This document shows positions 1 through 64,000 of a stretch of DNA of 64,000 bases, one piece after another (position 1 is the first letter of the stretch; each line of letters opens with the position of its first letter). The stretch comes from Azonexus sp. (lineage in GTDB: Bacteria; Pseudomonadota; Gammaproteobacteria; Burkholderiales; Rhodocyclaceae): positions 1-64,000 of the forward strand of contig NZ_JAVBXX010000010.1 in assembly GCF_030824335.1 (NCBI RefSeq). Direction: 5' to 3'. A program made the position numbers and the translations under genes. The notes beneath the pieces were generated by a model. It was not told the DNA's origin. It ran no database searches and worked only from the letters and a program-made list of their open reading frames with translations.

Positions 1-123
1 CGGAGCGAATGTCATCAGGGCCGGTGCCGACGGGCATCACAGTAGGCCGGATAGATTCCTGCAGCCTGTTACCAAAGAACCAACAACTTATTACTTGCAA
101 ATCGGGGGAGTCCATAGATGAAC

Positions 124-130
124 GTTAGGC
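124..130 (+). repeat. integron recombination core site (attC end or attI)
   Basis: GTTAGGC core immediately upstream of the first cassette gene, in the context AACGTTAGGC that recurs at the other cassette boundaries. No matching GCCTAAC arm or clear hairpin is visible in positions 1-123. It could therefore be the right end of a long attC whose left arm lies outside the window, or the attI site itself. Positions 1-123 hold no convincing gene. Confidence 0.6.
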
Positions 131-134
131 CTTT

Positions 135-800
135 ATGAAGTACTACAAGAAGCGCATTCCCGAGAAGTGGCAAGTATTTGCGTTCGAGGTCGACGGTTCG
201 CAGGACGCTTATGTCAGCGACGACATGATTCCAATAACGCCGACGGAGGCGCAGGAAATCGCGGCCATGCCTCCGCAAGATGGACTTGTGCTCGATATCC
301 TAAGGTCAGCTTCCACCAAACGAAATTGGACATGGCCGCCCAGGGCGTATCAAGAGGCGATCGGTCAAATCGTTGTGATTTCGTCGAGCATCGAAGTCAT
401 GATACGAACCGTTATTTGGCATATCGCTGGCTTGGACAGCATCGCGGGCCGGGCGTTTACGGGTAAGGCTCGCATAAGCGAGCTGACAGAAACGCTGAAG
501 GCGCTGATTGAATGCAAGGCTCCTCATTTGAAAGATAAGGCGGCTTCCATCAGTGGAAGAATCAAAGAGGCCTTTAATCGACGAGCTGTATACGTGCACC
601 AGGTTTGGACAATCCATGAAGATGGAACCCCGGCGGTTGGCAAGTTGTTCATCGAGCGATATGAGCGTCTTGAAAAGCCAACACCTGTTTCGCTTACCAG
701 CATGTACCAGCTAGCAGACGAGATGCTTCAGATTCAAGCCGATTTAATGGCGTCCATTCTGAGCCCACTACTTCCCACGAGTCAGCAGACAAATGGCTAA
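135..800 (+). CDS. cassette-encoded hypothetical protein, possible HEPN-like domain
   Basis: 221-residue soluble protein in the first visible integron cassette. No signal peptide or membrane segment is visible. I do not recognise the family as a whole. The central part (about residues 75-160) is predicted helical and contains FNRRAVYVH (Arg149/Arg150 to His155). This resembles the R-x4-6-H motif of HEPN ribonucleases and HEPN-like helper proteins. The ATG is 5 nt after the core site GTTAGGC, and the stop is 11 nt before the next attC. This tight packing is typical of cassettes, which usually lack their own promoter. The HEPN assignment is inference from one short motif; the coding call is firm because the frame is open exactly between two recombination sites. 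Confidence 0.7.
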   Translation: MKYYKKRIPEKWQVFAFEVDGSQDAYVSDDMIPITPTEAQEIAAMPPQDGLVLDILRSASTKRNWTWPPRAYQEAIGQIVVISSSIEVMIRTVIWHIAGLDSIAGRAFTGKARISELTETLKALIECKAPHLKDKAASISGRIKEAFNRRAVYVHQVWTIHEDGTPAVGKLFIERYERLEKPTPVSLTSMYQLADEMLQIQADLMASILSPLLPTSQQTNG

Positions 801-811
801 GAACCTCGAAG

Positions 812-879
812 GCCTAACACTGCAGTCAACCGGACCTGCGCGAAAAGTCGCGCAGGTCCGGTTACTTTGAACGTTAGGC
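812..879 (+). repeat. attC site 1
   Basis: Left arm GCCTAAC at 812-818 and right arm GTTAGGC at 873-879 enclose a perfect inverted repeat at 828-863 (15-bp arms beginning AACCGGACC, 6-nt loop). At 68 bp it has the size and architecture of an integron attC site. It closely resembles the site at 2173-2239. Confidence 0.85.
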
Positions 880-889
880 GTCGGCAATC

Positions 890-1372
890 ATGTCCTGCTA
901 CTCATGCTGTTCCTGCGAGTGTTTGGAGACACCACTCGACTTTGATGCTGCTGTTGCAGCAGAGACACGCTTCACTTGGCGTCTACACGATGTGTGCCAC
1001 TCCAACATCGGCTGGTACACCGACAAAACAATCAGCGATCAGCAACTTCTCGAGGACTGGATAGCCAAGGATGCATTTGGCGCATACGTGCTATGGCATA
1101 AGGACGACTACTGCGAAATCCACAGCATGTTCCACATGAGAGCGCTGTATGTGGGAAAGGGTCAGATTGGGAAGCGACTGCTAGCCCACTGGAAGGGAAA
1201 GGACTTTTCGGCAGAAATGCTCGTTTACTGGACATTCCTTGAGATGCCAAATCGCCAAGCAAAGTACTGCGAGCAACTGCTCTTAGATACTTATCGCGTA
1301 CCTCTTAACAAAGCTGAGTCAACTGGGGAGTTGTTACTTTGCGCGCACTTCACACAAACGGAAGTGGATTAA
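890..1372 (+). CDS. cassette-encoded GIY-YIG-like nuclease
   Basis: 160-residue protein. The C-terminal two thirds match the GIY-YIG nuclease layout: GAYV at 64-67, LYVGKG at 86-91, an arginine at 96 in GKRLLAH, the catalytic-type glutamate at 128 in YCEQLLLDTY, and VPLNK at 138-141. The spacing between the GAYV and LYVGKG strands is longer than in UvrC-type domains. The first 11 residues are cysteine-rich (Cys3, 6, 7, 9 and 11) and could bind a metal. It starts 10 nt after attC 1 and ends just before attC 2. The family is used in homing, restriction and repair nucleases; the role here is not known. The domain call is from motif order only. Confidence 0.65.
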   Translation: MSCYSCCSCECLETPLDFDAAVAAETRFTWRLHDVCHSNIGWYTDKTISDQQLLEDWIAKDAFGAYVLWHKDDYCEIHSMFHMRALYVGKGQIGKRLLAHWKGKDFSAEMLVYWTFLEMPNRQAKYCEQLLLDTYRVPLNKAESTGELLLCAHFTQTEVD

Positions 1373-1379
1373 CAACAAC

Positions 1380-1460
1380 GCCTAACAGGCGCTTCGAGTG
1401 GGACGCAAAAACAGCCGGCTTCGCCGCCTATTTTCGCGCCCCTCAAGCTAAACGTTAGCC
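1380..1460 (+). repeat. attC site 2
   Basis: GCCTAAC at 1380-1386 and GTTAGCC at 1454-1460 enclose an imperfect long inverted repeat (GCTTCGAGTGGGACGC against GCGCCCCTCAAGC) with an inner AGCCGGCTTCGCCG region. The 81-bp length is normal for attC. Confidence 0.8.
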
Positions 1461-1479
1461 ATCTTCATTGGAGCACATG

Positions 1480-2178
1480 ATGCAAAAGGTAGTTGATTGG
1501 GCCTTATCGCGTTTTCCTCGCGAAACAGCCCGCGCAAATGAAACTGAGCGCCTAGATGCAACAATGAAAACAACGGCAGTGAATCGCTATAACGCGTCAA
1601 ATCGCCTAAGAGCACAAGGAAAATTCACGTTCTTCACAACGACAATCTTGTCTCTTGGTTTGATCTTCATTCCACTAATGCAACTTGCTGATGCGCAATT
1701 GGCATTGCCAGACCGATTGCTGAACGCGATACAAATTTTCCTAGCCGTCTCCATTCTGGTTTACTCAGTCATTATTGGCACTGCTCGCTACGACTTACGT
1801 AGCGAACAATTGAACGACTGCGGAGATAACATCAAAGAGCTAATTCGAGAACTCCGCAGAGAGAAGGAAGCTGCAGGAGGACAGGTTGGCAAGGAGAAAT
1901 TAGCCGAACTACAAGATAGGTATTCTTCGATTACAACCGACGTCGAAAATCACACTAGAAATGACTATCGCTTGACGGTATTGCAGTTGCCAGAGATGTT
2001 CAAAGTCACCGGCTTTGTCAGGGCGGGTACGTGGGGGCTGTACTGGACTGCGTTTATCGCACAGTTTCTTCCTTCGCTGATGTTGCTAGCTATTGTGTTG
2101 GGGTTTTTTCTGGAGGTGTTCGGCATCACTGCCGGCCTCACGCAACTATTGAAATTCCCGAGAACGCCGCATGGCTAA
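1480..2178 (+). CDS. cassette-encoded SLATT-type membrane protein
   Basis: 232 residues from ATG 1480. GGAG at 1470-1473 sits 6 nt upstream; TTG 1468 and ATG 1477 are alternative starts. The protein has a conserved-looking N-terminal helix (AVNRYNASNRL), two hydrophobic hairpin segments (FFTTTILSLGLIF and AIQIFLAVSILVYSVII), then YDLRSEQLNDCGDNIKELIREL, a long charged coil and a C-terminal hydrophobic stretch. This order, especially the YDLR...L..C motif straight after the second membrane segment, matches SLATT domains. Those are predicted pore-forming effectors in nucleotide-signalling defence systems. No nucleotidyltransferase partner is present in the cassette, so it stands alone here. Its codons are more AT-rich than the island to the right. 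The stop codon lies inside attC 3. Confidence 0.72.
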   Translation: MQKVVDWALSRFPRETARANETERLDATMKTTAVNRYNASNRLRAQGKFTFFTTTILSLGLIFIPLMQLADAQLALPDRLLNAIQIFLAVSILVYSVIIGTARYDLRSEQLNDCGDNIKELIRELRREKEAAGGQVGKEKLAELQDRYSSITTDVENHTRNDYRLTVLQLPEMFKVTGFVRAGTWGLYWTAFIAQFLPSLMLLAIVLGFFLEVFGITAGLTQLLKFPRTPHG

Positions 2179-2239
2179 CTCATCATTCCACCGGACCTGC
2201 GCGAAAAGCCGCGCAGGCCGGTGAATTCAAACGTTAGGT
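2173..2239 (+). repeat. attC site 3
   Basis: GGCTAAC at 2173-2179 and GTTAGGT at 2233-2239 flank a strong inverted repeat at 2189-2223 (arms CACCGGACCTGCGCG / CGCGCAGGCCGGTG, loop AAAAGC). The left arm overlaps the TAA stop of the SLATT gene. Confidence 0.85.
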
Positions 2240-2249
2240 TGCTTGAAAC

Positions 2250-2735
2250 ATGTCGCTGACTCATCGCCCAGTCGCCGGGAAAGACATACAAGCCATTTGC
2301 GGTTTTCCACAAAGCGAAGACGAATTATTCTTCATGTTTCCAAAGGCTGAATTCCCGTTGGCACCATCGCTGTTGCAGGAGTCGATTGCGCAGCGCTCGA
2401 ACTCAACTGTCGTAGAACTTGACGGTGAAGTCGTCGCCTTCGCCAATTTCTACCGTTGGGAAACTGGCGGCAGTTGCTCCATTGGGAACGTCATCGTTTC
2501 CCCGCTAGCCCGAGGGCGCGGCATCGGCCGGTATCTCATCGAGCAAATGACGAACCTTGCTTTCTCGAAACATCTGGCAACCGAGGTGACAGTATCCTGC
2601 TTCAATCAAAACGTTGCTGGCCTGCTGCTGTACCCAAAACTTGGGTTTCAGCCGTATACCGTCGAGGAGCGAAAAAACAGAAATGGAAATCGGGTTGCAC
2701 TCATTCACATGCGGTTGGCGCGAAATGCAACCTAA
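2250..2735 (+). CDS. cassette-encoded GNAT acetyltransferase
   Basis: 161-residue GNAT-fold N-acetyltransferase. Motif A is clear: GNVIVSPLARGRGIG (about residues 78-92), containing the R/Q-x-x-G-x-G/A acetyl-CoA loop as RGRGIG, followed by RYLIEQM. The C-terminal part CFNQNVAGLLLYPKLGF matches the motif B helix and strand. Family members acetylate small molecules, peptides or antibiotics; the substrate cannot be read from sequence. Lone GNATs are common integron cargo. The gene lies between attC 3 and attC 4, and its TAA stop overlaps the ACCTAAC arm of attC 4. Confidence 0.85.
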   Translation: MSLTHRPVAGKDIQAICGFPQSEDELFFMFPKAEFPLAPSLLQESIAQRSNSTVVELDGEVVAFANFYRWETGGSCSIGNVIVSPLARGRGIGRYLIEQMTNLAFSKHLATEVTVSCFNQNVAGLLLYPKLGFQPYTVEERKNRNGNRVALIHMRLARNAT

Positions 2736-2820
2736 CATTACGGTCAAGGCGCGGCCTTCGGCCGCTGGGACGTCCCGCAAGCGGGCCGCCCCTTACCTTG
2801 TACGTTACGCATCAATGGAC
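2730..2820 (+). repeat. attC site 4
   Basis: ACCTAAC at 2730-2736 and GTTACGC at 2814-2820 are separated by a GC-rich imperfect inverted repeat including GCGGCCTTCGGCCGC and GCGGGCCGC. The length of 91 bp is within the attC range. Confidence 0.75.
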
Positions 2821-2827
2821 CCCCCCC

Positions 2828-3079
2828 ATGCCATTCCCACCGGAAGAACGTAAGGCGTTGCTCGGCGTGAAAGGTGTTGGCCCCACGGTGGTGGCTCGCC
2901 TCGAACAAATGGGATTTGAATCACTGGCCCATCTGAGCAAAGCCAATGCGTTGGATATCGTCTCTCAAGCCTCGGCTATCGTCGGTTCCACTTGCTGGAA
3001 GAACAGTCCGCAAGCTCGCGCTGCTATCCAGGCTGCCATTGCATTGGCCCAGTCGCGCCATGCACCACAAGTTCGTTAA
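2828..3079 (+). CDS. cassette-encoded small helix-hairpin-helix protein
   Basis: 83-residue protein from ATG 2828, 7 nt after attC 4. The N-terminal half carries a helix-hairpin-helix signature: GVKGVGPTVVARLEQMGF (about residues 14-31), followed by SLAHLSKANALDI. The length and arrangement resemble small single-HhH proteins such as the Cdd1/pathogenicity-locus family. HhH motifs bind DNA non-specifically or mediate protein contacts; no catalytic domain is present. A longer in-frame opening upstream runs through the GNAT gene and attC 4, so the internal ATG is preferred. The TAA stop lies in the left arm of attC 5. Confidence 0.7.
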   Translation: MPFPPEERKALLGVKGVGPTVVARLEQMGFESLAHLSKANALDIVSQASAIVGSTCWKNSPQARAAIQAAIALAQSRHAPQVR

Positions 3080-3121
3080 CCGGACCGCCAAAAAGCTGTG
3101 CTTTTTGTCGCCCGGTTACGT
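3074..3121 (+). repeat. attC site 5 (short)
   Basis: CGTTAAC at 3074-3080 and GTTACGT at 3115-3121 are the ends of a compact, nearly perfect inverted repeat (TAACCGG...CCGGTTA with an inner AAAAAGC/GCTTTTT stem). At 48 bp it is shorter than most attC sites, and it could double as a transcription terminator. Confidence 0.6.
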
Positions 3122-3136
3122 CCAAGGCAGGGCATC

Positions 3137-3391
3137 TCAGTAATGAAACCGCAACTGAGCAATCTGGAGTGCATCCCCTTCAACGCGATATACCATGCGA
3201 TGTTCGTCTGTTATACGGCGTGACCAAAAACCCGATAGCGCGTGCTTCAATGCTTCCGGTTTTCCTACACCGGCAAAGGGTTCGCGTTGGGTTTCACGAA
3301 TCAGCTTGTTTATCCGCTCAACCATGCGCTTATCTTGTTTTTGCCAGTAGAGGTAGTCTTCCCATGCCTCAGCCGCAAAAATCAGCTTCAC
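3137..3391 (-). CDS. yoeB: YoeB-family mRNA interferase toxin
   Basis: 84 residues, the usual YoeB length. Motifs read WEDYLYW near the N-terminus, RINKLI, PFAGVGKPE, LSGFWSRRITDEHRMVYRV and the C-terminal QLRFHY. The Glu/Arg/His/Tyr residues expected for the RelE/YoeB ribonuclease site are present (Glu in GKPE, Arg in SRRI, C-terminal His-Tyr). YoeB cleaves mRNA at the ribosome when YefM is degraded. The start overlaps the yefM stop by 4 nt, so the genes are translationally coupled. The pair is on the opposite strand from the other cassette genes and has its own operator. Confidence 0.93.
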   Translation of the reverse strand: MKLIFAAEAWEDYLYWQKQDKRMVERINKLIRETQREPFAGVGKPEALKHALSGFWSRRITDEHRMVYRVEGDALQIAQLRFHY

Positions 3392-3639
3392 TGTGACAGT
3401 TCCCGCTCGGTGCCTTTGCTGGCGTTCAGTTGTGCAACTGCCGAGAGAAGTCGTTTGGCGTTAGCCGGGGTACGCAAGAGATAAGCGGTCTCCTCAAGCG
3501 CTTTGTAATCCTCAAGGGAAAGCATCACCACGGATTGCTCACCATTGCGGGTAATAATCAAAGCTTCGTGGTCGTTACAAACCCTGTCCATGATGCTGGC
3601 GAGGTTTGCTCGAACGGCGGTGTAGGTCATCGCATCCAT
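3388..3639 (-). CDS. yefM: YefM-family antitoxin (Phd/YefM)
   Basis: 83 residues with the Phd/YefM DNA-binding N-terminus (MDAMTYTAVRANLASIMDRV) and the typical ITRNGEQSVVMLSLEDYKALEET segment. The C-terminus would wrap YoeB. GGAGG at 3645-3649 is a strong ribosome-binding site for ATG 3639. It neutralises YoeB and represses its own promoter through the TGTACA repeats just upstream. Toxin-antitoxin cassettes are thought to stabilise large integron arrays by post-segregational killing. Confidence 0.93.
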   Translation of the reverse strand: MDAMTYTAVRANLASIMDRVCNDHEALIITRNGEQSVVMLSLEDYKALEETAYLLRTPANAKRLLSAVAQLNASKGTERELSQ

Positions 3640-3655
3640 TTAAGGCCTCCGTATA

Positions 3656-3673
3656 TGTACATTTTAATGTACA
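3656..3673 (-). promoter_or_regulatory. YefM-YoeB operator (two TGTACA hexamers)
   Basis: TGTACA at 3656-3661 and again at 3668-3673, 12 bp centre to centre, together form a near-perfect palindrome. This hexamer pair and spacing match the operator described for yefM-yoeB autoregulation. A second, perfect 16-bp palindrome ACACTTCGCGAAGTGT follows at 3676-3691 and may belong to the same promoter region. Confidence 0.8.
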
Positions 3674-3704
3674 ACACACTTCGCGAAGTGTCCAGCGCAC
3701 GGGG

Positions 3705-3760
3705 AGCTAAACGGCCACCCCATCATTCCCCCTGGCCTGCGCGAAAAGCCACACAGAGAC
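3705..3760 (+). repeat. degenerate attC remnant at the end of the array
   Basis: The segment CATCATTCC...CTGCGCGAAAAGCC at 3721-3750 is a close copy of the left half of attC 3. It follows a degraded arm AGCTAAAC at 3705-3712, but the right half is lost and no GTTAGGC core follows. It marks the eroded right boundary of the cassette array. Confidence 0.6.
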
Positions 3761-3786
3761 TGGCAGCGGCGATCAAGGGCTGAATC

Positions 3787-3832
3787 TCACGGTCGACGGC
3801 CATTTTTGGGCAAAAACGGCGGTTGACCGTGA
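3787..3832. repeat. 46-bp near-perfect palindrome next to the integron boundary
   Basis: Arms TCACGGTCGAC (3787-3797) and GTTGACCGTGA (3822-3832) pair with one mismatch. The interior GCC-TTTTTG / CAAAAA-GGC also pairs, so most of the 46 bp can fold into one hairpin. It lies between the array remnant and the next chromosomal gene. It could be a terminator, a recombination hot spot or a mobile palindrome. Confidence 0.6.
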
Positions 3833-3917
3833 AACTCGGCCCAGATCGGGCGATTTGCCCGGGACTGGCTCCCCTCCCGCCGCCTAGACTCGCTCCACCT
3901 CAACGGTGGAGATTTTC

Positions 3918-4463
3918 ATGCAACATCGCCCGACAATCGGGAAACCACGTCGGCTGACAGCAGCCCTGGCCGTGCTCGCCGGCCTGATTCTGGGCAGCAC
4001 CGCTTGTGGTGCCGAAACGCCCGACGAAGGCGACCTCAGCTACCGCGCCCACATCGACAGCCCGCACCGCTTCAAATGCCTCTACGGCTACGCCGCCGAC
4101 AAGACCGGCGACCATGCCTCGGCCATCCGCATCTTCGAGGACTGCATCGCGCGCTGGAACGATGTCTATTCGATGATCTGGCTGGCGCAGATTCTCGAAA
4201 CCGGCATCGGCATCCCGCGCGACGAGGCGCGAGCCGCCCGCCTGATGGAACAAGGCGCCCAGATCGAGAACGACGCCCACGCCCGCCTGGCCCGTTATCA
4301 CTGGGGCGTTGCGCTGGCTGAGGGACGCGGCGTGCCCGCCGACCTGGCGGCAGCGCGCCGCTGGCTACGCCGGGCCGCCGCCGAGGGCGTGACCGAGGCC
4401 GCCGAATACCTCGAACGATTCAACCGGAACACCGCTTTCAACCCCCCCAAGGAGAACCCATGA
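3918..4463 (+). CDS. exported SEL1-repeat protein
   Basis: 181 residues from ATG 3918, with GGTGGAGA at 3905-3912 as ribosome-binding site. The alternative GTG 3906 lies inside that site and is rejected. The N-terminus is a signal peptide (LTAALAVLAGLILGSTACG); Cys in STACG could make it a lipoprotein. The mature part is helical repeats of the SEL1/TPR type: YSMIWLAQILETGIGIPRDEARAARLMEQGA, then HWGVALAEGRGVPADLAAARRWLRRAAAEG. Such repeats mediate protein contacts in the periplasm. It overlaps the following membrane-protein gene by 4 nt (ATGA). The gene stands at the edge of the quinoprotein island; a link to that system is only positional. Confidence 0.75.
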   Translation: MQHRPTIGKPRRLTAALAVLAGLILGSTACGAETPDEGDLSYRAHIDSPHRFKCLYGYAADKTGDHASAIRIFEDCIARWNDVYSMIWLAQILETGIGIPRDEARAARLMEQGAQIENDAHARLARYHWGVALAEGRGVPADLAAARRWLRRAAAEGVTEAAEYLERFNRNTAFNPPKENP

Positions 4464-4855
4464 TCGGCATCTGGCAACACGCCAACCAAACCTTCCTGCT
4501 CGGCCTGTGCATCGTCACGACCCTCGCGTTCGCGCTGCCCATCACCTTCGCCCCGCTGCGCTGGGCGGCGCTGATGCGCTGGCGGCTGCCGGTCGACACC
4601 GATCTGGCAGTCTATTTCGGCCGCTGTCTGGGCTGTTTCATCCTGATCGTCGAGGTGTTGATGCTGCGCGCAGCACTCGATGGCACGGCGCTGGTCACCG
4701 TCTTTGAAATCCTCACGCTGATCTTCGCCAGCATGGTGCTGCTGCACATCATCGGCGCCATCCAGCGCATCCAGCCGTGGACGGAAACCGCCGAAATCGG
4801 CCTGTACAGCGCGCTGTTCCTGCTGACCCTGGCCTTTTTCCCGGTCGCCGCCTGA
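4460..4855 (+). CDS. small four-helix integral membrane protein
   Basis: 131 residues with four hydrophobic segments: TFLLGLCIVTTLAFALPITF, GRCLGCFILIVEVLMLRAAL, ALVTVFEILTLIFASMVLLHII and a C-terminal LYSALFLLTLAFFPV. No family was recognised. Its start overlaps the stop of the SEL1 protein gene, so the two are co-translated. It faces the two-component cluster tail to tail, with 13 nt between the stops. Confidence 0.6.
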   Translation: MIGIWQHANQTFLLGLCIVTTLAFALPITFAPLRWAALMRWRLPVDTDLAVYFGRCLGCFILIVEVLMLRAALDGTALVTVFEILTLIFASMVLLHIIGAIQRIQPWTETAEIGLYSALFLLTLAFFPVAA

Positions 4856-4868
4856 AACAGCCGCCGGC

Positions 4869-5501
4869 TCAGTCGCCCAGACCGAGCCGGCGGGCGATGC
4901 GCACCAGTTCGAAATCGTTGGCTGCTTCCAGCCGGGTCTTGATCTGGTAATGCGTGTTGTGCACCGTCTTCGGACTCAGGCACAGGGCGGCGGCAATCTC
5001 AGGCACCGACGTACCGGCGAGCAGCAGGCGCAGCACCTCCAGCTCGCGCGGGCTGAGGCTGTCGGCAGCGTTCGGCGGCTCGGCCTCACGCAACGCAGCG
5101 CGCAGTTCGGCAGCCAGGTCCGGGCTGCAGAAACGCCGCCCGCCGGCCACCTCGCGCACCGCCTGTTGCAACACTTCCGGCGGACTGCTCTTGGTCACGT
5201 AACCCAAGGCGCCGGCGCGCACCGCCTGCACCGCCCACAACACGTCGCGATGCATGCTGAAGGCCAGCAGGCGCGCCTGCGCGTCGCGCTGGCGGATGCG
5301 CGCCAACAGTTCGAGACCGCCGATGTCGGGCAGCGCCAGGTCGAGAATCGCCACGTCCGGCTGCAATTCACGCCACAGGCGTAACCCCTCGGCGCCGGTA
5401 GACGCTTCGCCGGCCACCACCATGTTGCCCTGCTGCTCGAGCAGGCGACGGTAGCCCTGACGCACCACCGCGTGGTCGTCAACCAGCAGCAGGCGAATCA
5501 C
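4869..5501 (-). CDS. NarL/FixJ-type response regulator (pair 1)
   Basis: 210 residues. The receiver domain starts RLLLVDDHAVV with phosphoacceptor Asp54 (AILDLALPD). The LuxR-type helix-turn-helix is near the C-terminus (LSPRELEVLRLLLAGTSVPEIAAALCLSPKTVHNT). The start is the GTG at 5501, which overlaps the TGA of the partner kinase gene as GTGA. It is the last gene of the minus-strand series that begins at 13775. The family fits the ExaE/AgmR-type regulators that control quinoprotein ethanol oxidation; that role is inferred from position. Confidence 0.88.
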   Translation of the reverse strand: MIRLLLVDDHAVVRQGYRRLLEQQGNMVVAGEASTGAEGLRLWRELQPDVAILDLALPDIGGLELLARIRQRDAQARLLAFSMHRDVLWAVQAVRAGALGYVTKSSPPEVLQQAVREVAGGRRFCSPDLAAELRAALREAEPPNAADSLSPRELEVLRLLLAGTSVPEIAAALCLSPKTVHNTHYQIKTRLEAANDFELVRIARRLGLGD

Positions 5502-6889
5502 GCCGCCACCTCCATCGGGGGCAAGGGCCAGACAGCGGCCAGGCGCATGCCGCCCGCTGGCAAAGGCGCCAGCTCGACGCTGCCGCCGAAAGCCGCAACG
5601 CGCTCGGCGATGCCGATCAGGCCGCGACCGCCGCGACGTTCGCCGGAAGCCGGTTCGGCCTCGCCATCGTCGATCACCTCCACCAGCACCCGGCCGGCCA
5701 CGCAGCTCAGCGACACCGCCACCCGGCTGGCGCGCGCATGGCGCAGCGCGTTGGTCAGCCCTTCCTGGACGATGCGGTAGGCGTGCGCCGCACATTCGCC
5801 GGGCAGCGCCTCGACATCGCCCTGCAAGTTCAGGGTCGTGGCAACGGCCACGCCATCCGGCCGCCGTTGTTCCTCGCGTACCAGCTGGCGCAGGCATTCG
5901 CCGAGACCGAAGGCATCCAGCCCCGGCGGGCGCAGGCGGTGGACGATGTCCTGCACGCTCTCGTGCAATTGCGCCAGACTGCTCTCGATGGCCGCCAGGC
6001 TCGGACGCAGCGCCGGGGCCTCGCCCGCGCCGTGGCGCAGGAAGGCGGTTTCGGCACGCAGCGAGGTCAGGTGCTGGCCCATGTCGTCGTGCAGTTCGCG
6101 GGCCAGATGGCGACGTTCAGCCTCACGCGCGTCGAGCAGGCTGGTGGCCAAGCGGCGCTCGGCCACGCGGGTGGCGCCAAGCTGGCCGGCCAAGCTGTTG
6201 AAATCCTCGCCGATGCGCCGGAATTCGCGCAATTCGAACGCCGGCAGGCGAACGGCAGTGTCGCCTGCCTCCAGTTGACCGATGGCGGCGAGAATGCGGT
6301 CGGCCGGCCGCAAGGCCCGCCGCACCGGCGCCACCAGCGCGACGGCGAGCACGGCGAGCGCCGCCCAGGCCAGCGCCAGCATACCGAGCGCGCCGAGCCA
6401 GCCGGAGAGTTCCGCCGCCCAGTTGGGCGACACCCGGATCTCGCCGACGAACACGCCGGGCGGCCGCAGCAGGGGATGGCGGGCAATCCCCGACTCGCCG
6501 GCCAAGGCGGCCAGCCAATCCCCGACCCGGGCGCTGCCAGCCAGCGGCGGATGCGGCGTCGGGCAAGCCCGGGCAATGGCGTGGCCGCGCACGTCGTCCA
6601 CCTCGACACAAAAGGCCAGGCGTCTGGCCAGCGGCGTCAGTACCGCCAGGTCGACAGCAATCTCCTCACGGTTGAAGGTGTCAGCCAGCCGGGGCTGGTC
6701 CTGATTGAGCAGCTGCTGGACGATTGCCCCGCTGGGCGGCAGGTCGGCCAGCGCCTGCCGGTAGCCGCGCCAGCCATGCACCCCCAGCATTAGCAGGGAA
6801 ACCGCCAGGCCGAACACGACGATACGCAACAGCAGGGCGCGCTGCAGGTCGAAAGCGGCAGCGCTGGCGGTGGGATGCGGCGAATTCAT
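5498..6889 (-). CDS. membrane sensor histidine kinase, HisKA_3 type (pair 1)
   Basis: 463 residues. The first membrane helix is at about residues 18-37, a periplasmic sensor domain covers about 40-160, and the second helix is at about 163-188. A HAMP-like linker follows, then HisKA_3 dimerisation with His267 in ARELHDDMGQHL. The HATPase has YRIVQEGLTNALRHA (N box) and GRGLIGIAERV (G box). The signal is not identifiable. It is coupled to the response regulator gene by a 4-nt overlap. 64 nt separate it from the second regulator gene upstream. Confidence 0.88.
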   Translation of the reverse strand: MNSPHPTASAAAFDLQRALLLRIVVFGLAVSLLMLGVHGWRGYRQALADLPPSGAIVQQLLNQDQPRLADTFNREEIAVDLAVLTPLARRLAFCVEVDDVRGHAIARACPTPHPPLAGSARVGDWLAALAGESGIARHPLLRPPGVFVGEIRVSPNWAAELSGWLGALGMLALAWAALAVLAVALVAPVRRALRPADRILAAIGQLEAGDTAVRLPAFELREFRRIGEDFNSLAGQLGATRVAERRLATSLLDAREAERRHLARELHDDMGQHLTSLRAETAFLRHGAGEAPALRPSLAAIESSLAQLHESVQDIVHRLRPPGLDAFGLGECLRQLVREEQRRPDGVAVATTLNLQGDVEALPGECAAHAYRIVQEGLTNALRHARASRVAVSLSCVAGRVLVEVIDDGEAEPASGERRGGRGLIGIAERVAAFGGSVELAPLPAGGMRLAAVWPLPPMEVAA

Positions 6890-6953
6890 CGAAAAAACGG
6901 GGATGGCGGCGTGGGAAAGCGCGCCATCCTACGGCAGACAAAATCGCCGCCGT

Positions 6954-7601
6954 TCAAGCCTCGATCAACCCATTCCGCACTGCAACCAGCGTCAGTTCGG
7001 CCGCGTTCTGCACATTGAGTTTCTGCTTGATGTGATAAAGGTGGGTGCCGATTGTGGACGGGCTGAGACAGAAATCGGCGGCCACGTCGTTGACCGAGCG
7101 GCCTTCGGCCAGTTTCAGGAAAACGGCCAGTTCCTTTTCGGTCAGCGTGTCGACCGGGTTGGCCGAGCCGGACAACTGGGCCAGCGCAACCGTTTGCGCC
7201 AGTTCCGGGTCGAGATAGCGACGACCGTTCGCCACTTGGCCGACGGCGCGCAGGAATTCCTCCGGCGCGGCGCGTTTGCACAGGTAGCCGGCGGCACCGA
7301 GACGCAGGGCGCGCACCGGCACGATGTCGTCGTGGTGCGCCGACAGCATCAGCACGCGGGCTTTCGCCTCCCAGACGAGCAAGCGCTCCAGCGCGGCAAG
7401 GCCGCCGATGCCTGGCATCGAGACATCCATGATCAACAGGTCGGGGATCGTTTCGGCGTACAGGCGAATGGCGTTCTCGCCACTCTCGGCCTCACCGATC
7501 ACACAGGCCCCTGCCCCTTCGAGCAGCAGGCGAAAACCAAGGCGGACGACCGCGTGATCGTCGGCCAGCAGGACACGTACACCGTGCAGGGTCTGGTTCA
7601 T
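6954..7601 (-). CDS. NarL/FixJ-type response regulator (pair 2)
   Basis: 215 residues. The receiver has VLLADDHAVVR and Asp59 in LLIMDVSMPG. The LuxR-type helix-turn-helix is in LTEKELAVFLKLAEGRSVNDVAADFCLSPSTIGTHLYHIKQKL. The ATG overlaps the TGA of its kinase gene (7598-7601). The helix-turn-helix differs clearly from that of pair 1, so the two pairs probably read different DNA sites. They lie head to tail in one series with the TonB receptor and quinoprotein accessory genes. Confidence 0.88.
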   Translation of the reverse strand: MNQTLHGVRVLLADDHAVVRLGFRLLLEGAGACVIGEAESGENAIRLYAETIPDLLIMDVSMPGIGGLAALERLLVWEAKARVLMLSAHHDDIVPVRALRLGAAGYLCKRAAPEEFLRAVGQVANGRRYLDPELAQTVALAQLSGSANPVDTLTEKELAVFLKLAEGRSVNDVAADFCLSPSTIGTHLYHIKQKLNVQNAAELTLVAVRNGLIEA

Positions 7602-8950
7602 GGCACTTCCTCCAACAAAACTTGATCGGGCAGACAGGCGTGCAGGCCGAAGCCGCCGCCTGCCGGCCGGGTGAATTCGAGACGACCGCCGAGCAGCGCA
7701 ACGCGCTCGGCCATGCCGGCCAGGCCAAGGCCGCAGCCGGCCTGGGGTGATACGCCGCCAGGATGACCGCGACCATCGTCGCGCAGGCTGAGTTGCAGAT
7801 AACCGGCGCCCCGGACGATCAGCAGATCGACGCGGCTGGCGGCGGCGTGACGCGCCACATTGGTCAAACCTTCCTGGACGATGCGGATGACCGTCTGGGC
7901 GGTTTCATCGGCCAGTGGTCGGGTGCCGAGTTCCAGTTCGGCATGCAGGGCGATGTCTTCATGCTGAGCGCGCCAGTTGTCCAGCAATCGTTCCAGCGCG
8001 TGACCCAGGCTGTCGCCCGCCGGCGGGCGCAGACGATGCAGGATGGCCTTGACGCCCTGCTGCATTTCGCCGGTAACCGCCACAATGCTTTGTGCCGGGC
8101 TGTACAGCGCCGGCTGTTCGGTCGTGCGCTGGGCGATGGCGCCGGCCAGCGCACGCACGGCGGTGATGCCCTGCGCCAGTTCGTCGTGCAATTCGCGGGC
8201 GATCACCCGGCGCTCCTGCTCCAGCCCGGCCTGCATGCGCTCGGCAACTTCGCGCTCGGTTTCCAGCCTTACATTGTCGTTGACCGCAGCATTCAGCCGG
8301 TCGGCCATGCCATTGAAGGCACGCGACAAACGCCCGAGTTCAGGCGTCGAAAATACCGGCAAACGGGTGTCGAAACGACCGCGACCGGTGCGGTCGAGCG
8401 CCTGCATCACCTGTTCCAGCGGACGCAGCGCACAGGCCAGCGCCTTGCCGGCGGCGACATAAAGCAAACCGAGCAGGGCCAGCGCCCAGCCGGCCATCGC
8501 CAGCAGATCGTCCCAGGCGTCGATCACCGCACGCGAAGCATCCGGCACGAGGACCAGACGCAAGTCGCCAACCGTCAGGCTGCGTTGCTCGAAGACCGGA
8601 TGCAGCAAATCAACGAACCATTCGGGTACCTGACGGCCGGCCTTGTAGGTCGGCGGTGGCGAGCGATAGAGCAGGCTGCCATCGGCAGCGAGCAGTTGCA
8701 GTTCATTGGCCCGGATGCGGCCAAGCGGACGAACGACGGCAAGCAGCGCCTCCGCCCCGACTGCCGGTTGCTGCGCGACAAACGCGGCCAGCCATTGCTC
8801 GGAAACACGACTGGCCGCTTCGACCTCTTCGTGAATGCCCTGCCGCGCCCCATGCAGCCAGAGCGCGGCCAGTACCAGCAACAGGCTGGCCGCCAGCCCG
8901 GTGAACACCAGGCTGATGCGGGTGTGCAGACGGAAGGGGCGCATCGACAT
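7598..8950 (-). CDS. membrane sensor histidine kinase, HisKA_3 type (pair 2)
   Basis: 450 residues. The first membrane segment is at about 13-33, followed by a periplasmic sensor with YRSPPPTYKAG and RLVLVPDAS segments. The second segment is at about 150-170, then a HAMP-like region. HisKA_3 has His255 in ARELHDELAQGI and the HATPase has VRIVQEGLTNVARHAA and GLGLAGMAERVALLGG-type motifs. ATG 8950 or 8944 are both possible starts. It follows the TonB-receptor gene after 11 nt, which suggests one transcript. Confidence 0.87.
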   Translation of the reverse strand: MSMRPFRLHTRISLVFTGLAASLLLVLAALWLHGARQGIHEEVEAASRVSEQWLAAFVAQQPAVGAEALLAVVRPLGRIRANELQLLAADGSLLYRSPPPTYKAGRQVPEWFVDLLHPVFEQRSLTVGDLRLVLVPDASRAVIDAWDDLLAMAGWALALLGLLYVAAGKALACALRPLEQVMQALDRTGRGRFDTRLPVFSTPELGRLSRAFNGMADRLNAAVNDNVRLETEREVAERMQAGLEQERRVIARELHDELAQGITAVRALAGAIAQRTTEQPALYSPAQSIVAVTGEMQQGVKAILHRLRPPAGDSLGHALERLLDNWRAQHEDIALHAELELGTRPLADETAQTVIRIVQEGLTNVARHAAASRVDLLIVRGAGYLQLSLRDDGRGHPGGVSPQAGCGLGLAGMAERVALLGGRLEFTRPAGGGFGLHACLPDQVLLEEVP

Positions 8951-8961
8951 CGGACTCAGTC

Positions 8962-11289
8962 TCAGCGAGCGCCGAAGCGGTAGCGCACGCCGACCCAGGC
9001 CGCACGCGGGGCGCCCGGCGCGACGAAGGTTTCGCGTTGCCAGTCGCCGGAATCGCTCTGGAAGCTGCCGGCGCTGTTGAACGGGTTCTCGGCCAGCGCA
9101 GCGGCAGTGGCATAACGCTTGTCGAACACATTGTTCACCCGGGCAAAAACCTGCCAGTCCCGATCAAGCCTGGCCTCGGCATTCAGATTGAGAATGCCGT
9201 AACCGGCAAGCTTGCCCGAACCGTTGAAGGTCCGGCTTTTGCCGAAGGCATCGGTCGTCGTCCCGGCACGGTGCGCATTGTTTTCATTGCCTCGAGCGTA
9301 CTGGCTGGAAAATGCCTGCACATCGCCGCCGATACGCAGCCAGTCGGTGGCCCGCCAACTCAGGCCGAACTTGACGCTGTGCTTGGGCAGGCCGGGCAAA
9401 TAGTCGCCCTTGCCGACATGGATTTCATCGTCCTGTCCATTGGCCGTACACGCTGCGTCGGTGCCGCGCGAGCTGTTGTTCTCGGCCAGCATGCAGGCGT
9501 CGGAGCGGAAGCTGGCGTGCAGGTAACTGTAGTTGGCAAACCAGTCGAAGCGGCCCTGGCGCCCGTTCAGGCCAAGTTCCAGCCCCTGCCGCTGGGTCTT
9601 GCCGAAATTGGTGAAATAGCCGGCGCTGGTGGATGTGCCGACAAAGAGGATGTCATCGCTGGAAATCGTCCGATACACCCCGGCGTTCCAGCCGATATCG
9701 CCCGGCAACTTGCCACGCAGGCCGGCTTCCAGCGTGCGTGCGACGACCTGTTTCAGATACGGGTCGGCGGCCATCGAATTGGGCAGGGTGCAAGGATTGG
9801 CCGGATCGGCGCAGCCCAGCTCGATCGGTGTCGGCACCCGGTTGCCCTGGCTGGCGCCCAGATAGGCATTCAATACCGGCGCAATCTGCCAGGTCAGGCC
9901 GAGCGACGGATTCAGTTTGCGGTAATGGTGATCGCCATCGAGATTCGGCGCCGTGCGGTTCAGCTTGTCGAAAGTCGTGACATGGCTGAAGTTGTAGCGT
10001 GCCGATGCCGTCAGGTGCAAGGCCGGCGTCAGGGCATAGGTATCGGTGACGAACAGGCTGGCGGTACGGGTCGTGCCACGCAGCGCATTTTCCACATCTT
10101 CTGCGCCGGTATTGGAGACACCGCGCGACGCATCGATCACGCCGATCTGCTGGGTCTGGGCAAAACTCACCCGCGCCTGGTCAAGCGAAGTCCCCAGCGT
10201 CAACTGGTGCCGTTCGCCCAGCAAATTCCATTGCAGTGACGCCCCCGTGCCGCGCTGCGCTGTCCGGGTGCGATTATTGGCGCCGGAATCCTGATCCGAG
10301 ATGCCATCGAATGGGCCATCCTCGAAATCGTCGTTGGCATCGCCGTTCAAGGTGCGCGTGGTGTTGCGCCGATGATAGACATTGCCCGACAGGCTCTGTT
10401 TGTCGTTCAGCCAGAAACGGCCGCTCAGGGCGATCTGGGTCAGGTCGTTCCGCGTCTGGTCCGGGTGGGTGAAAATCTGCGCCCGACGTTGGGCATACAT
10501 CGATTCGGGCAGCAGGCCATTGCCCGTCATCTTGGTCACCGCACGGCTCAGCGTCAGATCGGCCTCGCCGCTCGCGCTCTTGTGCGACAACTTGCCGAAA
10601 AACTGCCGGGCATCGGATTTGGAATGATCGCGCCAGCCATCTTCGGCAAACAGATCGCTGCTCACATACCAGCCCAGCGAACCGCTATGACCGCCATATT
10701 CCAGCCCAAGGTTGCGCCGGTCGAAACTCCCGCCGGACACTTCGATCTGCCCGCCGGGATGGCTGAAGCCGCTCTTGGTACGGATGGCCAATGCCCCGCC
10801 CAGCGTATTCAGACCGAACACCGGGTTCGAACCGGGCATCAGGTCCATGCCGGCGATTGCCGTATGCGGCAGCAAATCCCAGTTGACCGTATCGCCGAAG
10901 GGTTCGTTCACCCGCACCCCGTCGAGGTAAACCGACAAGCCCTGCGGCGTGCCCAGCAAGGGCGACGCGGTGAAACCGCGATAATTCACATCCTGCTGGA
11001 ACGGATTGCCCTGCACTTCATTGACATTGACGCTGGGCAACTGGCGAGCCATGAACTCCGGCAGATTCATGCTTTCCTGTTCGTCGATCTGCTGACCGCT
11101 AATCGACTGAACGTTGGCCGGAATCTGCAGCTTGGGAATACCGATACCTGCCAGCGGCGAGTTGCCGACGATCTCCAGGGTTTCGAGCCGGATCGCCGGG
11201 TCAGCGGCCAGCGCCGAACCGAACAAACCGCTCAGGGTCAGAGCCAGCAGGCTACGCGAGGGGCGGGCAAATTGTCTTTGTCTCTTCAT
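8962..11289 (-). CDS. TonB-dependent outer-membrane receptor of the quinoprotein island
   Basis: 775 residues with a signal peptide (SLLALTLSGLFGSALA). The plug domain contains NVQSISGQQIDEQES, VNYRGF, LSVYLDGVRVNEPFGD and NPVFGLNTLGGALAI. A long beta-barrel follows and ends in VGVRYRFGAR. The size is normal for the family. Its start overlaps the tonB stop by 4 nt, and further upstream in the same operon are a zinc metallohydrolase and a SoxYZ-like carrier typical of quinoprotein dehydrogenases. Plausible cargo is a lanthanide chelate, since the divergent dehydrogenase has the lanthanide-type active site. Alternatives are PQQ itself (PqqU-type receptors exist, and no pqq biosynthesis genes are in the window) or copper. 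The cargo is inference. Confidence 0.92.
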   Translation of the reverse strand: MKRQRQFARPSRSLLALTLSGLFGSALAADPAIRLETLEIVGNSPLAGIGIPKLQIPANVQSISGQQIDEQESMNLPEFMARQLPSVNVNEVQGNPFQQDVNYRGFTASPLLGTPQGLSVYLDGVRVNEPFGDTVNWDLLPHTAIAGMDLMPGSNPVFGLNTLGGALAIRTKSGFSHPGGQIEVSGGSFDRRNLGLEYGGHSGSLGWYVSSDLFAEDGWRDHSKSDARQFFGKLSHKSASGEADLTLSRAVTKMTGNGLLPESMYAQRRAQIFTHPDQTRNDLTQIALSGRFWLNDKQSLSGNVYHRRNTTRTLNGDANDDFEDGPFDGISDQDSGANNRTRTAQRGTGASLQWNLLGERHQLTLGTSLDQARVSFAQTQQIGVIDASRGVSNTGAEDVENALRGTTRTASLFVTDTYALTPALHLTASARYNFSHVTTFDKLNRTAPNLDGDHHYRKLNPSLGLTWQIAPVLNAYLGASQGNRVPTPIELGCADPANPCTLPNSMAADPYLKQVVARTLEAGLRGKLPGDIGWNAGVYRTISSDDILFVGTSTSAGYFTNFGKTQRQGLELGLNGRQGRFDWFANYSYLHASFRSDACMLAENNSSRGTDAACTANGQDDEIHVGKGDYLPGLPKHSVKFGLSWRATDWLRIGGDVQAFSSQYARGNENNAHRAGTTTDAFGKSRTFNGSGKLAGYGILNLNAEARLDRDWQVFARVNNVFDKRYATAAALAENPFNSAGSFQSDSGDWQRETFVAPGAPRAAWVGVRYRFGAR

Positions 11290-12041
11290 GTCGTTTTTCT
11301 CAGTTTGTAATTGATCGGGATGACCACCTGGAGTTCGCTGTCATTGAGCGCCTCGGGAAAAGGCGGCAGCGTGCCAAAACCGGCCAGCATCGCCAGCGCA
11401 TGCTTGTCCAGCACATCGAAGCCGCTGGAATGTTCGAGATGAACCGCGAGCAACTGGCCCTTGCGCGCCACCTGCAGACGCAGTCGAACCTCGCCTTCCC
11501 AGCCGCGCAATGCGGCAACGCGCGGATATTCCTGCTGCCGGGCGAGCAATTCGCTTAGTTGACGCCGATAAGCCAGCAGCAAATCGGACGAAGAAGCAGC
11601 CGATGACGCAGCGGTTGCGGATGGCGGCACCGGGGCAGACACGGCCGGAACCGGTTGAAGGGTCGCCGGCGATGGCGGCGCCGCTGCGGCGATTGCCGGC
11701 TGACTGGTCGGAGTGGCCGGCCCTTGCTGCACCACATGGGCCGGCCCGGCAGCCTCTGGCACGCGGGAAGTGGGGGACATCTTCCGGGGCGGCTCTGGCT
11801 GCCGGACCTTCGTTGGAAGCACCGCTGCCGGCATGGCAGCGACAGATGCTTCGGGTTCGACGGGAGGAATCAAACGCAAGCTCGCCTGGATGGGTGGCGA
11901 AACTCGCTCATGCGAGGTTTGCTGCGTCGATGCCGTGAATAGCAGCGCCCCGTGCAACAGCAAGGACGCCGCCAAAATCAGCGAAAAACGCCGGTCGACC
12001 GCAGGCGGCAGGCAATAAACCCGGTGCACGGTCGAAGCCAT
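11286..12041 (-). CDS. tonB: TonB-family energy transducer dedicated to the adjacent receptor
   Basis: 251 residues from ATG 12041, 1 nt after the upstream stop; the longer in-frame extension overlaps the metallohydrolase gene and is rejected. One N-terminal membrane helix (SLILAASLLLHGALLF) is followed by a Pro/Ala-rich periplasmic spacer with many PP, PAT and APV runs. The C-terminal TonB domain has EYPRVAALRGWEGEVRLRLQV, GFDVLDKHALAML and PIN-Y. It connects inner-membrane energy (ExbBD, not in the window) to the receptor encoded next. A tonB fused into this operon implies that the imported molecule matters for the dehydrogenase system. Confidence 0.88.
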   Translation of the reverse strand: MASTVHRVYCLPPAVDRRFSLILAASLLLHGALLFTASTQQTSHERVSPPIQASLRLIPPVEPEASVAAMPAAVLPTKVRQPEPPRKMSPTSRVPEAAGPAHVVQQGPATPTSQPAIAAAAPPSPATLQPVPAVSAPVPPSATAASSAASSSDLLLAYRRQLSELLARQQEYPRVAALRGWEGEVRLRLQVARKGQLLAVHLEHSSGFDVLDKHALAMLAGFGTLPPFPEALNDSELQVVIPINYKLRKTT

Positions 12042-12042
12042 C

Positions 12043-13008
12043 TCAGTAGCGGCCTTCCAGCACGCCCTGCTCGGCGGCCGGGAACAGATGGCCGACGGAA
12101 CGGCGATATTCGCTCCGGGCCTGCGGCCATTGGGCAAAATCGGGCGCGACCGGCAGTTCCAGCACTTCGTTCATGTCCTGTCCGGCCTGTGCGGCACGGC
12201 GCAGCGCACCTTGCAACCAGGTCAGCCAGGCGCGGGTCTGGCGGATGGGCTGCGCATCGCGACTGACCTCTCCGTGTCCCGGCACCAATGCGGTGAAGCC
12301 GGGTTCGCGGGTGATGGCTTCCAGCGTATCGAGCGCGGCCAGCCAGCGCGTTACATCGGCGTGCGGCGTCGTCGGCGCCCGGCGGTTGAAGGCCAGATCG
12401 CCGGCAAACAGGACACCGCTGGTTTCGTCATAAACCGCCAGATCGGCCCCGGTGTGGCCATCCAGCGCGATCAGGCGCAAGCGGCGGCCGGCAATATCGC
12501 TCGTCCCGACGGCCAGTGTTTTGTTCGGCACCTGCACTTCGGTGTCTTTCATCCAGTCGCCGCTCAGGCGAAACAGGTTCTCGGCAAAGGCATTACCCTC
12601 CTCGGCGATGCCCTTGACGGTTGCCGGCAAGGCACCGATCGGCAGATCGGCAAAGGCCTGATTTCCCAAAAAATGGTCCGGATGATGATGGGTGTTGATC
12701 AGCATCACCGGCGATTTACCGGTTTGCGCCGTCATGCTTTGGCGCATCTGCCGGCCGTAACGCAAGGAGGGACCGCTGTCGATCACGATCAGGCCGGCCG
12801 GCGCGACGATGAAACCGGTGTTGACGATATTGCCGCCGTTTTCCATCGTGAAATCTTCGGTCCGCCCAATGAAGGCATACACGCCATCGGCCACCTTGCG
12901 GGCCTGCAGGGCGTAATCGAACTCGGCCGCCGGGAGCAAACCGGGCAACAGGCCGCTCAGGCCGGCCAGCAGGAAAGCGAGCCGGCGTTTCATGGCGCAA
13001 TATTTCAT
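12043..13008 (-). CDS. quinoprotein relay system zinc metallohydrolase
   Basis: 321 residues with an N-terminal signal peptide (LAFLLAGLSGLLPGLLPAA). The metallo-beta-lactamase fold shows THHHPDH (metal ligands), LIVIDSGPS, LDGHTGADLAVY, LFAGDLAFN and VPGHG. The protein belongs by context and motif to the SoxH-like metallohydrolases found next to PQQ dehydrogenases. The precise reaction is unknown; thiol or persulfide chemistry together with the SoxYZ-like carrier has been proposed for the family. The ATG overlaps the SoxYZ-like stop by 4 nt. The signal peptide places it in the periplasm with the dehydrogenases. Confidence 0.85.
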   Translation of the reverse strand: MKYCAMKRRLAFLLAGLSGLLPGLLPAAEFDYALQARKVADGVYAFIGRTEDFTMENGGNIVNTGFIVAPAGLIVIDSGPSLRYGRQMRQSMTAQTGKSPVMLINTHHHPDHFLGNQAFADLPIGALPATVKGIAEEGNAFAENLFRLSGDWMKDTEVQVPNKTLAVGTSDIAGRRLRLIALDGHTGADLAVYDETSGVLFAGDLAFNRRAPTTPHADVTRWLAALDTLEAITREPGFTALVPGHGEVSRDAQPIRQTRAWLTWLQGALRRAAQAGQDMNEVLELPVAPDFAQWPQARSEYRRSVGHLFPAAEQGVLEGRY

Positions 13009-13775
13009 GGCGCAATCCTTGCCCGGAAGGCGTTGCCGTTGTTATCCCGGCCGCTGGCTTCGACCGCACCGGCATTCTCCCCGGCCTGCAAGGTGAAGAC
13101 CGGGTTCTCGCTGACCGGCTCGAAGGTTTGCAAACGCATCAGACGCTGACCGGCGGCATCGTGAAAATCGATCTCCTCGAGATGAAAGGCCGGCGTGCCG
13201 GCCACCAGCCCGGTGTCCATCGGATGTTCGATGCGCAGGCGCAGCCGACCGGCATTCGGCCCGGTAGACCATTGCCGGCCGCTGACCGCATTCAGGCGCT
13301 GCTGCCAGTCCTTGGCTGCCGCACTACCGGCTGGCGCGGTACATCCGCCGCCGACGGTATTCACCCAGGTGCCGCCCACATGCCAGATTCCGTCCGCCGT
13401 GCGGACGGCCGCCCGCACCGGGGTCGATTGCTGCAGCTTGACGCGAAAACCGAGGTAGGCCGAGGCGTGCTCGGGATAGAAACGCAACACCTGCACAATC
13501 GGGTTGAAGTCGGCGAAGACAAGCACCTCGACCACCTTGCCCAATTGCGTCGCATCGACCGTTACCGGCACCTGCAACGGATCTTCTGCCATCGACGGGG
13601 CAATCACCTTGACCCGCGGGTCGAACAACACAGGAGCGCCGGCCAGGAAGCTTTTTTCCATCTCGCCCCAGCGGGCCGAAGCCAGCGGATCGCCGGTTTC
13701 GCTGAGGGCAGCCGCATCGGCCGCCGGCATCAAGGCAGCCAAGGCAAGCGCCGCGATGGTCATCGGGAATTTCAT
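13005..13775 (-). CDS. quinoprotein dehydrogenase-associated SoxYZ-like carrier
   Basis: 256 residues from ATG 13775, with GGAGAGAG upstream. Signal peptide: [17 protein letters not shown]. The first half is SoxY-like and carries the swinging-arm type segment [10 protein letters not shown], with one cysteine, internal rather than C-terminal. The second half is SoxZ-like ([12 protein letters not shown]...ARIAP). SoxY and SoxZ are thus fused in one chain, as in the carriers linked to PQQ dehydrogenases. It is the first gene of the long minus-strand operon and sits 46 nt from a perfect -24/-12 promoter. The carrier probably works with the metallohydrolase encoded next. Confidence 0.85.
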
Positions 13776-13820
13776 GGTGTCTCTCTCCAATCGCCCTGTG
13801 GGCTGTTTGTCTGAAGAGAG

Positions 13821-13836
13821 TGCAAGCGCCGTGCCA
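13821..13836 (-). promoter_or_regulatory. sigma-54 promoter of the SoxYZ/TonB/two-component operon
   Basis: On the minus strand the sequence reads TGGCACGGCGCTTGCA, a perfect match to the TGGCACG-N4-TTGCA consensus. Transcription would start near 13809, about 35 nt before the ATG at 13775. An AcoR-like sigma-54 activator is encoded at 38641-40635. Confidence 0.85.
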
Positions 13837-13933
13837 AACCCGTGCAACCCCCGCCAAGGCCCGAGCCATCAAGGAATCGGGGTTTTACGTCGAAACCGCC
13901 GGTCGACCGCAACAAACGAACTGTGCAACTGTG

Positions 13934-13943
13934 GAACACCTGT
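13934..13943. promoter_or_regulatory. candidate activator site shared with the aldehyde dehydrogenase promoter
   Basis: GAACACCTGT here also occurs at 31766-31775. The copies lie about 100-120 bp upstream of the sigma-54 promoters at 13821, 14050 and 31888, the usual place for an enhancer-binding protein. Its core is a short inverted repeat ACA-N2-TGT. No copy was found in the 38442-38519 region, so the link is tentative. The rest of the 416-bp gap 13776-14191 holds no gene, only the two divergent promoters and leaders. Confidence 0.35.
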
Positions 13944-14049
13944 ATCCATTTGCAGCAGACCGACCTGCGACATGGCACACATTGCCCGGCCCCCGGGAAT
14001 TCCCCGCCCGGCCGCATGGATGGCGGCCTTGCGGCCATCCCGCAAGGTG

Positions 14050-14065
14050 TGGCACAGGCCTTGCA
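14050..14065 (+). promoter_or_regulatory. sigma-54 promoter of the lanthanide-type dehydrogenase
   Basis: TGGCACAGGCCTTGCA matches the -24/-12 consensus with GG and GC at the required spacing. The expected start is near 14077, leaving a leader of about 115 nt before ATG 14192. It diverges from the promoter at 13821-13836, about 215 bp away. Confidence 0.85.
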
Positions 14066-14191
14066 GACGGCGCTACTCACCGGCGGCTGCTCCACGGCAA
14101 TTGGCGCAGCCACCGTTTGGCTTTCCGCACCGGACCACGGCAAGGTTCTGTGCATGCGTGCGGAATTCATACTCACACAAGGAGACTATCA

Positions 14192-15973
14192 ATGCACCGT
14201 CATTCCCTCCCCCAGCGTCACCGACTCGGTCTCGCGCTGGCTGTCGCCCTGGCCTTCGCCGGCAGCCCAGCCACCGCCACCGTCACCGATGCCGACATCC
14301 TCAACGATGCCAAGACCACCGGCGATGTCGTCAGCTTCGGCCTCGGCACCCAGGGCCAGCGTTTCAGCCCATCGACCCAGATCAATACCAAATCCGTCAA
14401 GGATCTGGTGCCGGCCTGGTCGATGTCCTTCGGCGGCGAAAAACAACGCGGCCAGGAATCGCAACCGGTCATCCACAACGGCAAGATGTTCGTCACCGCC
14501 TCGTATAGCCGCCTTTTTGCGGTCGACGCCAAATCGGGCAAGAAACTGTGGAAGTACGAACACCGCCTGCCGGACGGCATCATGCCCTGCTGCGATGTGA
14601 TCAACCGCGGCGCCGCCCTGTACGGCAACCTGGTCTTTTTCGCCACGCTCGACGCTCAACTGGTCGCCCTCAACCAGGACACCGGCAAAGTGGTCTGGAA
14701 GGAAAAGCTGGGTGATTACGCCGCCGGCTACTCTGCCACTGCTGCCCCGATCATCGCCAAGGGCAAGCTGATCACCGGCGTTTCCGGCGGCGAATTCGGC
14801 GCTGTTGGCCGGATCGATGCACGCGACCCGATGACCGGCAAGCTGATCTGGACCCGTCCGACCGTCGAAGGTCACATGGGCTACCGTTACGAAAACGGCC
14901 AGGAAATCGAAAACGGCATTTCCGGCACGCTCAACGCCACCTGGGAAGGCGACCTGTGGAAGACCGGCGGTGCAGCGACCTGGAACGGCGCCACCTACGA
15001 TCCGGAAACCAACCTGATCTTCGCCGGCACCGGCAACCCGGCCCCGTGGAACAGCCACCTGCGTCCGGGCGACAACCTGTTCTCGTCGTCCACCGTCGCC
15101 ATCGACGCCGATACCGGCAAGATCAGCTGGCACTATCAGAACACCCCGCACGACGGCTGGGACTTTGACGGTGTGAACGAATTCGTTTCCTTCGACTACA
15201 AGGACCCGAAGACCGGCAAGGTGATCAAGGCGGGCGGCAAGGCTGACCGTAACGGCTTCTTCTTCGTCAACGACCGGACCAACGGCAAGCTGTTGAACGC
15301 TTTCCCCTTCGTCAAGAAGATCACCTGGGCCACCGGCTTCAACCTGGAAACCGGCCGTCCGAACTACATTGAAGAAGGCCGCCCCGGCGACCCGACGCAA
15401 GGTGTTGACGGCAAGAAGGGCAAGGTTGTCTTCTCGGCGCCGTCCTTCCTCGGCGGCAAGAACCAGCAGCAGATGGCCTACAGCCCGCAGACCGGCCTGT
15501 TCTACGTGCCGGCCAACGAGTGGTCGATGGATATCTGGAACGAGCCGGTTTCGTACAAGAAGGGCGCCGCCTACCTGGGCGCCGGCTTCACCATCAAGGC
15601 CATCCACGATGACCATATCGGCGTGCTGCGCGCAGTCGATCCGGCCACCGGCAAGATCGTCTGGGAAAACAAGAACTACGCCCCGCTCTGGGGTGGCGTG
15701 CTGACCACGGCTGGCGGCCTGATTTTCTACGGTACCCCGGAAGGCTTCCTGAAGGGTGTTGACGCCAAGACCGGCAAGGAGCTGTGGTCCTTCCAGACCG
15801 GCACCGGCATCGTTGCACCGCCGGTCAGCTGGGAACAGGATGGCGAGCAGATGATCGCCGTGACGACCGGCTGGGGCGGCGCTGTGCCGCTGTGGGGCGG
15901 CGACGTGGCCAAGCGCGTGAACTTCCTCGAACAGGGCGGTTCCGTCTGGGTCTTCAAGCTGCACAAGCGTTAA
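14192..15973 (+). CDS. pedH: PQQ-dependent alcohol dehydrogenase, predicted lanthanide-dependent (PedH type)
   Basis: 593 residues from ATG 14192 (AAGGAGA upstream; earlier in-frame ATGs lie upstream of this promoter's leader). Signal peptide: [18 protein letters not shown]. It is an eight-bladed propeller with vicinal Cys133-Cys134 (MPCCDV) next to PQQ. Predicted metal ligands are Glu201 (GGEFGAVG) and Asn282 (TGNPAPWN). The active site reads [11 protein letters not shown]: Asp324 is the catalytic base and Asp326, two residues on, is the extra carboxylate that marks lanthanide-dependent XoxF/PedH enzymes. It oxidises alcohols in the periplasm and passes electrons to a cytochrome c. It is alone on its transcript, driven by a sigma-54 promoter and closed by a strong terminator. 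The exact substrate range is not readable. Confidence 0.92.
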
Positions 15974-16010
15974 ACGATTTCCACCAAGGGCGCTGCATCG
16001 CCCGCTCCAG

Positions 16011-16046
16011 ACGGCGCACTGGCTTCGGCCAGCGCGCCGTTTTTTT
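16011..16046 (+). terminator. terminator after pedH-like gene
   Basis: ACGGCGC-CTGGC arm, TTCG loop, GCCAG-GCGCCGT arm, then seven T residues. It stops plus-strand transcription before the convergent cytochrome gene. Confidence 0.88.
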
Positions 16047-16077
16047 GCCTGCTTTCCGGGTTGACCGCAAAAATTCA

Positions 16078-16548
16078 CTACGGCTCCCGGCGTACGCGGG
16101 ATTCGATGAAGGTCTGGATGGCCCAGGCCAGTTCCTGCTTGAGCACACCGTCCCACGGCGGCATGTGCGTTATGCCGACAATGACCTTCCCCTGACGCAC
16201 GGTCTTGGCGAAATAGGCGTCGTTGTCGCGCAGGCAGGCAGCTTGCAATTCGGCATCGCCGATGCGCCGGCAATAGCGGTTGAGATTGCGCAGGTCGGGT
16301 GCCGGTGCGGCATTGGTACTGGCATCGGCCCCGTGGCAGCGGGCGCAGGCCTGGTTGTAGGCCTGCTGGCCGATGTCGATGGCGAGCGCATTGCCCCGGT
16401 AGGGATTGCCCTCCAGCCATGACGTACCGAGCACCGGCAAGCCGGCAGGTTCGACGCTCGGCGCCACGGCAACTTCGTTGGCGATGGCCGAACTGGAGAG
16501 CAGGAAGGCGAACAGGACAGCGAACAGCGGGGAGATCATTTTGCGCAT
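16078..16548 (-). CDS. exaB: periplasmic cytochrome c partner of the calcium-type dehydrogenase
   Basis: 156 residues from ATG 16548; ATG 16572 is an alternative that overlaps the upstream stop. Signal peptide: FAVLFAFLLSSSAIA. It has one haem site CARCH and a probable Met ligand in THMPPWDG. The sequence layout GNPYRGNALAIDIGQQAYNQACARCHGADAS is that of the PedF/ExaB cytochrome c550 family. In that family the protein takes electrons from the quinoprotein and hands them to the respiratory chain. It is the last gene after the WDFS dehydrogenase and the pentapeptide protein. The gene symbol is given by position and family and is less certain than the function. Confidence 0.82.
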   Translation of the reverse strand: MRKMISPLFAVLFAFLLSSSAIANEVAVAPSVEPAGLPVLGTSWLEGNPYRGNALAIDIGQQAYNQACARCHGADASTNAAPAPDLRNLNRYCRRIGDAELQAACLRDNDAYFAKTVRQGKVIVGITHMPPWDGVLKQELAWAIQTFIESRVRREP

Positions 16549-16553
16549 GCAAA

Positions 16554-17123
16554 TCACCAGTCGGTCGGGCAAGCCGTACAGCCCTCGAAATCGGCTTCAT
16601 GGAATACCGCGAAGCGGCGATAGGTGCCGGAAAGATCGGCTTTACGGAAGTTGACCGTAAAAAACTTGCTTTCCTGCAGGTTGGCGTTAGTCAGTTTGGC
16701 GCCGGCCATCCAGGCGAAATTCACCTTGGCGGCTTCCAGATTGGCTGCGGTCAGATCGGCACCCGTGAAATCGGCGCGAAACAAGCGGGCGAATTCCAGA
16801 TCGGCACCAATCAGTTTGGCGCCGCGAAAAGTCGCCGTCGGCGCGCTGACCTTGCCCAGGCGCGCCCCGGTCAGATCGGCCCCGTCGAGGTTGGCGCCCG
16901 CCAGGTTGGCCCCGCGCAGATCGGCACGGGCCAGTTGCGCACCGCTCAAGTCGGCACCGGCGAGATTCTTGCCCGCCAGATTGGCGTGGCGCAGGTCGGC
17001 CCCTGGGCAACGGGCATGCGGCCAGATGCCGCAACCGTTGATCACCAGCGGCTCAATCGGCTCGGCAGCGAATGTTGCGGTCGACAGGCTCAGCAGGGCA
17101 AAAAGCAAGGGAGAGAAACGCAT
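16554..17123 (-). CDS. exported pentapeptide-repeat protein between dehydrogenase and cytochrome genes
   Basis: 189 residues from ATG 17123 (a further in-frame start is at 17153). Signal peptide: LLFALLSLSTATFAA. The mature protein opens with NGCGIWPHARCPG and then has about two dozen A(D/N)LxX pentapeptides (ADLRHANLAGKNLAGADLSG and onward), which form a right-handed four-sided beta-helix. It ends with FEGCTACPTDW, so there is a Cys pair at each end that could form disulfides. Its location between the WDFS dehydrogenase and its cytochrome implies a periplasmic role in that system, perhaps as a scaffold. I know of no assigned function for this member. Confidence 0.82.
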   Translation of the reverse strand: MRFSPLLFALLSLSTATFAAEPIEPLVINGCGIWPHARCPGADLRHANLAGKNLAGADLSGAQLARADLRGANLAGANLDGADLTGARLGKVSAPTATFRGAKLIGADLEFARLFRADFTGADLTAANLEAAKVNFAWMAGAKLTNANLQESKFFTVNFRKADLSGTYRRFAVFHEADFEGCTACPTDW

Positions 17124-17187
17124 CGTGATTCCGATCAACAGAAACACCGTCACCCCCGCAAATACGGGGATGACGGTTATTGCCGAC

Positions 17188-19056
17188 TTAGTTCTTCAGC
17201 GACTTCGGCAGCTTGAATACCCACATCGAGCCGCCCTGCGTCACCTGCTTGGTCAGGTCGGCCATGTCGCCGCCCCACAAAGGCACAGCACCGCCGTAGC
17301 CGGACTGGATGCCGACATACTGCTCGCCGTCCATTTCCCAGGTGATCGGCACGGAAACCACGCCGGAGCCGGTCTGGAACTTCCACAGTTCCTTGCCGTT
17401 CTTGGCGTCGAAAGCCTTGACGTAGCCGTCCGACGTGCCGGTGAACAACAGGCCGCCGGCGGTGGTCATGGTGCCAGCCCAGAGCGGGAATTTCTCCTTG
17501 TGCTCCCAGGCGACCTTGCCGGTCTTCGGATCGATCGCACGCAGGATGCCGACATGGTCGTCGAACAGGCGCTTGATGCGGAAACCCTGGCCGAGATAGG
17601 CGGAACCGGCCTTGTAGGTCAGTTTTTCAGTCCAGTAATCCATCGCCCAGTGATTGGCCGGGATGTAGAACAGTTCGGTCTGCTGGCTGAAGCTCATCGG
17701 CATCCAGTTGGTGCCGCCCAGGAAAGGCGGCGAAACGTAGACTGAATCCCCCTTCTCGGCGCCTTCCTTGACCTTCGGCGGACGGTTGTCTTTCTCGATC
17801 GGCTTGCCGGTCTTCAGGTCGAAACCGGAGGCCCAGGTGATGCCATCGACAAACGGCCAGGCGCCGATCAGCGAGGTTGGCTTGTTCGGGTAGCCGGCAC
17901 CGGACGACAGCTTCTCGCGGTCGGTGACGAAGAAGAAGCCGTTGCGGTCAGCGTGGGCGGAAGCCTTGACCTGCTTGCCGGTTTTCGGATCCTTGTATTC
18001 GAAGAGCACCACCGAGTTGTTGCCGGAGAAGTCCCAGGCATCGTTCGGCGTGTGCTGGAAGAAGCCTTTCAGCTCGCCAGTGTTGGCATCGACGTAAGCC
18101 TGGCCGGAGGTGAACAGGCTGTCCCAGTTGCGCGGATCGTCGCCTTCCTTGGTCCGGTGCCAGGTATTCCACGGTGCCGGGTTGCCGGTACCGATGACCA
18201 CCATGTTCTTGTCCACGTCGTAGCTGGCCGTCTGCCACGGCGCACCGCCGCCGTGATTCCAGGCATCGACCTTCTTGCCATCCGGACCTTCCGGCCAGCT
18301 AGGCGCCTTGGCGTCGCCGGTCGGCGTGCTGTCCTTGCCATTCAAGCGGCCCATGTGACCTTCGACCATCGGCCGCGCCCAGACTTCTTCCCCCGTCTCG
18401 GGATCGCGGGCGAACAAATAGCCGACGACGCCGAATTCGTCACCCGAGGAACCATGCACCAGCAAGACCTTCCCGCTCTTCTCGTCCTTCACGACGAAAG
18501 GTGCGCCGGTCATCGTGTAGCCGACCTTGTGATCGCCGAACTTCTTGCGCCAGGCGACCTTGCCGGTGTCCTTGTCGAGCGCGACGATGGCCGCGTCGAG
18601 CGTACCGAAGTAAATCTTGTTGCCGTAGATCGCGGCGCCGCGGTTGACCACGTCGCAGCACGGACGGATGTCGTCGGGCAAGCGGGCTTCATATTCCCAG
18701 AGGCGTTTGCCGGTGCGCGCATCAATCGCAAAAATGCGCGAATACGACGCGGTGACGTAGATCACGCCGTCGTGCACCAGCGCCTGCGCTTCCTGACCGC
18801 GCTGCTTTTCGCCGCCGAAGGAGAAGCTCCAGGCCGGCACGAGGTGATCGACGTTCTTGGTATTGATCTTGGTCAACGGGCTGAACCGCTGCGCCTTCAG
18901 GCCAAGACCGTAAGACAGCACATCCTGCGTCGTCTTGTCGTCGTTGAGAATATCCTCCCAACTCACCGTCTTGGCCGCCATTGCCGGCGTACAGAAGGTG
19001 GCCGCAAGCAATGCGGCGAGAAGGGTCTGGCGGTGATTGAACCGGATTGATTTCAT
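17188..19056 (-). CDS. exaA: PQQ-dependent ethanol dehydrogenase, predicted calcium-dependent (ExaA/PedE type)
   Basis: 622 residues from ATG 19056 (GGAGACG upstream). Signal peptide: LLAALLAATFCTPAMA. Vicinal Cys133-Cys134 (RPCCDV), Glu in GDEFGVVG and Asn in TGNPAPWN mark the PQQ/metal site. The active site reads NDAWDFSGNN, with catalytic Asp342 and Ser344 where lanthanide enzymes have Asp, so calcium is predicted. It has an insertion rich in Gly/Pro/Lys near residues 240-275 that the lanthanide-type paralogue lacks. The gene heads a three-gene operon with the pentapeptide protein and cytochrome. No -24/-12 promoter was seen upstream; two CCCGA-type palindromes lie there instead. The divergent kinase/regulator pair is the likely controller. 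Confidence 0.93.
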   Translation of the reverse strand: MKSIRFNHRQTLLAALLAATFCTPAMAAKTVSWEDILNDDKTTQDVLSYGLGLKAQRFSPLTKINTKNVDHLVPAWSFSFGGEKQRGQEAQALVHDGVIYVTASYSRIFAIDARTGKRLWEYEARLPDDIRPCCDVVNRGAAIYGNKIYFGTLDAAIVALDKDTGKVAWRKKFGDHKVGYTMTGAPFVVKDEKSGKVLLVHGSSGDEFGVVGYLFARDPETGEEVWARPMVEGHMGRLNGKDSTPTGDAKAPSWPEGPDGKKVDAWNHGGGAPWQTASYDVDKNMVVIGTGNPAPWNTWHRTKEGDDPRNWDSLFTSGQAYVDANTGELKGFFQHTPNDAWDFSGNNSVVLFEYKDPKTGKQVKASAHADRNGFFFVTDREKLSSGAGYPNKPTSLIGAWPFVDGITWASGFDLKTGKPIEKDNRPPKVKEGAEKGDSVYVSPPFLGGTNWMPMSFSQQTELFYIPANHWAMDYWTEKLTYKAGSAYLGQGFRIKRLFDDHVGILRAIDPKTGKVAWEHKEKFPLWAGTMTTAGGLLFTGTSDGYVKAFDAKNGKELWKFQTGSGVVSVPITWEMDGEQYVGIQSGYGGAVPLWGGDMADLTKQVTQGGSMWVFKLPKSLKN

Positions 19057-19091
19057 GTTTTCTTTCGTCTCCAGAAGGGTGTCCTTGCGTT

Positions 19092-19105
19092 CCCGAAGCT
19101 TCGGG
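19092..19105. promoter_or_regulatory. perfect CCCGAAGCTTCGGG palindrome upstream of exaA
   Basis: A 14-bp perfect inverted repeat, 36 nt upstream of the exaA ATG. A second, related repeat TTCCCGA-N5-TCGGGAA lies at 19195-19213. Both are in the 209-bp region between exaA and the divergent sensor kinase gene. They are candidate sites for the NarL-type regulator encoded at 20557. Confidence 0.5.
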
Positions 19106-19194
19106 CCGGCCTGAGTTGATGAGCAGGCGAGCCGAGTATCGGCCGTAGCGCAAAGCCATGTCTCGGGACAACGACACCGGCAATCCGGGAGTTT

Positions 19195-19213
19195 TTCCCG
19201 AGCTTTTCGGGAA
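19195..19213. promoter_or_regulatory. TTCCCGA-N5-TCGGGAA inverted repeat between exaA and the kinase gene
   Basis: The arms TTCCCGA and TCGGGAA are perfect complements. It shares the CCCGA half-site with the palindrome at 19092-19105 and is 53 nt upstream of the kinase ATG at 19266. Confidence 0.45.
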
Positions 19214-19265
19214 GGCGGTACGAAACCTGCTCTATCGATGACAAGACAGATGAGGCAGGTAGCGC

Positions 19266-20579
19266 ATGGATTTAAGAAAACGACTGGTTTGGGCACTCGG
19301 CATGCTGCTCGGCGGACTGGTGGCGATGACCATGCTGGTCAACCTGTATTCGTTACGGCAAGACGTCGAAGCCGAAATCCGCGCCTCCGAACAACTGCTT
19401 GCCGTGCTGCTGCAAGCCAGCCGGATTCCTGCACCGGCAAGGGATGAACTCACGGCCCTGCTGGAAAACGCAGCCCTGCGCCATCTGACCATTCAAGCGG
19501 CGGAGGACGCCAGCCCGCCAGCGGAGCAGCTCGGCTGGCTGAGTCGTTGGCTCGGGATCAGCAGCCCGGAAAATGCCGGGCAAACGATGAAAATCGGCGA
19601 ACACACCCTGCGCATCACGAGCAATCCGGCCTCGGAAATCGATGAGCGATTTGATGACACTGTTCGACTTTGTATCACCCTGTTGTTCTTTTCTGGAGCA
19701 ACTCTGCTCGTGGCATGGTGGTCGGCACACCGTGCCCTGGCACCGGTGCGCGAACTGGAAGCCGGCTTGCAACGGCTGGCCGGCGGTGAAGTCGATGCGG
19801 CGCTACCCGGCTTTGCGCTGCGGGAATTCACGCGGGTGGCCGAAGCCATCGACACGCTGGCCGGCGCGCTGGCCGACTCGCGCCATGCCCAGCATCAGCT
19901 CGCCCAATTGCTGATCACCGTGCAAGAAGAAGAAAGACAAAGCCTGGCAAGAGAATTGCACGACGAGATGGGGCAGACCCTGACCGCGATTGGCGTTACC
20001 GCCGCCTTCATCGAGCGCAATGCCAGCCAGCTTGATCCGGTACGCGTCGCCGAATGCGCCGCTGACCTGCGGCGAGATCTCCGTAACGGCAACATCCAAC
20101 TGAAAAACATGCTTAAACAACTGCGACCACACGGCCTTGATGCCACCGAACTGACTTATGTCTTGCGCGAATTGGTCAGTAGCTGGCAACAACGGGCCGC
20201 CACCATCGATTTCCAGTTATCCATGCCGGCACAACTACCCGGCCTGAGCGAAAAAGTCTGTCTCATCGCTTATCGGGTGACCCAGGAAGCCCTGACCAAT
20301 GTGGTACGCCACAGCGACGCCCGGAATTGCTGGATCAACGTCGACATCAACGATGAAGGCTTGCACCTGAACATAAGAGATAACGGCAAAGGCTTGCCGG
20401 ATTCGGCACCACCGCGGATGGGCAGCGGCCTGCTCGGGATGACCGAACGACTGGAGATGATCGGCGGTCGCCTGAGCATCACCGGCGCGGCAGGTCAGGG
20501 CCTGCAAGTTGACGCCAGTTTGCCGCTTGAAAAAACAGAAAAAAAGGAGACACAACATGATTCGCATCATTCTGGTTGA
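19266..20579 (+). CDS. membrane sensor histidine kinase, HisKA_3 type (pair 3)
   Basis: 437 residues. Membrane helices are at about 9-28 and 134-152. The short periplasmic domain between them resembles other small sensors of this class. HAMP-like region: REFTRVAEAIDTLAGAL. HisKA_3 phosphoacceptor His232 is in ARELHDEMGQTL, and the HATPase has YRVTQEALTNVVRHSDA and GSGLLGMTERLEMIGG. It is divergent from the calcium-type dehydrogenase operon and overlaps its regulator gene by 23 nt, fitting ExaD/ErcS-type control of ethanol oxidation. Confidence 0.88.
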   Translation: MDLRKRLVWALGMLLGGLVAMTMLVNLYSLRQDVEAEIRASEQLLAVLLQASRIPAPARDELTALLENAALRHLTIQAAEDASPPAEQLGWLSRWLGISSPENAGQTMKIGEHTLRITSNPASEIDERFDDTVRLCITLLFFSGATLLVAWWSAHRALAPVRELEAGLQRLAGGEVDAALPGFALREFTRVAEAIDTLAGALADSRHAQHQLAQLLITVQEEERQSLARELHDEMGQTLTAIGVTAAFIERNASQLDPVRVAECAADLRRDLRNGNIQLKNMLKQLRPHGLDATELTYVLRELVSSWQQRAATIDFQLSMPAQLPGLSEKVCLIAYRVTQEALTNVVRHSDARNCWINVDINDEGLHLNIRDNGKGLPDSAPPRMGSGLLGMTERLEMIGGRLSITGAAGQGLQVDASLPLEKTEKKETQHDSHHSG

Positions 20580-21204
20580 CGATCACGCCGTCGTCCGTAA
20601 CGGCTATCGGCGCTTGCTCGATGCCGAGCCTGGCATGCAGGTGGTCGGCGAAGCGGCCAGTGCCGATGAGGCCAACGCCCTGGTGCTGCGCACGGTGGCC
20701 GACGTGGCGCTGGTCGACCTGAGCCTGCGCGGTAGCAGCGGGATTGAAGCCATCCGCGGCATGCTGGTCCGTCAGCCCATGCTGAAGATACTGGTGCTAT
20801 CCATGCATGACGGCGCCGGACACGTCACCCAGGCCTTGCGCAGCGGTGCGCTTGGTTACCTGACCAAATACAGCGAACCCGACGAGGTGATCGACGGCAT
20901 CCGGCGCATTGCCGCCGGCAAGCGCGTCTTTTCGCCGGAGATCGCCCAGGTGCTGGCCGAGGAAGCGATCGACGGCGACGGCGCATTGACCCACCTGACC
21001 CCGCGTGAGTTCGAAGTGCTGCGCATGCTGGCACATGGCGAGTCAGCCAACCGGATCGCCAATTCCATGCACCTCAGTCCGAAAACTGTCTTGAACTACC
21101 TGTCCCTGATTCGGCAAAAACTCGACGCCGACAACGATTTCAAACTGCTGCACCTGGCTGCCCGGCACGGACTGGTGGATATCCAGCACGCCCTCGGCAC
21201 CTGA
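20557..21204 (+). CDS. NarL/FixJ-type response regulator (pair 3)
   Basis: 215 residues from ATG 20557, with AAAGGAGA just upstream inside the kinase gene. The receiver has IILVDDHAVVRNGYRRLL and Asp54 in ALVDLSLRG. The helix-turn-helix is LTPREFEVLRMLAHGESANRIANSMHLSPKTVLNYLSLIRQKL. It is closest in wording to response regulator 1 of this window (VVR-GYRRLL), which suggests paralogy. It probably acts on the exaA operon and on the cytochrome gene that follows; this is inference from the divergent layout. Confidence 0.88.
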   Translation: MIRIILVDDHAVVRNGYRRLLDAEPGMQVVGEAASADEANALVLRTVADVALVDLSLRGSSGIEAIRGMLVRQPMLKILVLSMHDGAGHVTQALRSGALGYLTKYSEPDEVIDGIRRIAAGKRVFSPEIAQVLAEEAIDGDGALTHLTPREFEVLRMLAHGESANRIANSMHLSPKTVLNYLSLIRQKLDADNDFKLLHLAARHGLVDIQHALGT

Positions 21205-21243
21205 ACAAGCCCCCAACGACCTCACCCCAACAGGAGAATACCC

Positions 21244-21624
21244 ATGCTTCGCCATTCCCGTCTGATCGCTCTTTTGAGTTGCAGTCTGCTCAGCCCGCTC
21301 GCCCTGGCCGATGCAAAGACCGATACCAACATGCAGAAACTGGCCTCGACCAGCGGCTGCATGACCTGCCACAGCATCGAATCGGGCAAACCCGGCCCGG
21401 ACGGCATGAAACCCATCGGCCCGGCCTGGCTCGATGTCGCCAAGCAATACAGCGGCAAACCCGGCGCCACCGAATTCCTCACCCGCGTCGTCCTTGAAGG
21501 CTCCAACCCGTACAGCAGCCACTGGAAAGGCAAGGTCAGCGGTCTGTCCATGCCACCCAACGCGGTCGCCATTACCGAAGGCAACGCCCGCTTGCTGGTG
21601 AACTGGATTTTGGCCATGAAATAG
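21244..21624 (+). CDS. small periplasmic cytochrome c
   Basis: 126 residues. Signal peptide: LIALLSCSLLSPLALA. It has a single haem motif CMTCH and a probable axial Met in SGLSMPPNAV; the overall layout (IGPAWLDVAKQY) is of the cytochrome c5/c551 class. AGGAGA precedes the ATG. It lies 39 nt after the regulator gene, in line with it, and is followed by a terminator. It is a likely electron carrier for the island. Confidence 0.85.
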   Translation: MLRHSRLIALLSCSLLSPLALADAKTDTNMQKLASTSGCMTCHSIESGKPGPDGMKPIGPAWLDVAKQYSGKPGATEFLTRVVLEGSNPYSSHWKGKVSGLSMPPNAVAITEGNARLLVNWILAMK

Positions 21625-21648
21625 GCGTTGACCGCAATAACGGCAAGC

Positions 21649-21679
21649 AAACCGGCCCGCGTGGCCGGTTTTGTTTTTT
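21649..21679 (+). terminator. terminator after the kinase/regulator/cytochrome unit
   Basis: AACCGGCC arm, CGCGT loop, GGCCGGTT arm and a T-rich tail (TTGTTTTTT). Confidence 0.85.
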
Positions 21680-21778
21680 CGGGTTTTCAGGTGCGGTGAT
21701 GAAAACGGTGGAGTATTCTTGTTTGCAAGAAACACGGTCTTTTTTTCCACTTGGCATCGGTAACTCAGAGCAACAACA

Positions 21779-24838
<3,060 letters not shown>

Positions 24839-24874
24839 AGAGCTTTACAAACGAGGCGCTAGCAGCACAAAAAC

Positions 24875-25174
24875 TCAGCGCGAATACGCCGCTTGATCGC
24901 CATGCACCTGATGAAGCACAGCCTCACACACAGCTGATTCCACTGGCAGCATTTCAGCCAATAAGGTTTCCGGAGCAATATCTTGTTCGTTAGGCCAAGT
25001 TATCGCACCAAACTGAATCCCCACCCGATTGAAATAATGCACATCCCGCAGTTCACGAAAAACGCCGCGATCTAAATAGGGGCTCAAGTCGAAGACCCCT
25101 TTGCGCCCATCTTCGATTTCGAAATAAACCCGGAAATTCGGCAGCGCTTTGACGGTTTTTACATCCCAGTACAT
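24875..25174 (-). CDS. DUF2442 protein
   Basis: 99 residues from ATG 25174; the longer frame runs into the upstream gene. Sequence features are MYWDVKTVKALPNFRVYFEIEDG, GVFDLSPYLDRGVFRELRD and FGAITWPNEQDIAPETL, the usual DUF2442 pattern. It is paired with a DUF4160 gene 7 nt upstream, an arrangement often predicted to be a toxin-antitoxin module. The role of each partner is not certain. Confidence 0.85.
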   Translation of the reverse strand: MYWDVKTVKALPNFRVYFEIEDGRKGVFDLSPYLDRGVFRELRDVHYFNRVGIQFGAITWPNEQDIAPETLLAEMLPVESAVCEAVLHQVHGDQAAYSR

Positions 25175-25181
25175 GGCAAGC

Positions 25182-25448
25182 TCACAACGGTTCGATCTTA
25201 TAGGGGGTTTCGCCAAGAACTGCGAGTTCCCAGTCTGCCACCAGTTCGTCGCGATGAAGTTCTATCCAAGCCTGCACCAATCTTAATTGTTTGCGGGGCA
25301 ATTCACCCGCAAGAATTTCACCGTCTCCGAGACAAATGGACGCCTCGAATTCCGCATATTTGGCATGGATATGGGGCAAGTTATGATGCTGATTGTCGAT
25401 CAAGTACAGGCGGATGATTATGCCGTAGAACATTGAAATGATTGGCAC
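25182..25448 (-). CDS. DUF4160 protein
   Basis: 88 residues from GTG 25448, preceded by GGAG at a 7-nt distance; ATG 25433 would drop the conserved PIIS start. The motif order FYGIIIRLYLIDNQHHNLPHIHAKYAEFEASICLGDGEILAG is that of DUF4160, whose members carry the conserved PHxHA. The longer in-frame opening to 25658 has no start or sequence feature of the family. It precedes DUF2442 in a two-gene unit. Confidence 0.82.
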   Translation of the reverse strand: MPIISMFYGIIIRLYLIDNQHHNLPHIHAKYAEFEASICLGDGEILAGELPRKQLRLVQAWIELHRDELVADWELAVLGETPYKIEPL

Positions 25449-25723
25449 GTTCGCACTCCACGATCTCAGTAAGGCTGCCAGTTTAAATGTACTGGTACAC
25501 CTTGCGCAAAAATAGTTCCCGGCGACCAAGAAAAAACAATTCAGCGAGGATTGGTTTTTTCCTGGTCGTCCGGTCGACAGCCTTCCCCCCGCCGGCCCCA
25601 TTCGCTGCATGACCGTCACGGAAAAACAATTCGCCGGTATTCGCCTCCTGGTCGGCATGCCACTTTTTCAGGAAAAAAGGTTGCGGCGAACCAGATGTTG
25701 CTGTTCTGACTCAAAATTTAATT
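25449..25723. other. non-coding stretch with two related short repeats
   Basis: No gene is evident. Two short similar units are visible: AAAAAACAATTC at 25531-25542 followed by CCTGGTCG at 25561, and AAAAACAATTC at 25622-25632 followed by CCTGGTCG at 25647. The first unit can fold (CGACCAAGAAAAAA against TTTTTTCCTGGTCG). This may be an old duplicated fragment or a promoter region for the DUF4160 gene. Confidence 0.3.
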
Positions 25724-25761
25724 AAAAAAATTCCCACCCAGCTACGCGGGGCGGGAATTTT
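25724..25761 (-). terminator. terminator of the phosphorelay/diguanylate cyclase operon
   Basis: Read on the minus strand, AAATTCCCGCCC and GGGTGGGAATTT pair across a GCGTAGCT-containing loop and are followed by TTTT. It lies 38 nt after the end of the diguanylate cyclase gene. Confidence 0.7.
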
Positions 25762-25798
25762 GGGTCGGTCAATTGTAGCTTTCCGGGGTGAGAAGGAC

Positions 25799-27430
25799 TC
25801 AACCCGCCATACCAGCAGTCGTAAAAACGCAGTTCCGCCCGGCTCTCTTGGCGCTGTACAGCGCGCTATCGGCTTGTTCGACGATATTGCGATCAACACC
25901 CTGTGCGGGGCAAAATTCAACCACCCCGGCGCTGAAGCTTACCTGGAAGACCGACTCACGGGCATGCTGGTGAAGGGCGGCGAAACGGGTGCGTAAGTCG
26001 TCCAGGACACGTACGGCATCGGCCAGCGCCGTGTCGGGCAAAACGACCAGAAACTCTTCGCCACCGTAGCGGCCGATGATGTCCACCACGCGCAGTCGCT
26101 CGCGCAGCAGGCGGGCCAGGCTGACAATCACGTTGTCTCCGACGACATGTCCCCAGCGGTCGTTGACCATCTTGAAATGATCGATATCGATCAGCCCGAC
26201 CGACAGCGGGCTGCCGCGCCGGGTCGCGCGATCAATCTCATGGTCGAGTTGTTCGAGCAGGCGGGCGTGATTGAGCAGACCGGTCAGGCTGTCCTTCAAC
26301 ATCAGCGCGCGTAGCGACTGGTAGTGCTTGGCCCGGATGGTCACTGCCTTGATCAGGTTGTCGGGTTCCACCGGTTTGGTCAGGAAGTTGTCGCCCCCCT
26401 GCCCCAGCGCGAGCAGTTGCTTGGCCGGATCGCGTTCTGCCGACAAGAAAATGACCGGCACGCCGAGATAGCTGCGATGTTGCTGGATCACCTGAGCCAA
26501 CTCGATGCCGTTGACCTCCGGCATGTAAATGTCCATCAGGATAAGGTCCGGGCAGAAACGATCCAGCGCCGAAAGCAGTGCCATGGGCTGGGTCAGCACC
26601 TCGGTAATCATGCCTGCGCCGGTGAGCGTGCTGGCATAGAGTCGGGCCAGCGAGGGGGCATCTTCGACAATCAAGACCCGGTACGGCGCGCGCCGCTCCA
26701 GCCCAAGCACGTGGTCCACCGTATCCAGCAGATCAGTGACCTTGAACGGTTTGCGAAAAAAGGCATGGCCGCCAGCCCGGATCGCCGCCAACCGGCTCTC
26801 CAGACTGTCGTGTGCGCTGATGAAAATGACGGGTGTCGAGTTCCCCGGCGCCAGGTAACTCTGTTCGACGACTTGCAGCCCCTTCTGGTTTTCAGGACGC
26901 AGCATGTCCATGACCACCAAGTCAGGGGTGTGAGTCGCGAGGTAGGCGCGAAAATCCTGGGCCGATGCCAGATGGTCAACCGCAAAGCCGAAATGGGCGA
27001 TTTCGGCGGCAAGGAACTGGGCAAAGTCGGCATCGCTGTCGACGATCGCGATGCGGCGTGCCAGTGGGTCAGCGCCGCTAGCCATCGGCACGCCTGGCAC
27101 CAGCGGCTTGTCCGGCTGCGGACGGGCCAGCATGGCACCCAGGGCGTTCAGATGCTGATACAGGGCGTGTTGCCGAGCGCTGTCGTTATGCCCGAAATTT
27201 TCCAGCATCGAGCCAACATTGTCCTCAACGAGGGTAGCCACTTCGGCCAGCGCCAGATAACCATGTGCGGCCCCCAGACTACTCAGTTCGTGGGCGATCG
27301 TCTTGATGCGCAACAGACTGGCTTGGGTACCCCGCTCATGGCCTTGCCACAAGGTCTGCAATTCCTTGAGGCGGGCCGGCAGTTCCTGTGCGAAGTCGGT
27401 GATCAACATATTTTTATCCGGTGAAATCAT
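25799..27430 (-). CDS. HPt-REC-REC-GGDEF diguanylate cyclase
   Basis: 543 residues from ATG 27430, overlapping the upstream stop by 4 nt. The N-terminal HPt-like helix bundle has [15 protein letters not shown] with a candidate phospho-His. Two receivers follow: the first ([27 protein letters not shown]) and the second ([26 protein letters not shown]). The GGDEF domain has [17 protein letters not shown] and the active GGEEF loop. RVVD five residues before GGEEF is a canonical product-inhibition I site (RxxD). It makes cyclic di-GMP from GTP under control of the relay. It is the terminal output of the three-gene operon. Confidence 0.9.
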
Positions 27431-28878
27431 CGGGCGCCTGGTGCGCAATCCATCGTGAATCGGGGGCAGTCAACCAGAATACGATTCAAGGCCTGTCGGG
27501 CCGCGTCAAAATCGTAAGCTTCAATGGCCGAATCCATGACATCCAGCACGGCGACATCCGGCACATTCAGCAAGGAACGCAGTCCCTGCCAGACGCCAAC
27601 CGCAGCAACGTCGTCTTCGGCAAGCAGACGCTGCAGATAGTTCAACGTCTGCTGCACCGACGCGACGGCCGGCGGACCGACGACCTCGCTCACCGTGCCA
27701 CGCGCCATTTCCAGAGGCAGCACAATGCGCACCAGGCACCCCTGGCCGGGTTGGCTGCTGAGCGTCAATTGACCGGACATCAACTCGACCAAACAGCGGG
27801 AAATGGCCAAACCCAGGCCACAGCCGCCAAATTTCCGGGTCGAAGAATTGTCGCCCTGCTCGAAGAGATTGAAAATGCGCTGCTGTTGCTCGGTCGAGAT
27901 GCCGGCCCCCTGATCCTCGATCTCGAAAACCACCAGCATGCCGTGCCCGCTATCGCCACGCTTGCGGCAGCGCAGCGTGATGCAACCGCGCTCGGAAAAT
28001 TTTTCGGCATTGTCGAGTACATGATTGAGCACTTGGGCAATGCGCAAAGGGTCGCCATGTAATCCCAGCGGCAAGGCCGGGTCGATTTCACGGACCAGCA
28101 GCAGATCCTTTTTCTGCAGCTTCGGCTGAATCCGCCGCTCACAGGTTTCCAGCATGGAGAGCAGGTTGAAATCCTGGGCATCGACCTGATAACGCCGGGC
28201 ATCCAGATAGGCCGCCTCAAGCATGCTGTTGACCACGTTGAGCAGTCGTTGACCGGAGGTATCGATGTGTGTGACGTAGGGCAGCAGCGCTGCATCCTGC
28301 AACTTGCGTCCCAGCAGATTGGCCATGCCCAGGATGCCGTTGAGCGGCGTGCGCAACTCGTGGCTCATGTTGGCGAGAAAATCACTCTTGGCCTCGTTCG
28401 CTTTTTCGGCCCGGCTCAGGGCATCGCGCAGTGCCGCGGTGCGCTCCTCTACCTGCTGAGCCAGGGTGTTGCGGGCATTCAGGCATTCTCCCTTGGCTTC
28501 TTCCAGCTCCAGGGTTCGGCGGACCCGTGCCCGGACCACGTCGCGATTGATCGGCTTGTGGATGAAGTCGATGGCGCCACCGGCCAGCGCCCGGCTCTCG
28601 CTTTCGGCATCGGTACGGGCCGTCACGAAAATAACCGGAATCTCGCGGGTTTTGGGATCGTGCTTGAGCAGATCGCAGACTTCATAGCCGTCCATGCCCG
28701 GCATCATCACGTCGAGCAGGATCAGGTCGGGGGGGCTCTCCTGGACCATCGCCAGGCATTCCGGTCCGGACAGGCTGAAGCGCAATTCACAGAAATCCTG
28801 CAGGCAGGCGGCCAGCAGTTCGATATTGTCGGCAACGTCGTCGACGATGAGCAGGTTGGGACGCAGGGATGTCAGCAT
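27427..28878 (-). CDS. soluble REC-HisKA-HATPase kinase (phosphorelay middle component)
   Basis: 483 residues from ATG 28878. The N-terminal receiver ([33 protein letters not shown]) is joined by a coiled coil ([26 protein letters not shown]) to HisKA with [16 protein letters not shown], then HATPase with DQGAGI and GGCGLGLAI. The C-terminal tail (about 90 residues) is helical and lacks a clear HPt motif. There is no membrane segment. It sits 2 nt after the upstream sensor gene and overlaps the diguanylate cyclase gene, so it probably relays between them. Confidence 0.88.
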
Positions 28879-28880
28879 GT

Positions 28881-31679
28881 TCAGTTGGCCTCCAGGTCGG
28901 GGCAAAACCGGGTTCGGAATTCGGCCAGGGCCGCTTCGGCTTCCCGAAAACGTAGCTGTCGCGTGGCATGGCTGACGTTCTGGAAGGCATCCATCCTACC
29001 GGATTCCGCCAACTGACTTTCAATGTCGTGCAGCAGGGCACGGGCCGCCAGTTTGTTGCCGGCCAGTTGAATGGCCAATTCGGCAAGTTCGGGCGCCAGC
29101 CGGGCCTGTTGTGCCGGCGCCAGCGGAATGGCCGGCGTGGCGGGCTGTACGAGCGTGGGCTGGAGGGCATTGGGCGCTGCGCCGGACAGGCTTTCCCGCG
29201 ATTCGGGCAATGTTGCGGTCGACCCGCTGTATTCGGCAAAAACCAGGGTGATGTGGAAGCAACTCCCCTCGCCCGGTACGCTATCCACCGTGATCGTTCC
29301 CCCCTGCAAGTCGACCAGGTTCTTGACGATGGAGAGGCCCAGCCCGGTGCCGCCAAAACGCCGGCTGATCGAGCTGTCGGCTTGGACGAAGGCAGAAAAT
29401 AGCTGCGCGATTGCCGCCGGTTCCAGACCAATCCCGGTATCGCACACCGAGAAACGCAGCGGCAGCCCCGCTGCCGTTACTGGCAGCGCGCTGACGGCGA
29501 GGCTGATCCGGCCGGCACTGGTGAATTTGATCGCGTTGCTGATCAGGTTCATCAATATCTGCTCAAGCCGCAAGGCATCACCGACTACATTGGCCGGCAA
29601 ATCGGGGGCCAGGCTGATACTCCAGGCCAAGCCCTTTTCCTGGCAGGGCAGTTCAAACAGGCTGGCGACGTTGCGGATGGGCTCAAGCAGCGGGAAGGCG
29701 GTCGTCTCGATGGGCATTTGACCGGCCTCGATCTTGGAGTAATCCAGCACATCATTGAGGATGCGCAACAAGGTCCGGGCGGCGCGGCGTACTTTCTGCA
29801 GATAATCCTTCTGGACCGGATTGAGGTCGGTCTCCAGCACCACCTGGGTCATGCCGATGATGGCATTCATCGGCGTGCGGATTTCATGGCTCATCGTGGC
29901 GACAAACTCGCTTTTGGCGCGGCTGGCGATTTCAGCGCTTTCACGGGCAGCTTGCAATGAGCTTTCGAGCGTCCGCTGGGCAGTGATATCACGATTGATG
30001 CCTATCATCATGCTCGGGCGGCCATCGCGCCCCGGCTCCAGAACGTAAGCCGCCTGGATGTGACGGATATCGCCGGCGCGGCCAAGCACCCGGAACTCAT
30101 CGGTTTGTACACCTGGATTGACTTGAGCCCAGGCCAGGCGGGCCTCGGAGGCAACGATGTCATCCGGGTGAACGCGGCTGCGCCAGAGGGCATAGTCGAG
30201 ATCGGCATCGGCCAGGTCCGGCGGTGCGTCGTACCAGCGGCGCACGCGTTCGTCCCAGAGCAAACTGTTGTCCTGCAAATTCAAGGACCAGATGCCGATA
30301 TCGGCCGCTTCCACCGCCAGTTCCAGGCGATGCAACAGCGCCAGGTTGCTTTGCTCCAGTTGCTTGCGCTCGGAAATATCGTTGAGGGCGACGATCACGA
30401 AAGGCTCGCCATCGAAGTGCAGCGTACTCAGGCTGATTTCGACCGGCAAGGTCCTGCCATTCAAGGCTCTGGCCTCGATATCACGACGAGCGCTCATCCG
30501 GCCATTGGCCGGTGTAGCGTGATAGCCGGCACGCAATTGGGCGTGAGTTGCGGCCATGGGAATAGGTACCAACTCCTCGACCAAGCGGCCGACCAGGCTG
30601 TCCTCACCGGACCCAAGCAAGGTTTCGGCATGCTTGTTGTTCATCACGATGCTGCCATCTTCGCTGACCAACAACATGGCAACCGGCGTACCCAGCAGGA
30701 TTTCCCGGGTCCGCGCCTCGCTTTCGTACAACTCGGCAGTACGCTCGGCGACCCGGGTTTCCAGCATCTGGTTGTTCTGCCGCAGCGCCTCGGCAGCGGC
30801 TTGCCGGCGCTGGAACTCACGCAATGCAATATGGCCGAGCAGCAAAATCACGCCATTGGCCAGCAAACCGAAAACCAGGGTGGTGATCGTATGGCCTTGC
30901 CAGGAAACCAGCGTGGCCTGGCGATCCAGGCGACCGATGACGTGAACCGGATAGCGCGCCGAGCGGAGCTGGCGGATGGTCTTGTCAGCTTCGTCGGGCA
31001 ACGACCATCTGTTAGTCAGACAATCCGGCAGGATGGCCGAACACACCAGCGCATGGCCCGAATCGAGCAAGACCTTGATGTCATGAGTCGGCGACGGTGC
31101 CAGAAATATGGCTTCGTGAAATCGATCCGGGGCAATACCGGCAGAAGCCACACCGACCAATTCTCCAACGCGGTTGCGGATAGCCCGACTGACCGGGATG
31201 AACGGCTGTTGCGTTGTCCGACCGTTTTGCGCATTGCCGATGAACAGCAGACTGGCATCCGGTACATCCAGGTGAGCGAGGAAATGCGGGCGATCCTGCA
31301 AGTCGATTTGTGGCGCGGGGAAGGCCAGGCTATGCAGCACCAAAGAACCATCCGGTGCAATCAGAGAAAGCCAGTTAAGCGAAGGGGTAATGCCATGGCG
31401 TCGAACCAGCAGCCGATGCACTTCGAGATCGTCGATGCGCAGCGGCTGACCATGAAAATGCACGGCCTCGGCGATACCGGAGAGCGTCCGGTCTACCTTG
31501 TCCAGTTGCGATTCCGTCCGCCGCAAGGCACCTTCCACGGCTTGCTGCAACGCCTGCTCGGCACTGCTGAGCGTTTCGTGATGACTGCGACGCAGATCGG
31601 CGACCAGCAGCAGGTCGGCCAGCAGGCAGAGCAAGCCAAGCAAGAGCATGGCCTGATGGCGTTTCAAGAAGGAAGGCAC
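28881..31679 (-). CDS. membrane sensor kinase with periplasmic Cache-like domain and two PAS domains
   Basis: 932 residues from GTG 31679 (AAGGA upstream). Helix 1 is at about 10-28. A periplasmic sensor follows with [17 protein letters not shown] and [15 protein letters not shown], and helix 2 is near 265-290 ([21 protein letters not shown]). PAS 1 ([19 protein letters not shown]) and PAS 2 ([17 protein letters not shown]) come next. HisKA has [16 protein letters not shown] and the HATPase has DTGIGL and [12 protein letters not shown]-terminal helical tail of about 110 residues could be HPt-like but no clear His motif was found. No receiver is present, so phosphate must go to the REC-containing proteins encoded next. 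It diverges from the aldehyde dehydrogenase gene. Confidence 0.88.
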
Positions 31680-31765
31680 GCGGAGTCATCCTTGATAATG
31701 GATAACGAGCATACAGGCGCCCGCCAACCAAAGGCAAGCCGACAGCAAGCGACTGCTCCATTGCT

Positions 31766-31775
31766 GAACACCTGT
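31766..31775. promoter_or_regulatory. candidate activator site, second copy of GAACACCTGT
   Basis: Same 10-mer as at 13934-13943, 113 bp upstream of the -24/-12 promoter at 31888. The 329-bp gap 31680-32008 otherwise holds only promoter and leader sequence for the divergent genes. Confidence 0.35.
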
Positions 31776-31887
31776 TGAGCCGTTGATCACGCGACTGCCC
31801 GCGAGAGACAACAACGAACCCGGCATACAAAACCCAAGCCTTTGAAAATTAGTCGTTTTATCCGGTTGACCGCAGAATTGGCATGGC

Positions 31888-31903
31888 TGGCACACGGCAT
31901 GCA
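31888..31903 (+). promoter_or_regulatory. sigma-54 promoter of the aldehyde dehydrogenase operon
   Basis: TGGCACACGGCATGCA has GG and GC at the correct spacing and departs from consensus at two positions (A for G after the first block, ATGC for TTGC). The expected start is near 31915, about 95 nt before ATG 32009. Confidence 0.75.
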
Positions 31904-32008
31904 CATAAGACGGCACGAGTCACGGCAGGTCGTCATCACGAAACAACCGAATCTGCCGGCCTTGAGTTACCCCGTTCGCAACTTCGTTCAAGAATACTGG
32001 AGACAAAT

Positions 32009-33529
32009 ATGATTTATGCAGCTCCCGGCGCCGCTGGCGCAAAGATCGCCTACAAGGCTCAGTACAACAACTTCATCGGTGGCCAGTGGGTCGCCCCGGT
32101 CAAGGGTGAATATTTCGACGTGGTCACCCCGACGACCGGCAAGGTTTACACCAAGGCCGCCCGTTCCACCGCCGAAGACATCGAGCTGGCCCTCGACGCC
32201 GCTCACGCTGCTGCTGATGCCTGGGGCAAGACCAGTGTCGCCGAACGTTCCAACCTGCTGCTGAAGATTGCCGACCGCCTGGAAGCCAATCTGGAAACCC
32301 TGGCCTACGCCGAAACCGTCGATAACGGCAAGGCCATCCGCGAAACGCTGAACGCCGACATCCCGCTGACCATCGACCACTTCCGTTACTTCGCCGGTTG
32401 CCTGCGCTCGCAGGAAGGCGCCCTGTCCGACATCGACGAAAACACCGTCGCTTACCACTACCACGAGCCGCTCGGCGTCGTCGGCCAGATCATCCCCTGG
32501 AACTTCCCGATTCTGATGGCGGCCTGGAAACTGGCCCCGGCCATTGGTGCTGGTAACTGCGTGGTCCTGAAGCCGGCCGAATCGACCCCGATCTCCATCC
32601 TGATCCTGGCCGAACTGATCGCCGACCTGCTGCCGCCGGGCGTCCTGAACATCGTCAATGGTTTCGGTCGCGAAGCCGGCATGCCGCTCGCCACCAGCAA
32701 GCGCATCGCCAAGATCGCCTTCACCGGCTCGACCTCCACCGGCCGCGTCATCGCTCAAGCCGCTGCCAACAACCTGATCCCGGCCACGCTGGAACTGGGT
32801 GGCAAGTCGCCGAACATCTTCTTCGCCGACGTGATGGACAAGGATGATGGCTTCCTCGACAAGGCCATCGAAGGCATGGTGCTGTTCGCCTTCAACCAGG
32901 GTGAAGTGTGTACCTGCCCGAGCCGCGCGCTGATCCAGGAATCGATCTACGACAAGTTCATGGAACGCGTGCTGGCCCGCGTTGCCGCCATCAAGCAGGG
33001 CAACCCGCTCGACACCGACTGCATGATGGGTGCCCAGGCATCGCAAGAGCAGATGACCAAGATCATGTCCTACCTCGACGTGGGCAAGCAGGAAGGCGCT
33101 GAATGCCTGATCGGCGGCGCCCGTGCCATCCTCGAAGGCGACCTGGCCGGCGGCTACTACATCCAGCCGACCCTGTTCAAGGGCCACAACAAGATGCGCA
33201 TCTTCCAGGAAGAAATCTTCGGACCGGTTCTGGCCGTGACCACCTTCAAGGACGAAGCCGAAGCCCTGGCCATCGCCAACGACACCCTGTACGGCCTCGG
33301 CGCCGGCGTCTGGAGCCGCAACGGCAACGTCGCCTACCGCATGGGTCGCGCCATCAAGGCCGGCCGCGTATGGACCAATTGCTACCACGCCTACCCGGCA
33401 CACGCAGCATTCGGCGGTTACAAGGAATCCGGCATCGGTCGCGAAACCCACAAGGTCATGCTGGACCACTATCAACAGACGAAGAACCTGCTTGTTTCCT
33501 ACAGCGAAAACAAGCTGGGCTTCTTCTAA
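32009..33529 (+). CDS. exaC: NAD-dependent aldehyde dehydrogenase (ExaC/AcoD type)
   Basis: 506 residues from ATG 32009 with GGAGA upstream; the longer frame starts within the leader and is rejected. Family motifs are [25 protein letters not shown] (NAD fold), LELGGKSPN (catalytic-site Glu), [13 protein letters not shown] (nucleophilic Cys in EVCTC) and EEIFGPVL. It converts acetaldehyde and related aldehydes, the products of the quinoprotein dehydrogenases, to acids in the cytoplasm. It is followed by a DUF779 gene, the usual partner of this class of dehydrogenase. The sigma-54 promoter suggests control by the AcoR-like activator at 38641. Confidence 0.93.
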
Positions 33530-33570
33530 ACCGCGTATCTCCTCCACTGGCCCAGTTTGCGGGCAACTCT

Positions 33571-33598
33571 TAGGGGGCGGGCAACCGCCCCCCTTTTT
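33571..33598 (+). terminator. hairpin with T tract between exaC and DUF779 genes
   Basis: GGGGGCGGG / CCGCCCCC stem followed by six T residues. It may attenuate transcription into the DUF779 and cytochrome genes. Confidence 0.7.
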
Positions 33599-33610
33599 TA
33601 GGAGAAAACC

Positions 33611-33982
33611 ATGGTCGACCGCGTTATTGCCACCCCGGCTACGCTGGAACTGATCGCGCTCCTGAAACAGCGCTACGGCCCCGCCCTGCTCTTCCACCAA
33701 TCCGGTGGTTGCTGCGACAACAGCGCAGCCAATTGCTACCTGCCCACCGACCTGACCATTGGCCCCTACGACGTGCATCTGGGTGATATCGGCGATGTGC
33801 CTTTCTATATCAGCGCCTCGCAATACGAATACTGGAAGCACACGCAATTGATCATCGATGTGATCGATGGCCAGGGCGGTACTTTTTCACTCGAAGGCAA
33901 TACCGGCAAGGCTTTCCACACCCGTTCGCGACTGTTCACCGACAGCGAATGGCGCGAACTGCAGGCCGCCGGACTCGTCTGA
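33611..33982 (+). CDS. DUF779 protein, aldehyde dehydrogenase partner
   Basis: 123 residues; motifs ALLFHQSGGCCDNSAANCYLP and FYISASQYEYWKHTQLIIDVIDG are those of DUF779. The cysteine-rich HQSGGCC segment could bind metal. Genes of this family almost always follow an aldehyde dehydrogenase of the ExaC/AcoD type, as here, but no activity is established. GGAGAAAACC is the ribosome-binding site. Confidence 0.9.
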   Translation: MVDRVIATPATLELIALLKQRYGPALLFHQSGGCCDNSAANCYLPTDLTIGPYDVHLGDIGDVPFYISASQYEYWKHTQLIIDVIDGQGGTFSLEGNTGKAFHTRSRLFTDSEWRELQAAGLV

Positions 33983-33999
33983 CATTGCAAGGAATCATC

Positions 34000-34326
34000 A
34001 TGAAACAATTCACCAAACTGATGTTGCCGCTGCTGGCGGCTGGACTATTGATCAACGCCGCGCCGGTCAGCGCGAGCGAAGCCATCGTCAAGAAGGCCCG
34101 CTGCGTGGCCTGCCATGCCGTCGATAGCAAGCGCGTCGGCCCGGCTTACAAAGAAGTTGCCGCCAAGTACAAGGGCGACAGCAAAGCGCCCGCGCAACTG
34201 TTCGAGAAGGTTCGTCACGGCGGTTCGGGTAACTGGGGCAATGTACCGATGCTGCCGCACCCGGCCGACAAGATCAGCGATGACGACCTGAAGGCCGCCG
34301 TCGCCTGGATTCTCTCGCTGGAATAA
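34000..34326 (+). CDS. small periplasmic cytochrome c (c551/c552 type)
   Basis: 108 residues from ATG 34000 (AAGGAA upstream). Signal peptide: LMLPLLAAGLLINAAPVSA. It has a CVACH haem site, the VGPAYKEVAAKYKGD segment and the axial Met in NVPMLPHP. This is the layout of the Pseudomonas cytochrome c551 class, about 80 mature residues. It lies 17 nt after DUF779, likely on the same transcript, and is an electron carrier. Confidence 0.88.
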   Translation: MKQFTKLMLPLLAAGLLINAAPVSASEAIVKKARCVACHAVDSKRVGPAYKEVAAKYKGDSKAPAQLFEKVRHGGSGNWGNVPMLPHPADKISDDDLKAAVAWILSLE

Positions 34327-34386
34327 GCCCCCCCCCAAGGCTGGCTTTGCTGCATCACGCAAGCCAGCCTTTCCTTCAGGGCTGAT

Positions 34387-35538
34387 TTACTTGCCACCTA
34401 CCGGCGTCAGACGCAGCAACTTGCCATCTGGCGCATCGGTCAGCAGGTAGAGCAAACCATCCGGCCCCTGCCGGACATCCCGGATACGCCCCTGTTGCCC
34501 GACCAGCAAACGCTCTTCATGCCGTATGCGCTCGCCGTCGAGCTCCAGCCGAACCAGCATCTGGAACTTGAGCGCCCCGACGAACAGATTGCCGCGCCAG
34601 GCCGGAAAACGATCGGCCGTATAGAAGGCCATACCGGACGGTGCGATTGATGGCGTCCACTGATGCAGCGGCTGTTCCAGACCGGCCTGCTGAGTACCGA
34701 CACCAATTTTCGTCCCAAAACCGTAGTTGACCCCATAAGTAATGGTCGGCCAGCCATAGTTGCGCCCGGCCCGCACCACGTTGATCTCGTCGCCCCCCTG
34801 CGGGCCATGTTCATGCGTCCATAGCTCGCCGCTCGCCGGATGCAGGGCCGCCCCCTGCACGCTGCGATGGCCCAGGCTGAAAATCTCCGGCCGCACACCG
34901 GGCTTGCCTTGCCAGGGATTGTCCTGCGGCACGCGACCGTCGTCATGCAGGCGCACCAGTTTGCCGGCCAGATCATCCGGTTTCTGGGCGCGGGCCATCT
35001 CGCCGCGATCCCCTTGGGTGATGTAGAGAAAGCCCGCCCGATCAAACACCAGACGGGAGCCGAAATGGACGCCGCCATTCGATTTCGGCTGTTGCCGATA
35101 AATGACCTGCAGGCCCTCCAGACGATTGCCAGCACGATCCGACACCCAGCGCCCGCGTGCCACTTCCGTCCCCACGCCACCTGCCCCGGCGGCCGAATAA
35201 CTCAGATAGACCCAGCCATTTGCGGCAAACTCCGGATGCAAAACCACATCAAGCAAACCACCCTGACCAACAGCCGCCACGGCAGGGACACCACTTACCG
35301 GCTGCGGATCAAGCGTACCGTCAGCGGCCAGCAGGCGCAGGCGTCCAGCCCGTTCAGTCACCAGGTAACGGCCGTCCGGCAAAAATGCCAGGCTCCACGG
35401 ATGCACCAGGCCGCCAGCCACCTGCTCAACGCGAAAACTCGCTTTTTCACTGCCTATGGGTAGCGGCGCAGCCTGTGCTGCGACACAGGACAAGCTCAGA
35501 CAGCAGACAAACAAATGATGGAACGCTCGATTGATCAT
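34387..35538 (-). CDS. soluble PQQ-dependent sugar dehydrogenase family protein
   Basis: 383 residues from ATG 35538. Signal peptide: LFVCCLSLSCVAAQA. It is a six-bladed propeller of the soluble glucose/aldose sugar dehydrogenase family: GGLVHPWSLAFLPDGRYLVTER, GQGGLLDVVLHPEF, ITQGDRGE, IFSLGHRSVQGAALHP, HEHGPQGGDEIN, NYGWPTITYG and PSIAPSGMAFY. The His of LVHPW and the HEHGPQGGDE region are typical of the active site and PQQ/calcium region. It would oxidise sugars or related compounds in the periplasm. It is separated from the b561 gene upstream by a terminator hairpin. Confidence 0.88.
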   Translation of the reverse strand: MINRAFHHLFVCCLSLSCVAAQAAPLPIGSEKASFRVEQVAGGLVHPWSLAFLPDGRYLVTERAGRLRLLAADGTLDPQPVSGVPAVAAVGQGGLLDVVLHPEFAANGWVYLSYSAAGAGGVGTEVARGRWVSDRAGNRLEGLQVIYRQQPKSNGGVHFGSRLVFDRAGFLYITQGDRGEMARAQKPDDLAGKLVRLHDDGRVPQDNPWQGKPGVRPEIFSLGHRSVQGAALHPASGELWTHEHGPQGGDEINVVRAGRNYGWPTITYGVNYGFGTKIGVGTQQAGLEQPLHQWTPSIAPSGMAFYTADRFPAWRGNLFVGALKFQMLVRLELDGERIRHEERLLVGQQGRIRDVRQGPDGLLYLLTDAPDGKLLRLTPVGGK

Positions 35539-35603
35539 CTCGGCCTCACTTAATTGTGCGGGAGGGATCATTATCGGCGGGCAAGCCGGAGCATTTCAAA
35601 AAT

Positions 35604-35632
35604 ATTGTGGAGCACCGGGTGCTCCACAAAAC
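35604..35632 (-). terminator. terminator of the pedF-moxJ-propeller-b561 operon
   Basis: TTGTGGAGCACC / GGTGCTCCACAA perfect stem, followed on the minus strand by TATTTTTG. It lies 14 nt after the b561 stop. Confidence 0.75.
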
Positions 35633-35645
35633 AACAGGTGTTCAA

Positions 35646-36176
35646 TTATTGATCACGCCGACCAGGCAACATTCGCCTCAATGTCCCGTCACGCAAAAAA
35701 ACATGTTTCAGCGCACCGAGCAGATGCAATGCGATCAAGCCGGCTCCGCCCCAGACGACAATCAGATGCAATTGTTTGAACAGGGCGTTCAACGACTCAT
35801 CGGCCGGAAACAATTTCGGTAACTCGATACCGAAAAATTTGACTGCATAAGGCGTGAAAGCCGAAGCCAGATAACCGGCCAGCGGTGCCAACAGCAGGAA
35901 AACATACAAGCCGCCGTGCACGCGTTTGGCCAGAAAAGCCTCCCGGCCCTGGCCTATGGCCGGCGGTGCCGGATGACGCGCACGCCAGGCGAGGCGCAGG
36001 CCGACCAGCAACAAGGCGAGCAAGCCCAGCGACTTGTGCAGCCCGTAGGCGGCGCTGCGCTCCGCCCCCTTCGGCAGGTCGGTCATCGTCCAGCCCAGCC
36101 AGAGCAACCAGACGATCAGGATGGCCTGCCCCCAGTGCAAGGCCATCGCCGTCAGCGTATAGCGTGGCTGGCTCAT
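35646..36176 (-). CDS. cytochrome b561
   Basis: 176 residues with four membrane helices: ALHWGQAILIVWLLWLGW, GLHKSLGLLALLLVGLRLAW, GGLYVFLLLAPLAGYLAS and LHLIVVWGGAGLIALHLLGALKH. Haem-ligand histidines are available in ALHWG, GLHKS, QLHLI and ALHLL, matching the bacterial b561 fold. It could pass electrons between the periplasmic carriers and the quinone pool. The start overlaps the propeller gene stop by 4 nt. Confidence 0.87.
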   Translation of the reverse strand: MSQPRYTLTAMALHWGQAILIVWLLWLGWTMTDLPKGAERSAAYGLHKSLGLLALLLVGLRLAWRARHPAPPAIGQGREAFLAKRVHGGLYVFLLLAPLAGYLASAFTPYAVKFFGIELPKLFPADESLNALFKQLHLIVVWGGAGLIALHLLGALKHVFLRDGTLRRMLPGRRDQ

Positions 36177-37105
36177 TGAATGCCAACCCCCCAGGGCAAT
36201 TCACCCACTGCGATATCACGCAGCTTCTGCAAGCTTGCCGTATCGATCACCGAAACGCTGCCTGACCGGCCATTGGCGACGTAAAGCTTGCCGCCATCCG
36301 GCGTCAATGCCATGTTCCAGGGGCGTTTGCCGACCGGAATCGTCGCAATCACCGCATTACTGCCCACGTCGATGGCCATCACCGAGGCGTCACGCCCGTT
36401 CGACACGAAGACCCGCTTGCCATCCGGATGCACGGCAATCCCGTTTGGATACTGACCGGCCGGAATCTCGGCAATCGTCCGGCGCTGGGCAACGTCAATG
36501 ACGTAGACCTTGCCGGCCAATTCACTGGCCACGTAGGCGCGGCTACCATCAGGCAGGAAACCGATCCCGCGTGGCCGCAGACCGACTGGAATGCTGGCGA
36601 CCTGGCGTTGCGCCGTGACATCGATCACGTCAACCTGTTCGGCTTCCTCTGCACTGACATACAACCAGCGGCCGTCCGGACTGAATACGGCATGTTCCGG
36701 ATTACGCCCGCTGACCTTGATGCGTGCCAGCGCCTGAGTCGCCGGCAGACTCAGCAACAGGATGCTGTTGTCGTCTTCGACGGCCACGGCCAGCAACTTG
36801 CCATCACGGGAAATACTCACCCCCTCCGGCGAATCGCCGACCGGCACCGAACGCGCCAGCTTACCCGTCGCCTTGTCTACCACCAGCAGACTGCCCGTTT
36901 TGCCATCCGTCAGATAAAGACGGGTTTCATCCAGCGCGATGCCGCGCGGTCGCTGACCGACCGGGAAGTCGCCACGACGCTGGTCGGTCGCCGTATCGAT
37001 GACGCTGATACTGGCGCTCTTTTCATTCGGGACGTAAGCCAGTGGCCCTGCGATGACCGTGCCGGCAAACAGCAGGGGCAAGAGGGAGAGCATTTTCAGT
37101 CGCAT
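36173..37105 (-). CDS. PQQ-dependent catabolism-associated beta-propeller protein
   Basis: 310 residues with a signal peptide (LLPLLFAGTVIAGPLA). It is made of YVTN-type blades about 40 residues long: YVPNEKSASISVIDTATDQ, LYLTDGKTGSLLVVDKATGK, LYVSAEEAEQVDVIDVTAQ, AYVASELAGKVYVIDVAQR, VFVSNGRDASVMAIDVG and LYVANGRSGSVSVIDTA. Such proteins accompany alcohol-oxidising quinoprotein clusters; the function is unknown. It lies between the MoxJ-like and b561 genes. Confidence 0.9.
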   Translation of the reverse strand: MRLKMLSLLPLLFAGTVIAGPLAYVPNEKSASISVIDTATDQRRGDFPVGQRPRGIALDETRLYLTDGKTGSLLVVDKATGKLARSVPVGDSPEGVSISRDGKLLAVAVEDDNSILLLSLPATQALARIKVSGRNPEHAVFSPDGRWLYVSAEEAEQVDVIDVTAQRQVASIPVGLRPRGIGFLPDGSRAYVASELAGKVYVIDVAQRRTIAEIPAGQYPNGIAVHPDGKRVFVSNGRDASVMAIDVGSNAVIATIPVGKRPWNMALTPDGGKLYVANGRSGSVSVIDTASLQKLRDIAVGELPWGVGIQ

Positions 37106-37112
37106 GATGGCC

Positions 37113-37958
37113 TCAAGCAGACGTGTGAGTTACACCGTACTGGCGGAAGATCGCAGCAATGCTGCCATCCCGTTTCAGCTCGGCGACAATGCTGGCGATG
37201 GCCGTTGCCAGCGCCTGTTCCTCGGCCTTGACGGCCATACCCACCGGCCAGCTATCCACCTGCAACTCGGCAAAACGCACGGCATCCAGCGGGAAGCGGC
37301 TTTTGTCCTGCACCGCCGATTCAAGCTCGGCACGCGGCGCCAGAATGGCCGAAATGCTGCCTTGCGCAAGGGCCTTGCCAGCATCGGTCACACTGGTGAA
37401 ATGCACGACGTTTTCACGCAAACGCCCGTTCAGCACGCCGAGCAAAAACGAGTCGGCCAGCGACGCAGTCTCAACGCCGATTTTTTCCCGGGTAAAGACT
37501 TCAAGAGCCACGGCGGCCGAACCCGACACGGCCGGCACACGCTCCGGATTACGAGCCAGCGCCAGCGTCTCGCGGTGATAAGCACCGAAAATGCGTACCT
37601 TGTCATTGGCGCGGGCCAAAACTTCATCGACCGGCACATGCAGCATCAGGTCAGCCGGTTGGGTCCCGAGGTAATGCCCCTTCCAGACCATGTTGCGCAG
37701 ATCGTCATTCATGTCCTCGTCGGCATTGAAGCCGACGATTTCAGCCGTCACCCCCAGACGGCTGGCAATGGCCCGCCCGATATCGGCATCAATCCCCTTG
37801 CCGCCCGGCAGCGAATAAGGCGGAAAATCGTTGTAGACCGCAACACGCAAGCGACCGCGCTGACGAATGAGATCCAGCGTCTCGGCCCAGGCCGGTAGAG
37901 CAAAACCGATGGGCAAGGCGGCCAGCGCCTTGAGCCAGCGACGACGATCATTCTTCAT
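37113..37958 (-). CDS. MoxJ/XoxJ-like periplasmic substrate-binding protein
   Basis: 281 residues with a twin-arginine-like start (RRRWLKALAALPIGFALPAWA). The bacterial solute-binding family 3 fold has LRVAVYNDFPPYSLPGGKGIDADIGRAIASRLG and ITSVTDAGKAL-type segments. It belongs to the quinoprotein-associated group that includes MxaJ and XoxJ, which act on the dehydrogenase rather than with a transporter; no permease or ATPase is nearby. It overlaps the pedF stop by 11 nt. Confidence 0.87.
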   Translation of the reverse strand: MKNDRRRWLKALAALPIGFALPAWAETLDLIRQRGRLRVAVYNDFPPYSLPGGKGIDADIGRAIASRLGVTAEIVGFNADEDMNDDLRNMVWKGHYLGTQPADLMLHVPVDEVLARANDKVRIFGAYHRETLALARNPERVPAVSGSAAVALEVFTREKIGVETASLADSFLLGVLNGRLRENVVHFTSVTDAGKALAQGSISAILAPRAELESAVQDKSRFPLDAVRFAELQVDSWPVGMAVKAEEQALATAIASIVAELKRDGSIAAIFRQYGVTHTSA

Positions 37959-38376
37959 GGACGGTCTCCAGCCAGGCCCGGATGGCCCACATGGCTTCCT
38001 GGCTCAGCGTTCCTTCGAACGGCGGCATGTAAACACGACCATCGCGCACAGCGCCTTTCCGGATACGCTGCATGAAGATTTCGTCGCCTTCGTCGCCTTT
38101 GGGCAAATAGCGTAGATCCGGGGCAATGCCGCCGGAAACCGCCCCGAGACCATGACAGCGCGCACAGTTCTGATTGAAGGCCGAATCGCCGATCCGGATT
38201 GCCGTCTTGTCCTGGCGGTAAGGATTGGCTGCCTGCCAGTCGTTACCAAGATTTTTCAGACCGGTAATATCCACCGCCTGCGGTACGACATCACCGTGCG
38301 CGATGGCATGCGGCACAGGCAGTGCGAAAGCCAGCGCGGCAAACAGCGCGGCAAGAGGATTGATTGAATGCTTCAC
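37948..38376 (-). CDS. pedF: cytochrome c550 PedF
   Basis: 142 residues. Signal peptide: LAALFAALAFALPVPHAIA. The mature start HGDVVPQAVDITGLKNLG, the ANPYRQDKTAIRIG segment, haem site CARCHGLGAVSGGIAPDLR and probable axial Met in VYMPPFEG match PedF cytochromes, which accept electrons from quinoprotein alcohol dehydrogenases. It is a clear paralogue of the cytochrome at 16078. It is the first gene of a sigma-54-type operon with moxJ-like, propeller and b561 genes. Confidence 0.9.
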   Translation of the reverse strand: MKHSINPLAALFAALAFALPVPHAIAHGDVVPQAVDITGLKNLGNDWQAANPYRQDKTAIRIGDSAFNQNCARCHGLGAVSGGIAPDLRYLPKGDEGDEIFMQRIRKGAVRDGRVYMPPFEGTLSQEAMWAIRAWLETVHEE

Positions 38377-38425
38377 AGAGGGCTCCTTTGGTTATTGTGA
38401 CTGACTGCTTGTAAGCGGACTCGTC

Positions 38426-38441
38426 TGCAATCCCCGTGCCA
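38426..38441 (-). promoter_or_regulatory. sigma-54 promoter of the pedF operon
   Basis: The minus strand reads TGGCACGGGGATTGCA, a perfect -24/-12 element. The expected start is near 38414, about 38 nt before ATG 38376. Confidence 0.87.
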
Positions 38442-38519
38442 GTACAATTCGCCCAAGCTCAAATCAATACTCGCAACGTTCTGGCGCAGACGATCCCGCA
38501 ACATCGCCACAAGGGTTCC

Positions 38520-38535
38520 TGGCACGCCCCTTGCG
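38520..38535 (+). promoter_or_regulatory. sigma-54 promoter of the acoR-like gene
   Basis: TGGCACGCCCCTTGCG is a consensus -24/-12 element on the plus strand, about 105 nt before the regulator's ATG. It diverges from the pedF promoter, with 78 bp between the two elements. The activator may thus drive its own gene. Confidence 0.8.
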
Positions 38536-38640
38536 AATGGGAAGACAGAAACTGTGCTGCACATTGCTGATAAATTAAGCAATGTGTTAAATTATTAAAC
38601 AGTACAAAAATAATAAATATTACAAATCACTGGAGAGACG

Positions 38641-40635
<1,995 letters not shown>

Positions 40636-40650
40636 ATTGGGGTGGCCGGC

Positions 40651-41031
40651 CTACCAGCCGGCCAACGGGCTGCGCTGTACGGCAACGCTGACGATATAGG
40701 CGTAGGTCAGCAAGGCCAGGATGGCAAAACCCCGGCGCATGCCCAGCGTGCGCCCGCGCTTGAGGGCGATGGCACCAAATACGATATAGGCGAGCAGGGC
40801 AAAAAATTTCGCGGTCAGCCAGTCGGCGGAAAATGGATATTGCCCACTCATCCAGGCCAGCAGCAGCGCACTGCCCAGCAGCAGGGAGTCGATCACATGC
40901 GGTAACACCCGCGCCAGGCGATGGTTCAGGGCTGGCGACTCGAGCCACATCAAACCGGCCCGCCAGATGAAACCGAGTCCGCTCAGGAGCACGCAAGTCA
41001 CGTGTACATGCTTCAGGACAAGGTAGCTCAT
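40651..41031 (-). CDS. SirB-family membrane protein
   Basis: 126 residues from ATG 41031, overlapping the upstream stop by 4 nt. Four hydrophobic segments: VLKHVHVTCVLLSGLGFIWRAGL, HVIDSLLLGSALLLAWMS, LTAKFFALLAYIVFGAIAL and FAILALLTYAYIVSVAV. The KHVHVTCVLLSGLGFIWR start is typical of SirB2-type proteins. The role is unknown; here it ends a nitric-oxide-type operon. Confidence 0.75.
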   Translation of the reverse strand: MSYLVLKHVHVTCVLLSGLGFIWRAGLMWLESPALNHRLARVLPHVIDSLLLGSALLLAWMSGQYPFSADWLTAKFFALLAYIVFGAIALKRGRTLGMRRGFAILALLTYAYIVSVAVQRSPLAGW

Positions 41032-42329
41032 ACGGCCGGCACCGTGTTGACGGGCAGGCAAAACCGGCGATAACGCCGGACAACACGCCACAGATTCCAG
41101 CCCAGGCCGGCATTGGCCAGCATGAAAACCAGGCCGGCAGGACGTGCTAGCGCTTCGGGCCACAAGCATGCTGCGGTCAACAAGCCAAACGCGGCAAAAA
41201 AGACGCGCATCTGCTGGCGCATCTCGGCTTCGCTCAGAAACTTGTTCATGGCCGGCAAGCTACCGCCAGAAGAACCTCTGTTCTGCAAATGCAACCAGGC
41301 GAGAAACGGCGCAATCTTGTATAGCATGCCGTTGATAAAGGCGATGAATCCGCCAACCAGCACCAGCACGCCGAACAGTGGTGACCACATCGGCAGTTGC
41401 GACAGTGCGGGCCAGATTGCTGCGGTCAACAGCATCAACAAGGCAGAAATCAACGATCCCAGCCCCAATTGCCAGTAATGCAGCGTGACATCGGGGCGTG
41501 GCCGCCGTCGCTGTGACTGCAAGCGCAACGTCAGCAGGCAAAACGCGATGCCGACCAGTGCCAGAGAAAATTGGCTGATTGCCGCCAGCCATACCCAGTC
41601 ACACCAGAACGCCAGACTCCAGAGCAGCAAGGGGAAAATGATCAGCCAGGGGAAGGCCCACCCTGAGCGGGCCGAGTAACCAGGCGTAAGCTGGAACATC
41701 GGCACAACGACATACGCCACGGCCGACAGCAGGATACCGGTCCACCCGGCCAAACCCCAGCCGGCGTGCAGATCGGTCAGTGGCATCAACGGCAAGGACC
41801 AGCCCCGGCTCAAGGCCAGCAGCAAAACCAGCCCCAGGGCAGCTGTCACCAACAGGCCGGACAAAGCCAGCTTCAGTCCCCGAATGGTTGGGCTGGTCGA
41901 TGGCACATGCAATAAAGCCCGTGCAGCGGCGAACAAAAAACCACCGATACTGAGCAGCAGCAACACCCCGGCCGCTTGCAACAGACCCGGCGCAGCCGCG
42001 AGGAAGCCGGCCACCAGCAACAAACAGCCAAGATTCAGGAGTGGATGAACCAGAGCGGCCAGCCGGGCCGGCTGCGCCAGATTGGCGCCAGCGACTACGG
42101 GCAGAATCTGGATCAAGGCGCCGAGCATGATCTGCAACATGAAACCCAGCGTAAGCAAATGCGTCGCTGCCAGCGCTGCCGGCGTCCAGCGCGATGCCAG
42201 CAAATCAGCACCTTCGATCATCAGCAAAGCCCCTGCCAGCACACCGTACAGCGGCGCCGTCAGAAGAAAGCGCAGCGGCGCCGTCAGGGGGGGGCTCTGG
42301 TCAAAAGACAGCAAGGCCTGCATCAGCAA
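41028..42329 (-). CDS. polytopic membrane protein, NnrS/haem-copper-oxidase-like
   Basis: 433 residues with about twelve hydrophobic helices. Segments THLLTLGFMLQIMLGALIQILPVVAGA, LHAGWGLAGWTGILLSAVAYVVVPMFQLTPGY and KIAPFLAWLHLQNRG contain conserved-looking histidines within helices. This recalls NnrS and subunit I-like proteins of denitrification gene sets. No complete set of haem-copper oxidase ligands was recognised, so enzymatic activity is not claimed. It starts 3 nt after the DUF2249 gene and shares the FNR-type promoter of the hemerythrin gene. Confidence 0.7.
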   Translation of the reverse strand: MLMQALLSFDQSPPLTAPLRFLLTAPLYGVLAGALLMIEGADLLASRWTPAALAATHLLTLGFMLQIMLGALIQILPVVAGANLAQPARLAALVHPLLNLGCLLLVAGFLAAAPGLLQAAGVLLLLSIGGFLFAAARALLHVPSTSPTIRGLKLALSGLLVTAALGLVLLLALSRGWSLPLMPLTDLHAGWGLAGWTGILLSAVAYVVVPMFQLTPGYSARSGWAFPWLIIFPLLLWSLAFWCDWVWLAAISQFSLALVGIAFCLLTLRLQSQRRRPRPDVTLHYWQLGLGSLISALLMLLTAAIWPALSQLPMWSPLFGVLVLVGGFIAFINGMLYKIAPFLAWLHLQNRGSSGGSLPAMNKFLSEAEMRQQMRVFFAAFGLLTAACLWPEALARPAGLVFMLANAGLGWNLWRVVRRYRRFCLPVNTVPAV

Positions 42330-42332
42330 GAC

Positions 42333-42560
42333 TCAGCAGGTAATCACGACGGCAAACGTTCCATCCGGGCGCAATTCGCTTTTCCAGTCGTGTCCGTTTT
42401 GCTGCAACACCCTGTAAAGCGGATGCGGCTCGCGATACAGCAGCAGCAACATCTCTTCACCGGGCTGTAGCGTATCGAGCATCTCCATCGTTGCGACAAA
42501 CGGCTGTGGCGGCTCCATGTAGCGTGCGTCGACGATGCGTTCGGCAGGAAAATCCATCAA
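42333..42560 (-). CDS. DUF2249 protein
   Basis: 75 residues: VDARYMEPPQPFVATMEMLDTLQPGEEMLLLLYREPHPLY is the TusA-like DUF2249 pattern, without the catalytic Cys near the N-terminus. It overlaps the hemerythrin stop by 4 nt. DUF2249 and hemerythrin domains are often linked in nitric-oxide-responsive genes. Confidence 0.82.
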   Translation of the reverse strand: MMDFPAERIVDARYMEPPQPFVATMEMLDTLQPGEEMLLLLYREPHPLYRVLQQNGHDWKSELRPDGTFAVVITC

Positions 42561-43000
42561 ACTTCCTTCAATTCGCTACGCAAGCGTTCGATCAATGCGG
42601 CACTGCCGTCTGCCAGATGCTGGTCGCACATGGGGTAAAGCACGTTTTCTTCTTTCATGTTGTGCTGCTGCATCATGATCAACAGGGTTTCGGTCTGGCC
42701 GAAGAAATCGTCGGTATTTCCCGCCTGCAAGGCGCCTGCCGCCGCATCCATCAATTCGCGCATTTGTCCGTGTTCCATGCGCATGACTTGGGTCGGCCCC
42801 ATGCTCATGCCGGTACGTGCTTCGAAAGCAGGGAACAGCGTTTGTTCTTCCGTCGCGAAATGCCGCAGCATGGCCGCGCGAAACTGTCCGAATGATGCAC
42901 CGGCAGCAGCCAAGTCACCGGCGTTGGCCGATTGTTCGGCAGCGGCAAACAGATCGTCGCAATGGCGATGATCTGTTGCAAGGAAATCTCGAATGGTCAT
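42557..43000 (-). CDS. hemerythrin-domain protein
   Basis: 147 residues from ATG 43000. The di-iron ligands appear in order: TDHRHCDDLF, HFATEEQTLFPAFE, MEHGQMREL and QHNMKEENVLYPMCDQH, a complete HHE set. Such proteins bind O2 or NO or take part in iron-centre repair. It is the first gene after a perfect FNR/DNR-type box at 43063-43076. Confidence 0.9.
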   Translation of the reverse strand: MTIRDFLATDHRHCDDLFAAAEQSANAGDLAAAGASFGQFRAAMLRHFATEEQTLFPAFEARTGMSMGPTQVMRMEHGQMRELMDAAAGALQAGNTDDFFGQTETLLIMMQQHNMKEENVLYPMCDQHLADGSAALIERLRSELKEV

Positions 43001-43062
43001 TTTATCTATCCGGCTAAGTTGAGGAGTAAGGGCATTTTCTGCCTGCCACACCCGCCGGAGCC

Positions 43063-43076
43063 TTGATCGGTATCAA
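43063..43076 (-). promoter_or_regulatory. FNR/DNR-family binding site
   Basis: TTGATCGGTATCAA, a perfect TTGAT-N4-ATCAA palindrome. Its centre is about 69 nt upstream of the hemerythrin ATG; with the usual -41.5 position, transcription would begin near 43028. It predicts induction at low oxygen or by nitric oxide. Confidence 0.82.
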
Positions 43077-43091
43077 AGCCGCTGGCGGAAA

Positions 43092-43832
43092 CTAGCTCCC
43101 CAGCACACCAACCTGCAACTCATCAAACCAGTTGATGAAGCGTTGCACATCGCTCCCTTGATAAATCGCCCCGTGCTGCGGGCAGAGCAGATTGATCTCC
43201 ATGGACGCAACGCGCTCACACCAGCGCCGCTTGGCGTCGTTGGAACCCATCCAGCGTTTATGAAAACCTTCGGCATAACGGATGTGGGTATCGAAATTTT
43301 CGACAAACAAAGCATCCTGTCCGGCGGGCAGCAAGGCGGCACCGACATCACCGGAAAACAGGATTTTGGCCTGCTTATCATACAAATGGAAATTACCCGA
43401 AGAATGCAAGTAATGCGCCGGAACTGCCTGCAGGCTCAAACCACCGAGGAAAATATCCATGCCCGGATCGGGAATCGTGACAAAGGTCTCTTTCGTTCCG
43501 CCAAAATGCGGGATGAAACTTTCCCATAGCCAACTGACGTAGCAACGCATGCCCGGATTGAATTCCAGCCACAGCGCCAGCGACGAACAGATATCCGGAT
43601 CCTGGTGCGAAGCAAATACAGCACTCAGGGCAGAGGGATCGAACTCGCCGGAGAGTGCGGAAAACACCGCAGGAAAAACCTCTGCGCCACCTGGATCAAG
43701 CAACATCCCCTGCCCACCATGCGTTACCAGATACTCGTTCGTATCCACCAGATGCCCGGGGCGATCCGGATCGCGCACGATGGCCACCCACTTATGATCG
43801 CCATCCTGAAAAATGGTATTTGTTTTTTTCAC
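43092..43832 (-). CDS. ODP-type di-iron (oxygen/NO-binding) metallo-beta-lactamase-fold protein
   Basis: 246 residues. The fold is that of the flavodiiron/ODP family without flavodoxin: NEYLVTHGGQGMLLDPGG, FASHQDPDICSSLALWL (HxDxD ligands), PAHYLHSSGNFHLYD, ILFSGDVGAALLP and CPQHGAIYQG. ODP proteins bind O2 or NO at a di-iron site and are often placed with chemoreceptor genes. Here the upstream neighbour is a soluble MCP-like protein, 23 nt away. It lacks a fused output domain, so it would signal through a partner. Confidence 0.82.
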   Translation of the reverse strand: MKKTNTIFQDGDHKWVAIVRDPDRPGHLVDTNEYLVTHGGQGMLLDPGGAEVFPAVFSALSGEFDPSALSAVFASHQDPDICSSLALWLEFNPGMRCYVSWLWESFIPHFGGTKETFVTIPDPGMDIFLGGLSLQAVPAHYLHSSGNFHLYDKQAKILFSGDVGAALLPAGQDALFVENFDTHIRYAEGFHKRWMGSNDAKRRWCERVASMEINLLCPQHGAIYQGSDVQRFINWFDELQVGVLGS

Positions 43833-43855
43833 ACCGCCCCCGGACTGTAATGAAT

Positions 43856-44473
43856 TTACTTGAAAAACTCGGAATGCCGCAGTGCGAGCAAGGAATTGCG
43901 TATTTCCTCGACCACCCCGTCAAACTCACCGGACACCTGAGCCAGCGAAGCGGCAAAGGATTGCCCGTAAGCGGCTTCGATTTTGGCTGACTTGGCCAGC
44001 ACGCCACCCAATTCGACCAGTTGAAAGGCATCGTCGAGCGCGCGCAGCAACTGGCGCCGCAATGCGGCCAGACGCTCCTGATGTTCGATATTCTCCCGCT
44101 CACGTCGAACCACCACCGGGTTCAACTTGCTCAGCGCCGACAAGCTGACTGCCTCGCTCAGCAAACGCGTTTTCCGGATGTCCTGCAGAACAACGGAAAC
44201 CTCGGTAACGCAGCGATGGATCAATACCGTCAGCGCCCCCATGCAACTGCGCAAATCCTGGGAAAAGGTGCGCAACTCGTTGGACAGCACGCCGAAGCCA
44301 AGCGCTGCCGTACCGGCCCGCTTGGCGAGGAAAATGGCATTCAGCGCCATGATGTTGATTTTGAACGCAACACCGACAACTGCCTTGATTTCTTCGTTAA
44401 TGCGCACAATGCGCAACAGATCAATCCCGGCCTGCGGTTCTTTTGCTGCAATCGACGGGTTCATCGGGCTCAT
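43856..44473 (-). CDS. soluble MCP-like protein with divergent signalling tip
   Basis: 205 residues, no membrane segment. Near residues 30-75 it reads IKAVVGVAFKINIMALNAIFLAKRAG, then FGVLSNELRTFSQDL, the hairpin tip pattern of methyl-accepting chemotaxis proteins (INxLALNAAIEAARAG...FAVVAxEVR) with Ile-Phe-Leu replacing the AIEA residues. The rest is helical coil. It overlaps phaC by 4 nt and precedes the ODP gene, so it may be the output partner of ODP. Whether it still contacts CheA/CheW is uncertain because the tip has diverged. Confidence 0.7.
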   Translation of the reverse strand: MSPMNPSIAAKEPQAGIDLLRIVRINEEIKAVVGVAFKINIMALNAIFLAKRAGTAALGFGVLSNELRTFSQDLRSCMGALTVLIHRCVTEVSVVLQDIRKTRLLSEAVSLSALSKLNPVVVRRERENIEHQERLAALRRQLLRALDDAFQLVELGGVLAKSAKIEAAYGQSFAASLAQVSGEFDGVVEEIRNSLLALRHSEFFK

Positions 44474-46218
44474 TTTTCCAGCACGTAGGTACCGGGTGCA
44501 TCGGCCAGCGCGGGGAACTTGCGGTTGGCGGCCGGATACGCTTCGACCAGTTCACCGGTCCTTTCCCCCAACCATGCCGTCCAGTCTTCCCACCAGGTAC
44601 CGGGTTTCTTCTCGGCACGATCCAGCCATTGTTCCCAATGCTCGTTGCGTTCCGGTTCGGCAATCCAGTAAGCCCGCTTGGGCGGATTAACCGGCGGATT
44701 GACCACGCCCAGAATGTGCCCGGAAGTCGACAGGACGAAACGTACCGGCGCGGCGACATTCACATACTTGCGAATGCGGTAGCACTGCTTCCACGGCGCG
44801 ATATGGTCGTCCTCGGCCGTCACGGCGTAGAGCGGCTGGACGATGCGGTCGAGATCGATAGACTCGCCGGCAATCGTCAGCTTGTCGCGCTTGATCAGGT
44901 TGTTGTGCAGGTACATCTCGCGCAGGTAGAAGGAATGCATCGCCTGCGGCATGCGCGTCGCATCAACGTTCCAGTACAGCACGTCGAACGGTGGTAGCGG
45001 CTGGCCGAGCAGGTAACTGCTCACCCAGTAACTCCAGATCAGGCCATTCGAACGCAGCAGGCGGAAGGAAGTCGCCATTTCGCTGCCATCGAGATAGCCC
45101 TTCTTGGCCATCGATTCTTCCAGCGCACCGATGCAGGCCTCGTCGATGAACACATCAATGTCGCCCGGATGCGAAAAATCGGTCAGGGTCGTAAACAGGG
45201 TCCAGTGCGCCACCGGCACCTTGTCCTTGCCAAAACGCTTGTTCGCCCAGGCCATGTAGGTCGATACCAGCGTGCCACCGATGCAGTAGCCGACCAGATG
45301 CACCTTCGGCACATTGCAGAATTCGCTGGCCACGCGCACCACCTCGTTGACGCCTTCCAGCAGGTAGTCGTCGAAGCGGACTTCGGACATGTCCGGCGTC
45401 GGATTTTTCCAGCTCGTCACGAAAACCGAGAAGCCCTGATCGGTCAGGTACTTCAGCATGCTCTTCTTGGCATTCAGATCGAGGATGTAGAACTTGTTGA
45501 TCCACGGCGTGATGATGACGATGGGCGTTGCCCGCACCTTTTCGGTGGTCGGCGTGTAATGGATCAGTTCGACCAGGCGGTTGCGGAACACCACCTTGCC
45601 TGGGGTCGTCGCCAGGTCCTTGCCGACCTCGAAGGCATCGGGCTCGACCATCAGGATGTTCTTGGCCTTGACGTCGCGCTGGAAGTTTTCCCAGCCCTGC
45701 TTCAGGCTTTCGCCCTGCGTGGCGACACAACGCTCGATGGCGGCCGGATTCGACCAGAAAAAATTGGTCGGTGCGACCATGTTCAGCCATTCGCGCAGCC
45801 AGAAGGCAGCCCGCCGACGCTCCTTGGTGGACAAACCCGGTGTTTCGAAATACATGTCCTGCAGACGGTGGGTGAATGCCAGGTACCATTCCTTGGTGAT
45901 GTCCCAAGTCGCCGAATTGGTCCAGATCGGGTCGGCAAAACGGGCATCGTCGGGGTTCGGCTGGATCACGTCTTCGGATGGAATTCCCATGGCCCGGCGC
46001 ATGACGTGCGACTGAAGCGCCAGCAGATCATCGGACAAACCGTTGATGGTGCGCACCAGTTCCTGCGGATGCATCAGCCAGGCAACCTGGGCATTGAGCA
46101 GCGAGGTGGTGACACCGAATGGATCAACCGCCTTGCTGACCGAACTGGTCAAGGACTCGACGAGACTCTGAGTGCTGGTATCAATACTGCCATGCTTGGC
46201 GACAGAACTTCCGGACAT
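44470..46218 (-). CDS. phaC: class I poly(3-hydroxyalkanoate) synthase
   Basis: 582 residues from ATG 46218 (GGAGAA upstream). The N-terminal PhaC domain covers residues up to about 250 (WDITKEWYLAFTHRLQDMYFETPGLS). The alpha/beta-hydrolase core has lipase-type box GYCIGGTL with the catalytic Cys, Asp in AEDDHIAPW and His in TSGHILGVVNPP. It polymerises hydroxyacyl-CoA into storage granules. It is unusual that phaA/phaB do not follow; instead the stop overlaps an MCP-like gene. A beta-CASP nuclease gene lies 35 nt upstream. Confidence 0.93.
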   Translation of the reverse strand: MSGSSVAKHGSIDTSTQSLVESLTSSVSKAVDPFGVTTSLLNAQVAWLMHPQELVRTINGLSDDLLALQSHVMRRAMGIPSEDVIQPNPDDARFADPIWTNSATWDITKEWYLAFTHRLQDMYFETPGLSTKERRRAAFWLREWLNMVAPTNFFWSNPAAIERCVATQGESLKQGWENFQRDVKAKNILMVEPDAFEVGKDLATTPGKVVFRNRLVELIHYTPTTEKVRATPIVIITPWINKFYILDLNAKKSMLKYLTDQGFSVFVTSWKNPTPDMSEVRFDDYLLEGVNEVVRVASEFCNVPKVHLVGYCIGGTLVSTYMAWANKRFGKDKVPVAHWTLFTTLTDFSHPGDIDVFIDEACIGALEESMAKKGYLDGSEMATSFRLLRSNGLIWSYWVSSYLLGQPLPPFDVLYWNVDATRMPQAMHSFYLREMYLHNNLIKRDKLTIAGESIDLDRIVQPLYAVTAEDDHIAPWKQCYRIRKYVNVAAPVRFVLSTSGHILGVVNPPVNPPKRAYWIAEPERNEHWEQWLDRAEKKPGTWWEDWTAWLGERTGELVEAYPAANRKFPALADAPGTYVLEK

Positions 46219-46252
46219 TGCAATTTCTCCGATCCATAAGGCTTTTGCTATC

Positions 46253-47665
46253 TTACAGCGTGATGAACTCGCCGGGTTGTGGCAGATGCACGTCTGACCA
46301 GCCGAGACGGTCCTTGATCGCCTGTGCGAAATCGGCCGATGCACCGGCCTCACCATGGACGACGAAAACTTTTCCCGGCGGCTGGTGAAACCCATTCAAC
46401 CAGGCAATCAACGCATCCTGATCGGCGTGTGCCGACAGGCCACCCACCGTGCAGACTTTTGCCCTGACCGCCACCGTTTCGCCAAAGATCCGGGCTACGC
46501 GTGCGCCATCGACCAGCCTGCGCCCTAGTGTGCCAGCCGCCTGGAAACCGGCGATCAGGACGGTACATTCGCTGCGCGGCAGATTTTCGCGCAGGTGATA
46601 CTTGATCCGTCCGGCATCGCACATACCGCTGGCCGAGATGATCACGGCACCGTGGCGAATGTCGTTCAGTTGCCGCGAGCGCTCGACATCGGCGACGAAC
46701 TCGATGTGCATCTTTTCTGGATGTGCCTGCTGCCAGTCGATCAGCGCACAGGTTTCCGCATCGAGCAATTCCCGGTGTTCCAGCGTAATGCGGGTCGCCG
46801 AATTGGCCATCGGCGAATCGACATAGACCTTGAGTGGATGCAAGCGACCGCGTCGGACCAAGCCAGCCAGCAGATAAAGAATTTCCTGCGTACGCCCAAC
46901 AGCAAACGCTGGAATGATCAAGTTGCCGCCAGCCGCCCGGGTACGTTCGAAAGCCGCGACAATTTCGTCCTCGGTTTCGGCAAATGGACGATGCTGACGA
47001 TTGCCGTAGGTCGATTCGATCAACAACACATCGGCCTCGCCGGGTGGCGGTTCCGGATCGTTAAGCACCGGCCGGTCCGGCATGCCGAGATCACCGGAAA
47101 AGACCAATTTTCGCGGTCGACCGCCGGCATTGACGGAAATCTCCAACGAAGCCGAACCGAGAATATGCCCGGCATCGTGAAACCGCACACTGATCCCCTC
47201 GACCGGCCGCAGGGTTTCACCGTAATTCACCGTGTGCAATAGTTTCAAGGCAGCCAGCGCCTGGGCCACGGAATAGAGCGGCGGCTGAATGCCGCGTTCG
47301 CTGCGCCCGCGCCGATGCCGATTGCGCAACTGCCACTCGGCTTCCTTTTCCTGAATGTGTGCGCTATCGGGCAACAAGACCTCGATCAAGGCCTTGGTCG
47401 CCGGTGTCGTATAAACCGGACCGCGATAGCCGAGCATGCTCAGACGGGGCAACAGCCCCGAATGATCGATGTGGGCGTGCGTCAGCAGAACGAAATCCAG
47501 CCGACGCACATCGAAGCCGAAATTCAGCGCGCGTTCGTTCTTCTGTCGCGCTTCTGCTCCACCCTGAAACATGCCGCAGTCAACCAGAAAGCGGAACTCG
47601 CCGGTATCCACCAGCGTACAGGAACCGGTCACTTCACCGGCCGCACCGAAAAAGCCTAGTCGCAT
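46253..47665 (-). CDS. MBL-fold beta-CASP RNA nuclease-like protein
   Basis: 470 residues from ATG 47665; earlier in-frame starts have no motif support. Motifs: metallo-beta-lactamase HAHIDHSG and DAGHILGSASLE, FSGDLG, then beta-CASP ESTYGNR, IIPAFAVGRTQEILY, VYVDSPMAN, ISASGMCDAGRIKYHL and GLSAHADQDAL. This is a complete catalytic set of the CPSF73-like group found in bacteria. It probably cuts RNA. It is first in line before phaC and divergent from a universal stress protein gene. Confidence 0.9.
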   Translation of the reverse strand: MRLGFFGAAGEVTGSCTLVDTGEFRFLVDCGMFQGGAEARQKNERALNFGFDVRRLDFVLLTHAHIDHSGLLPRLSMLGYRGPVYTTPATKALIEVLLPDSAHIQEKEAEWQLRNRHRRGRSERGIQPPLYSVAQALAALKLLHTVNYGETLRPVEGISVRFHDAGHILGSASLEISVNAGGRPRKLVFSGDLGMPDRPVLNDPEPPPGEADVLLIESTYGNRQHRPFAETEDEIVAAFERTRAAGGNLIIPAFAVGRTQEILYLLAGLVRRGRLHPLKVYVDSPMANSATRITLEHRELLDAETCALIDWQQAHPEKMHIEFVADVERSRQLNDIRHGAVIISASGMCDAGRIKYHLRENLPRSECTVLIAGFQAAGTLGRRLVDGARVARIFGETVAVRAKVCTVGGLSAHADQDALIAWLNGFHQPPGKVFVVHGEAGASADFAQAIKDRLGWSDVHLPQPGEFITL

Positions 47666-47748
47666 GTTCAAAATCCTCAAGACTTGGCGTAGCATGAACC
47701 TCAAGCAGGCGGAAAGCAACGCCAGCAGACCATTTCAGGAGGTAAAGC

Positions 47749-48192
47749 ATGTTCAAGCACATTCTCGTTCCGACCGATGGTTCGGAACTTTCCCGCGCCA
47801 CGGCGCAACGCGCCATCACCTTTGCCAAGGAAAACGGTGCCCGCATTACAGCGTTCTACGCCAAGCCGGAGTATCCGATTGCCTACTTTGGCGAAGGTGC
47901 CTTGATCGATCCGACCACGCCGGACAAATTTGCCGAAATGGCTGATCAGCAGGCCACCGAATATCTCGGAGAAGTCACTGCCTGGTGTGCGGAAGCCGGC
48001 GTCGAATGCAGCACCATTGCCGCGACCAGCGACATTCCTTACGAAGCCATCATCAATGCCGCCGAAACTTCGGGCTGCGATCTGATTTTCATGGCTTCGC
48101 ACGGCAGGCGTGGGATCAGCGGCTTTTTGCTGGGCAGCGAGACCAACAAGGTGCTGACCCACTCCAAGGTGCCGGTGCTGGTCTATCGCTAA
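47749..48192 (+). CDS. universal stress protein (UspA family)
   Basis: 147 residues: KHILVPTDGSELSRATAQRAITFA start, ASHGRRGISGFLLGSETNKVL with the G-x2-G-x9-G-S ATP-binding pattern, and VPVLVYR end. AGGAGG is the ribosome-binding site. Universal stress proteins support survival at low oxygen and energy shortage, consistent with the surrounding genes. Confidence 0.93.
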   Translation: MFKHILVPTDGSELSRATAQRAITFAKENGARITAFYAKPEYPIAYFGEGALIDPTTPDKFAEMADQQATEYLGEVTAWCAEAGVECSTIAATSDIPYEAIINAAETSGCDLIFMASHGRRGISGFLLGSETNKVLTHSKVPVLVYR

Positions 48193-48210
48193 GGGTTTAT
48201 CGCCCAAGGC

Positions 48211-48717
48211 CTAGGGCTGGCAGTTCGCCAGCCAGGCCGCCGGATCGGGCTGGCGACATAGCTCGGTCAGAAATGCCAGCGCGGCTGCCATGTGTTGTGT
48301 GGCCCCCGCGCTGAGTTCTTCGCCCAGTTCAAATTCCTCGCCACGAATGCACAGCACAAAAGCTGGCGGCGGAGCTTCGCCTTCGGTCTGCCGGTAAACC
48401 TGCAAGACAGCTTCCGGCGACAAGGCGTGCGTCGTATGCGCGATTGCGGTCGACGGCTGGATTTGCTGAAAAACAAAGGGCGCCGGCGTGCGTTCGCCCG
48501 CATCGACAAACAGCACCAGACGACGGCCGGACAAATCCAGCGCATGCTCGATCTGCAGCTGGAAATCCTCAAGCAGTTCGAAGTGCTCGGCCAAGCCGGC
48601 ATTTTCCAGAAATTTCGCCAGTTGACCGCACAACAGCGGGCCGAGGGCGTCATCGCCCCGGCTCGGATTGCCGACGAAGAAAATCGCGACCGGCGCCAGC
48701 ATCAGAGACTCGGCCAC
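48211..48717 (-). CDS. hoxW: hydrogenase maturation protease HoxW
   Basis: 168 residues of the HybD/HycI family: FFVGNPSRGDDALGPLL, LLEDFQLQIEHALDL, VLFVDAGERTPAP (Asp/Glu nickel-binding residues) and HTTHALSPEAVLQVY. It removes the C-terminal tail of HoxH after nickel insertion. It begins 3 nt after the hoxH stop and closes the operon. Confidence 0.9.
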   Translation of the reverse strand: MAESLMLAPVAIFFVGNPSRGDDALGPLLCGQLAKFLENAGLAEHFELLEDFQLQIEHALDLSGRRLVLFVDAGERTPAPFVFQQIQPSTAIAHTTHALSPEAVLQVYRQTEGEAPPPAFVLCIRGEEFELGEELSAGATQHMAAALAFLTELCRQPDPAAWLANCQP

Positions 48718-48720
48718 AAC

Positions 48721-50184
48721 TCAATCACGACTCAAGCTGTGCACTACGGCACCTTCCACATCGACCAGTTCGACGGTCAGCGGCATCTTGCCCAGGGCGT
48801 GCGTCGCACACGACAGACAGGGATCAAAGGCACGAATCGCCACTTCAATGTGATTGAGCAAACCCTCGGTGATTTCGCGGCCGTTCAGATAGCGACGGGC
48901 TACATGGCGGATCGCCTCGTTCATCGCCTGATTGTTGTTGGTGGTCGAAACGATCAGGTTGGCCATCGTCACGATGTCGTTCTCGTCCACTTGGTAGTGG
49001 TGGAACAGCGTGCCGCGCGGCGCTTCGATCACGCCAACGCCTTCCATCTGACGCTCGCCCTTGACCATCAGGTCGTCCGACAACAGATCGTCGTCGTGCA
49101 GCAACTCCTTGATCACCTCAGCCGCGTGCAGCATCTCGATCATGCGCGTCCAGTGATAGGCCAATGGCGCGTGCATCGGCGTACCACCGGCGTAATCGAT
49201 GAATTCCTTGCGCTCGTGTTCGGCAAACGGCGTCGATATCTGGTCACAGTTCTGCACCCGCGCCAGCGGACCAACTTTGTACCAGCCATGCTCCTTGCCG
49301 ATAGACCGGAAGTACGGGAATTTCATGTAACTCCACGGCCGGACTTCTTCTTCGATGTAATCGTTGTACTGCTGGTAATCGACATGGTCGAACAGTAGCT
49401 TGCCGTTGTCGTCGCGGGCGCGCAGGGTGCCATGATAAAAATCGAGATCGCCGTTGTTGCCGACGATGGACATGAAATTCGAGCGGAAGATACCGAAGCT
49501 GTTGTACAGGCCGGGGTCCTGGGTGTGCACCTTCTGGATCATGTGCACCGCTTCGCGTGACCACTGGACGATGTGATAAATATCCTTGAGCAACTCGTCG
49601 CGCTCGGCAATCGTCAGCGACTTGTTGACGCCGCCCGGCACCGCCCCCGTACCATGGACTCGCTTGCCGGCCGTGACGCGGATGACTTCCTGGCCGAACT
49701 TGCGCAGCAGCACGCCGCGCTTGGCGGTTTCCGGATGCGCCATGGCCACGCCGACGATATTGCGCTTGGTGATGTCGCTGTCGAAACCGAACAGCAAATC
49801 CGGCGAACACAGATGGAAGAAATGCAGCGCATGCGATTGCAACATCTGGCCATAATGCATCAGGCGACGCAGCTTCTCCGCCGCCGGCGTCAGTTTTTTC
49901 GCACCGACGATGATGTCCAGCGCCTTCGAGGCCGCCAGATGGTGCGACACCGGACAAATCCCGCACAGCCGCTGGACCATGACCGGCACTTCCCAATACG
50001 GCCGGCCCTGGATGAATTTTTCGAAGCCGCGAAACTCGACAATGTGCAGGCGCACCTGATGCACCTTGTTCTGGTCGTCGAGCAGGATGGTGACCTTGCC
50101 ATGCCCTTCAACCCGCGATACCGGGTCAATCGCCACGCGGCGCAGGTTTTCGGGATGCTGGGCGGTTTCCAGGTTGTAAGTCAT
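48721..50184 (-). CDS. hoxH: NAD-reducing [NiFe]-hydrogenase large subunit HoxH
   Basis: 487 residues. The nickel-iron site has the N-terminal RVEGHGK and RLCGICPVSH (two Cys) and the C-terminal DPCLSCATH (two Cys, terminal His). A tail of about 25 residues after ATH should be removed by HoxW. The sequence is that of the group 3d bidirectional enzymes. It oxidises or produces H2 in the cytoplasm in exchange with NADH through HoxFU. Confidence 0.95.
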   Translation of the reverse strand: MTYNLETAQHPENLRRVAIDPVSRVEGHGKVTILLDDQNKVHQVRLHIVEFRGFEKFIQGRPYWEVPVMVQRLCGICPVSHHLAASKALDIIVGAKKLTPAAEKLRRLMHYGQMLQSHALHFFHLCSPDLLFGFDSDITKRNIVGVAMAHPETAKRGVLLRKFGQEVIRVTAGKRVHGTGAVPGGVNKSLTIAERDELLKDIYHIVQWSREAVHMIQKVHTQDPGLYNSFGIFRSNFMSIVGNNGDLDFYHGTLRARDDNGKLLFDHVDYQQYNDYIEEEVRPWSYMKFPYFRSIGKEHGWYKVGPLARVQNCDQISTPFAEHERKEFIDYAGGTPMHAPLAYHWTRMIEMLHAAEVIKELLHDDDLLSDDLMVKGERQMEGVGVIEAPRGTLFHHYQVDENDIVTMANLIVSTTNNNQAMNEAIRHVARRYLNGREITEGLLNHIEVAIRAFDPCLSCATHALGKMPLTVELVDVEGAVVHSLSRD

Positions 50185-50192
50185 TTGCTACC

Positions 50193-50741
50193 TCAGTCGT
50201 AATGCATCAGGCCATGTTCAAGGCTGGGTTCCTTGCCGGCCAGCAGATCGGTCAGCACTTTCCAGATGGCGTCAGCCGACGGCGGGCAACCGGGAATGAA
50301 GTAATCGATCTTGACCACTTCATGAATCGGGTGCACCTGGTTGAGCGGCAGCGGCAACTCCGGGTCGTTCGGGATCATGCCGTTCCGAACCCCCGGGCTG
50401 GTGTGATAAACCTCTTCCAGAATCGTCGTCAGCGGCAGATGATTCCTTTGTGCCGGCAAACCGCCGTTGATCGCACACGCGCCGATGGCAATCAGCGTCG
50501 TGCAGTTGGCCCGGAACTCGCGCAGCACATGGACGTTCTCGGCATTGCACAGCCCGCCTTCGATGATGCCGATATCCGTACCCGGCGTGACGTGCTTGAT
50601 ATCGGTCAGCGGCGAGCGGTCGAACTCGATGTATTCGAGCAGCGTGAACAGCCGTTCGTCGATGTCGAGAAAGGACATGTGACAGCCAAAGCAACCGGCC
50701 AGCGAGGTGGTCGCGACCTTGAGTTTTTTCTTTTCGCTCAT
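50193..50741 (-). CDS. hoxY: NAD-reducing hydrogenase small subunit HoxY
   Basis: 182 residues, short form without signal peptide. Cys ligands for the proximal [4Fe-4S] cluster are in SLAGCFGCHMSFLDID, GGLCNAENV, GACAINGG and PGCPPSADAIW. It passes electrons between HoxH and the HoxFU diaphorase. Confidence 0.94.
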   Translation of the reverse strand: MSEKKKLKVATTSLAGCFGCHMSFLDIDERLFTLLEYIEFDRSPLTDIKHVTPGTDIGIIEGGLCNAENVHVLREFRANCTTLIAIGACAINGGLPAQRNHLPLTTILEEVYHTSPGVRNGMIPNDPELPLPLNQVHPIHEVVKIDYFIPGCPPSADAIWKVLTDLLAGKEPSLEHGLMHYD

Positions 50742-50742
50742 G

Positions 50743-51459
50743 TCAGCCCTCCTCCGTCAGTTTGTTCTGCTCGGTCATCGCTGAAATCGGCGCCTTGTCG
50801 TACTTGCGTTCGCCAATCGGCACAGCAAAGCCCTGGCGCTTTTTCAGGATGACGCCGACCGGACAAACCTGCGCTGCCTTGTCGTCGAGTGTGAAGTCGG
50901 TATCGGTCAGACGCCCGGATTTCGCATTGACGATCAGATGCGTCTTGATGCCGCGTCCCGACAGGGCAAAGACATTCTTGCCATCGACATCGCGGCTGGC
51001 GCGCACGCACAGGGAACACAGGATGCAACGGTTGAAGTCGAGCAAAACCTCGGGGTGCGACGCGTCGACCGCACGATTCGGGAAAAAATGGTCGTAATGC
51101 GGACTCATCATGCCCAAGTGGTAGGCCGTTGCCTGCAATTGGCAATTACCGCTCTTTTCGCACGACGGGCAGAAATGGTTGCCTTCGACGAACAGCATTT
51201 GGGTCAGCGCCCGACGTTCGGCGTTGATTTCCTCGGTATTGCTCTCAACCACCATGCCGGGCACAGCGCGCATCGTGCATGACGCCGTTTGTCGGCCATT
51301 GGCCTTCACCGTACATAATTTGCACGAGCCATGCGGCTTGAATTCCGGGTGATAACAAAGATGCGGAATGAACACACCGGCCGCTTCTGCGGCCTGCAGG
51401 ATGGTTTGCCCGGGTTCAAAGGCAATGCTCTGACCATCCAGGCTGAAAGTCTGGCTCAT
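50743..51459 (-). CDS. hoxU: hydrogenase diaphorase subunit HoxU
   Basis: 238 residues, NuoG N-terminal-like. [2Fe-2S] ligands: LCYHPEFKPHGSCKLCTVK with a following Cys in TASC. The histidine-containing [4Fe-4S] loop HFCPSCEKSGNCQLQ and CILCSLCVRASRDVDG are visible. The start overlaps the hoxF stop by 4 nt. Confidence 0.94.
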   Translation of the reverse strand: MSQTFSLDGQSIAFEPGQTILQAAEAAGVFIPHLCYHPEFKPHGSCKLCTVKANGRQTASCTMRAVPGMVVESNTEEINAERRALTQMLFVEGNHFCPSCEKSGNCQLQATAYHLGMMSPHYDHFFPNRAVDASHPEVLLDFNRCILCSLCVRASRDVDGKNVFALSGRGIKTHLIVNAKSGRLTDTDFTLDDKAAQVCPVGVILKKRQGFAVPIGERKYDKAPISAMTEQNKLTEEG

Positions 51460-53342
51460 GCGGCACCTCCGTGTTCGGTACTCAGGTGGGCGGCAGCATC
51501 GTCGCGACCGGTCATCTGGCGCGCTTGCGACAACGCCTGATCGAGATCGAAAGCCGGCGTGAAATCCTGCTGCATCATGCGTTTATCGTAGGCCGGACGG
51601 AACCGGGCAATCGTGTCGAGCACCGGATTGCAGGCCGTATGGCCAAGGCCACAGTGACTCATGGACTGCAACAATTGGTTCAGCTTCTCGATCTCGGCAA
51701 AGTCGTAGGGCGAACCGCAACCCTTGTGCAATTTATCCATCAGGTTTTTCAGCAACGAAGTCCCCACGCGACACGGCGTGCAGAAACCACAGCTTTCATG
51801 CTGGAAGAAATGCACGTAATTGCGCGCCACCTCGAACATGTCGCGCGACGTATCGAAAATCGTGAAGGCGCCGGCCGTCGGAATATCTTCGAAGCCGATG
51901 ATGCGATCGAATTCGGCCGGCGCGATGCAGACACCGGACGGTCCGCTGACCTGCACCGCCTGCGTATCGCTGGCGCCGCAATCTTCCAGCACCTGGCGCA
52001 CGGTGACGCCGAAGGGATACTCGTAAATACCGGGCCGGGCACAGTCGCCAGAGACCGACAGAATCTTGGTACCGGCCGAATGTTTGGTACCGATGGCGGC
52101 GTACCAGTCGCCCCCGTGCAGTGCAATCAGTGCTGCGGCAGCGAAGGTTTCGACGTTGTTGACGATGGTCGGCTGGTCCATATAGCCGTTGGTCACCGGG
52201 AAAGGCGGCCGATTGCGCGGCGTACCGCGCTTGCCTTCGAGCGACTCGATCAGCGCCGATTCCTCGCCGCAGACATAGGCGCCGGCACCGAGATGAATTT
52301 CGATATCGAAATTGGCACCGGGGATGCCCAGGATGTTCGCCCCCAGCAGGTTTTCTGTCCGCCGGCGCGCCAGCACGGCATTCAGCGCATCGAGTAAATA
52401 ACGATATTCGCCGCGCAGGTAGATGAAGCCGCGCGTGGCGCCAACGGCATAGGCCGCTACGGTCATGCCTTCGATGACCAGATCGGCCTGACGGGTGAGC
52501 AGGACACGATCCTTGAAAGTACCCGGCTCACCTTCATCCGCGTTGCACACGACGATCCGTTGCTGCCCGGCTTTCAGCGGGGCGTTGCGGCAGGCCTCCC
52601 ACTTCAGCGCCGTCGTAAACCCGGCGCCGCCCCGGCCGCGCAAATTGGCCCGCTTGATTTCGTCGAGCACCGCCGCCGGCCCGCCCAGTCCGGTCGGCAG
52701 GCCCTCGCGCCAGGAGCGCATGTTGGAGGCCAGCAAACCTTCGTCCGGAGCCAGTGCCCGCGCGGCACGCAAGGCATCGCCGGGCTTGATGTCGCTGGCG
52801 AGCAGGATGTCGGCGCGCTGGATGTTATCTTCGATCAGGAAAAACTCGGCCGGCCAGTCGACCAATGGCGTCTCGCTACGCACCAGTTCGGCAATCCGGT
52901 CGATGCGTTCTGCGGTCAACCGCCCGATGGCCAGATTATTCACCAGCAAGGCCGGCCCCTGGTCGCACAAGCCGGTACACGACGTATGATCGACACTGAC
53001 CAGCCCGTCTTCCGACACCTTGCCCGGCTCAATCCACAGGCTGTTGCACAAGCGCTCCAGCAATGCCTGGTTACCGAGCATGCGGTCGGTGATGTTGTCG
53101 GAAAAGAGAATCCGGTAACGCCCGCGCGGCTCAAGATAGAGGAAGGAATAGAAGCCGGCGACACCTTCGATCTTGGTGCGCGGCACCTGCAATAAAGCTT
53201 CCAGCAGGTCGATGGCCTCCGGCGAAATCCAGTCCAGCGCCTCCTGCACCTCGCGCAGTATCTGCACCATGCAGGATGAATCGCATCCGTATCTATCGAC
53301 GACGGCTCGAACAATTTCGTTCAATCTGGCGCTAGCGGTCAC
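51456..53342 (-). CDS. hoxF: hydrogenase diaphorase subunit HoxF (NuoE-NuoF fusion)
   Basis: 628 residues from GTG 53342, which has GGGAG 5 nt upstream; TTG 53360 is a poorer alternative. The N-terminal NuoE-like part carries thioredoxin-type [2Fe-2S] Cys residues (GCDSSCMVQ, SCTGLCDQGP). The NuoF-like part has FMN motif RGRGGAGFTTALKWE, NAD site GAGAYVCGEESALIESLEG and the [4Fe-4S] ligands ESCGFCTPCRVG and HTACNP. It exchanges electrons with NAD(H). It is the first gene of hoxFUYHW; hoxI and the hyp maturation genes are not in the window. Confidence 0.94.
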   Translation of the reverse strand: MTASARLNEIVRAVVDRYGCDSSCMVQILREVQEALDWISPEAIDLLEALLQVPRTKIEGVAGFYSFLYLEPRGRYRILFSDNITDRMLGNQALLERLCNSLWIEPGKVSEDGLVSVDHTSCTGLCDQGPALLVNNLAIGRLTAERIDRIAELVRSETPLVDWPAEFFLIEDNIQRADILLASDIKPGDALRAARALAPDEGLLASNMRSWREGLPTGLGGPAAVLDEIKRANLRGRGGAGFTTALKWEACRNAPLKAGQQRIVVCNADEGEPGTFKDRVLLTRQADLVIEGMTVAAYAVGATRGFIYLRGEYRYLLDALNAVLARRRTENLLGANILGIPGANFDIEIHLGAGAYVCGEESALIESLEGKRGTPRNRPPFPVTNGYMDQPTIVNNVETFAAAALIALHGGDWYAAIGTKHSAGTKILSVSGDCARPGIYEYPFGVTVRQVLEDCGASDTQAVQVSGPSGVCIAPAEFDRIIGFEDIPTAGAFTIFDTSRDMFEVARNYVHFFQHESCGFCTPCRVGTSLLKNLMDKLHKGCGSPYDFAEIEKLNQLLQSMSHCGLGHTACNPVLDTIARFRPAYDKRMMQQDFTPAFDLDQALSQARQMTGRDDAAAHLSTEHGGAA

Positions 53343-53402
53343 ATTCGCTCCCAAAAGCAAGAAGTATCTTTGTGCAGACTAGCACCGCTGGGTGAAGTTT
53401 TT

Positions 53403-53416
53403 TTGTCTCAGATCAA
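53403..53416 (-). promoter_or_regulatory. candidate FNR-type box upstream of hoxF
   Basis: On the minus strand, TTGATCTGAGACAA: the first half-site is perfect and the second has two mismatches. With the -41.5 rule, transcription would begin near 53368, 26 nt before GTG 53342, with a weak -10 (TAGTCT) at the right distance. No -24/-12 element was found here. Confidence 0.45.
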
Positions 53417-53561
53417 ATCCGGATACGGATCGCCGTCAACAAAGCGCAACAATTATGTGCAAGAATCATGTTGCAGCACAGCATAAAATCTATCTTTCGA
53501 TTACGGAAAGCCGCTTACCAGCTTCCCGCAGCGCAGCAAAATCAAAACCAAGGAAAATGGC

Positions 53562-54350
53562 ATGAGCACAACAGAAAACTCCTCACATCTCCCCCTCGCC
53601 GGCAAAAAAGGCCTGGTCACCGGCGTTGCCAATGACAAGTCGATTGCCTACGCCGTGGCCAAAGCCATCGTCGCGCTGGGTGGCGAAATCGCCATCACCT
53701 ACCAGAATGAAAAAACCGCCAAGTACACCCAGCCGCTAGCTGAAGGACTTGGCGCCAAGCTGTTCCTGAAGCTCGACGTCGCCGAAGAAGGCAGCCTGGA
53801 AAGCGTCATCGCCCAATGTGGCGAAACCTTTGGCGAACTCGATTTTGCCATTCACTCGATGGCTTTCTGCAACGCCGACGACCTGCACGGGCGCGTCATC
53901 GATGCGACCGAGGAAGGCTTCGATGCCGCAATGAACGTCTCCTGCCACAGCTTCCTGCGCATGGCCAAGGCCCTCGAGCCGCTGATGGCCCACGGCGGTT
54001 CGCTGATCACCATGTCCTATCTCGGCGCCGAGCGCGTCGTACGCAATTACGGTGTGATGGGCATCATCAAGGCAGCACTTGAGTCGGCCGTCCGCTACAT
54101 GGCCTACGACCTCGGCCCCAAGGGCATCCGCGTTTTTGCCGTGTCGCCCGGCCCGATCATGACCCGTGCCGCTTCGGGCATTGCCAACTTCAACAACCTG
54201 CTCGAGTCCGATGCCCAGAAGGCGCCGCTCGGCCGCACCGTGACCATCGAGGAAGTCGGTGCACTGACCGCCTTCCTGTGTACCTCAGGCTCTTCGGGCA
54301 TGACTGGCCAGACTGTCTATGTCGATGGCGGTGCGCATATCGTCGCCTAA
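53562..54350 (+). CDS. fabI: enoyl-ACP reductase FabI
   Basis: 262 residues. NADH-binding start KKGLVTGVANDKSIAYAVAKA, LDVAEEGSLESVI, FAIHSMAFCNADDL and the YGVMGIIKAALES Tyr-x6-Lys active site identify FabI. It reduces the enoyl group in the last step of fatty acid elongation. It may be a second copy, since it stands in an acetate/PHA neighbourhood rather than with fab genes; that cannot be decided from the window. The 200-bp gap before it is shared with the divergent hoxF promoter. Confidence 0.9.
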   Translation: MSTTENSSHLPLAGKKGLVTGVANDKSIAYAVAKAIVALGGEIAITYQNEKTAKYTQPLAEGLGAKLFLKLDVAEEGSLESVIAQCGETFGELDFAIHSMAFCNADDLHGRVIDATEEGFDAAMNVSCHSFLRMAKALEPLMAHGGSLITMSYLGAERVVRNYGVMGIIKAALESAVRYMAYDLGPKGIRVFAVSPGPIMTRAASGIANFNNLLESDAQKAPLGRTVTIEEVGALTAFLCTSGSSGMTGQTVYVDGGAHIVA

Positions 54351-54428
54351 GCCGAAGGCCGCAAGTCGGGGCAAGCCCGCCCGACTTGCGGTATGCTCGT
54401 ATGAAAACTGGCGAGCTAGGGAGCAAAC

Positions 54429-55007
54429 ATGGACGAGAATCCAGCCTGCATCATCACCGACCCGGTACCCGACCACCCGCTGCTCAACGGCAGACCGGAA
54501 ATCGGACGGGGTGAGAGCACCATCGTTCTGGAGGCCGACACGGTCGATGGTCAGGAACGCGTGTACAAGGTGCTCTCCTCACCCACTGACTATGCCTATT
54601 ACACGGCACCGGATCGTCCGACCGGCCGGCACTTCCCGATCGTTTTCGCCGACCATGGCAAAGTGGGCCGCTCCAGCCGCGGATTCCCGTTTTATGTGGT
54701 CGAAGTTGAACGGCTTTATCCGCTACCCGGCTCCGGCGATGCCGCCGAGGTAGCGACCAAGATTTCCACCTCGTATTTCGATGCCTGCATGATGTGGCGC
54801 AATCTGGCCCAGGACATGGGGCGAATTGCCCTGCATCATCTGGCTGTTACACCGATGGGCTGGGCAGATACCGTGCAGCAGTCGCTGCAGGCGCTGGAAA
54901 CTTTCTCCGGCGAATACGGCGCCCTGCCCGACCTGATCAAGGCCGATAATCTGATGATGCGCAAGGACGGCACACTGGTTTTTTCGGACCCGGTGTTCAT
55001 GGAATGA
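54429..55007 (+). CDS. protein kinase-like fold protein
   Basis: 192 residues, short for a kinase. The N-lobe pattern IGRGESTIVLEADTVDGQERVYKVL resembles the Gly-rich loop and ATP-binding Lys. Near the C-terminus LPDLIKADNLMMRKDGTLVFSDPVF resembles the catalytic-loop D-x-K-x-x-N and DFG segments, with DP in place of DFG. Similar short kinase-like proteins occur in phages and bacterial chromosomes. Catalysis is uncertain because the canonical HRD His/Arg is missing. It lies 32 nt before a dual-specificity phosphatase gene, in the same direction. Confidence 0.62.
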   Translation: MDENPACIITDPVPDHPLLNGRPEIGRGESTIVLEADTVDGQERVYKVLSSPTDYAYYTAPDRPTGRHFPIVFADHGKVGRSSRGFPFYVVEVERLYPLPGSGDAAEVATKISTSYFDACMMWRNLAQDMGRIALHHLAVTPMGWADTVQQSLQALETFSGEYGALPDLIKADNLMMRKDGTLVFSDPVFME

Positions 55008-55038
55008 AAAATCCGATAAATCACCTGTCGACCGCAAA

Positions 55039-55521
55039 ATGACCATCAACCGAGTTCTGTTTACCTCCCGCAAGCTGGCTGAATCGCTGAATGGCAATCC
55101 TTACATGGCGGTCATTTCGATTACCGACCCAACCACCCCGGAAGCCAATCTCGACCCGCTGTTCCGGCACGTGCTGCGCCTTTCCTTCTTCGATGCCATC
55201 CCGGCCGATGAATACCAGCCGATGCTGCCCGGCCTGTTCAATCGTTCGCTGGCCAAAAGCATTGATGATTTTGTCAGTGAAGTGCATGCAGCACCGTTCG
55301 AGATGTCGGTCATGGTGCATTGCGAATACGGCGTCAGCCGCTCGGCTGCCGTCGCATTGTTTGTCGAAGCCTTCTCCGGCGCACCGCTGGAAGCGCGCGA
55401 GTTCACCTACGAGGCCAATCCCTGGGTACTCGACACGCTGCTTGCCCTGCATCCGGAATTGAGCGTCGAGATTCCCTCACCAGACGGTGTCCGCGACCGG
55501 CGGACGGCGATTCGCGCCTGA
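55039..55521 (+). CDS. dual-specificity protein phosphatase-like protein
   Basis: 160 residues. VMVHCEYGVSRSAAVALFVEAF contains the HC-x5-R signature (Cys95, Arg101) of cysteine-based tyrosine/dual-specificity phosphatases, with the following Ser. It is probably cytoplasmic; no signal peptide. It is paired with a kinase-like gene upstream and followed 30 nt on by MaoC-Pta, so reversible phosphorylation of an acetyl-metabolism enzyme is an idea to test, not a conclusion. Confidence 0.8.
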   Translation: MTINRVLFTSRKLAESLNGNPYMAVISITDPTTPEANLDPLFRHVLRLSFFDAIPADEYQPMLPGLFNRSLAKSIDDFVSEVHAAPFEMSVMVHCEYGVSRSAAVALFVEAFSGAPLEAREFTYEANPWVLDTLLALHPELSVEIPSPDGVRDRRTAIRA

Positions 55522-55551
55522 ACACTACCCCTTCTTCACCGGAGCCTGACC

Positions 55552-56970
55552 ATGCGTGAGAAAAGCGAACAGCGATATCTCATCAACAAGACTTATGACG
55601 AAATCGCCGTTGGCGATACTGCCAGCCTGACCCGCACGCTGATGCCGGAAGATGTCAAACTTTTTGCCATCCTGACCGGCGACGTCAACCCGGCAACCAA
55701 CGACCCGAATTACTCGGAAAGCGGCATGTTCCGCGAAGCCATCGCCCACGGCATGTGGAGCGGTTCGCTGATCTCGACCGTGCTGGCCACCCAGTTCCCC
55801 GGACCGGGCACGATCCTGATCGACCAGTCGCTGCATTTCGCCCGACCGGTCACCATCGGCGATCGCATCGTCATCACCGTGACCGTCAAGCAGAAGTTCG
55901 AACATAACAAGCATGTGATTTTCGACTGCGTCTGCGTCAATCAGGAAGGGCTTCAAGTCGTGCGCGGCACCGCCGAGGTACTGGCGCCGAGCGAAAAAAT
56001 TTCCCGGCTGCAGGATAGCCACACGCCGGAAATCCACATCGACGACAAGCACGCGCGCTATACCCAGCTGCTTTCCCGGGTCAAAGGCCTCGAACCCATT
56101 CCGACCGCGGTCGCCCACCCCTGCGATCAGGAATCACTGCGCGGTCCGATCATGGCGTTCCAGGCCGGCATCATTGAACCCATCCTGGTCGGCCCGGAAA
56201 ACAAGATCCGCTCGCTGGCCGAAGAATTTGGCATCGACCTGCACGGCGTCCGCATCGTCAATGCGGCACACAGCCATGACTCGGCGGCGATGGCCGTTTC
56301 GCTGGTCCGTACCGGCGATGCCGAGGCCTTGATGAAGGGCAGCCTGCACACCGACGAACTGATGGCCGAAGTCGTTGCCCGGGCCAACGGCCTGCGCACC
56401 AGCCGGCGCATCAGCCACGTTTTCCTGATGGATGTACCGACCTACCATCGGCCACTGCTGATCACCGACGCGGCGATCAACATCGCACCGACACTGGAAG
56501 AAAAAGCCGACATCATCCGCAACGCCATTGATCTGGCGCACATCATCGGCATTCCCGAACCGAAGGTGGCGATCCTGTCCGCCGTCGAGACGGTCAATCC
56601 GAAGATCCAGTCCACCCTCGATGCTGCAGCGCTGTGCAAGATGGCCGACCGAGGCCAGATCAAGGGCGGCATCCTCGACGGCCCGCTGGCTTTCGACAAT
56701 GCCGTTTCGATCATCGCGGCGAAGACCAAGGGGATCAATTCGGCGGTCGCCGGCCATGCTGAAATCCTCGTCGTCCCCGATCTGGAATCCGGCAACATGG
56801 TAGCCAAACAACTTGAATATCTGGCCAATGCACTGACTGCCGGCATCGTCCTCGGCACCAAAGTCCCCATCGTGCTGACCAGCCGCGCCGACACGGCCGA
56901 AACCCGCACCGCCTCCTGCGTGATCGCCGCTCTGGTCGCTCACGCCAACCGCAAGAACGGAACTGTCTAA
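55552..56970 (+). CDS. pta: bifunctional enoyl-CoA hydratase/phosphate acetyltransferase (MaoC-Pta)
   Basis: 472 residues. The N-terminal MaoC-like hot-dog domain (about 1-145) has FAILTGDVNPATNDPNY and IAHGMWSGSLISTVLATQFPGPGTI. The C-terminal phosphotransacetylase domain (about 160-470) has GPIMAFQAGIIEPILVG, AMAVSLVRTGDAEALMKGSLHT and KGINSAVAGHAEILVVPD. It converts acetyl-CoA to acetyl phosphate and may hydrate short enoyl-CoA. It is 2 nt before ackA. Confidence 0.92.
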   Translation: MREKSEQRYLINKTYDEIAVGDTASLTRTLMPEDVKLFAILTGDVNPATNDPNYSESGMFREAIAHGMWSGSLISTVLATQFPGPGTILIDQSLHFARPVTIGDRIVITVTVKQKFEHNKHVIFDCVCVNQEGLQVVRGTAEVLAPSEKISRLQDSHTPEIHIDDKHARYTQLLSRVKGLEPIPTAVAHPCDQESLRGPIMAFQAGIIEPILVGPENKIRSLAEEFGIDLHGVRIVNAAHSHDSAAMAVSLVRTGDAEALMKGSLHTDELMAEVVARANGLRTSRRISHVFLMDVPTYHRPLLITDAAINIAPTLEEKADIIRNAIDLAHIIGIPEPKVAILSAVETVNPKIQSTLDAAALCKMADRGQIKGGILDGPLAFDNAVSIIAAKTKGINSAVAGHAEILVVPDLESGNMVAKQLEYLANALTAGIVLGTKVPIVLTSRADTAETRTASCVIAALVAHANRKNGTV

Positions 56971-56972
56971 AC

Positions 56973-58154
56973 ATGAAACAAGGTATTTTGACGATCAACG
57001 CTGGATCGTCCTCGATCAAGTTCGCCCTTTTTCCACTCGCCCATCCAATCTCACCGGATGCCGAGGTTTCCGGCCAGATCGACGGGATTGGCACCAACGC
57101 CACCCGACTGGTCGCCAAAGACCGGGCTGGCGAGCGCATTGCCGACCAGTTGATCGCTGGGGAAGCGGTCAGCCACGACCAGGCATTTGACGCCCTGCTC
57201 CAGTGGTTCCTGGCCAGCCAGCGCAACTGGGAAATCGTCGTCGTCGGCCACCGCGTCGTTCATGGTGGCGACCTGTACTCGCAACCGACCGTGGTCGATG
57301 CCCAGGTGCTGGAACACCTGACCGGTTTCATCCCGCTCGCCCCTTTGCATGAACCACATAACGTTGCCGGGATCAAGGCCTTGCAAACCCTGTTGCCCAA
57401 CGTGCCACAGGTCGCTTGCTTCGACACAGCCTTCCACCGCAGCCAGCCGGATGTGGCCCAGCTTTTTGGCCTGCCGCGCGCGTTGACCGCAGAAGGCATC
57501 AAACGCTACGGTTTCCACGGCTTGTCCTATGAATACATCGCCCGCACGCTGCCGCAGCACTCGCACCGTGCCGACGGCCGTGTCATCGTCGCCCACTTGG
57601 GCAACGGCGCCAGCATGGCGGCGATGGTCAATCGCAAATGCGTCGGCACGACGCTCGGCTTCTCGACCATCGACGGCCTGATGATGGGCACCCGCTGCGG
57701 CAACCTCGACCCCGGCGTGATCCTGCACTTGATGGAAACCAAGGGGCTGACGGTCAAGGACATGACCCGCATCCTGTACAAGGAATCCGGCTTGCTCGGC
57801 GTTTCCGGCATCAGCCAGGACATGCGCACCTTGCTCTCCAGCAACAAGCCGGAAGCCCGCGAAGCGGTCGAGCTGTTCTGTTACCGCATTGCCCGCGAGC
57901 TCGGCTCGCTGGCCGCTGCGGCTGGCGGTGTCGATGCCGTGGTGTTCACCGGCGGGATCGGCGAGCATGCAGCGGAAGTCCGTCGCCGCGTCTGCCTGCA
58001 ATCCGAATGGCTGGGCATCCGCCTCAACCCGGAAGCCAACGCCCGCCACGACATCGTGATCAGCGCAGGAAACAGTCCGGTCGACGTACTGGTCATTCCG
58101 ACCAACGAGGAATGGATGATGGCGCACCACGCACAAACGCTGCTGGCGCTCTAA
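56973..58154 (+). CDS. ackA: acetate/propionate kinase
   Basis: 393 residues: ILTINAGSSSIKFALF start, VGHRVVHGGDLYSQP, PLAPLHEPHNV, CFDTAFH, YGFHGLSYEYIA, HLGNGASM, DGLMMGTRCGNLDPG and VFTGGIGEHAAEVR, the complete acetokinase family set. With MaoC-Pta it makes ATP from acetyl-CoA. A short degenerate copy of its C-terminus occurs at 59821-59868. Confidence 0.94.
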   Translation: MKQGILTINAGSSSIKFALFPLAHPISPDAEVSGQIDGIGTNATRLVAKDRAGERIADQLIAGEAVSHDQAFDALLQWFLASQRNWEIVVVGHRVVHGGDLYSQPTVVDAQVLEHLTGFIPLAPLHEPHNVAGIKALQTLLPNVPQVACFDTAFHRSQPDVAQLFGLPRALTAEGIKRYGFHGLSYEYIARTLPQHSHRADGRVIVAHLGNGASMAAMVNRKCVGTTLGFSTIDGLMMGTRCGNLDPGVILHLMETKGLTVKDMTRILYKESGLLGVSGISQDMRTLLSSNKPEAREAVELFCYRIARELGSLAAAAGGVDAVVFTGGIGEHAAEVRRRVCLQSEWLGIRLNPEANARHDIVISAGNSPVDVLVIPTNEEWMMAHHAQTLLAL

Positions 58155-58168
58155 GCATTTTTCCAACG

Positions 58169-58198
58169 GCCCCGCCGGCGAAAGTCGGCGGGGCTTTG
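58169..58198 (+). terminator. terminator after ackA
   Basis: GCCCCGCCG / CGGCGGGGC stem with GCGAAAGT loop, followed by a short T run (TTTGT). Confidence 0.75.
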
Positions 58199-58269
58199 TC
58201 ACTTGATGACATAGTGAATTCGCTTGCGCTAGAGTGCGCCATTCCCTTTTGAATCAGGACCGATTGCGC

Positions 58270-59742
58270 ATGGACGATCTCGCCAGGCTGGAAGAACTGC
58301 TACTGCAAAAGCAGGGACTGGTAGTCATCAACACCCACGAAGAACAACGCATTCTTTCGCTGCTGGAGCGCTTTGCCCTGCTCAACAGTCGCTATGTGAC
58401 CACCTGGAGTGTCACAAGTGGGCTCCGCGAAGGCAGTGCGCGCAAACCGGTCTACAACACCGACGAAATTCCTGATGCACTCAGGCACATCCTGAAGTCA
58501 CCAGAAAATTCGATTTATGTGTTTTTCGATGCACATCACTTCCTCGGCGACCCCATTGTCATTCGCTTGCTGAAAGACCTTCAGACAACGGACTCCGGGC
58601 GCATGCTGGTGATGATCGCACCCGAATTCGAATTGCCTATTGATCTGCGGAAGATCGCCATACTTCTGGAACCAAGCTTGCCCGGCAAGGAACGGATTTT
58701 TCAGATTCTCAAGGAAGAGGCCGCGAAATGGGCCGACCACTCCGGGCAAAAAGTTTCCGCATCGCGCGAATCGATCAGCTTGCTGATTCAGCATCTCAGC
58801 GGCCTGACAGAGAGCGACGTACGCAAGCTGTGCCGGATATCGATCCATGATGATGGTGCGGTAACGGCAGGGGATATCAACAGTGTTCTGCGCCACAAGC
58901 ACCAGATGATGGAATCCGCGGAACTCCTCACGCTGGAGACGGATGTCCCTGAACTGGAGGAAATTGGCGGTTTGAACCGCCTCAAACAATGGCTCCGCAT
59001 TCGCCGCGAGGTTTTCATCGATCCGAAAAACTCGCCCGGCCTGCCCCCACCAAAAGGCGTCCTGCTACTTGGCGTTCAGGGGGCCGGCAAGAGTCTGGCC
59101 GCAAAATGCGTTGCCGGCTCATGGCGCTTACCCTTGTTCCGCCTCGACTTTGGGCAGCTGTATGGCAAATTTCACGGCGAGAGCGAGGCCAATCTCCGCA
59201 ACGCACTCAACATTGCGCGGACGATTGCTCCCTGCGTATTGTGGATGGATGAAATCGAGAAAGGACTGGCTACCGATAGCGGCGATGGCGACGGCGGCGT
59301 ATCACGCCGCATGCTCGCAACCCTGCTGACCTGGATGAACGAGCGCGAAGAACCCGTATTCATCGTCGCGACCGCCAACGACATCGCCTCGCTACCGCCT
59401 GAGTTACTGCGCAAGGGACGGTTTGACGAAATTTTCTTTGTCGATCTGCCCGACGATGCAGCTCGCCGCCAGATTTTTTCCATCCATTTGGGCAAACGCG
59501 AACTCGAACCAGGTCTTTTTGACCTTGGCCGCCTGGCCGAACTGGCAAGCGATTATTCCGGAGCCGAAATCGAGCAGGCCATCGTCGCGGCAGGCTACGC
59601 TGCCCACGCGGATAGACGCCCCTTGACGCAGCCGGATGTCGAAAACGCCATTACCAGCACGCAGCCATTATCGGTGGTCATGGCGGAACAAATTGCAGCC
59701 TTGCGCGCTTGGGCCAGTAGCCGGACAGTGCCGGCCAACTGA
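58270..59742 (+). CDS. AAA+ ATPase of the Ycf46-like family
   Basis: 490 residues from ATG 58270; the upstream in-frame ATG is inside the leader. The N-terminal half (MDDLARLEELLLQKQGLVVINTHEEQRILSLLERFA) is a degenerate P-loop-like region. The C-terminal AAA domain has Walker A GVQGAGKSLAAK, pore-like LYGKFHGESE, Walker B VLWMDEIEKGL, sensor AIFIVATAND-type segment and LRKGRFDE. This two-part layout is that of Ycf46-type ATPases of unclear function. It is flanked by ackA and by an ackA-tail remnant. Confidence 0.85.
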   Translation: MDDLARLEELLLQKQGLVVINTHEEQRILSLLERFALLNSRYVTTWSVTSGLREGSARKPVYNTDEIPDALRHILKSPENSIYVFFDAHHFLGDPIVIRLLKDLQTTDSGRMLVMIAPEFELPIDLRKIAILLEPSLPGKERIFQILKEEAAKWADHSGQKVSASRESISLLIQHLSGLTESDVRKLCRISIHDDGAVTAGDINSVLRHKHQMMESAELLTLETDVPELEEIGGLNRLKQWLRIRREVFIDPKNSPGLPPPKGVLLLGVQGAGKSLAAKCVAGSWRLPLFRLDFGQLYGKFHGESEANLRNALNIARTIAPCVLWMDEIEKGLATDSGDGDGGVSRRMLATLLTWMNEREEPVFIVATANDIASLPPELLRKGRFDEIFFVDLPDDAARRQIFSIHLGKRELEPGLFDLGRLAELASDYSGAEIEQAIVAAGYAAHADRRPLTQPDVENAITSTQPLSVVMAEQIAALRAWASSRTVPAN

Positions 59743-59820
59743 AAGACGAAATCAACACCCAATGCTGCAAGGATTTTTACCGAAAATAGCAGCGTCGATA
59801 TATCGCGCGTGCCAGGCAAT

Positions 59821-59868
59821 GAAACACTGATGATGGCGCATCACGCACCGACACCTCCCACCCTCTGA
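59821..59868 (+). pseudogene. remnant of an ackA 3-prime end
   Basis: Translates ETLMMAHHAPTPPTL-stop, against EEWMMAHHAQTLLAL-stop at the ackA C-terminus. The nucleotides ATGATGGCGCA-CACGCA are shared with 58116-58133. It is followed, as ackA is, by a terminator hairpin. This suggests that the AAA+ gene sits between the real gene end and an old duplicate. The rest of 59743-60065 holds a terminator and the nrdJ promoter region, no gene. Confidence 0.55.
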
Positions 59869-59886
59869 AAAAAATTTTCCCCATCT

Positions 59887-59924
59887 GGCTCCGCTACCAA
59901 AAAGTAGCGGAGCCTTGTTTTTTT
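59887..59924 (+). terminator. strong terminator upstream of nrdJ
   Basis: GGCTCCGCTAC / GTAGCGGAGCC perfect 11-bp stem, loop CAAAAA, followed by TTGTTTTTTT. Confidence 0.9.
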
Positions 59925-59970
59925 AAGGGTTTACAGCCCATGAAAAATCCACATCGGGCACATTCACAAA

Positions 59971-59986
59971 ACACTGCATGTAGTCA
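59971..59986 (+). promoter_or_regulatory. NrdR box 1
   Basis: ACACTGCATGTAGTCA fits the NrdR-box consensus (ACACwATATATwGTGT) at about 11 of 16 positions. Its centre is 31 bp from that of the second box, the typical tandem spacing. Confidence 0.65.
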
Positions 59987-60001
59987 ACGCCTTCCACCGA
60001 A

Positions 60002-60017
60002 CCACTATATATAGTAG
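60002..60017 (+). promoter_or_regulatory. NrdR box 2
   Basis: CCACTATATATAGTAG contains the perfect palindrome ACTATATATAGT at 60004-60015, the core of an NrdR box. Paired with the box at 59971 it predicts repression of nrdJ by NrdR-dATP. Confidence 0.82.
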
Positions 60018-60065
60018 ATTACCACCCCTTGAATACAGACAGAAACAAGCCAAGAGGAGCCATCA

Positions 60066-62963
60066 ATGAGCAAAGTCGCCGAGCAGCTGTCACTGACCGA
60101 CATTCCCGCCCCCCCGCAATTCGCACCATTGCCGAAACAGGAAATTTCCGGCGAAGTGCTCATTGAAAAATACGCCAAGGGTAAGGAAACCAACGTTCAT
60201 GACGTCCGCAAACGGGTGGCTTATGCACTGGCTCAAGTAGAAAAGGAAGCTGATCGCGCTCACTGGGAAGCAAAATTCCTGTGGGCTCAGGAAAACGGTT
60301 TCATCCCGGCCGGCCGCATCAACTCCGCCGCCGGCACCGACCTGCAGGCAACGCTGATCAACTGCTTCGTCCAGCCGGTCGGCGACTCCATCGTCGAGAA
60401 TACCGACGGCAAGCCCGGCATCTACACCGCCCTCGCCCAGGCCGCTGAAACCATGCGCCGCGGCGGTGGCGTCGGCTACGATTTCTCCTCCATCCGGCCG
60501 CAAGGCGCCCGCGTCAAGGGTACGCAATCGCGTGCCTCCGGCCCGGTGTCGTACATGCGCGTTTTCGACCGCTCCTGCGAAACCGTCGAATCCGCCGGCG
60601 CCCGTCGCGGTGCCCAGATGGGCGTGCTGCGCTGCGACCATCCGGACATCGAAGAATTCATCCATGCCAAGGACAAGGGCGACCTGACCAATTTCAATAT
60701 TTCCATCGGCGTCACCGACGCTTTCATGGAAGCTGTCGATGCCGATGGCGATGTCGAACTGGCGCACCGCGCCGAACCGAATAGCGAGATGCGCGATGCC
60801 GGCGCCTACCAGCGCGACGACGGTATCTGGGTTTACCGCAAAGTACGCGCTCGTGATCTGTGGGATCAGGTCATGAAGTCCACCTATGACCACGCAGAAC
60901 CCGGCATCCTATTCCTTGACCGGATGAACAAGGACAACAACCTCAATTACTGCGAAGTTATCGAGGCAACCAACCCGTGCGCCGAACAGCCCTTGCCACC
61001 CTACGGATGCTGCTGCCTGGGTTCGATCAATCTGACTTTGTTCGTGAGCGATGCCTTCTCCGACAAGGCAGAATTCAACTTTGACGAGTTTGCCGAAGTT
61101 TGCCGCATCTCCACCCGCATGCTCGACAACGTGCTCGACGCCACCCACTGGCCGCTCGAACGCCAGCAGCAGGAAGCCGCCAACAAGCGCCGCGTCGGCC
61201 TCGGCTTCACCGGCCTCGGGGATGCGCTGGCCATGCTGCGCCTGCGCTACGACAAGGCCGAAGCCCGCGCCATGGCCGCCCGCATCAGCGAATTCATGCG
61301 CGATACCGCCTACCTGTACTCGGTCGACATGGCCAAGGAACGCGGCGCCTTCCCGCTGTTCAACGCCGAACTGTATCTCTCCGGCGGCAATTTCGCCTCG
61401 CGTCTGCCCGCTGACGTCAAGGCCGAAATCCGCAAGCACGGCCTGCGCAACTCGCACCTGCTGTCGATCGCGCCGACCGGCACGATCTCGCTGGCCTTCG
61501 CCGACAATGCCTCGAACGGCATCGAACCGCCGTTCTCCTGGACCTACAACCGCAAGAAGCGGATGCAGGACGGCACGATCAAGGAATATTCGGTCGAGGA
61601 CTACGCCTGGCGCCTGTACAAGCATCAGGGCGGCGATGTCAGCAAGCTGCCGGACTACTTCGTCACCGCCCTGGAAATCTCGGCCAAAGCCCACGCCGAC
61701 ATGGTCGCTGCCGTTGCCCCCTTCGTCGACACCTCGATCTCGAAGACGGTCAACGTCCCCGGCGACTATCCGTATGAAGACTTCCAGGATCTCTACATGC
61801 AAGCCTGGAAGGCCGGCCTGAAAGGTCTGGCCACCTACCGCCCGAACAGCGTGCTGGGCTCCGTGCTCTCGGTCACCTCGAACGAACCGGCCAAGGAAAC
61901 CGCCGACGACGCCAAGTCGCCGCAGGATTTCGTCACCGATGCCAACCGCCGCCTGTCGATCAAGAACCTGCCGGCGCCGGTGCTCTCCAGCCTGCGCTGG
62001 CCGGGCCGTCCGAACCTGCCGGAAGGCAACCTGTGCTGGACCTACATGGTCGACTCGCCGATCGGCAAGTTCGCGCTGTTCGTCGGCCACGTCGAGCAGG
62101 AAGGCCATGCCTGGCCGTTCGAAGTCTGGGCCAACGGCCCGGCCGAACCGCGCGGCCTTGGCGCCGTTGCCAAGACGCTGTCGATGGACATGCGCGCCAA
62201 CGACCACGCCTGGCTGGAAATGAAGCTCGAAGCCCTGTCCAAGACCCCGGGCGATGCCTTCGAAATGCACATGCCGCCGCATGGCGAAAAGAAGCGCATG
62301 CCATCCGTCGTCTCGGCCATGGCCCAGGTCATCAGCTGGCGCGTCGAACAGCTCGGCGCCCTCTCGCACGACGGCCCGACCCCGGTCAAGGACGCCCTGT
62401 TCAGCACCAAGGAGCCGAAGACCGGCACCGACGGCACGCTGTCCTGGACGGTGGACATCAACAACGCCTCGACCGGCGAAGACTTCGTCCTCGGCCTGAA
62501 GGAAATCACGCTGCCCGACGGCGTCACCCGCCCCTACTCGATGTGGCTCGCCGGCAACTACCCGCGTGCCCTCGACGGCCTGTGCAAGCTGCTTTCCCTC
62601 GACATGCGCGTCGTCGATCCGGCCTGGATCGGCATGAAGTTGCGCAAGCTGCTCGACTACTCCGAGCCGTTCGGCGACTTCATGGCCTTCGTCCCGGGTT
62701 CGCGCAAGCAGCAGACCTACCCGTCGACGGTCGCCTACATCGCCCAGCTGATCATCCACCGCTACGCCATGCTCGGCATCCTCGACGAAGCCGGCTTCCC
62801 GCTGCAGCAGATGGGCATCCTCGAAGCGCCGGAAGATACCACCAGCAACAAGGTGCTGCCGACCCAAGGTAAGTTATGCCCGGAATGCGGCAACCATACG
62901 ATGATTCGCAAGGATGGTTGCGACTTCTGCACCGCCTGCGGCGCCGTGGGAACCTGCGGCTGA
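60066..62963 (+). CDS. nrdJ: adenosylcobalamin-dependent (class II) ribonucleotide reductase
   Basis: 965 residues with AGAGGAG upstream. The barrel shows [47 protein letters not shown] (Asn-x-Cys-x-Glu active site) and [13 protein letters not shown]. After about residue 600 there are two related TSCPD-type domains (one near [20 protein letters not shown], one near [20 protein letters not shown]), then a C-terminal zinc-ribbon [22 protein letters not shown] whose Cys pairs may re-reduce the active site. It reduces ribonucleotides without oxygen. No cobalamin riboswitch was seen upstream; NrdR boxes are present. Confidence 0.93.
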
Positions 62964-63013
62964 TCCCGACTAAGCCACCAAGCCCAAACTGATCGGCGCA
63001 AATAGCCGATACA

Positions 63014-63048
63014 AGCCCGCCAACTGAACGGTTGGCGGGCTTTCATTT
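63014..63048 (+). terminator. terminator after nrdJ
   Basis: AGCCCGCCAAC / GTTGGCGGGCT stem with TGAACG loop and a T-rich tail (TTCATTT). Confidence 0.85.
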
Positions 63049-63200
63049 ATGCTAAAAGCCAAGACTGGAAAACATCACACTCTGGCTTGTGGAGCCCGCA
63101 TCAGCCCAAGAAGCTTGGTTCTCAATGCTGGTAAGACCACCTCATTCTGCTAGAATGCTGGATACGCAAGGTCGCATCGCCCATAAATGCAGAGTAAAAA

Positions 63201-63500
63201 ATGACAACTCAAGAATCGACCACATTCATCATTATCGGCGTTACCAAGGAAGGTAAAAAATTTCGCCCCAGCGACTGGGCCGAACGCCTCTGTGGCGTCA
63301 TGTCGGCCTTTGGTGCCGAACGCAAGATGAAATATTCGCCATACGTCGGGCCTGGCGACCACAACGGTGACAAGGCGGTATTCGTCGATGGCCGTCTCGG
63401 AGAAATTGAACCGATGGCCTATCGTTTCATGCTCAACTTCGCTCAAGACAATGATCTGCAGATCATTGATGGCGTCTGCCTGCTGGAAGACAAGAAATAA
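63201..63500 (+). CDS. DUF3579 protein
   Basis: 99 residues: FIIIGVTKEGKKFRPSDWAERLCGVMSAFG, KYSPYVGP and KAVFVDGRLGEIEPMAYRFMLNFAQDNDLQIIDG match DUF3579, a small betaproteobacterial family of unknown function. It often lies near rpsT, murJ or argF; here it converges with rpsT. The 237-bp gap upstream holds the nrdJ terminator and probably its promoter. Confidence 0.9.
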   Translation: MTTQESTTFIIIGVTKEGKKFRPSDWAERLCGVMSAFGAERKMKYSPYVGPGDHNGDKAVFVDGRLGEIEPMAYRFMLNFAQDNDLQIIDGVCLLEDKK

Positions 63501-63572
63501 GCAAATTCTGCGGTCGACCCTAGCACCAGCATTTTTTCCGGGATCAAAGCAGCAACACAAAAAGCATAAAAC

Positions 63573-63600
63573 AAAAAAGGCGCCCGCAGGCGCCATTTTT
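63573..63600. terminator. bidirectional terminator between DUF3579 and rpsT
   Basis: GGCGCC-CGCA-GGCGCC stem, with an A/T run on both sides (AAAAAA before, ATTTTT after), so it can serve both converging genes. Confidence 0.85.
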
Positions 63601-63620
63601 ACGGGTTGATGCCTGCCAGC

Positions 63621-63896
63621 TTAGGCGGCAGCAACACCCAGTGCCTTGATCTGGGCAGACAGACGGCTCTTGGTACGAGCCACAGCATTCTTGTGTACGA
63701 TCTTCTTGTCAGCGATACGGTCGATCACTGCAACGGAGGTCTGAAACACGCTCTGTGCGGCGGCTTTGTCACCGGCGACGATTGCTTTGCGAACGCTCTT
63801 GATTGCGGTACGCAGGGTCGAACGCAGGCTTGCGTTATGGGCACGCTGTCCGTCAGCTTGACGGGCGCGCTTGCGGGCTTGTGCACTGTTGGCCAT
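63621..63896 (-). CDS. rpsT: 30S ribosomal protein S20
   Basis: 91 residues: [39 protein letters not shown] and the [18 protein letters not shown] end are those of S20, which binds 16S rRNA early in 30S assembly. It is a single-gene unit with its own promoter. Confidence 0.97.
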
Positions 63897-63933
63897 TAAA
63901 TACTCTCAGAAAATGTTCTTACGGAAGCGCAGG

Positions 63934-63963
63934 ATTCTACACCAGAACCAAGCTGGCAATCAA
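63934..63963 (-). promoter_or_regulatory. sigma-70 promoter of rpsT
   Basis: On the minus strand, -35 TTGATT and -10 TAGAAT are separated by 18 bp. The -10 ends 38 nt before the rpsT ATG. Confidence 0.65.
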
Positions 63964-64000
63964 CAATACTTTACGCAAAAATCAGTTAACCAGCTCCTTG

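Follow-up and report, generated by a model that had tools for sequence, protein, structure and literature searches.

Two PQQ alcohol dehydrogenase genes, encoding a 593-residue and a 622-residue protein, lie at the centre of the locus that we examined within the window, by which we mean the whole 64,000-nucleotide stretch analysed (see the table). The genes sit where the initial annotation had placed them and are convergent as it had stated, yet two minus-strand genes, for a cytochrome and a pentapeptide-repeat protein, separate them. Both proteins exceeded the TIGR03075 cut-off of 480 bits (775 bits for the plus-strand protein and 726 bits for the minus-strand protein), and no further gene in the assembly passed it. 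Upon comparison with solved structures, the plus-strand protein matched 6zcv and 6zcw best (860 and 857 bits), followed by 1flg (717), while the minus-strand protein matched 1flg (968 bits) ahead of 6zcv (678), in line with the two enzyme families that had been proposed. Residues E201, N282, D324 and D326 and the Cys pair 133-134 of the plus-strand protein are conserved with 6zcw, where we take the Glu and Asn to be metal ligands. The entry titles of 6zcv and 6zcw read just 'quinoprotein ethanol dehydrogenase'; PMC11996626 gives 6ZCW as the Ln-dependent PedH, and 1flg is P. aeruginosa ExaA according to the accessible part of PMC5487730. The metal-site motif reads W323-D324-F325-D326 in the plus-strand protein and W341-D342-F343-S344 in the minus-strand protein, the same WDFD/WDFS pair that had been noted before. 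Among relatives of the plus-strand protein (the best 80 of 381 loci), WD[F/Y]D was present in 80/80 (69 F, 11 Y), and all 29 ExaA-type genes counted within those stretches encoded WDFS, so the residue pair is not due to chance; many counts here and below share descent, and the genome sets compared overlap. By these residues, the WDFD enzyme should need a lanthanide together with PQQ, and we infer the metal use of both enzymes in this way. The nearest named records among the matches listed include Dechloromonas and Azonexus, at no more than 95% identity, and Dechloromonas belongs to the Betaproteobacteria (Rhodocyclales), which agrees with the betaproteobacterial origin assigned earlier. Both genes also occur in D. 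denitrificans, D. agitata and D. hortensis, which are in culture. Downstream of the PedH-type gene, RNA folding of positions 15974-16055 gave a hairpin followed by T's (-37.2 kcal/mol, z -3.4, equalled by 1 of 200 shuffles) that a simple terminator scan did not list.

Features of the locus, with coordinates in the window
Feature	Position	Strand	Remark
Third histidine kinase	5498..6889	-	
Response regulator RR2, NarL/LuxR-type	6954..7601	-	50/57 PedH loci
Histidine kinase HK2 (HAMP, HisKA_3)	7598..8950	-	SoxYZ operon by strand and spacing; 50/57 PedH loci
TonB-dependent receptor	8962..11289	-	PqqU nearest solved relative; candidate lanthanide(-chelate) receptor
TonB	11286..12137	-	
Quinoprotein relay zinc metallohydrolase 1, TIGR04558	12043..13008	-	408.6 bits, cut-off 300
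Quinoprotein-associated SoxYZ-like carrier, TIGR04557	13005..13775	-	215.2 bits, cut-off 140
Sigma-54 promoter of SoxYZ operon, TGGCACGGCGCTTGCA	13821..13836	-	64/64 relatives at least 10/12; strict pattern 61/64
Conserved dyad, likely activator site, between both sigma-54 promoters	13921..13946	-	Window's best match; held-out test
Sigma-54 promoter of PedH gene, TGGCACAGGCCTTGCA	14050..14065	+	79/79 relatives
PedH-type (lanthanide-type) PQQ alcohol dehydrogenase, WDFD	14192..15973	+	593 aa, stop-free; family profile, best structures, residues
c-type cytochrome, PedF-like, downstream of ExaA gene	16078..16548	-	Under PedF cut-off (115.4 < 122)
Pentapeptide-repeat protein (PedD position)	16554..17123	-	
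ExaA/PedE-type (calcium-type) PQQ alcohol dehydrogenase, WDFS	17188..19056	-	622 aa, ATG at 19056; family profile, best structures, residues
Histidine kinase HK1	19266..20579	+	Divergent from ExaA gene
Response regulator RR1, NarL/LuxR-type	20557..21204	+	Travels with ExaA gene
Small c-type cytochrome	21244..21624	+	
Second dyad copy, upstream of exaC	31753..31778	-	Dyad model scan
Acetaldehyde dehydrogenase ExaC, NF050026	31883..33529	+	957 bits, cut-off 900
Sigma-54 site by exaC dyad, TGGCACACGGCATGCA	31888-31903	+	
Cytochrome c-550 PedF, TIGR04494	37948..38376	-	211.9 bits, cut-off 122
Sigma-54 promoter of pedF	38426..38441	-	11/12 relatives
Sigma-54 site before activator gene	38520..38535	+	
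Sigma-54 activator (GAF, AAA+, Fis HTH)	38641..40635	+	Divergent from pedF

We found back-to-back sigma-54 promoters that serve the PedH gene and the divergent SoxYZ operon, with GG/GC at -24/-12 within the consensus and conservation in relatives. Matches of at least 10/12 occurred upstream of PedH in 79/79 relatives (one of the 80 loci was left out, its upstream DNA being short) and upstream of SoxYZ in 64/64, versus 0/27 for ExaA; the strict pattern gave 79/79, 61/64 and 0/27, and control patterns (reversed, complemented or mis-spaced) gave 0 in all three sets. The idea that each enzyme has its own promoter type is borne out by these counts. Genome-wide (3.77 Mb), exact sites numbered 16, with 3 in the window, against 3 for a reversed-pattern control. 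A 12-mer scan of the intergenic regions of 62 relatives passed the PedH-side sigma-54 site and a stretch just 5' of the PedH start and nothing else, with the SoxYZ-side site below the cut. In an independent named case, the Aquabacterium olei plasmid pTB101, the WDFD gene scored 11/12, pedF 10/12 and the WDFS gene 8/12, and of 12 PedH-type genes from other GTDB families just 5 kept the site. The split into sigma-54 and non-sigma-54 halves is imperfect, because HK1 has a sigma-54-like site upstream in 9/30 relatives.

The dyad between the two promoters scored best in a scan of the 64-kb window, using a model whose training sites included this one. In a held-out test, 27/32 regions scored above the 99% limit of resampled sequences and 5/32 below it; for exaC upstream regions the figures were 8/16 above and the other 8/16 below, and for ExaA upstream regions 0/29 above. 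A third dyad-like match, at 35631, had no good sigma-54 site nearby. The true start of exaC is probably near 32018, as residue 46 is where the match to the family starts. Some 24 kb from the PedH/SoxYZ promoters, a similar promoter pair serves pedF and a divergent gene for a GAF-type sigma-54 activator. We found no dyad in this pedF/activator region (best score 2.6), so the activator there is not proven to bind it. The AcoR/BmoR layout comprises GAF, AAA+ and Fis HTH domains, as the activator here does. The likeness to such activators, drawn by description and not by sequence, extends to alcohol-related targets (BmoR: accessible part of PMC6366067). Overall, the PedH module looks sigma-54-controlled jointly with exaC and pedF, a feature overlooked by the initial annotation, and induction by alcohol or aldehyde is therefore suspected besides, or in place of, metal.

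We consider it likely that the locus encodes periplasmic alcohol oxidation in two modules, one lanthanide-type and sigma-54-controlled and the other calcium-type and separately controlled, both running on scavenged PQQ. In module 1, the PedH-type enzyme would be transcribed from its sigma-54 promoter, and the divergent sigma-54 operon would supply the quinoprotein accessory pair, TonB, the outer-membrane receptor and the second two-component pair; exaC and pedF would share sigma-54 control, with the activator site recurring before exaC. These genes would respond to alcohol or aldehyde, the presumed inducer, through an enhancer-binding protein of the AcoR kind that would bind the dyad as its likely site and is probably the pedF-side activator or a relative. 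Module 2 would consist of the ExaA-type calcium enzyme, the pentapeptide protein and the cytochrome, without a sigma-54 site and run by the divergent HK1-RR1, which occupies the position of an ExaDE/PedS2R2-type pair and through which lanthanide might repress the calcium enzyme.

The regulators follow their enzymes, as had been proposed in assigning each its own: RR1, of the NarL-type pair, was present in 24/24 loci with ExaA versus 2/29 without it, and RR2 in 50/57 PedH loci (those with a left flank of at least 9 kb, in which we counted HK2, RR2 and receptor linkage), being absent from 7/57. Hits to the third histidine kinase among the 80 relatives (listed above 33% identity) were 33-41% identical and lay at the HK1/HK2 positions. 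Conserved residues in the sensor parts of HK1 and HK2 gave no clue to a ligand, and the sequence did not reveal a lanthanide sensor. Before the window's ExaA gene, a perfect inverted repeat was rejected as a conserved element upon being found in 1/29; CCGGGAA half-sites are common before ExaA genes (CCGGGAAAA in 20/29), and a sigma-70 scan gave one site versus 1.7 expected. It is possible, at somewhat below even chances, that HK1-RR1 instead acts as a plain PedS2/PedR2-type switch of the P. putida kind, sensing lanthanide, activating the calcium enzyme and repressing the lanthanide enzyme without metal, with sigma-54 merely giving alcohol induction. Such a mechanism is described in the accessible part of PMC6115532, PedS2-PedR2 is listed next to pedD-pedE in that of the review PMC12997753, HK1-RR1 sits beside exaA-pentapeptide like the kinase-regulator pair in Azospirillum, and RR1 shares 51% identity with the regulator next to Aquabacterium ExaA. 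However, RR1 shares just 37% identity with the regulator of A. brasilense, a distance similar to that of RR2 (35%), 27/53 PedH loci whose right flank reaches at least 9 kb lack both ExaA and RR1 within that flank, and the second pair RR2-HK2 stays with PedH, RR2 occurring in 18/23 ExaA-lacking loci. Rather doubtful is the absence of any metal switch, with different substrates or growth states inducing each enzyme and lanthanide deciding the activity of one alone. Sigma-54, a GAF-type activator and the shared site before exaC do resemble substrate control, and among 76 genomes 17 were PedH-only and 4 ExaA-only (three of these fragmented or incomplete), but La3+ regulates the closest characterised pair, that of P. 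putida, in opposite directions.

For the cofactor, the two-module reading relies on uptake. PqqE and PqqC were not found in the organism's own assembly (91.8% complete), a point that the initial annotation had missed, and its genome encodes, outside the locus, a PqqU-like receptor that keeps equivalents of Y99 (as Phe), K274, R304, R365 and R536 (positions counted by hand in a printed alignment). An aromatic at Y99 together with R304 and R365 forms the PqqU signature in the accessible part of PMC12124388, and the PQQ-binding residues were invariant in 13/13 aligned PqqU-like copies. The protein scored 685 bits against the NF041535 (PqqU) cut-off of 1200, which 0/76 genus members reached. PqqE was present in 33/76 genus members, and the PqqU-like receptor in 24/24 dehydrogenase carriers without PqqE versus 2/20 non-carriers. 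A loss of the synthesis genes in an assembly gap, leaving an organism that makes its own PQQ, would fit the incomplete assembly and the PqqE carriers of the genus; we regard it as unlikely, as 15 members at least 99% complete (5 single-contig; one, G194, with 10% estimated contamination) likewise have dehydrogenases without PqqE, and the PqqU-like receptor is present in 15/15. PQQ is most likely imported by this receptor, and the counts suggest that 24/56 carriers in the genus rely on PQQ produced by other organisms. No TGGCA-type sigma-54 site of its own lies beside the PqqU-like gene in the 13 loci carrying it. In 4/13 (L167, L169, L173, L177) the gene is 27-237 bp downstream of SoxYZ operon genes on the same strand, and in L171, L176 and L181 it comes 0.7-2.3 kb after RR2, again on the same strand, so that the operon's promoter may drive it in these loci.

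The receptor of the SoxYZ operon follows PedH (46/52 PedH carriers versus 5/24 others), although 22/57 PedH loci lack it at 50% identity. Because it is encoded next to TonB, and because among solved structures PqqU comes closest to it by profile (117 bits, next 50) and, slightly, by fold (Z 35.8 versus 34.2 for FecA), PQQ was a candidate cargo; the fold search itself cannot name one, since receptors of several cargoes score almost alike. Import of PQQ or a PQQ-metal complex instead of lanthanide was dropped as first choice and seems quite improbable to us: an invariant Leu112 replaces the stacking aromatic at the PqqU Y99 position, neither R304 nor R365 is matched by an Arg (in profile alignments, the loop alignment being uncertain), a separate PqqU-like receptor has those residues, and G160, a genome with ExaA only (estimated 100% complete, 20 contigs), has kept the PqqU-like receptor and not that of the operon. 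Nor does the operon receptor track missing PQQ synthesis, with matches at E <= 1e-100 in 32/33 PqqE carriers and 18/24 dehydrogenase carriers without PqqE. We propose it as a candidate lanthanide(-chelate) receptor, judging its cargo from sequence and gene context. More tentatively, and with less than even confidence, the Rhodocyclales lanthanide-type enzyme could form the centre of a sigma-54 regulon complete in itself, with its own outer-membrane lanthanide(-chelate) receptor, distinct from PqqU, and its own TonB and sensor pair, such that cells unable to make PQQ would scavenge metal and cofactor via two related, different receptors, in the same operon in some relatives.

The locus is a predicted regulatory variant of the P. 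putida rare-earth switch. As in the PedE/PedH switch of KT2440 (accessible parts of PMC5487730, PMC6115532 and PMC12997753), calcium-type (WDFS) and lanthanide-type (WDFD) enzymes share one cluster with accessory genes, including a pentapeptide protein, PedF, a SoxYZ-like protein, a metallohydrolase, a NarL/LuxR-type pair and an ExaC-type aldehyde dehydrogenase. In contrast to P. putida, the two halves are convergent and separately regulated here, the PedH half has sigma-54 promoters and a dyad (the P. putida pedH upstream region lying outside the comparison), the SoxYZ operon includes TonB, the receptor and a second two-component pair, and PqqE/PqqC were not found. The exaA-pentapeptide order and the divergent kinase and regulator resemble P. 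aeruginosa exaAB-exaDE and Azospirillum brasilense exaA (A. brasilense plasmid). An A. brasilense exaA is reported to depend on sigma-54 together with a regulator of the LuxR type (Singh 2017, as cited in the accessible part of PMC6115532), whereas here the ExaA gene is without a sigma-54 site and the PedH gene has one; the A. brasilense exaA-type gene that we examined showed no sigma-54 site (6/12). Relative to PqqU (accessible part of PMC12124388), the PqqU-like protein is alike in binding residues and below the NF041535 cut-off, and the operon receptor is related but distinct. Searches on Dechloromonas with PQQ, PedH with RpoN and Rhodocyclaceae with lanthanide returned nothing on point, and for sigma-54 with quinoprotein the citation of Singh 2017 was the one match on point among those listed (subscription papers and preprints being outside the scope of both). 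The accessible parts of PMC6115532 and PMC12997753 leave open for P. putida, respectively, the activator of pedH (an 'unknown regulatory module') and the outer-membrane route of lanthanide; the locus offers candidates for both, namely the sigma-54 activator site and the linked receptor, and sigma-54/activator control would, if true, be the kind of module that activates pedH there. By gene context alone, the operon receptor resembles LutH/LanA of methylotrophs (accessible parts of PMC12482762 and PMC12997753), TonB-dependent receptors linked to a lanthanide-type PQQ dehydrogenase, whereas its relatives also occur near copper/methanobactin genes (Ideonella) and away from dehydrogenases (Caballeronia).

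Both dehydrogenase genes lie where the initial annotation had placed them, with reading frames open throughout, and we found WDFD at residues 323-326 of the plus-strand protein and WDFS at 341-344 of the minus-strand protein. The plus-strand protein scored 860 and 857 bits against the PedH-side structures 6zcv and 6zcw versus 717 against the P. aeruginosa ExaA structure 1flg, and the minus-strand protein 968 bits against 1flg versus 678 against 6zcv; judged by sequence, the former is a PedH-type enzyme. No further protein of the assembly exceeded the cut-off of the dehydrogenase family model TIGR03075. Among relatives of the plus-strand protein (the best 80 of 381 loci found with it), WD[F/Y]D was present in 80/80, and WDFS in all 29 ExaA-type genes within the same stretches. 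The pair, described as convergent, indeed has that orientation, but its members are not direct neighbours, as two minus-strand genes lie between them. While the observation was real, its interpretation as a rare-earth switch was borne out only in part. A calcium/lanthanide dehydrogenase pair is of a known kind, and its proposed wiring and PQQ dependence make this locus a variant of it.

The 64 kb contain four exact copies of the sigma-54 motif TGGCACN5TTGC (see table), and the fuller TGGCACN5TTGCW has 16 sites in the whole 3.77-Mb genome, 3 of them within the window, versus 3 genome-wide for a letter-reversed control. Across the best 80 of 381 loci, the best upstream site scored at least 10/12 for 79/79 PedH genes (one locus was left out, its upstream DNA being too short), 64/64 SoxYZ genes and 0/27 ExaA genes, whose best score was 9; about 1% of shuffles reached 10/12. 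A strict pattern gave 79/79, 61/64 and 0/27, respectively; once reversed, complemented, shortened by one or lengthened by one, it gave none in any of the three sets. All 56 loci of the genus and family genome sets, which overlap with the best 80, agreed on the site, as did 11 of 12 relatives for the pedF site. Among 12 PedH-type genes from other GTDB families, the site was present in 5 and absent in 7. On plasmid pTB101 of A. olei, which NCBI places in Burkholderiales, the WDFD gene scored 11/12, pedF 10/12 and the WDFS gene 8/12, by sequence the same promoter split as in the window. Counting against a clean split, HK1, the kinase gene adjoining the ExaA gene, had a site of at least 10/12 in 9/30 relatives, mostly Denitromonas-like.

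Exact sigma-54 promoter motifs in the window
Feature	Position	Strand	Location
TGGCACN5TTGC	14050	+	before PedH gene
TGGCACN5TTGC	13836	-	before SoxYZ operon
TGGCACN5TTGC	38441	-	before pedF
TGGCACN5TTGC	38520	+	before activator gene

The two sigma-54 sites in the PedH/SoxYZ region flank a dyad, a candidate activator site, with the consensus tCAcCAnCTGCTCCAAAGTtGcACAn. Using a model from 31 training loci and a limit set at 99% of resampled sequences, the dyad exceeded the limit in 27/32 held-out regions, the window among them, and in 0/29 ExaA upstream regions, which have another element in common, CCGGGAA half-sites. It also exceeded the limit in 8/16 exaC upstream regions (12/16 at 95%), which had no part in training. 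Over the 64 kb, a model from all loci ranked the window's PedH/SoxYZ copy best and the exaC copy second; a third match, at 35631, lacks a good sigma-54 site nearby. The exaC sigma-54 site TGGCACACGGCATGCA at 31888 falls inside the ORF as first listed, 5' of the probable start. The dyad was not found in the window's own pedF/activator region. An activator relative is divergent from exaC in L040, L068, L071 and L074, and in the Thauera loci L075, L080, L082 and L083 the PedH gene has both the activator gene and pedF close by.

Left of the PedH gene and divergent from it, an operon encodes a SoxYZ-like carrier and a metallohydrolase, both above the cut-offs of quinoprotein-associated families, followed in our inventory by TonB, a TonB-dependent receptor, a second kinase-regulator pair (HK2, RR2) and a third kinase. 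The ExaA gene is flanked 3' by genes for a pentapeptide protein and a cytochrome narrowly under the PedF cut-off (115.4 versus 122), and HK1, its NarL/LuxR-type regulator RR1 and a small cytochrome are encoded divergently from it. Farther right lie ExaC (957 bits, cut-off 900) and true PedF (211.9, cut-off 122), with a GAF/AAA+/Fis sigma-54 activator encoded divergently from pedF. By the list in PMC12997753, the P. putida ped cluster contains most of these parts, which are rearranged in the window; the TonB, receptor and activator did not occur in the portion of that list covered here. Between the ExaA regulators and exaC (21779-31679) is a cluster of large sensor proteins, comprising two dCache sensor kinases, a receiver/kinase protein and a receiver-GGDEF protein. 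The exaC-pedF interval (34387-37105) encodes a glucose/sorbosone dehydrogenase-like protein (TIGR03606, 121 bits, below cut-off) as well as cytochrome b561-like and beta-propeller proteins, relatives of the latter two occurring near pedF in several loci.

In the 53 of the best 80 loci (of 381) whose right flank spans 9 kb or more, RR1 was present in 24/24 with an ExaA gene versus 2/29 without (Fisher 4e-13, shared descent ignored). In the 57 whose left flank does so, RR2 and HK2 were each present in 50 and the receptor (identity of at least 50%) in 35; RR2 was kept in 18/23 ExaA-lacking loci with both flanks long. Of four ExaA-only genomes, G160 (estimated 100% complete, 20 contigs) is the one clean case, the other three being fragmented or incomplete, with the receptor in two and a diverged receptor in the third. 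G160 lacked PedH and receptor genome-wide at the limits used, and a 20-kb stretch of it lacked TonB, HK2 and RR2 and kept HK1, RR1, SoxYZ with its sigma-54 site, the metallohydrolase and, 41 bp 3' of the latter, a gene for a PqqU-like receptor.

From these observed parts, their conservation and their linkage, we infer the control steps. An alcohol or aldehyde would act through a sigma-54 activator on pedH, the accessory/uptake operon, exaC and pedF, while the HK1-RR1 pair would run exaA. A lanthanide may lower exaA via HK1-RR1, by analogy with P. putida, where La3+ acts through PedS2-PedR2 (PMC6115532). The pedH activator is "yet unknown" according to the same paper, which also cites an Azospirillum exaA under sigma-54 control, so placing a PQQ dehydrogenase under sigma-54 is no novelty as such; among the matches listed, our literature search gave no description of such control on the lanthanide-type gene or of its conservation.

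The operon receptor had no PDB match (phmmer, E 0.001), and its profile was nearest to PqqU (117 bits, next 50). Its predicted fold (pLDDT 79.6) was closest to that of PqqU, with a narrow lead (Z 35.8, rmsd 2.5 Å over 623 residues; FecA 34.2). An invariant Leu occupies the PQQ-stacking position, and the profile alignment shows no conservation of the two PqqU Arg residues. Matches at E <= 1e-100 occurred in 46/52 PedH carriers versus 5/24 others. As relatives elsewhere lie near copper/methanobactin genes or have no dehydrogenase nearby, a metal chelate is a reasonable guess for the cargo; that a lanthanide is carried at this locus is our best guess and no more. In L245, on a plasmid of Ideonella dechloratans, a receptor relative at 50% adjoins a kinase-regulator pair and is close to methanobactin-type copper genes. 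Diverged copies (46-48%) stand beside the ExaA gene, not in the PedH operon, in L016 and L039 (both at about 15.2-17.7 kb) and in L197. In the PqqE-containing genomes G175, G198, G205, G168 and G215, the best match shares no more than 48-49% identity with the receptor of the window; in those genomes the receptor seems to have been replaced.

In the window's own genome, neither PqqE over cut-off (best 52 bits) nor PqqC was found. Among 76 genus genomes, 56 have dehydrogenases and 33 PqqE; 24 members carry a dehydrogenase without PqqE, with PqqC also absent in 23 and present in G221. Of these 24, 15 have an estimated completeness of 99% or more (for one, G194, contamination is put at 10%), and 5 consist of a single contig. 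A PqqU-like receptor (NF041535, E <= 1e-60; the 1200-bit cut-off was reached in 0/76) was present in 24/24 carriers without PqqE, 28/32 with PqqE and 2/20 non-carriers. The own copy, C31 (706 aa, on another contig than the window), has Phe at Y99 and Lys/Arg at K274, R304, R365 and R536 of E. coli PqqU (counted by hand), the PQQ-binding signature of PMC12124388, and these five positions are invariant in 13 aligned copies. Widespread PQQ scavenging is already known from that work, the main text of which makes no mention of Dechloromonas. In 4/13 loci, L177 (G160), L173 (G147), L167 and L169, the PqqU-like gene directly follows genes of the SoxYZ operon in the same orientation, at a distance of 27-237 bp; in G160 it takes the place occupied elsewhere by TonB and receptor.

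At the contig start, positions 1-4000 have a G+C of 0.526 versus about 0.57-0.68 elsewhere. The small ORFs there show weak codon bias, and a Sel1-repeat protein is encoded at the right edge of this stretch, which is possibly a foreign segment.
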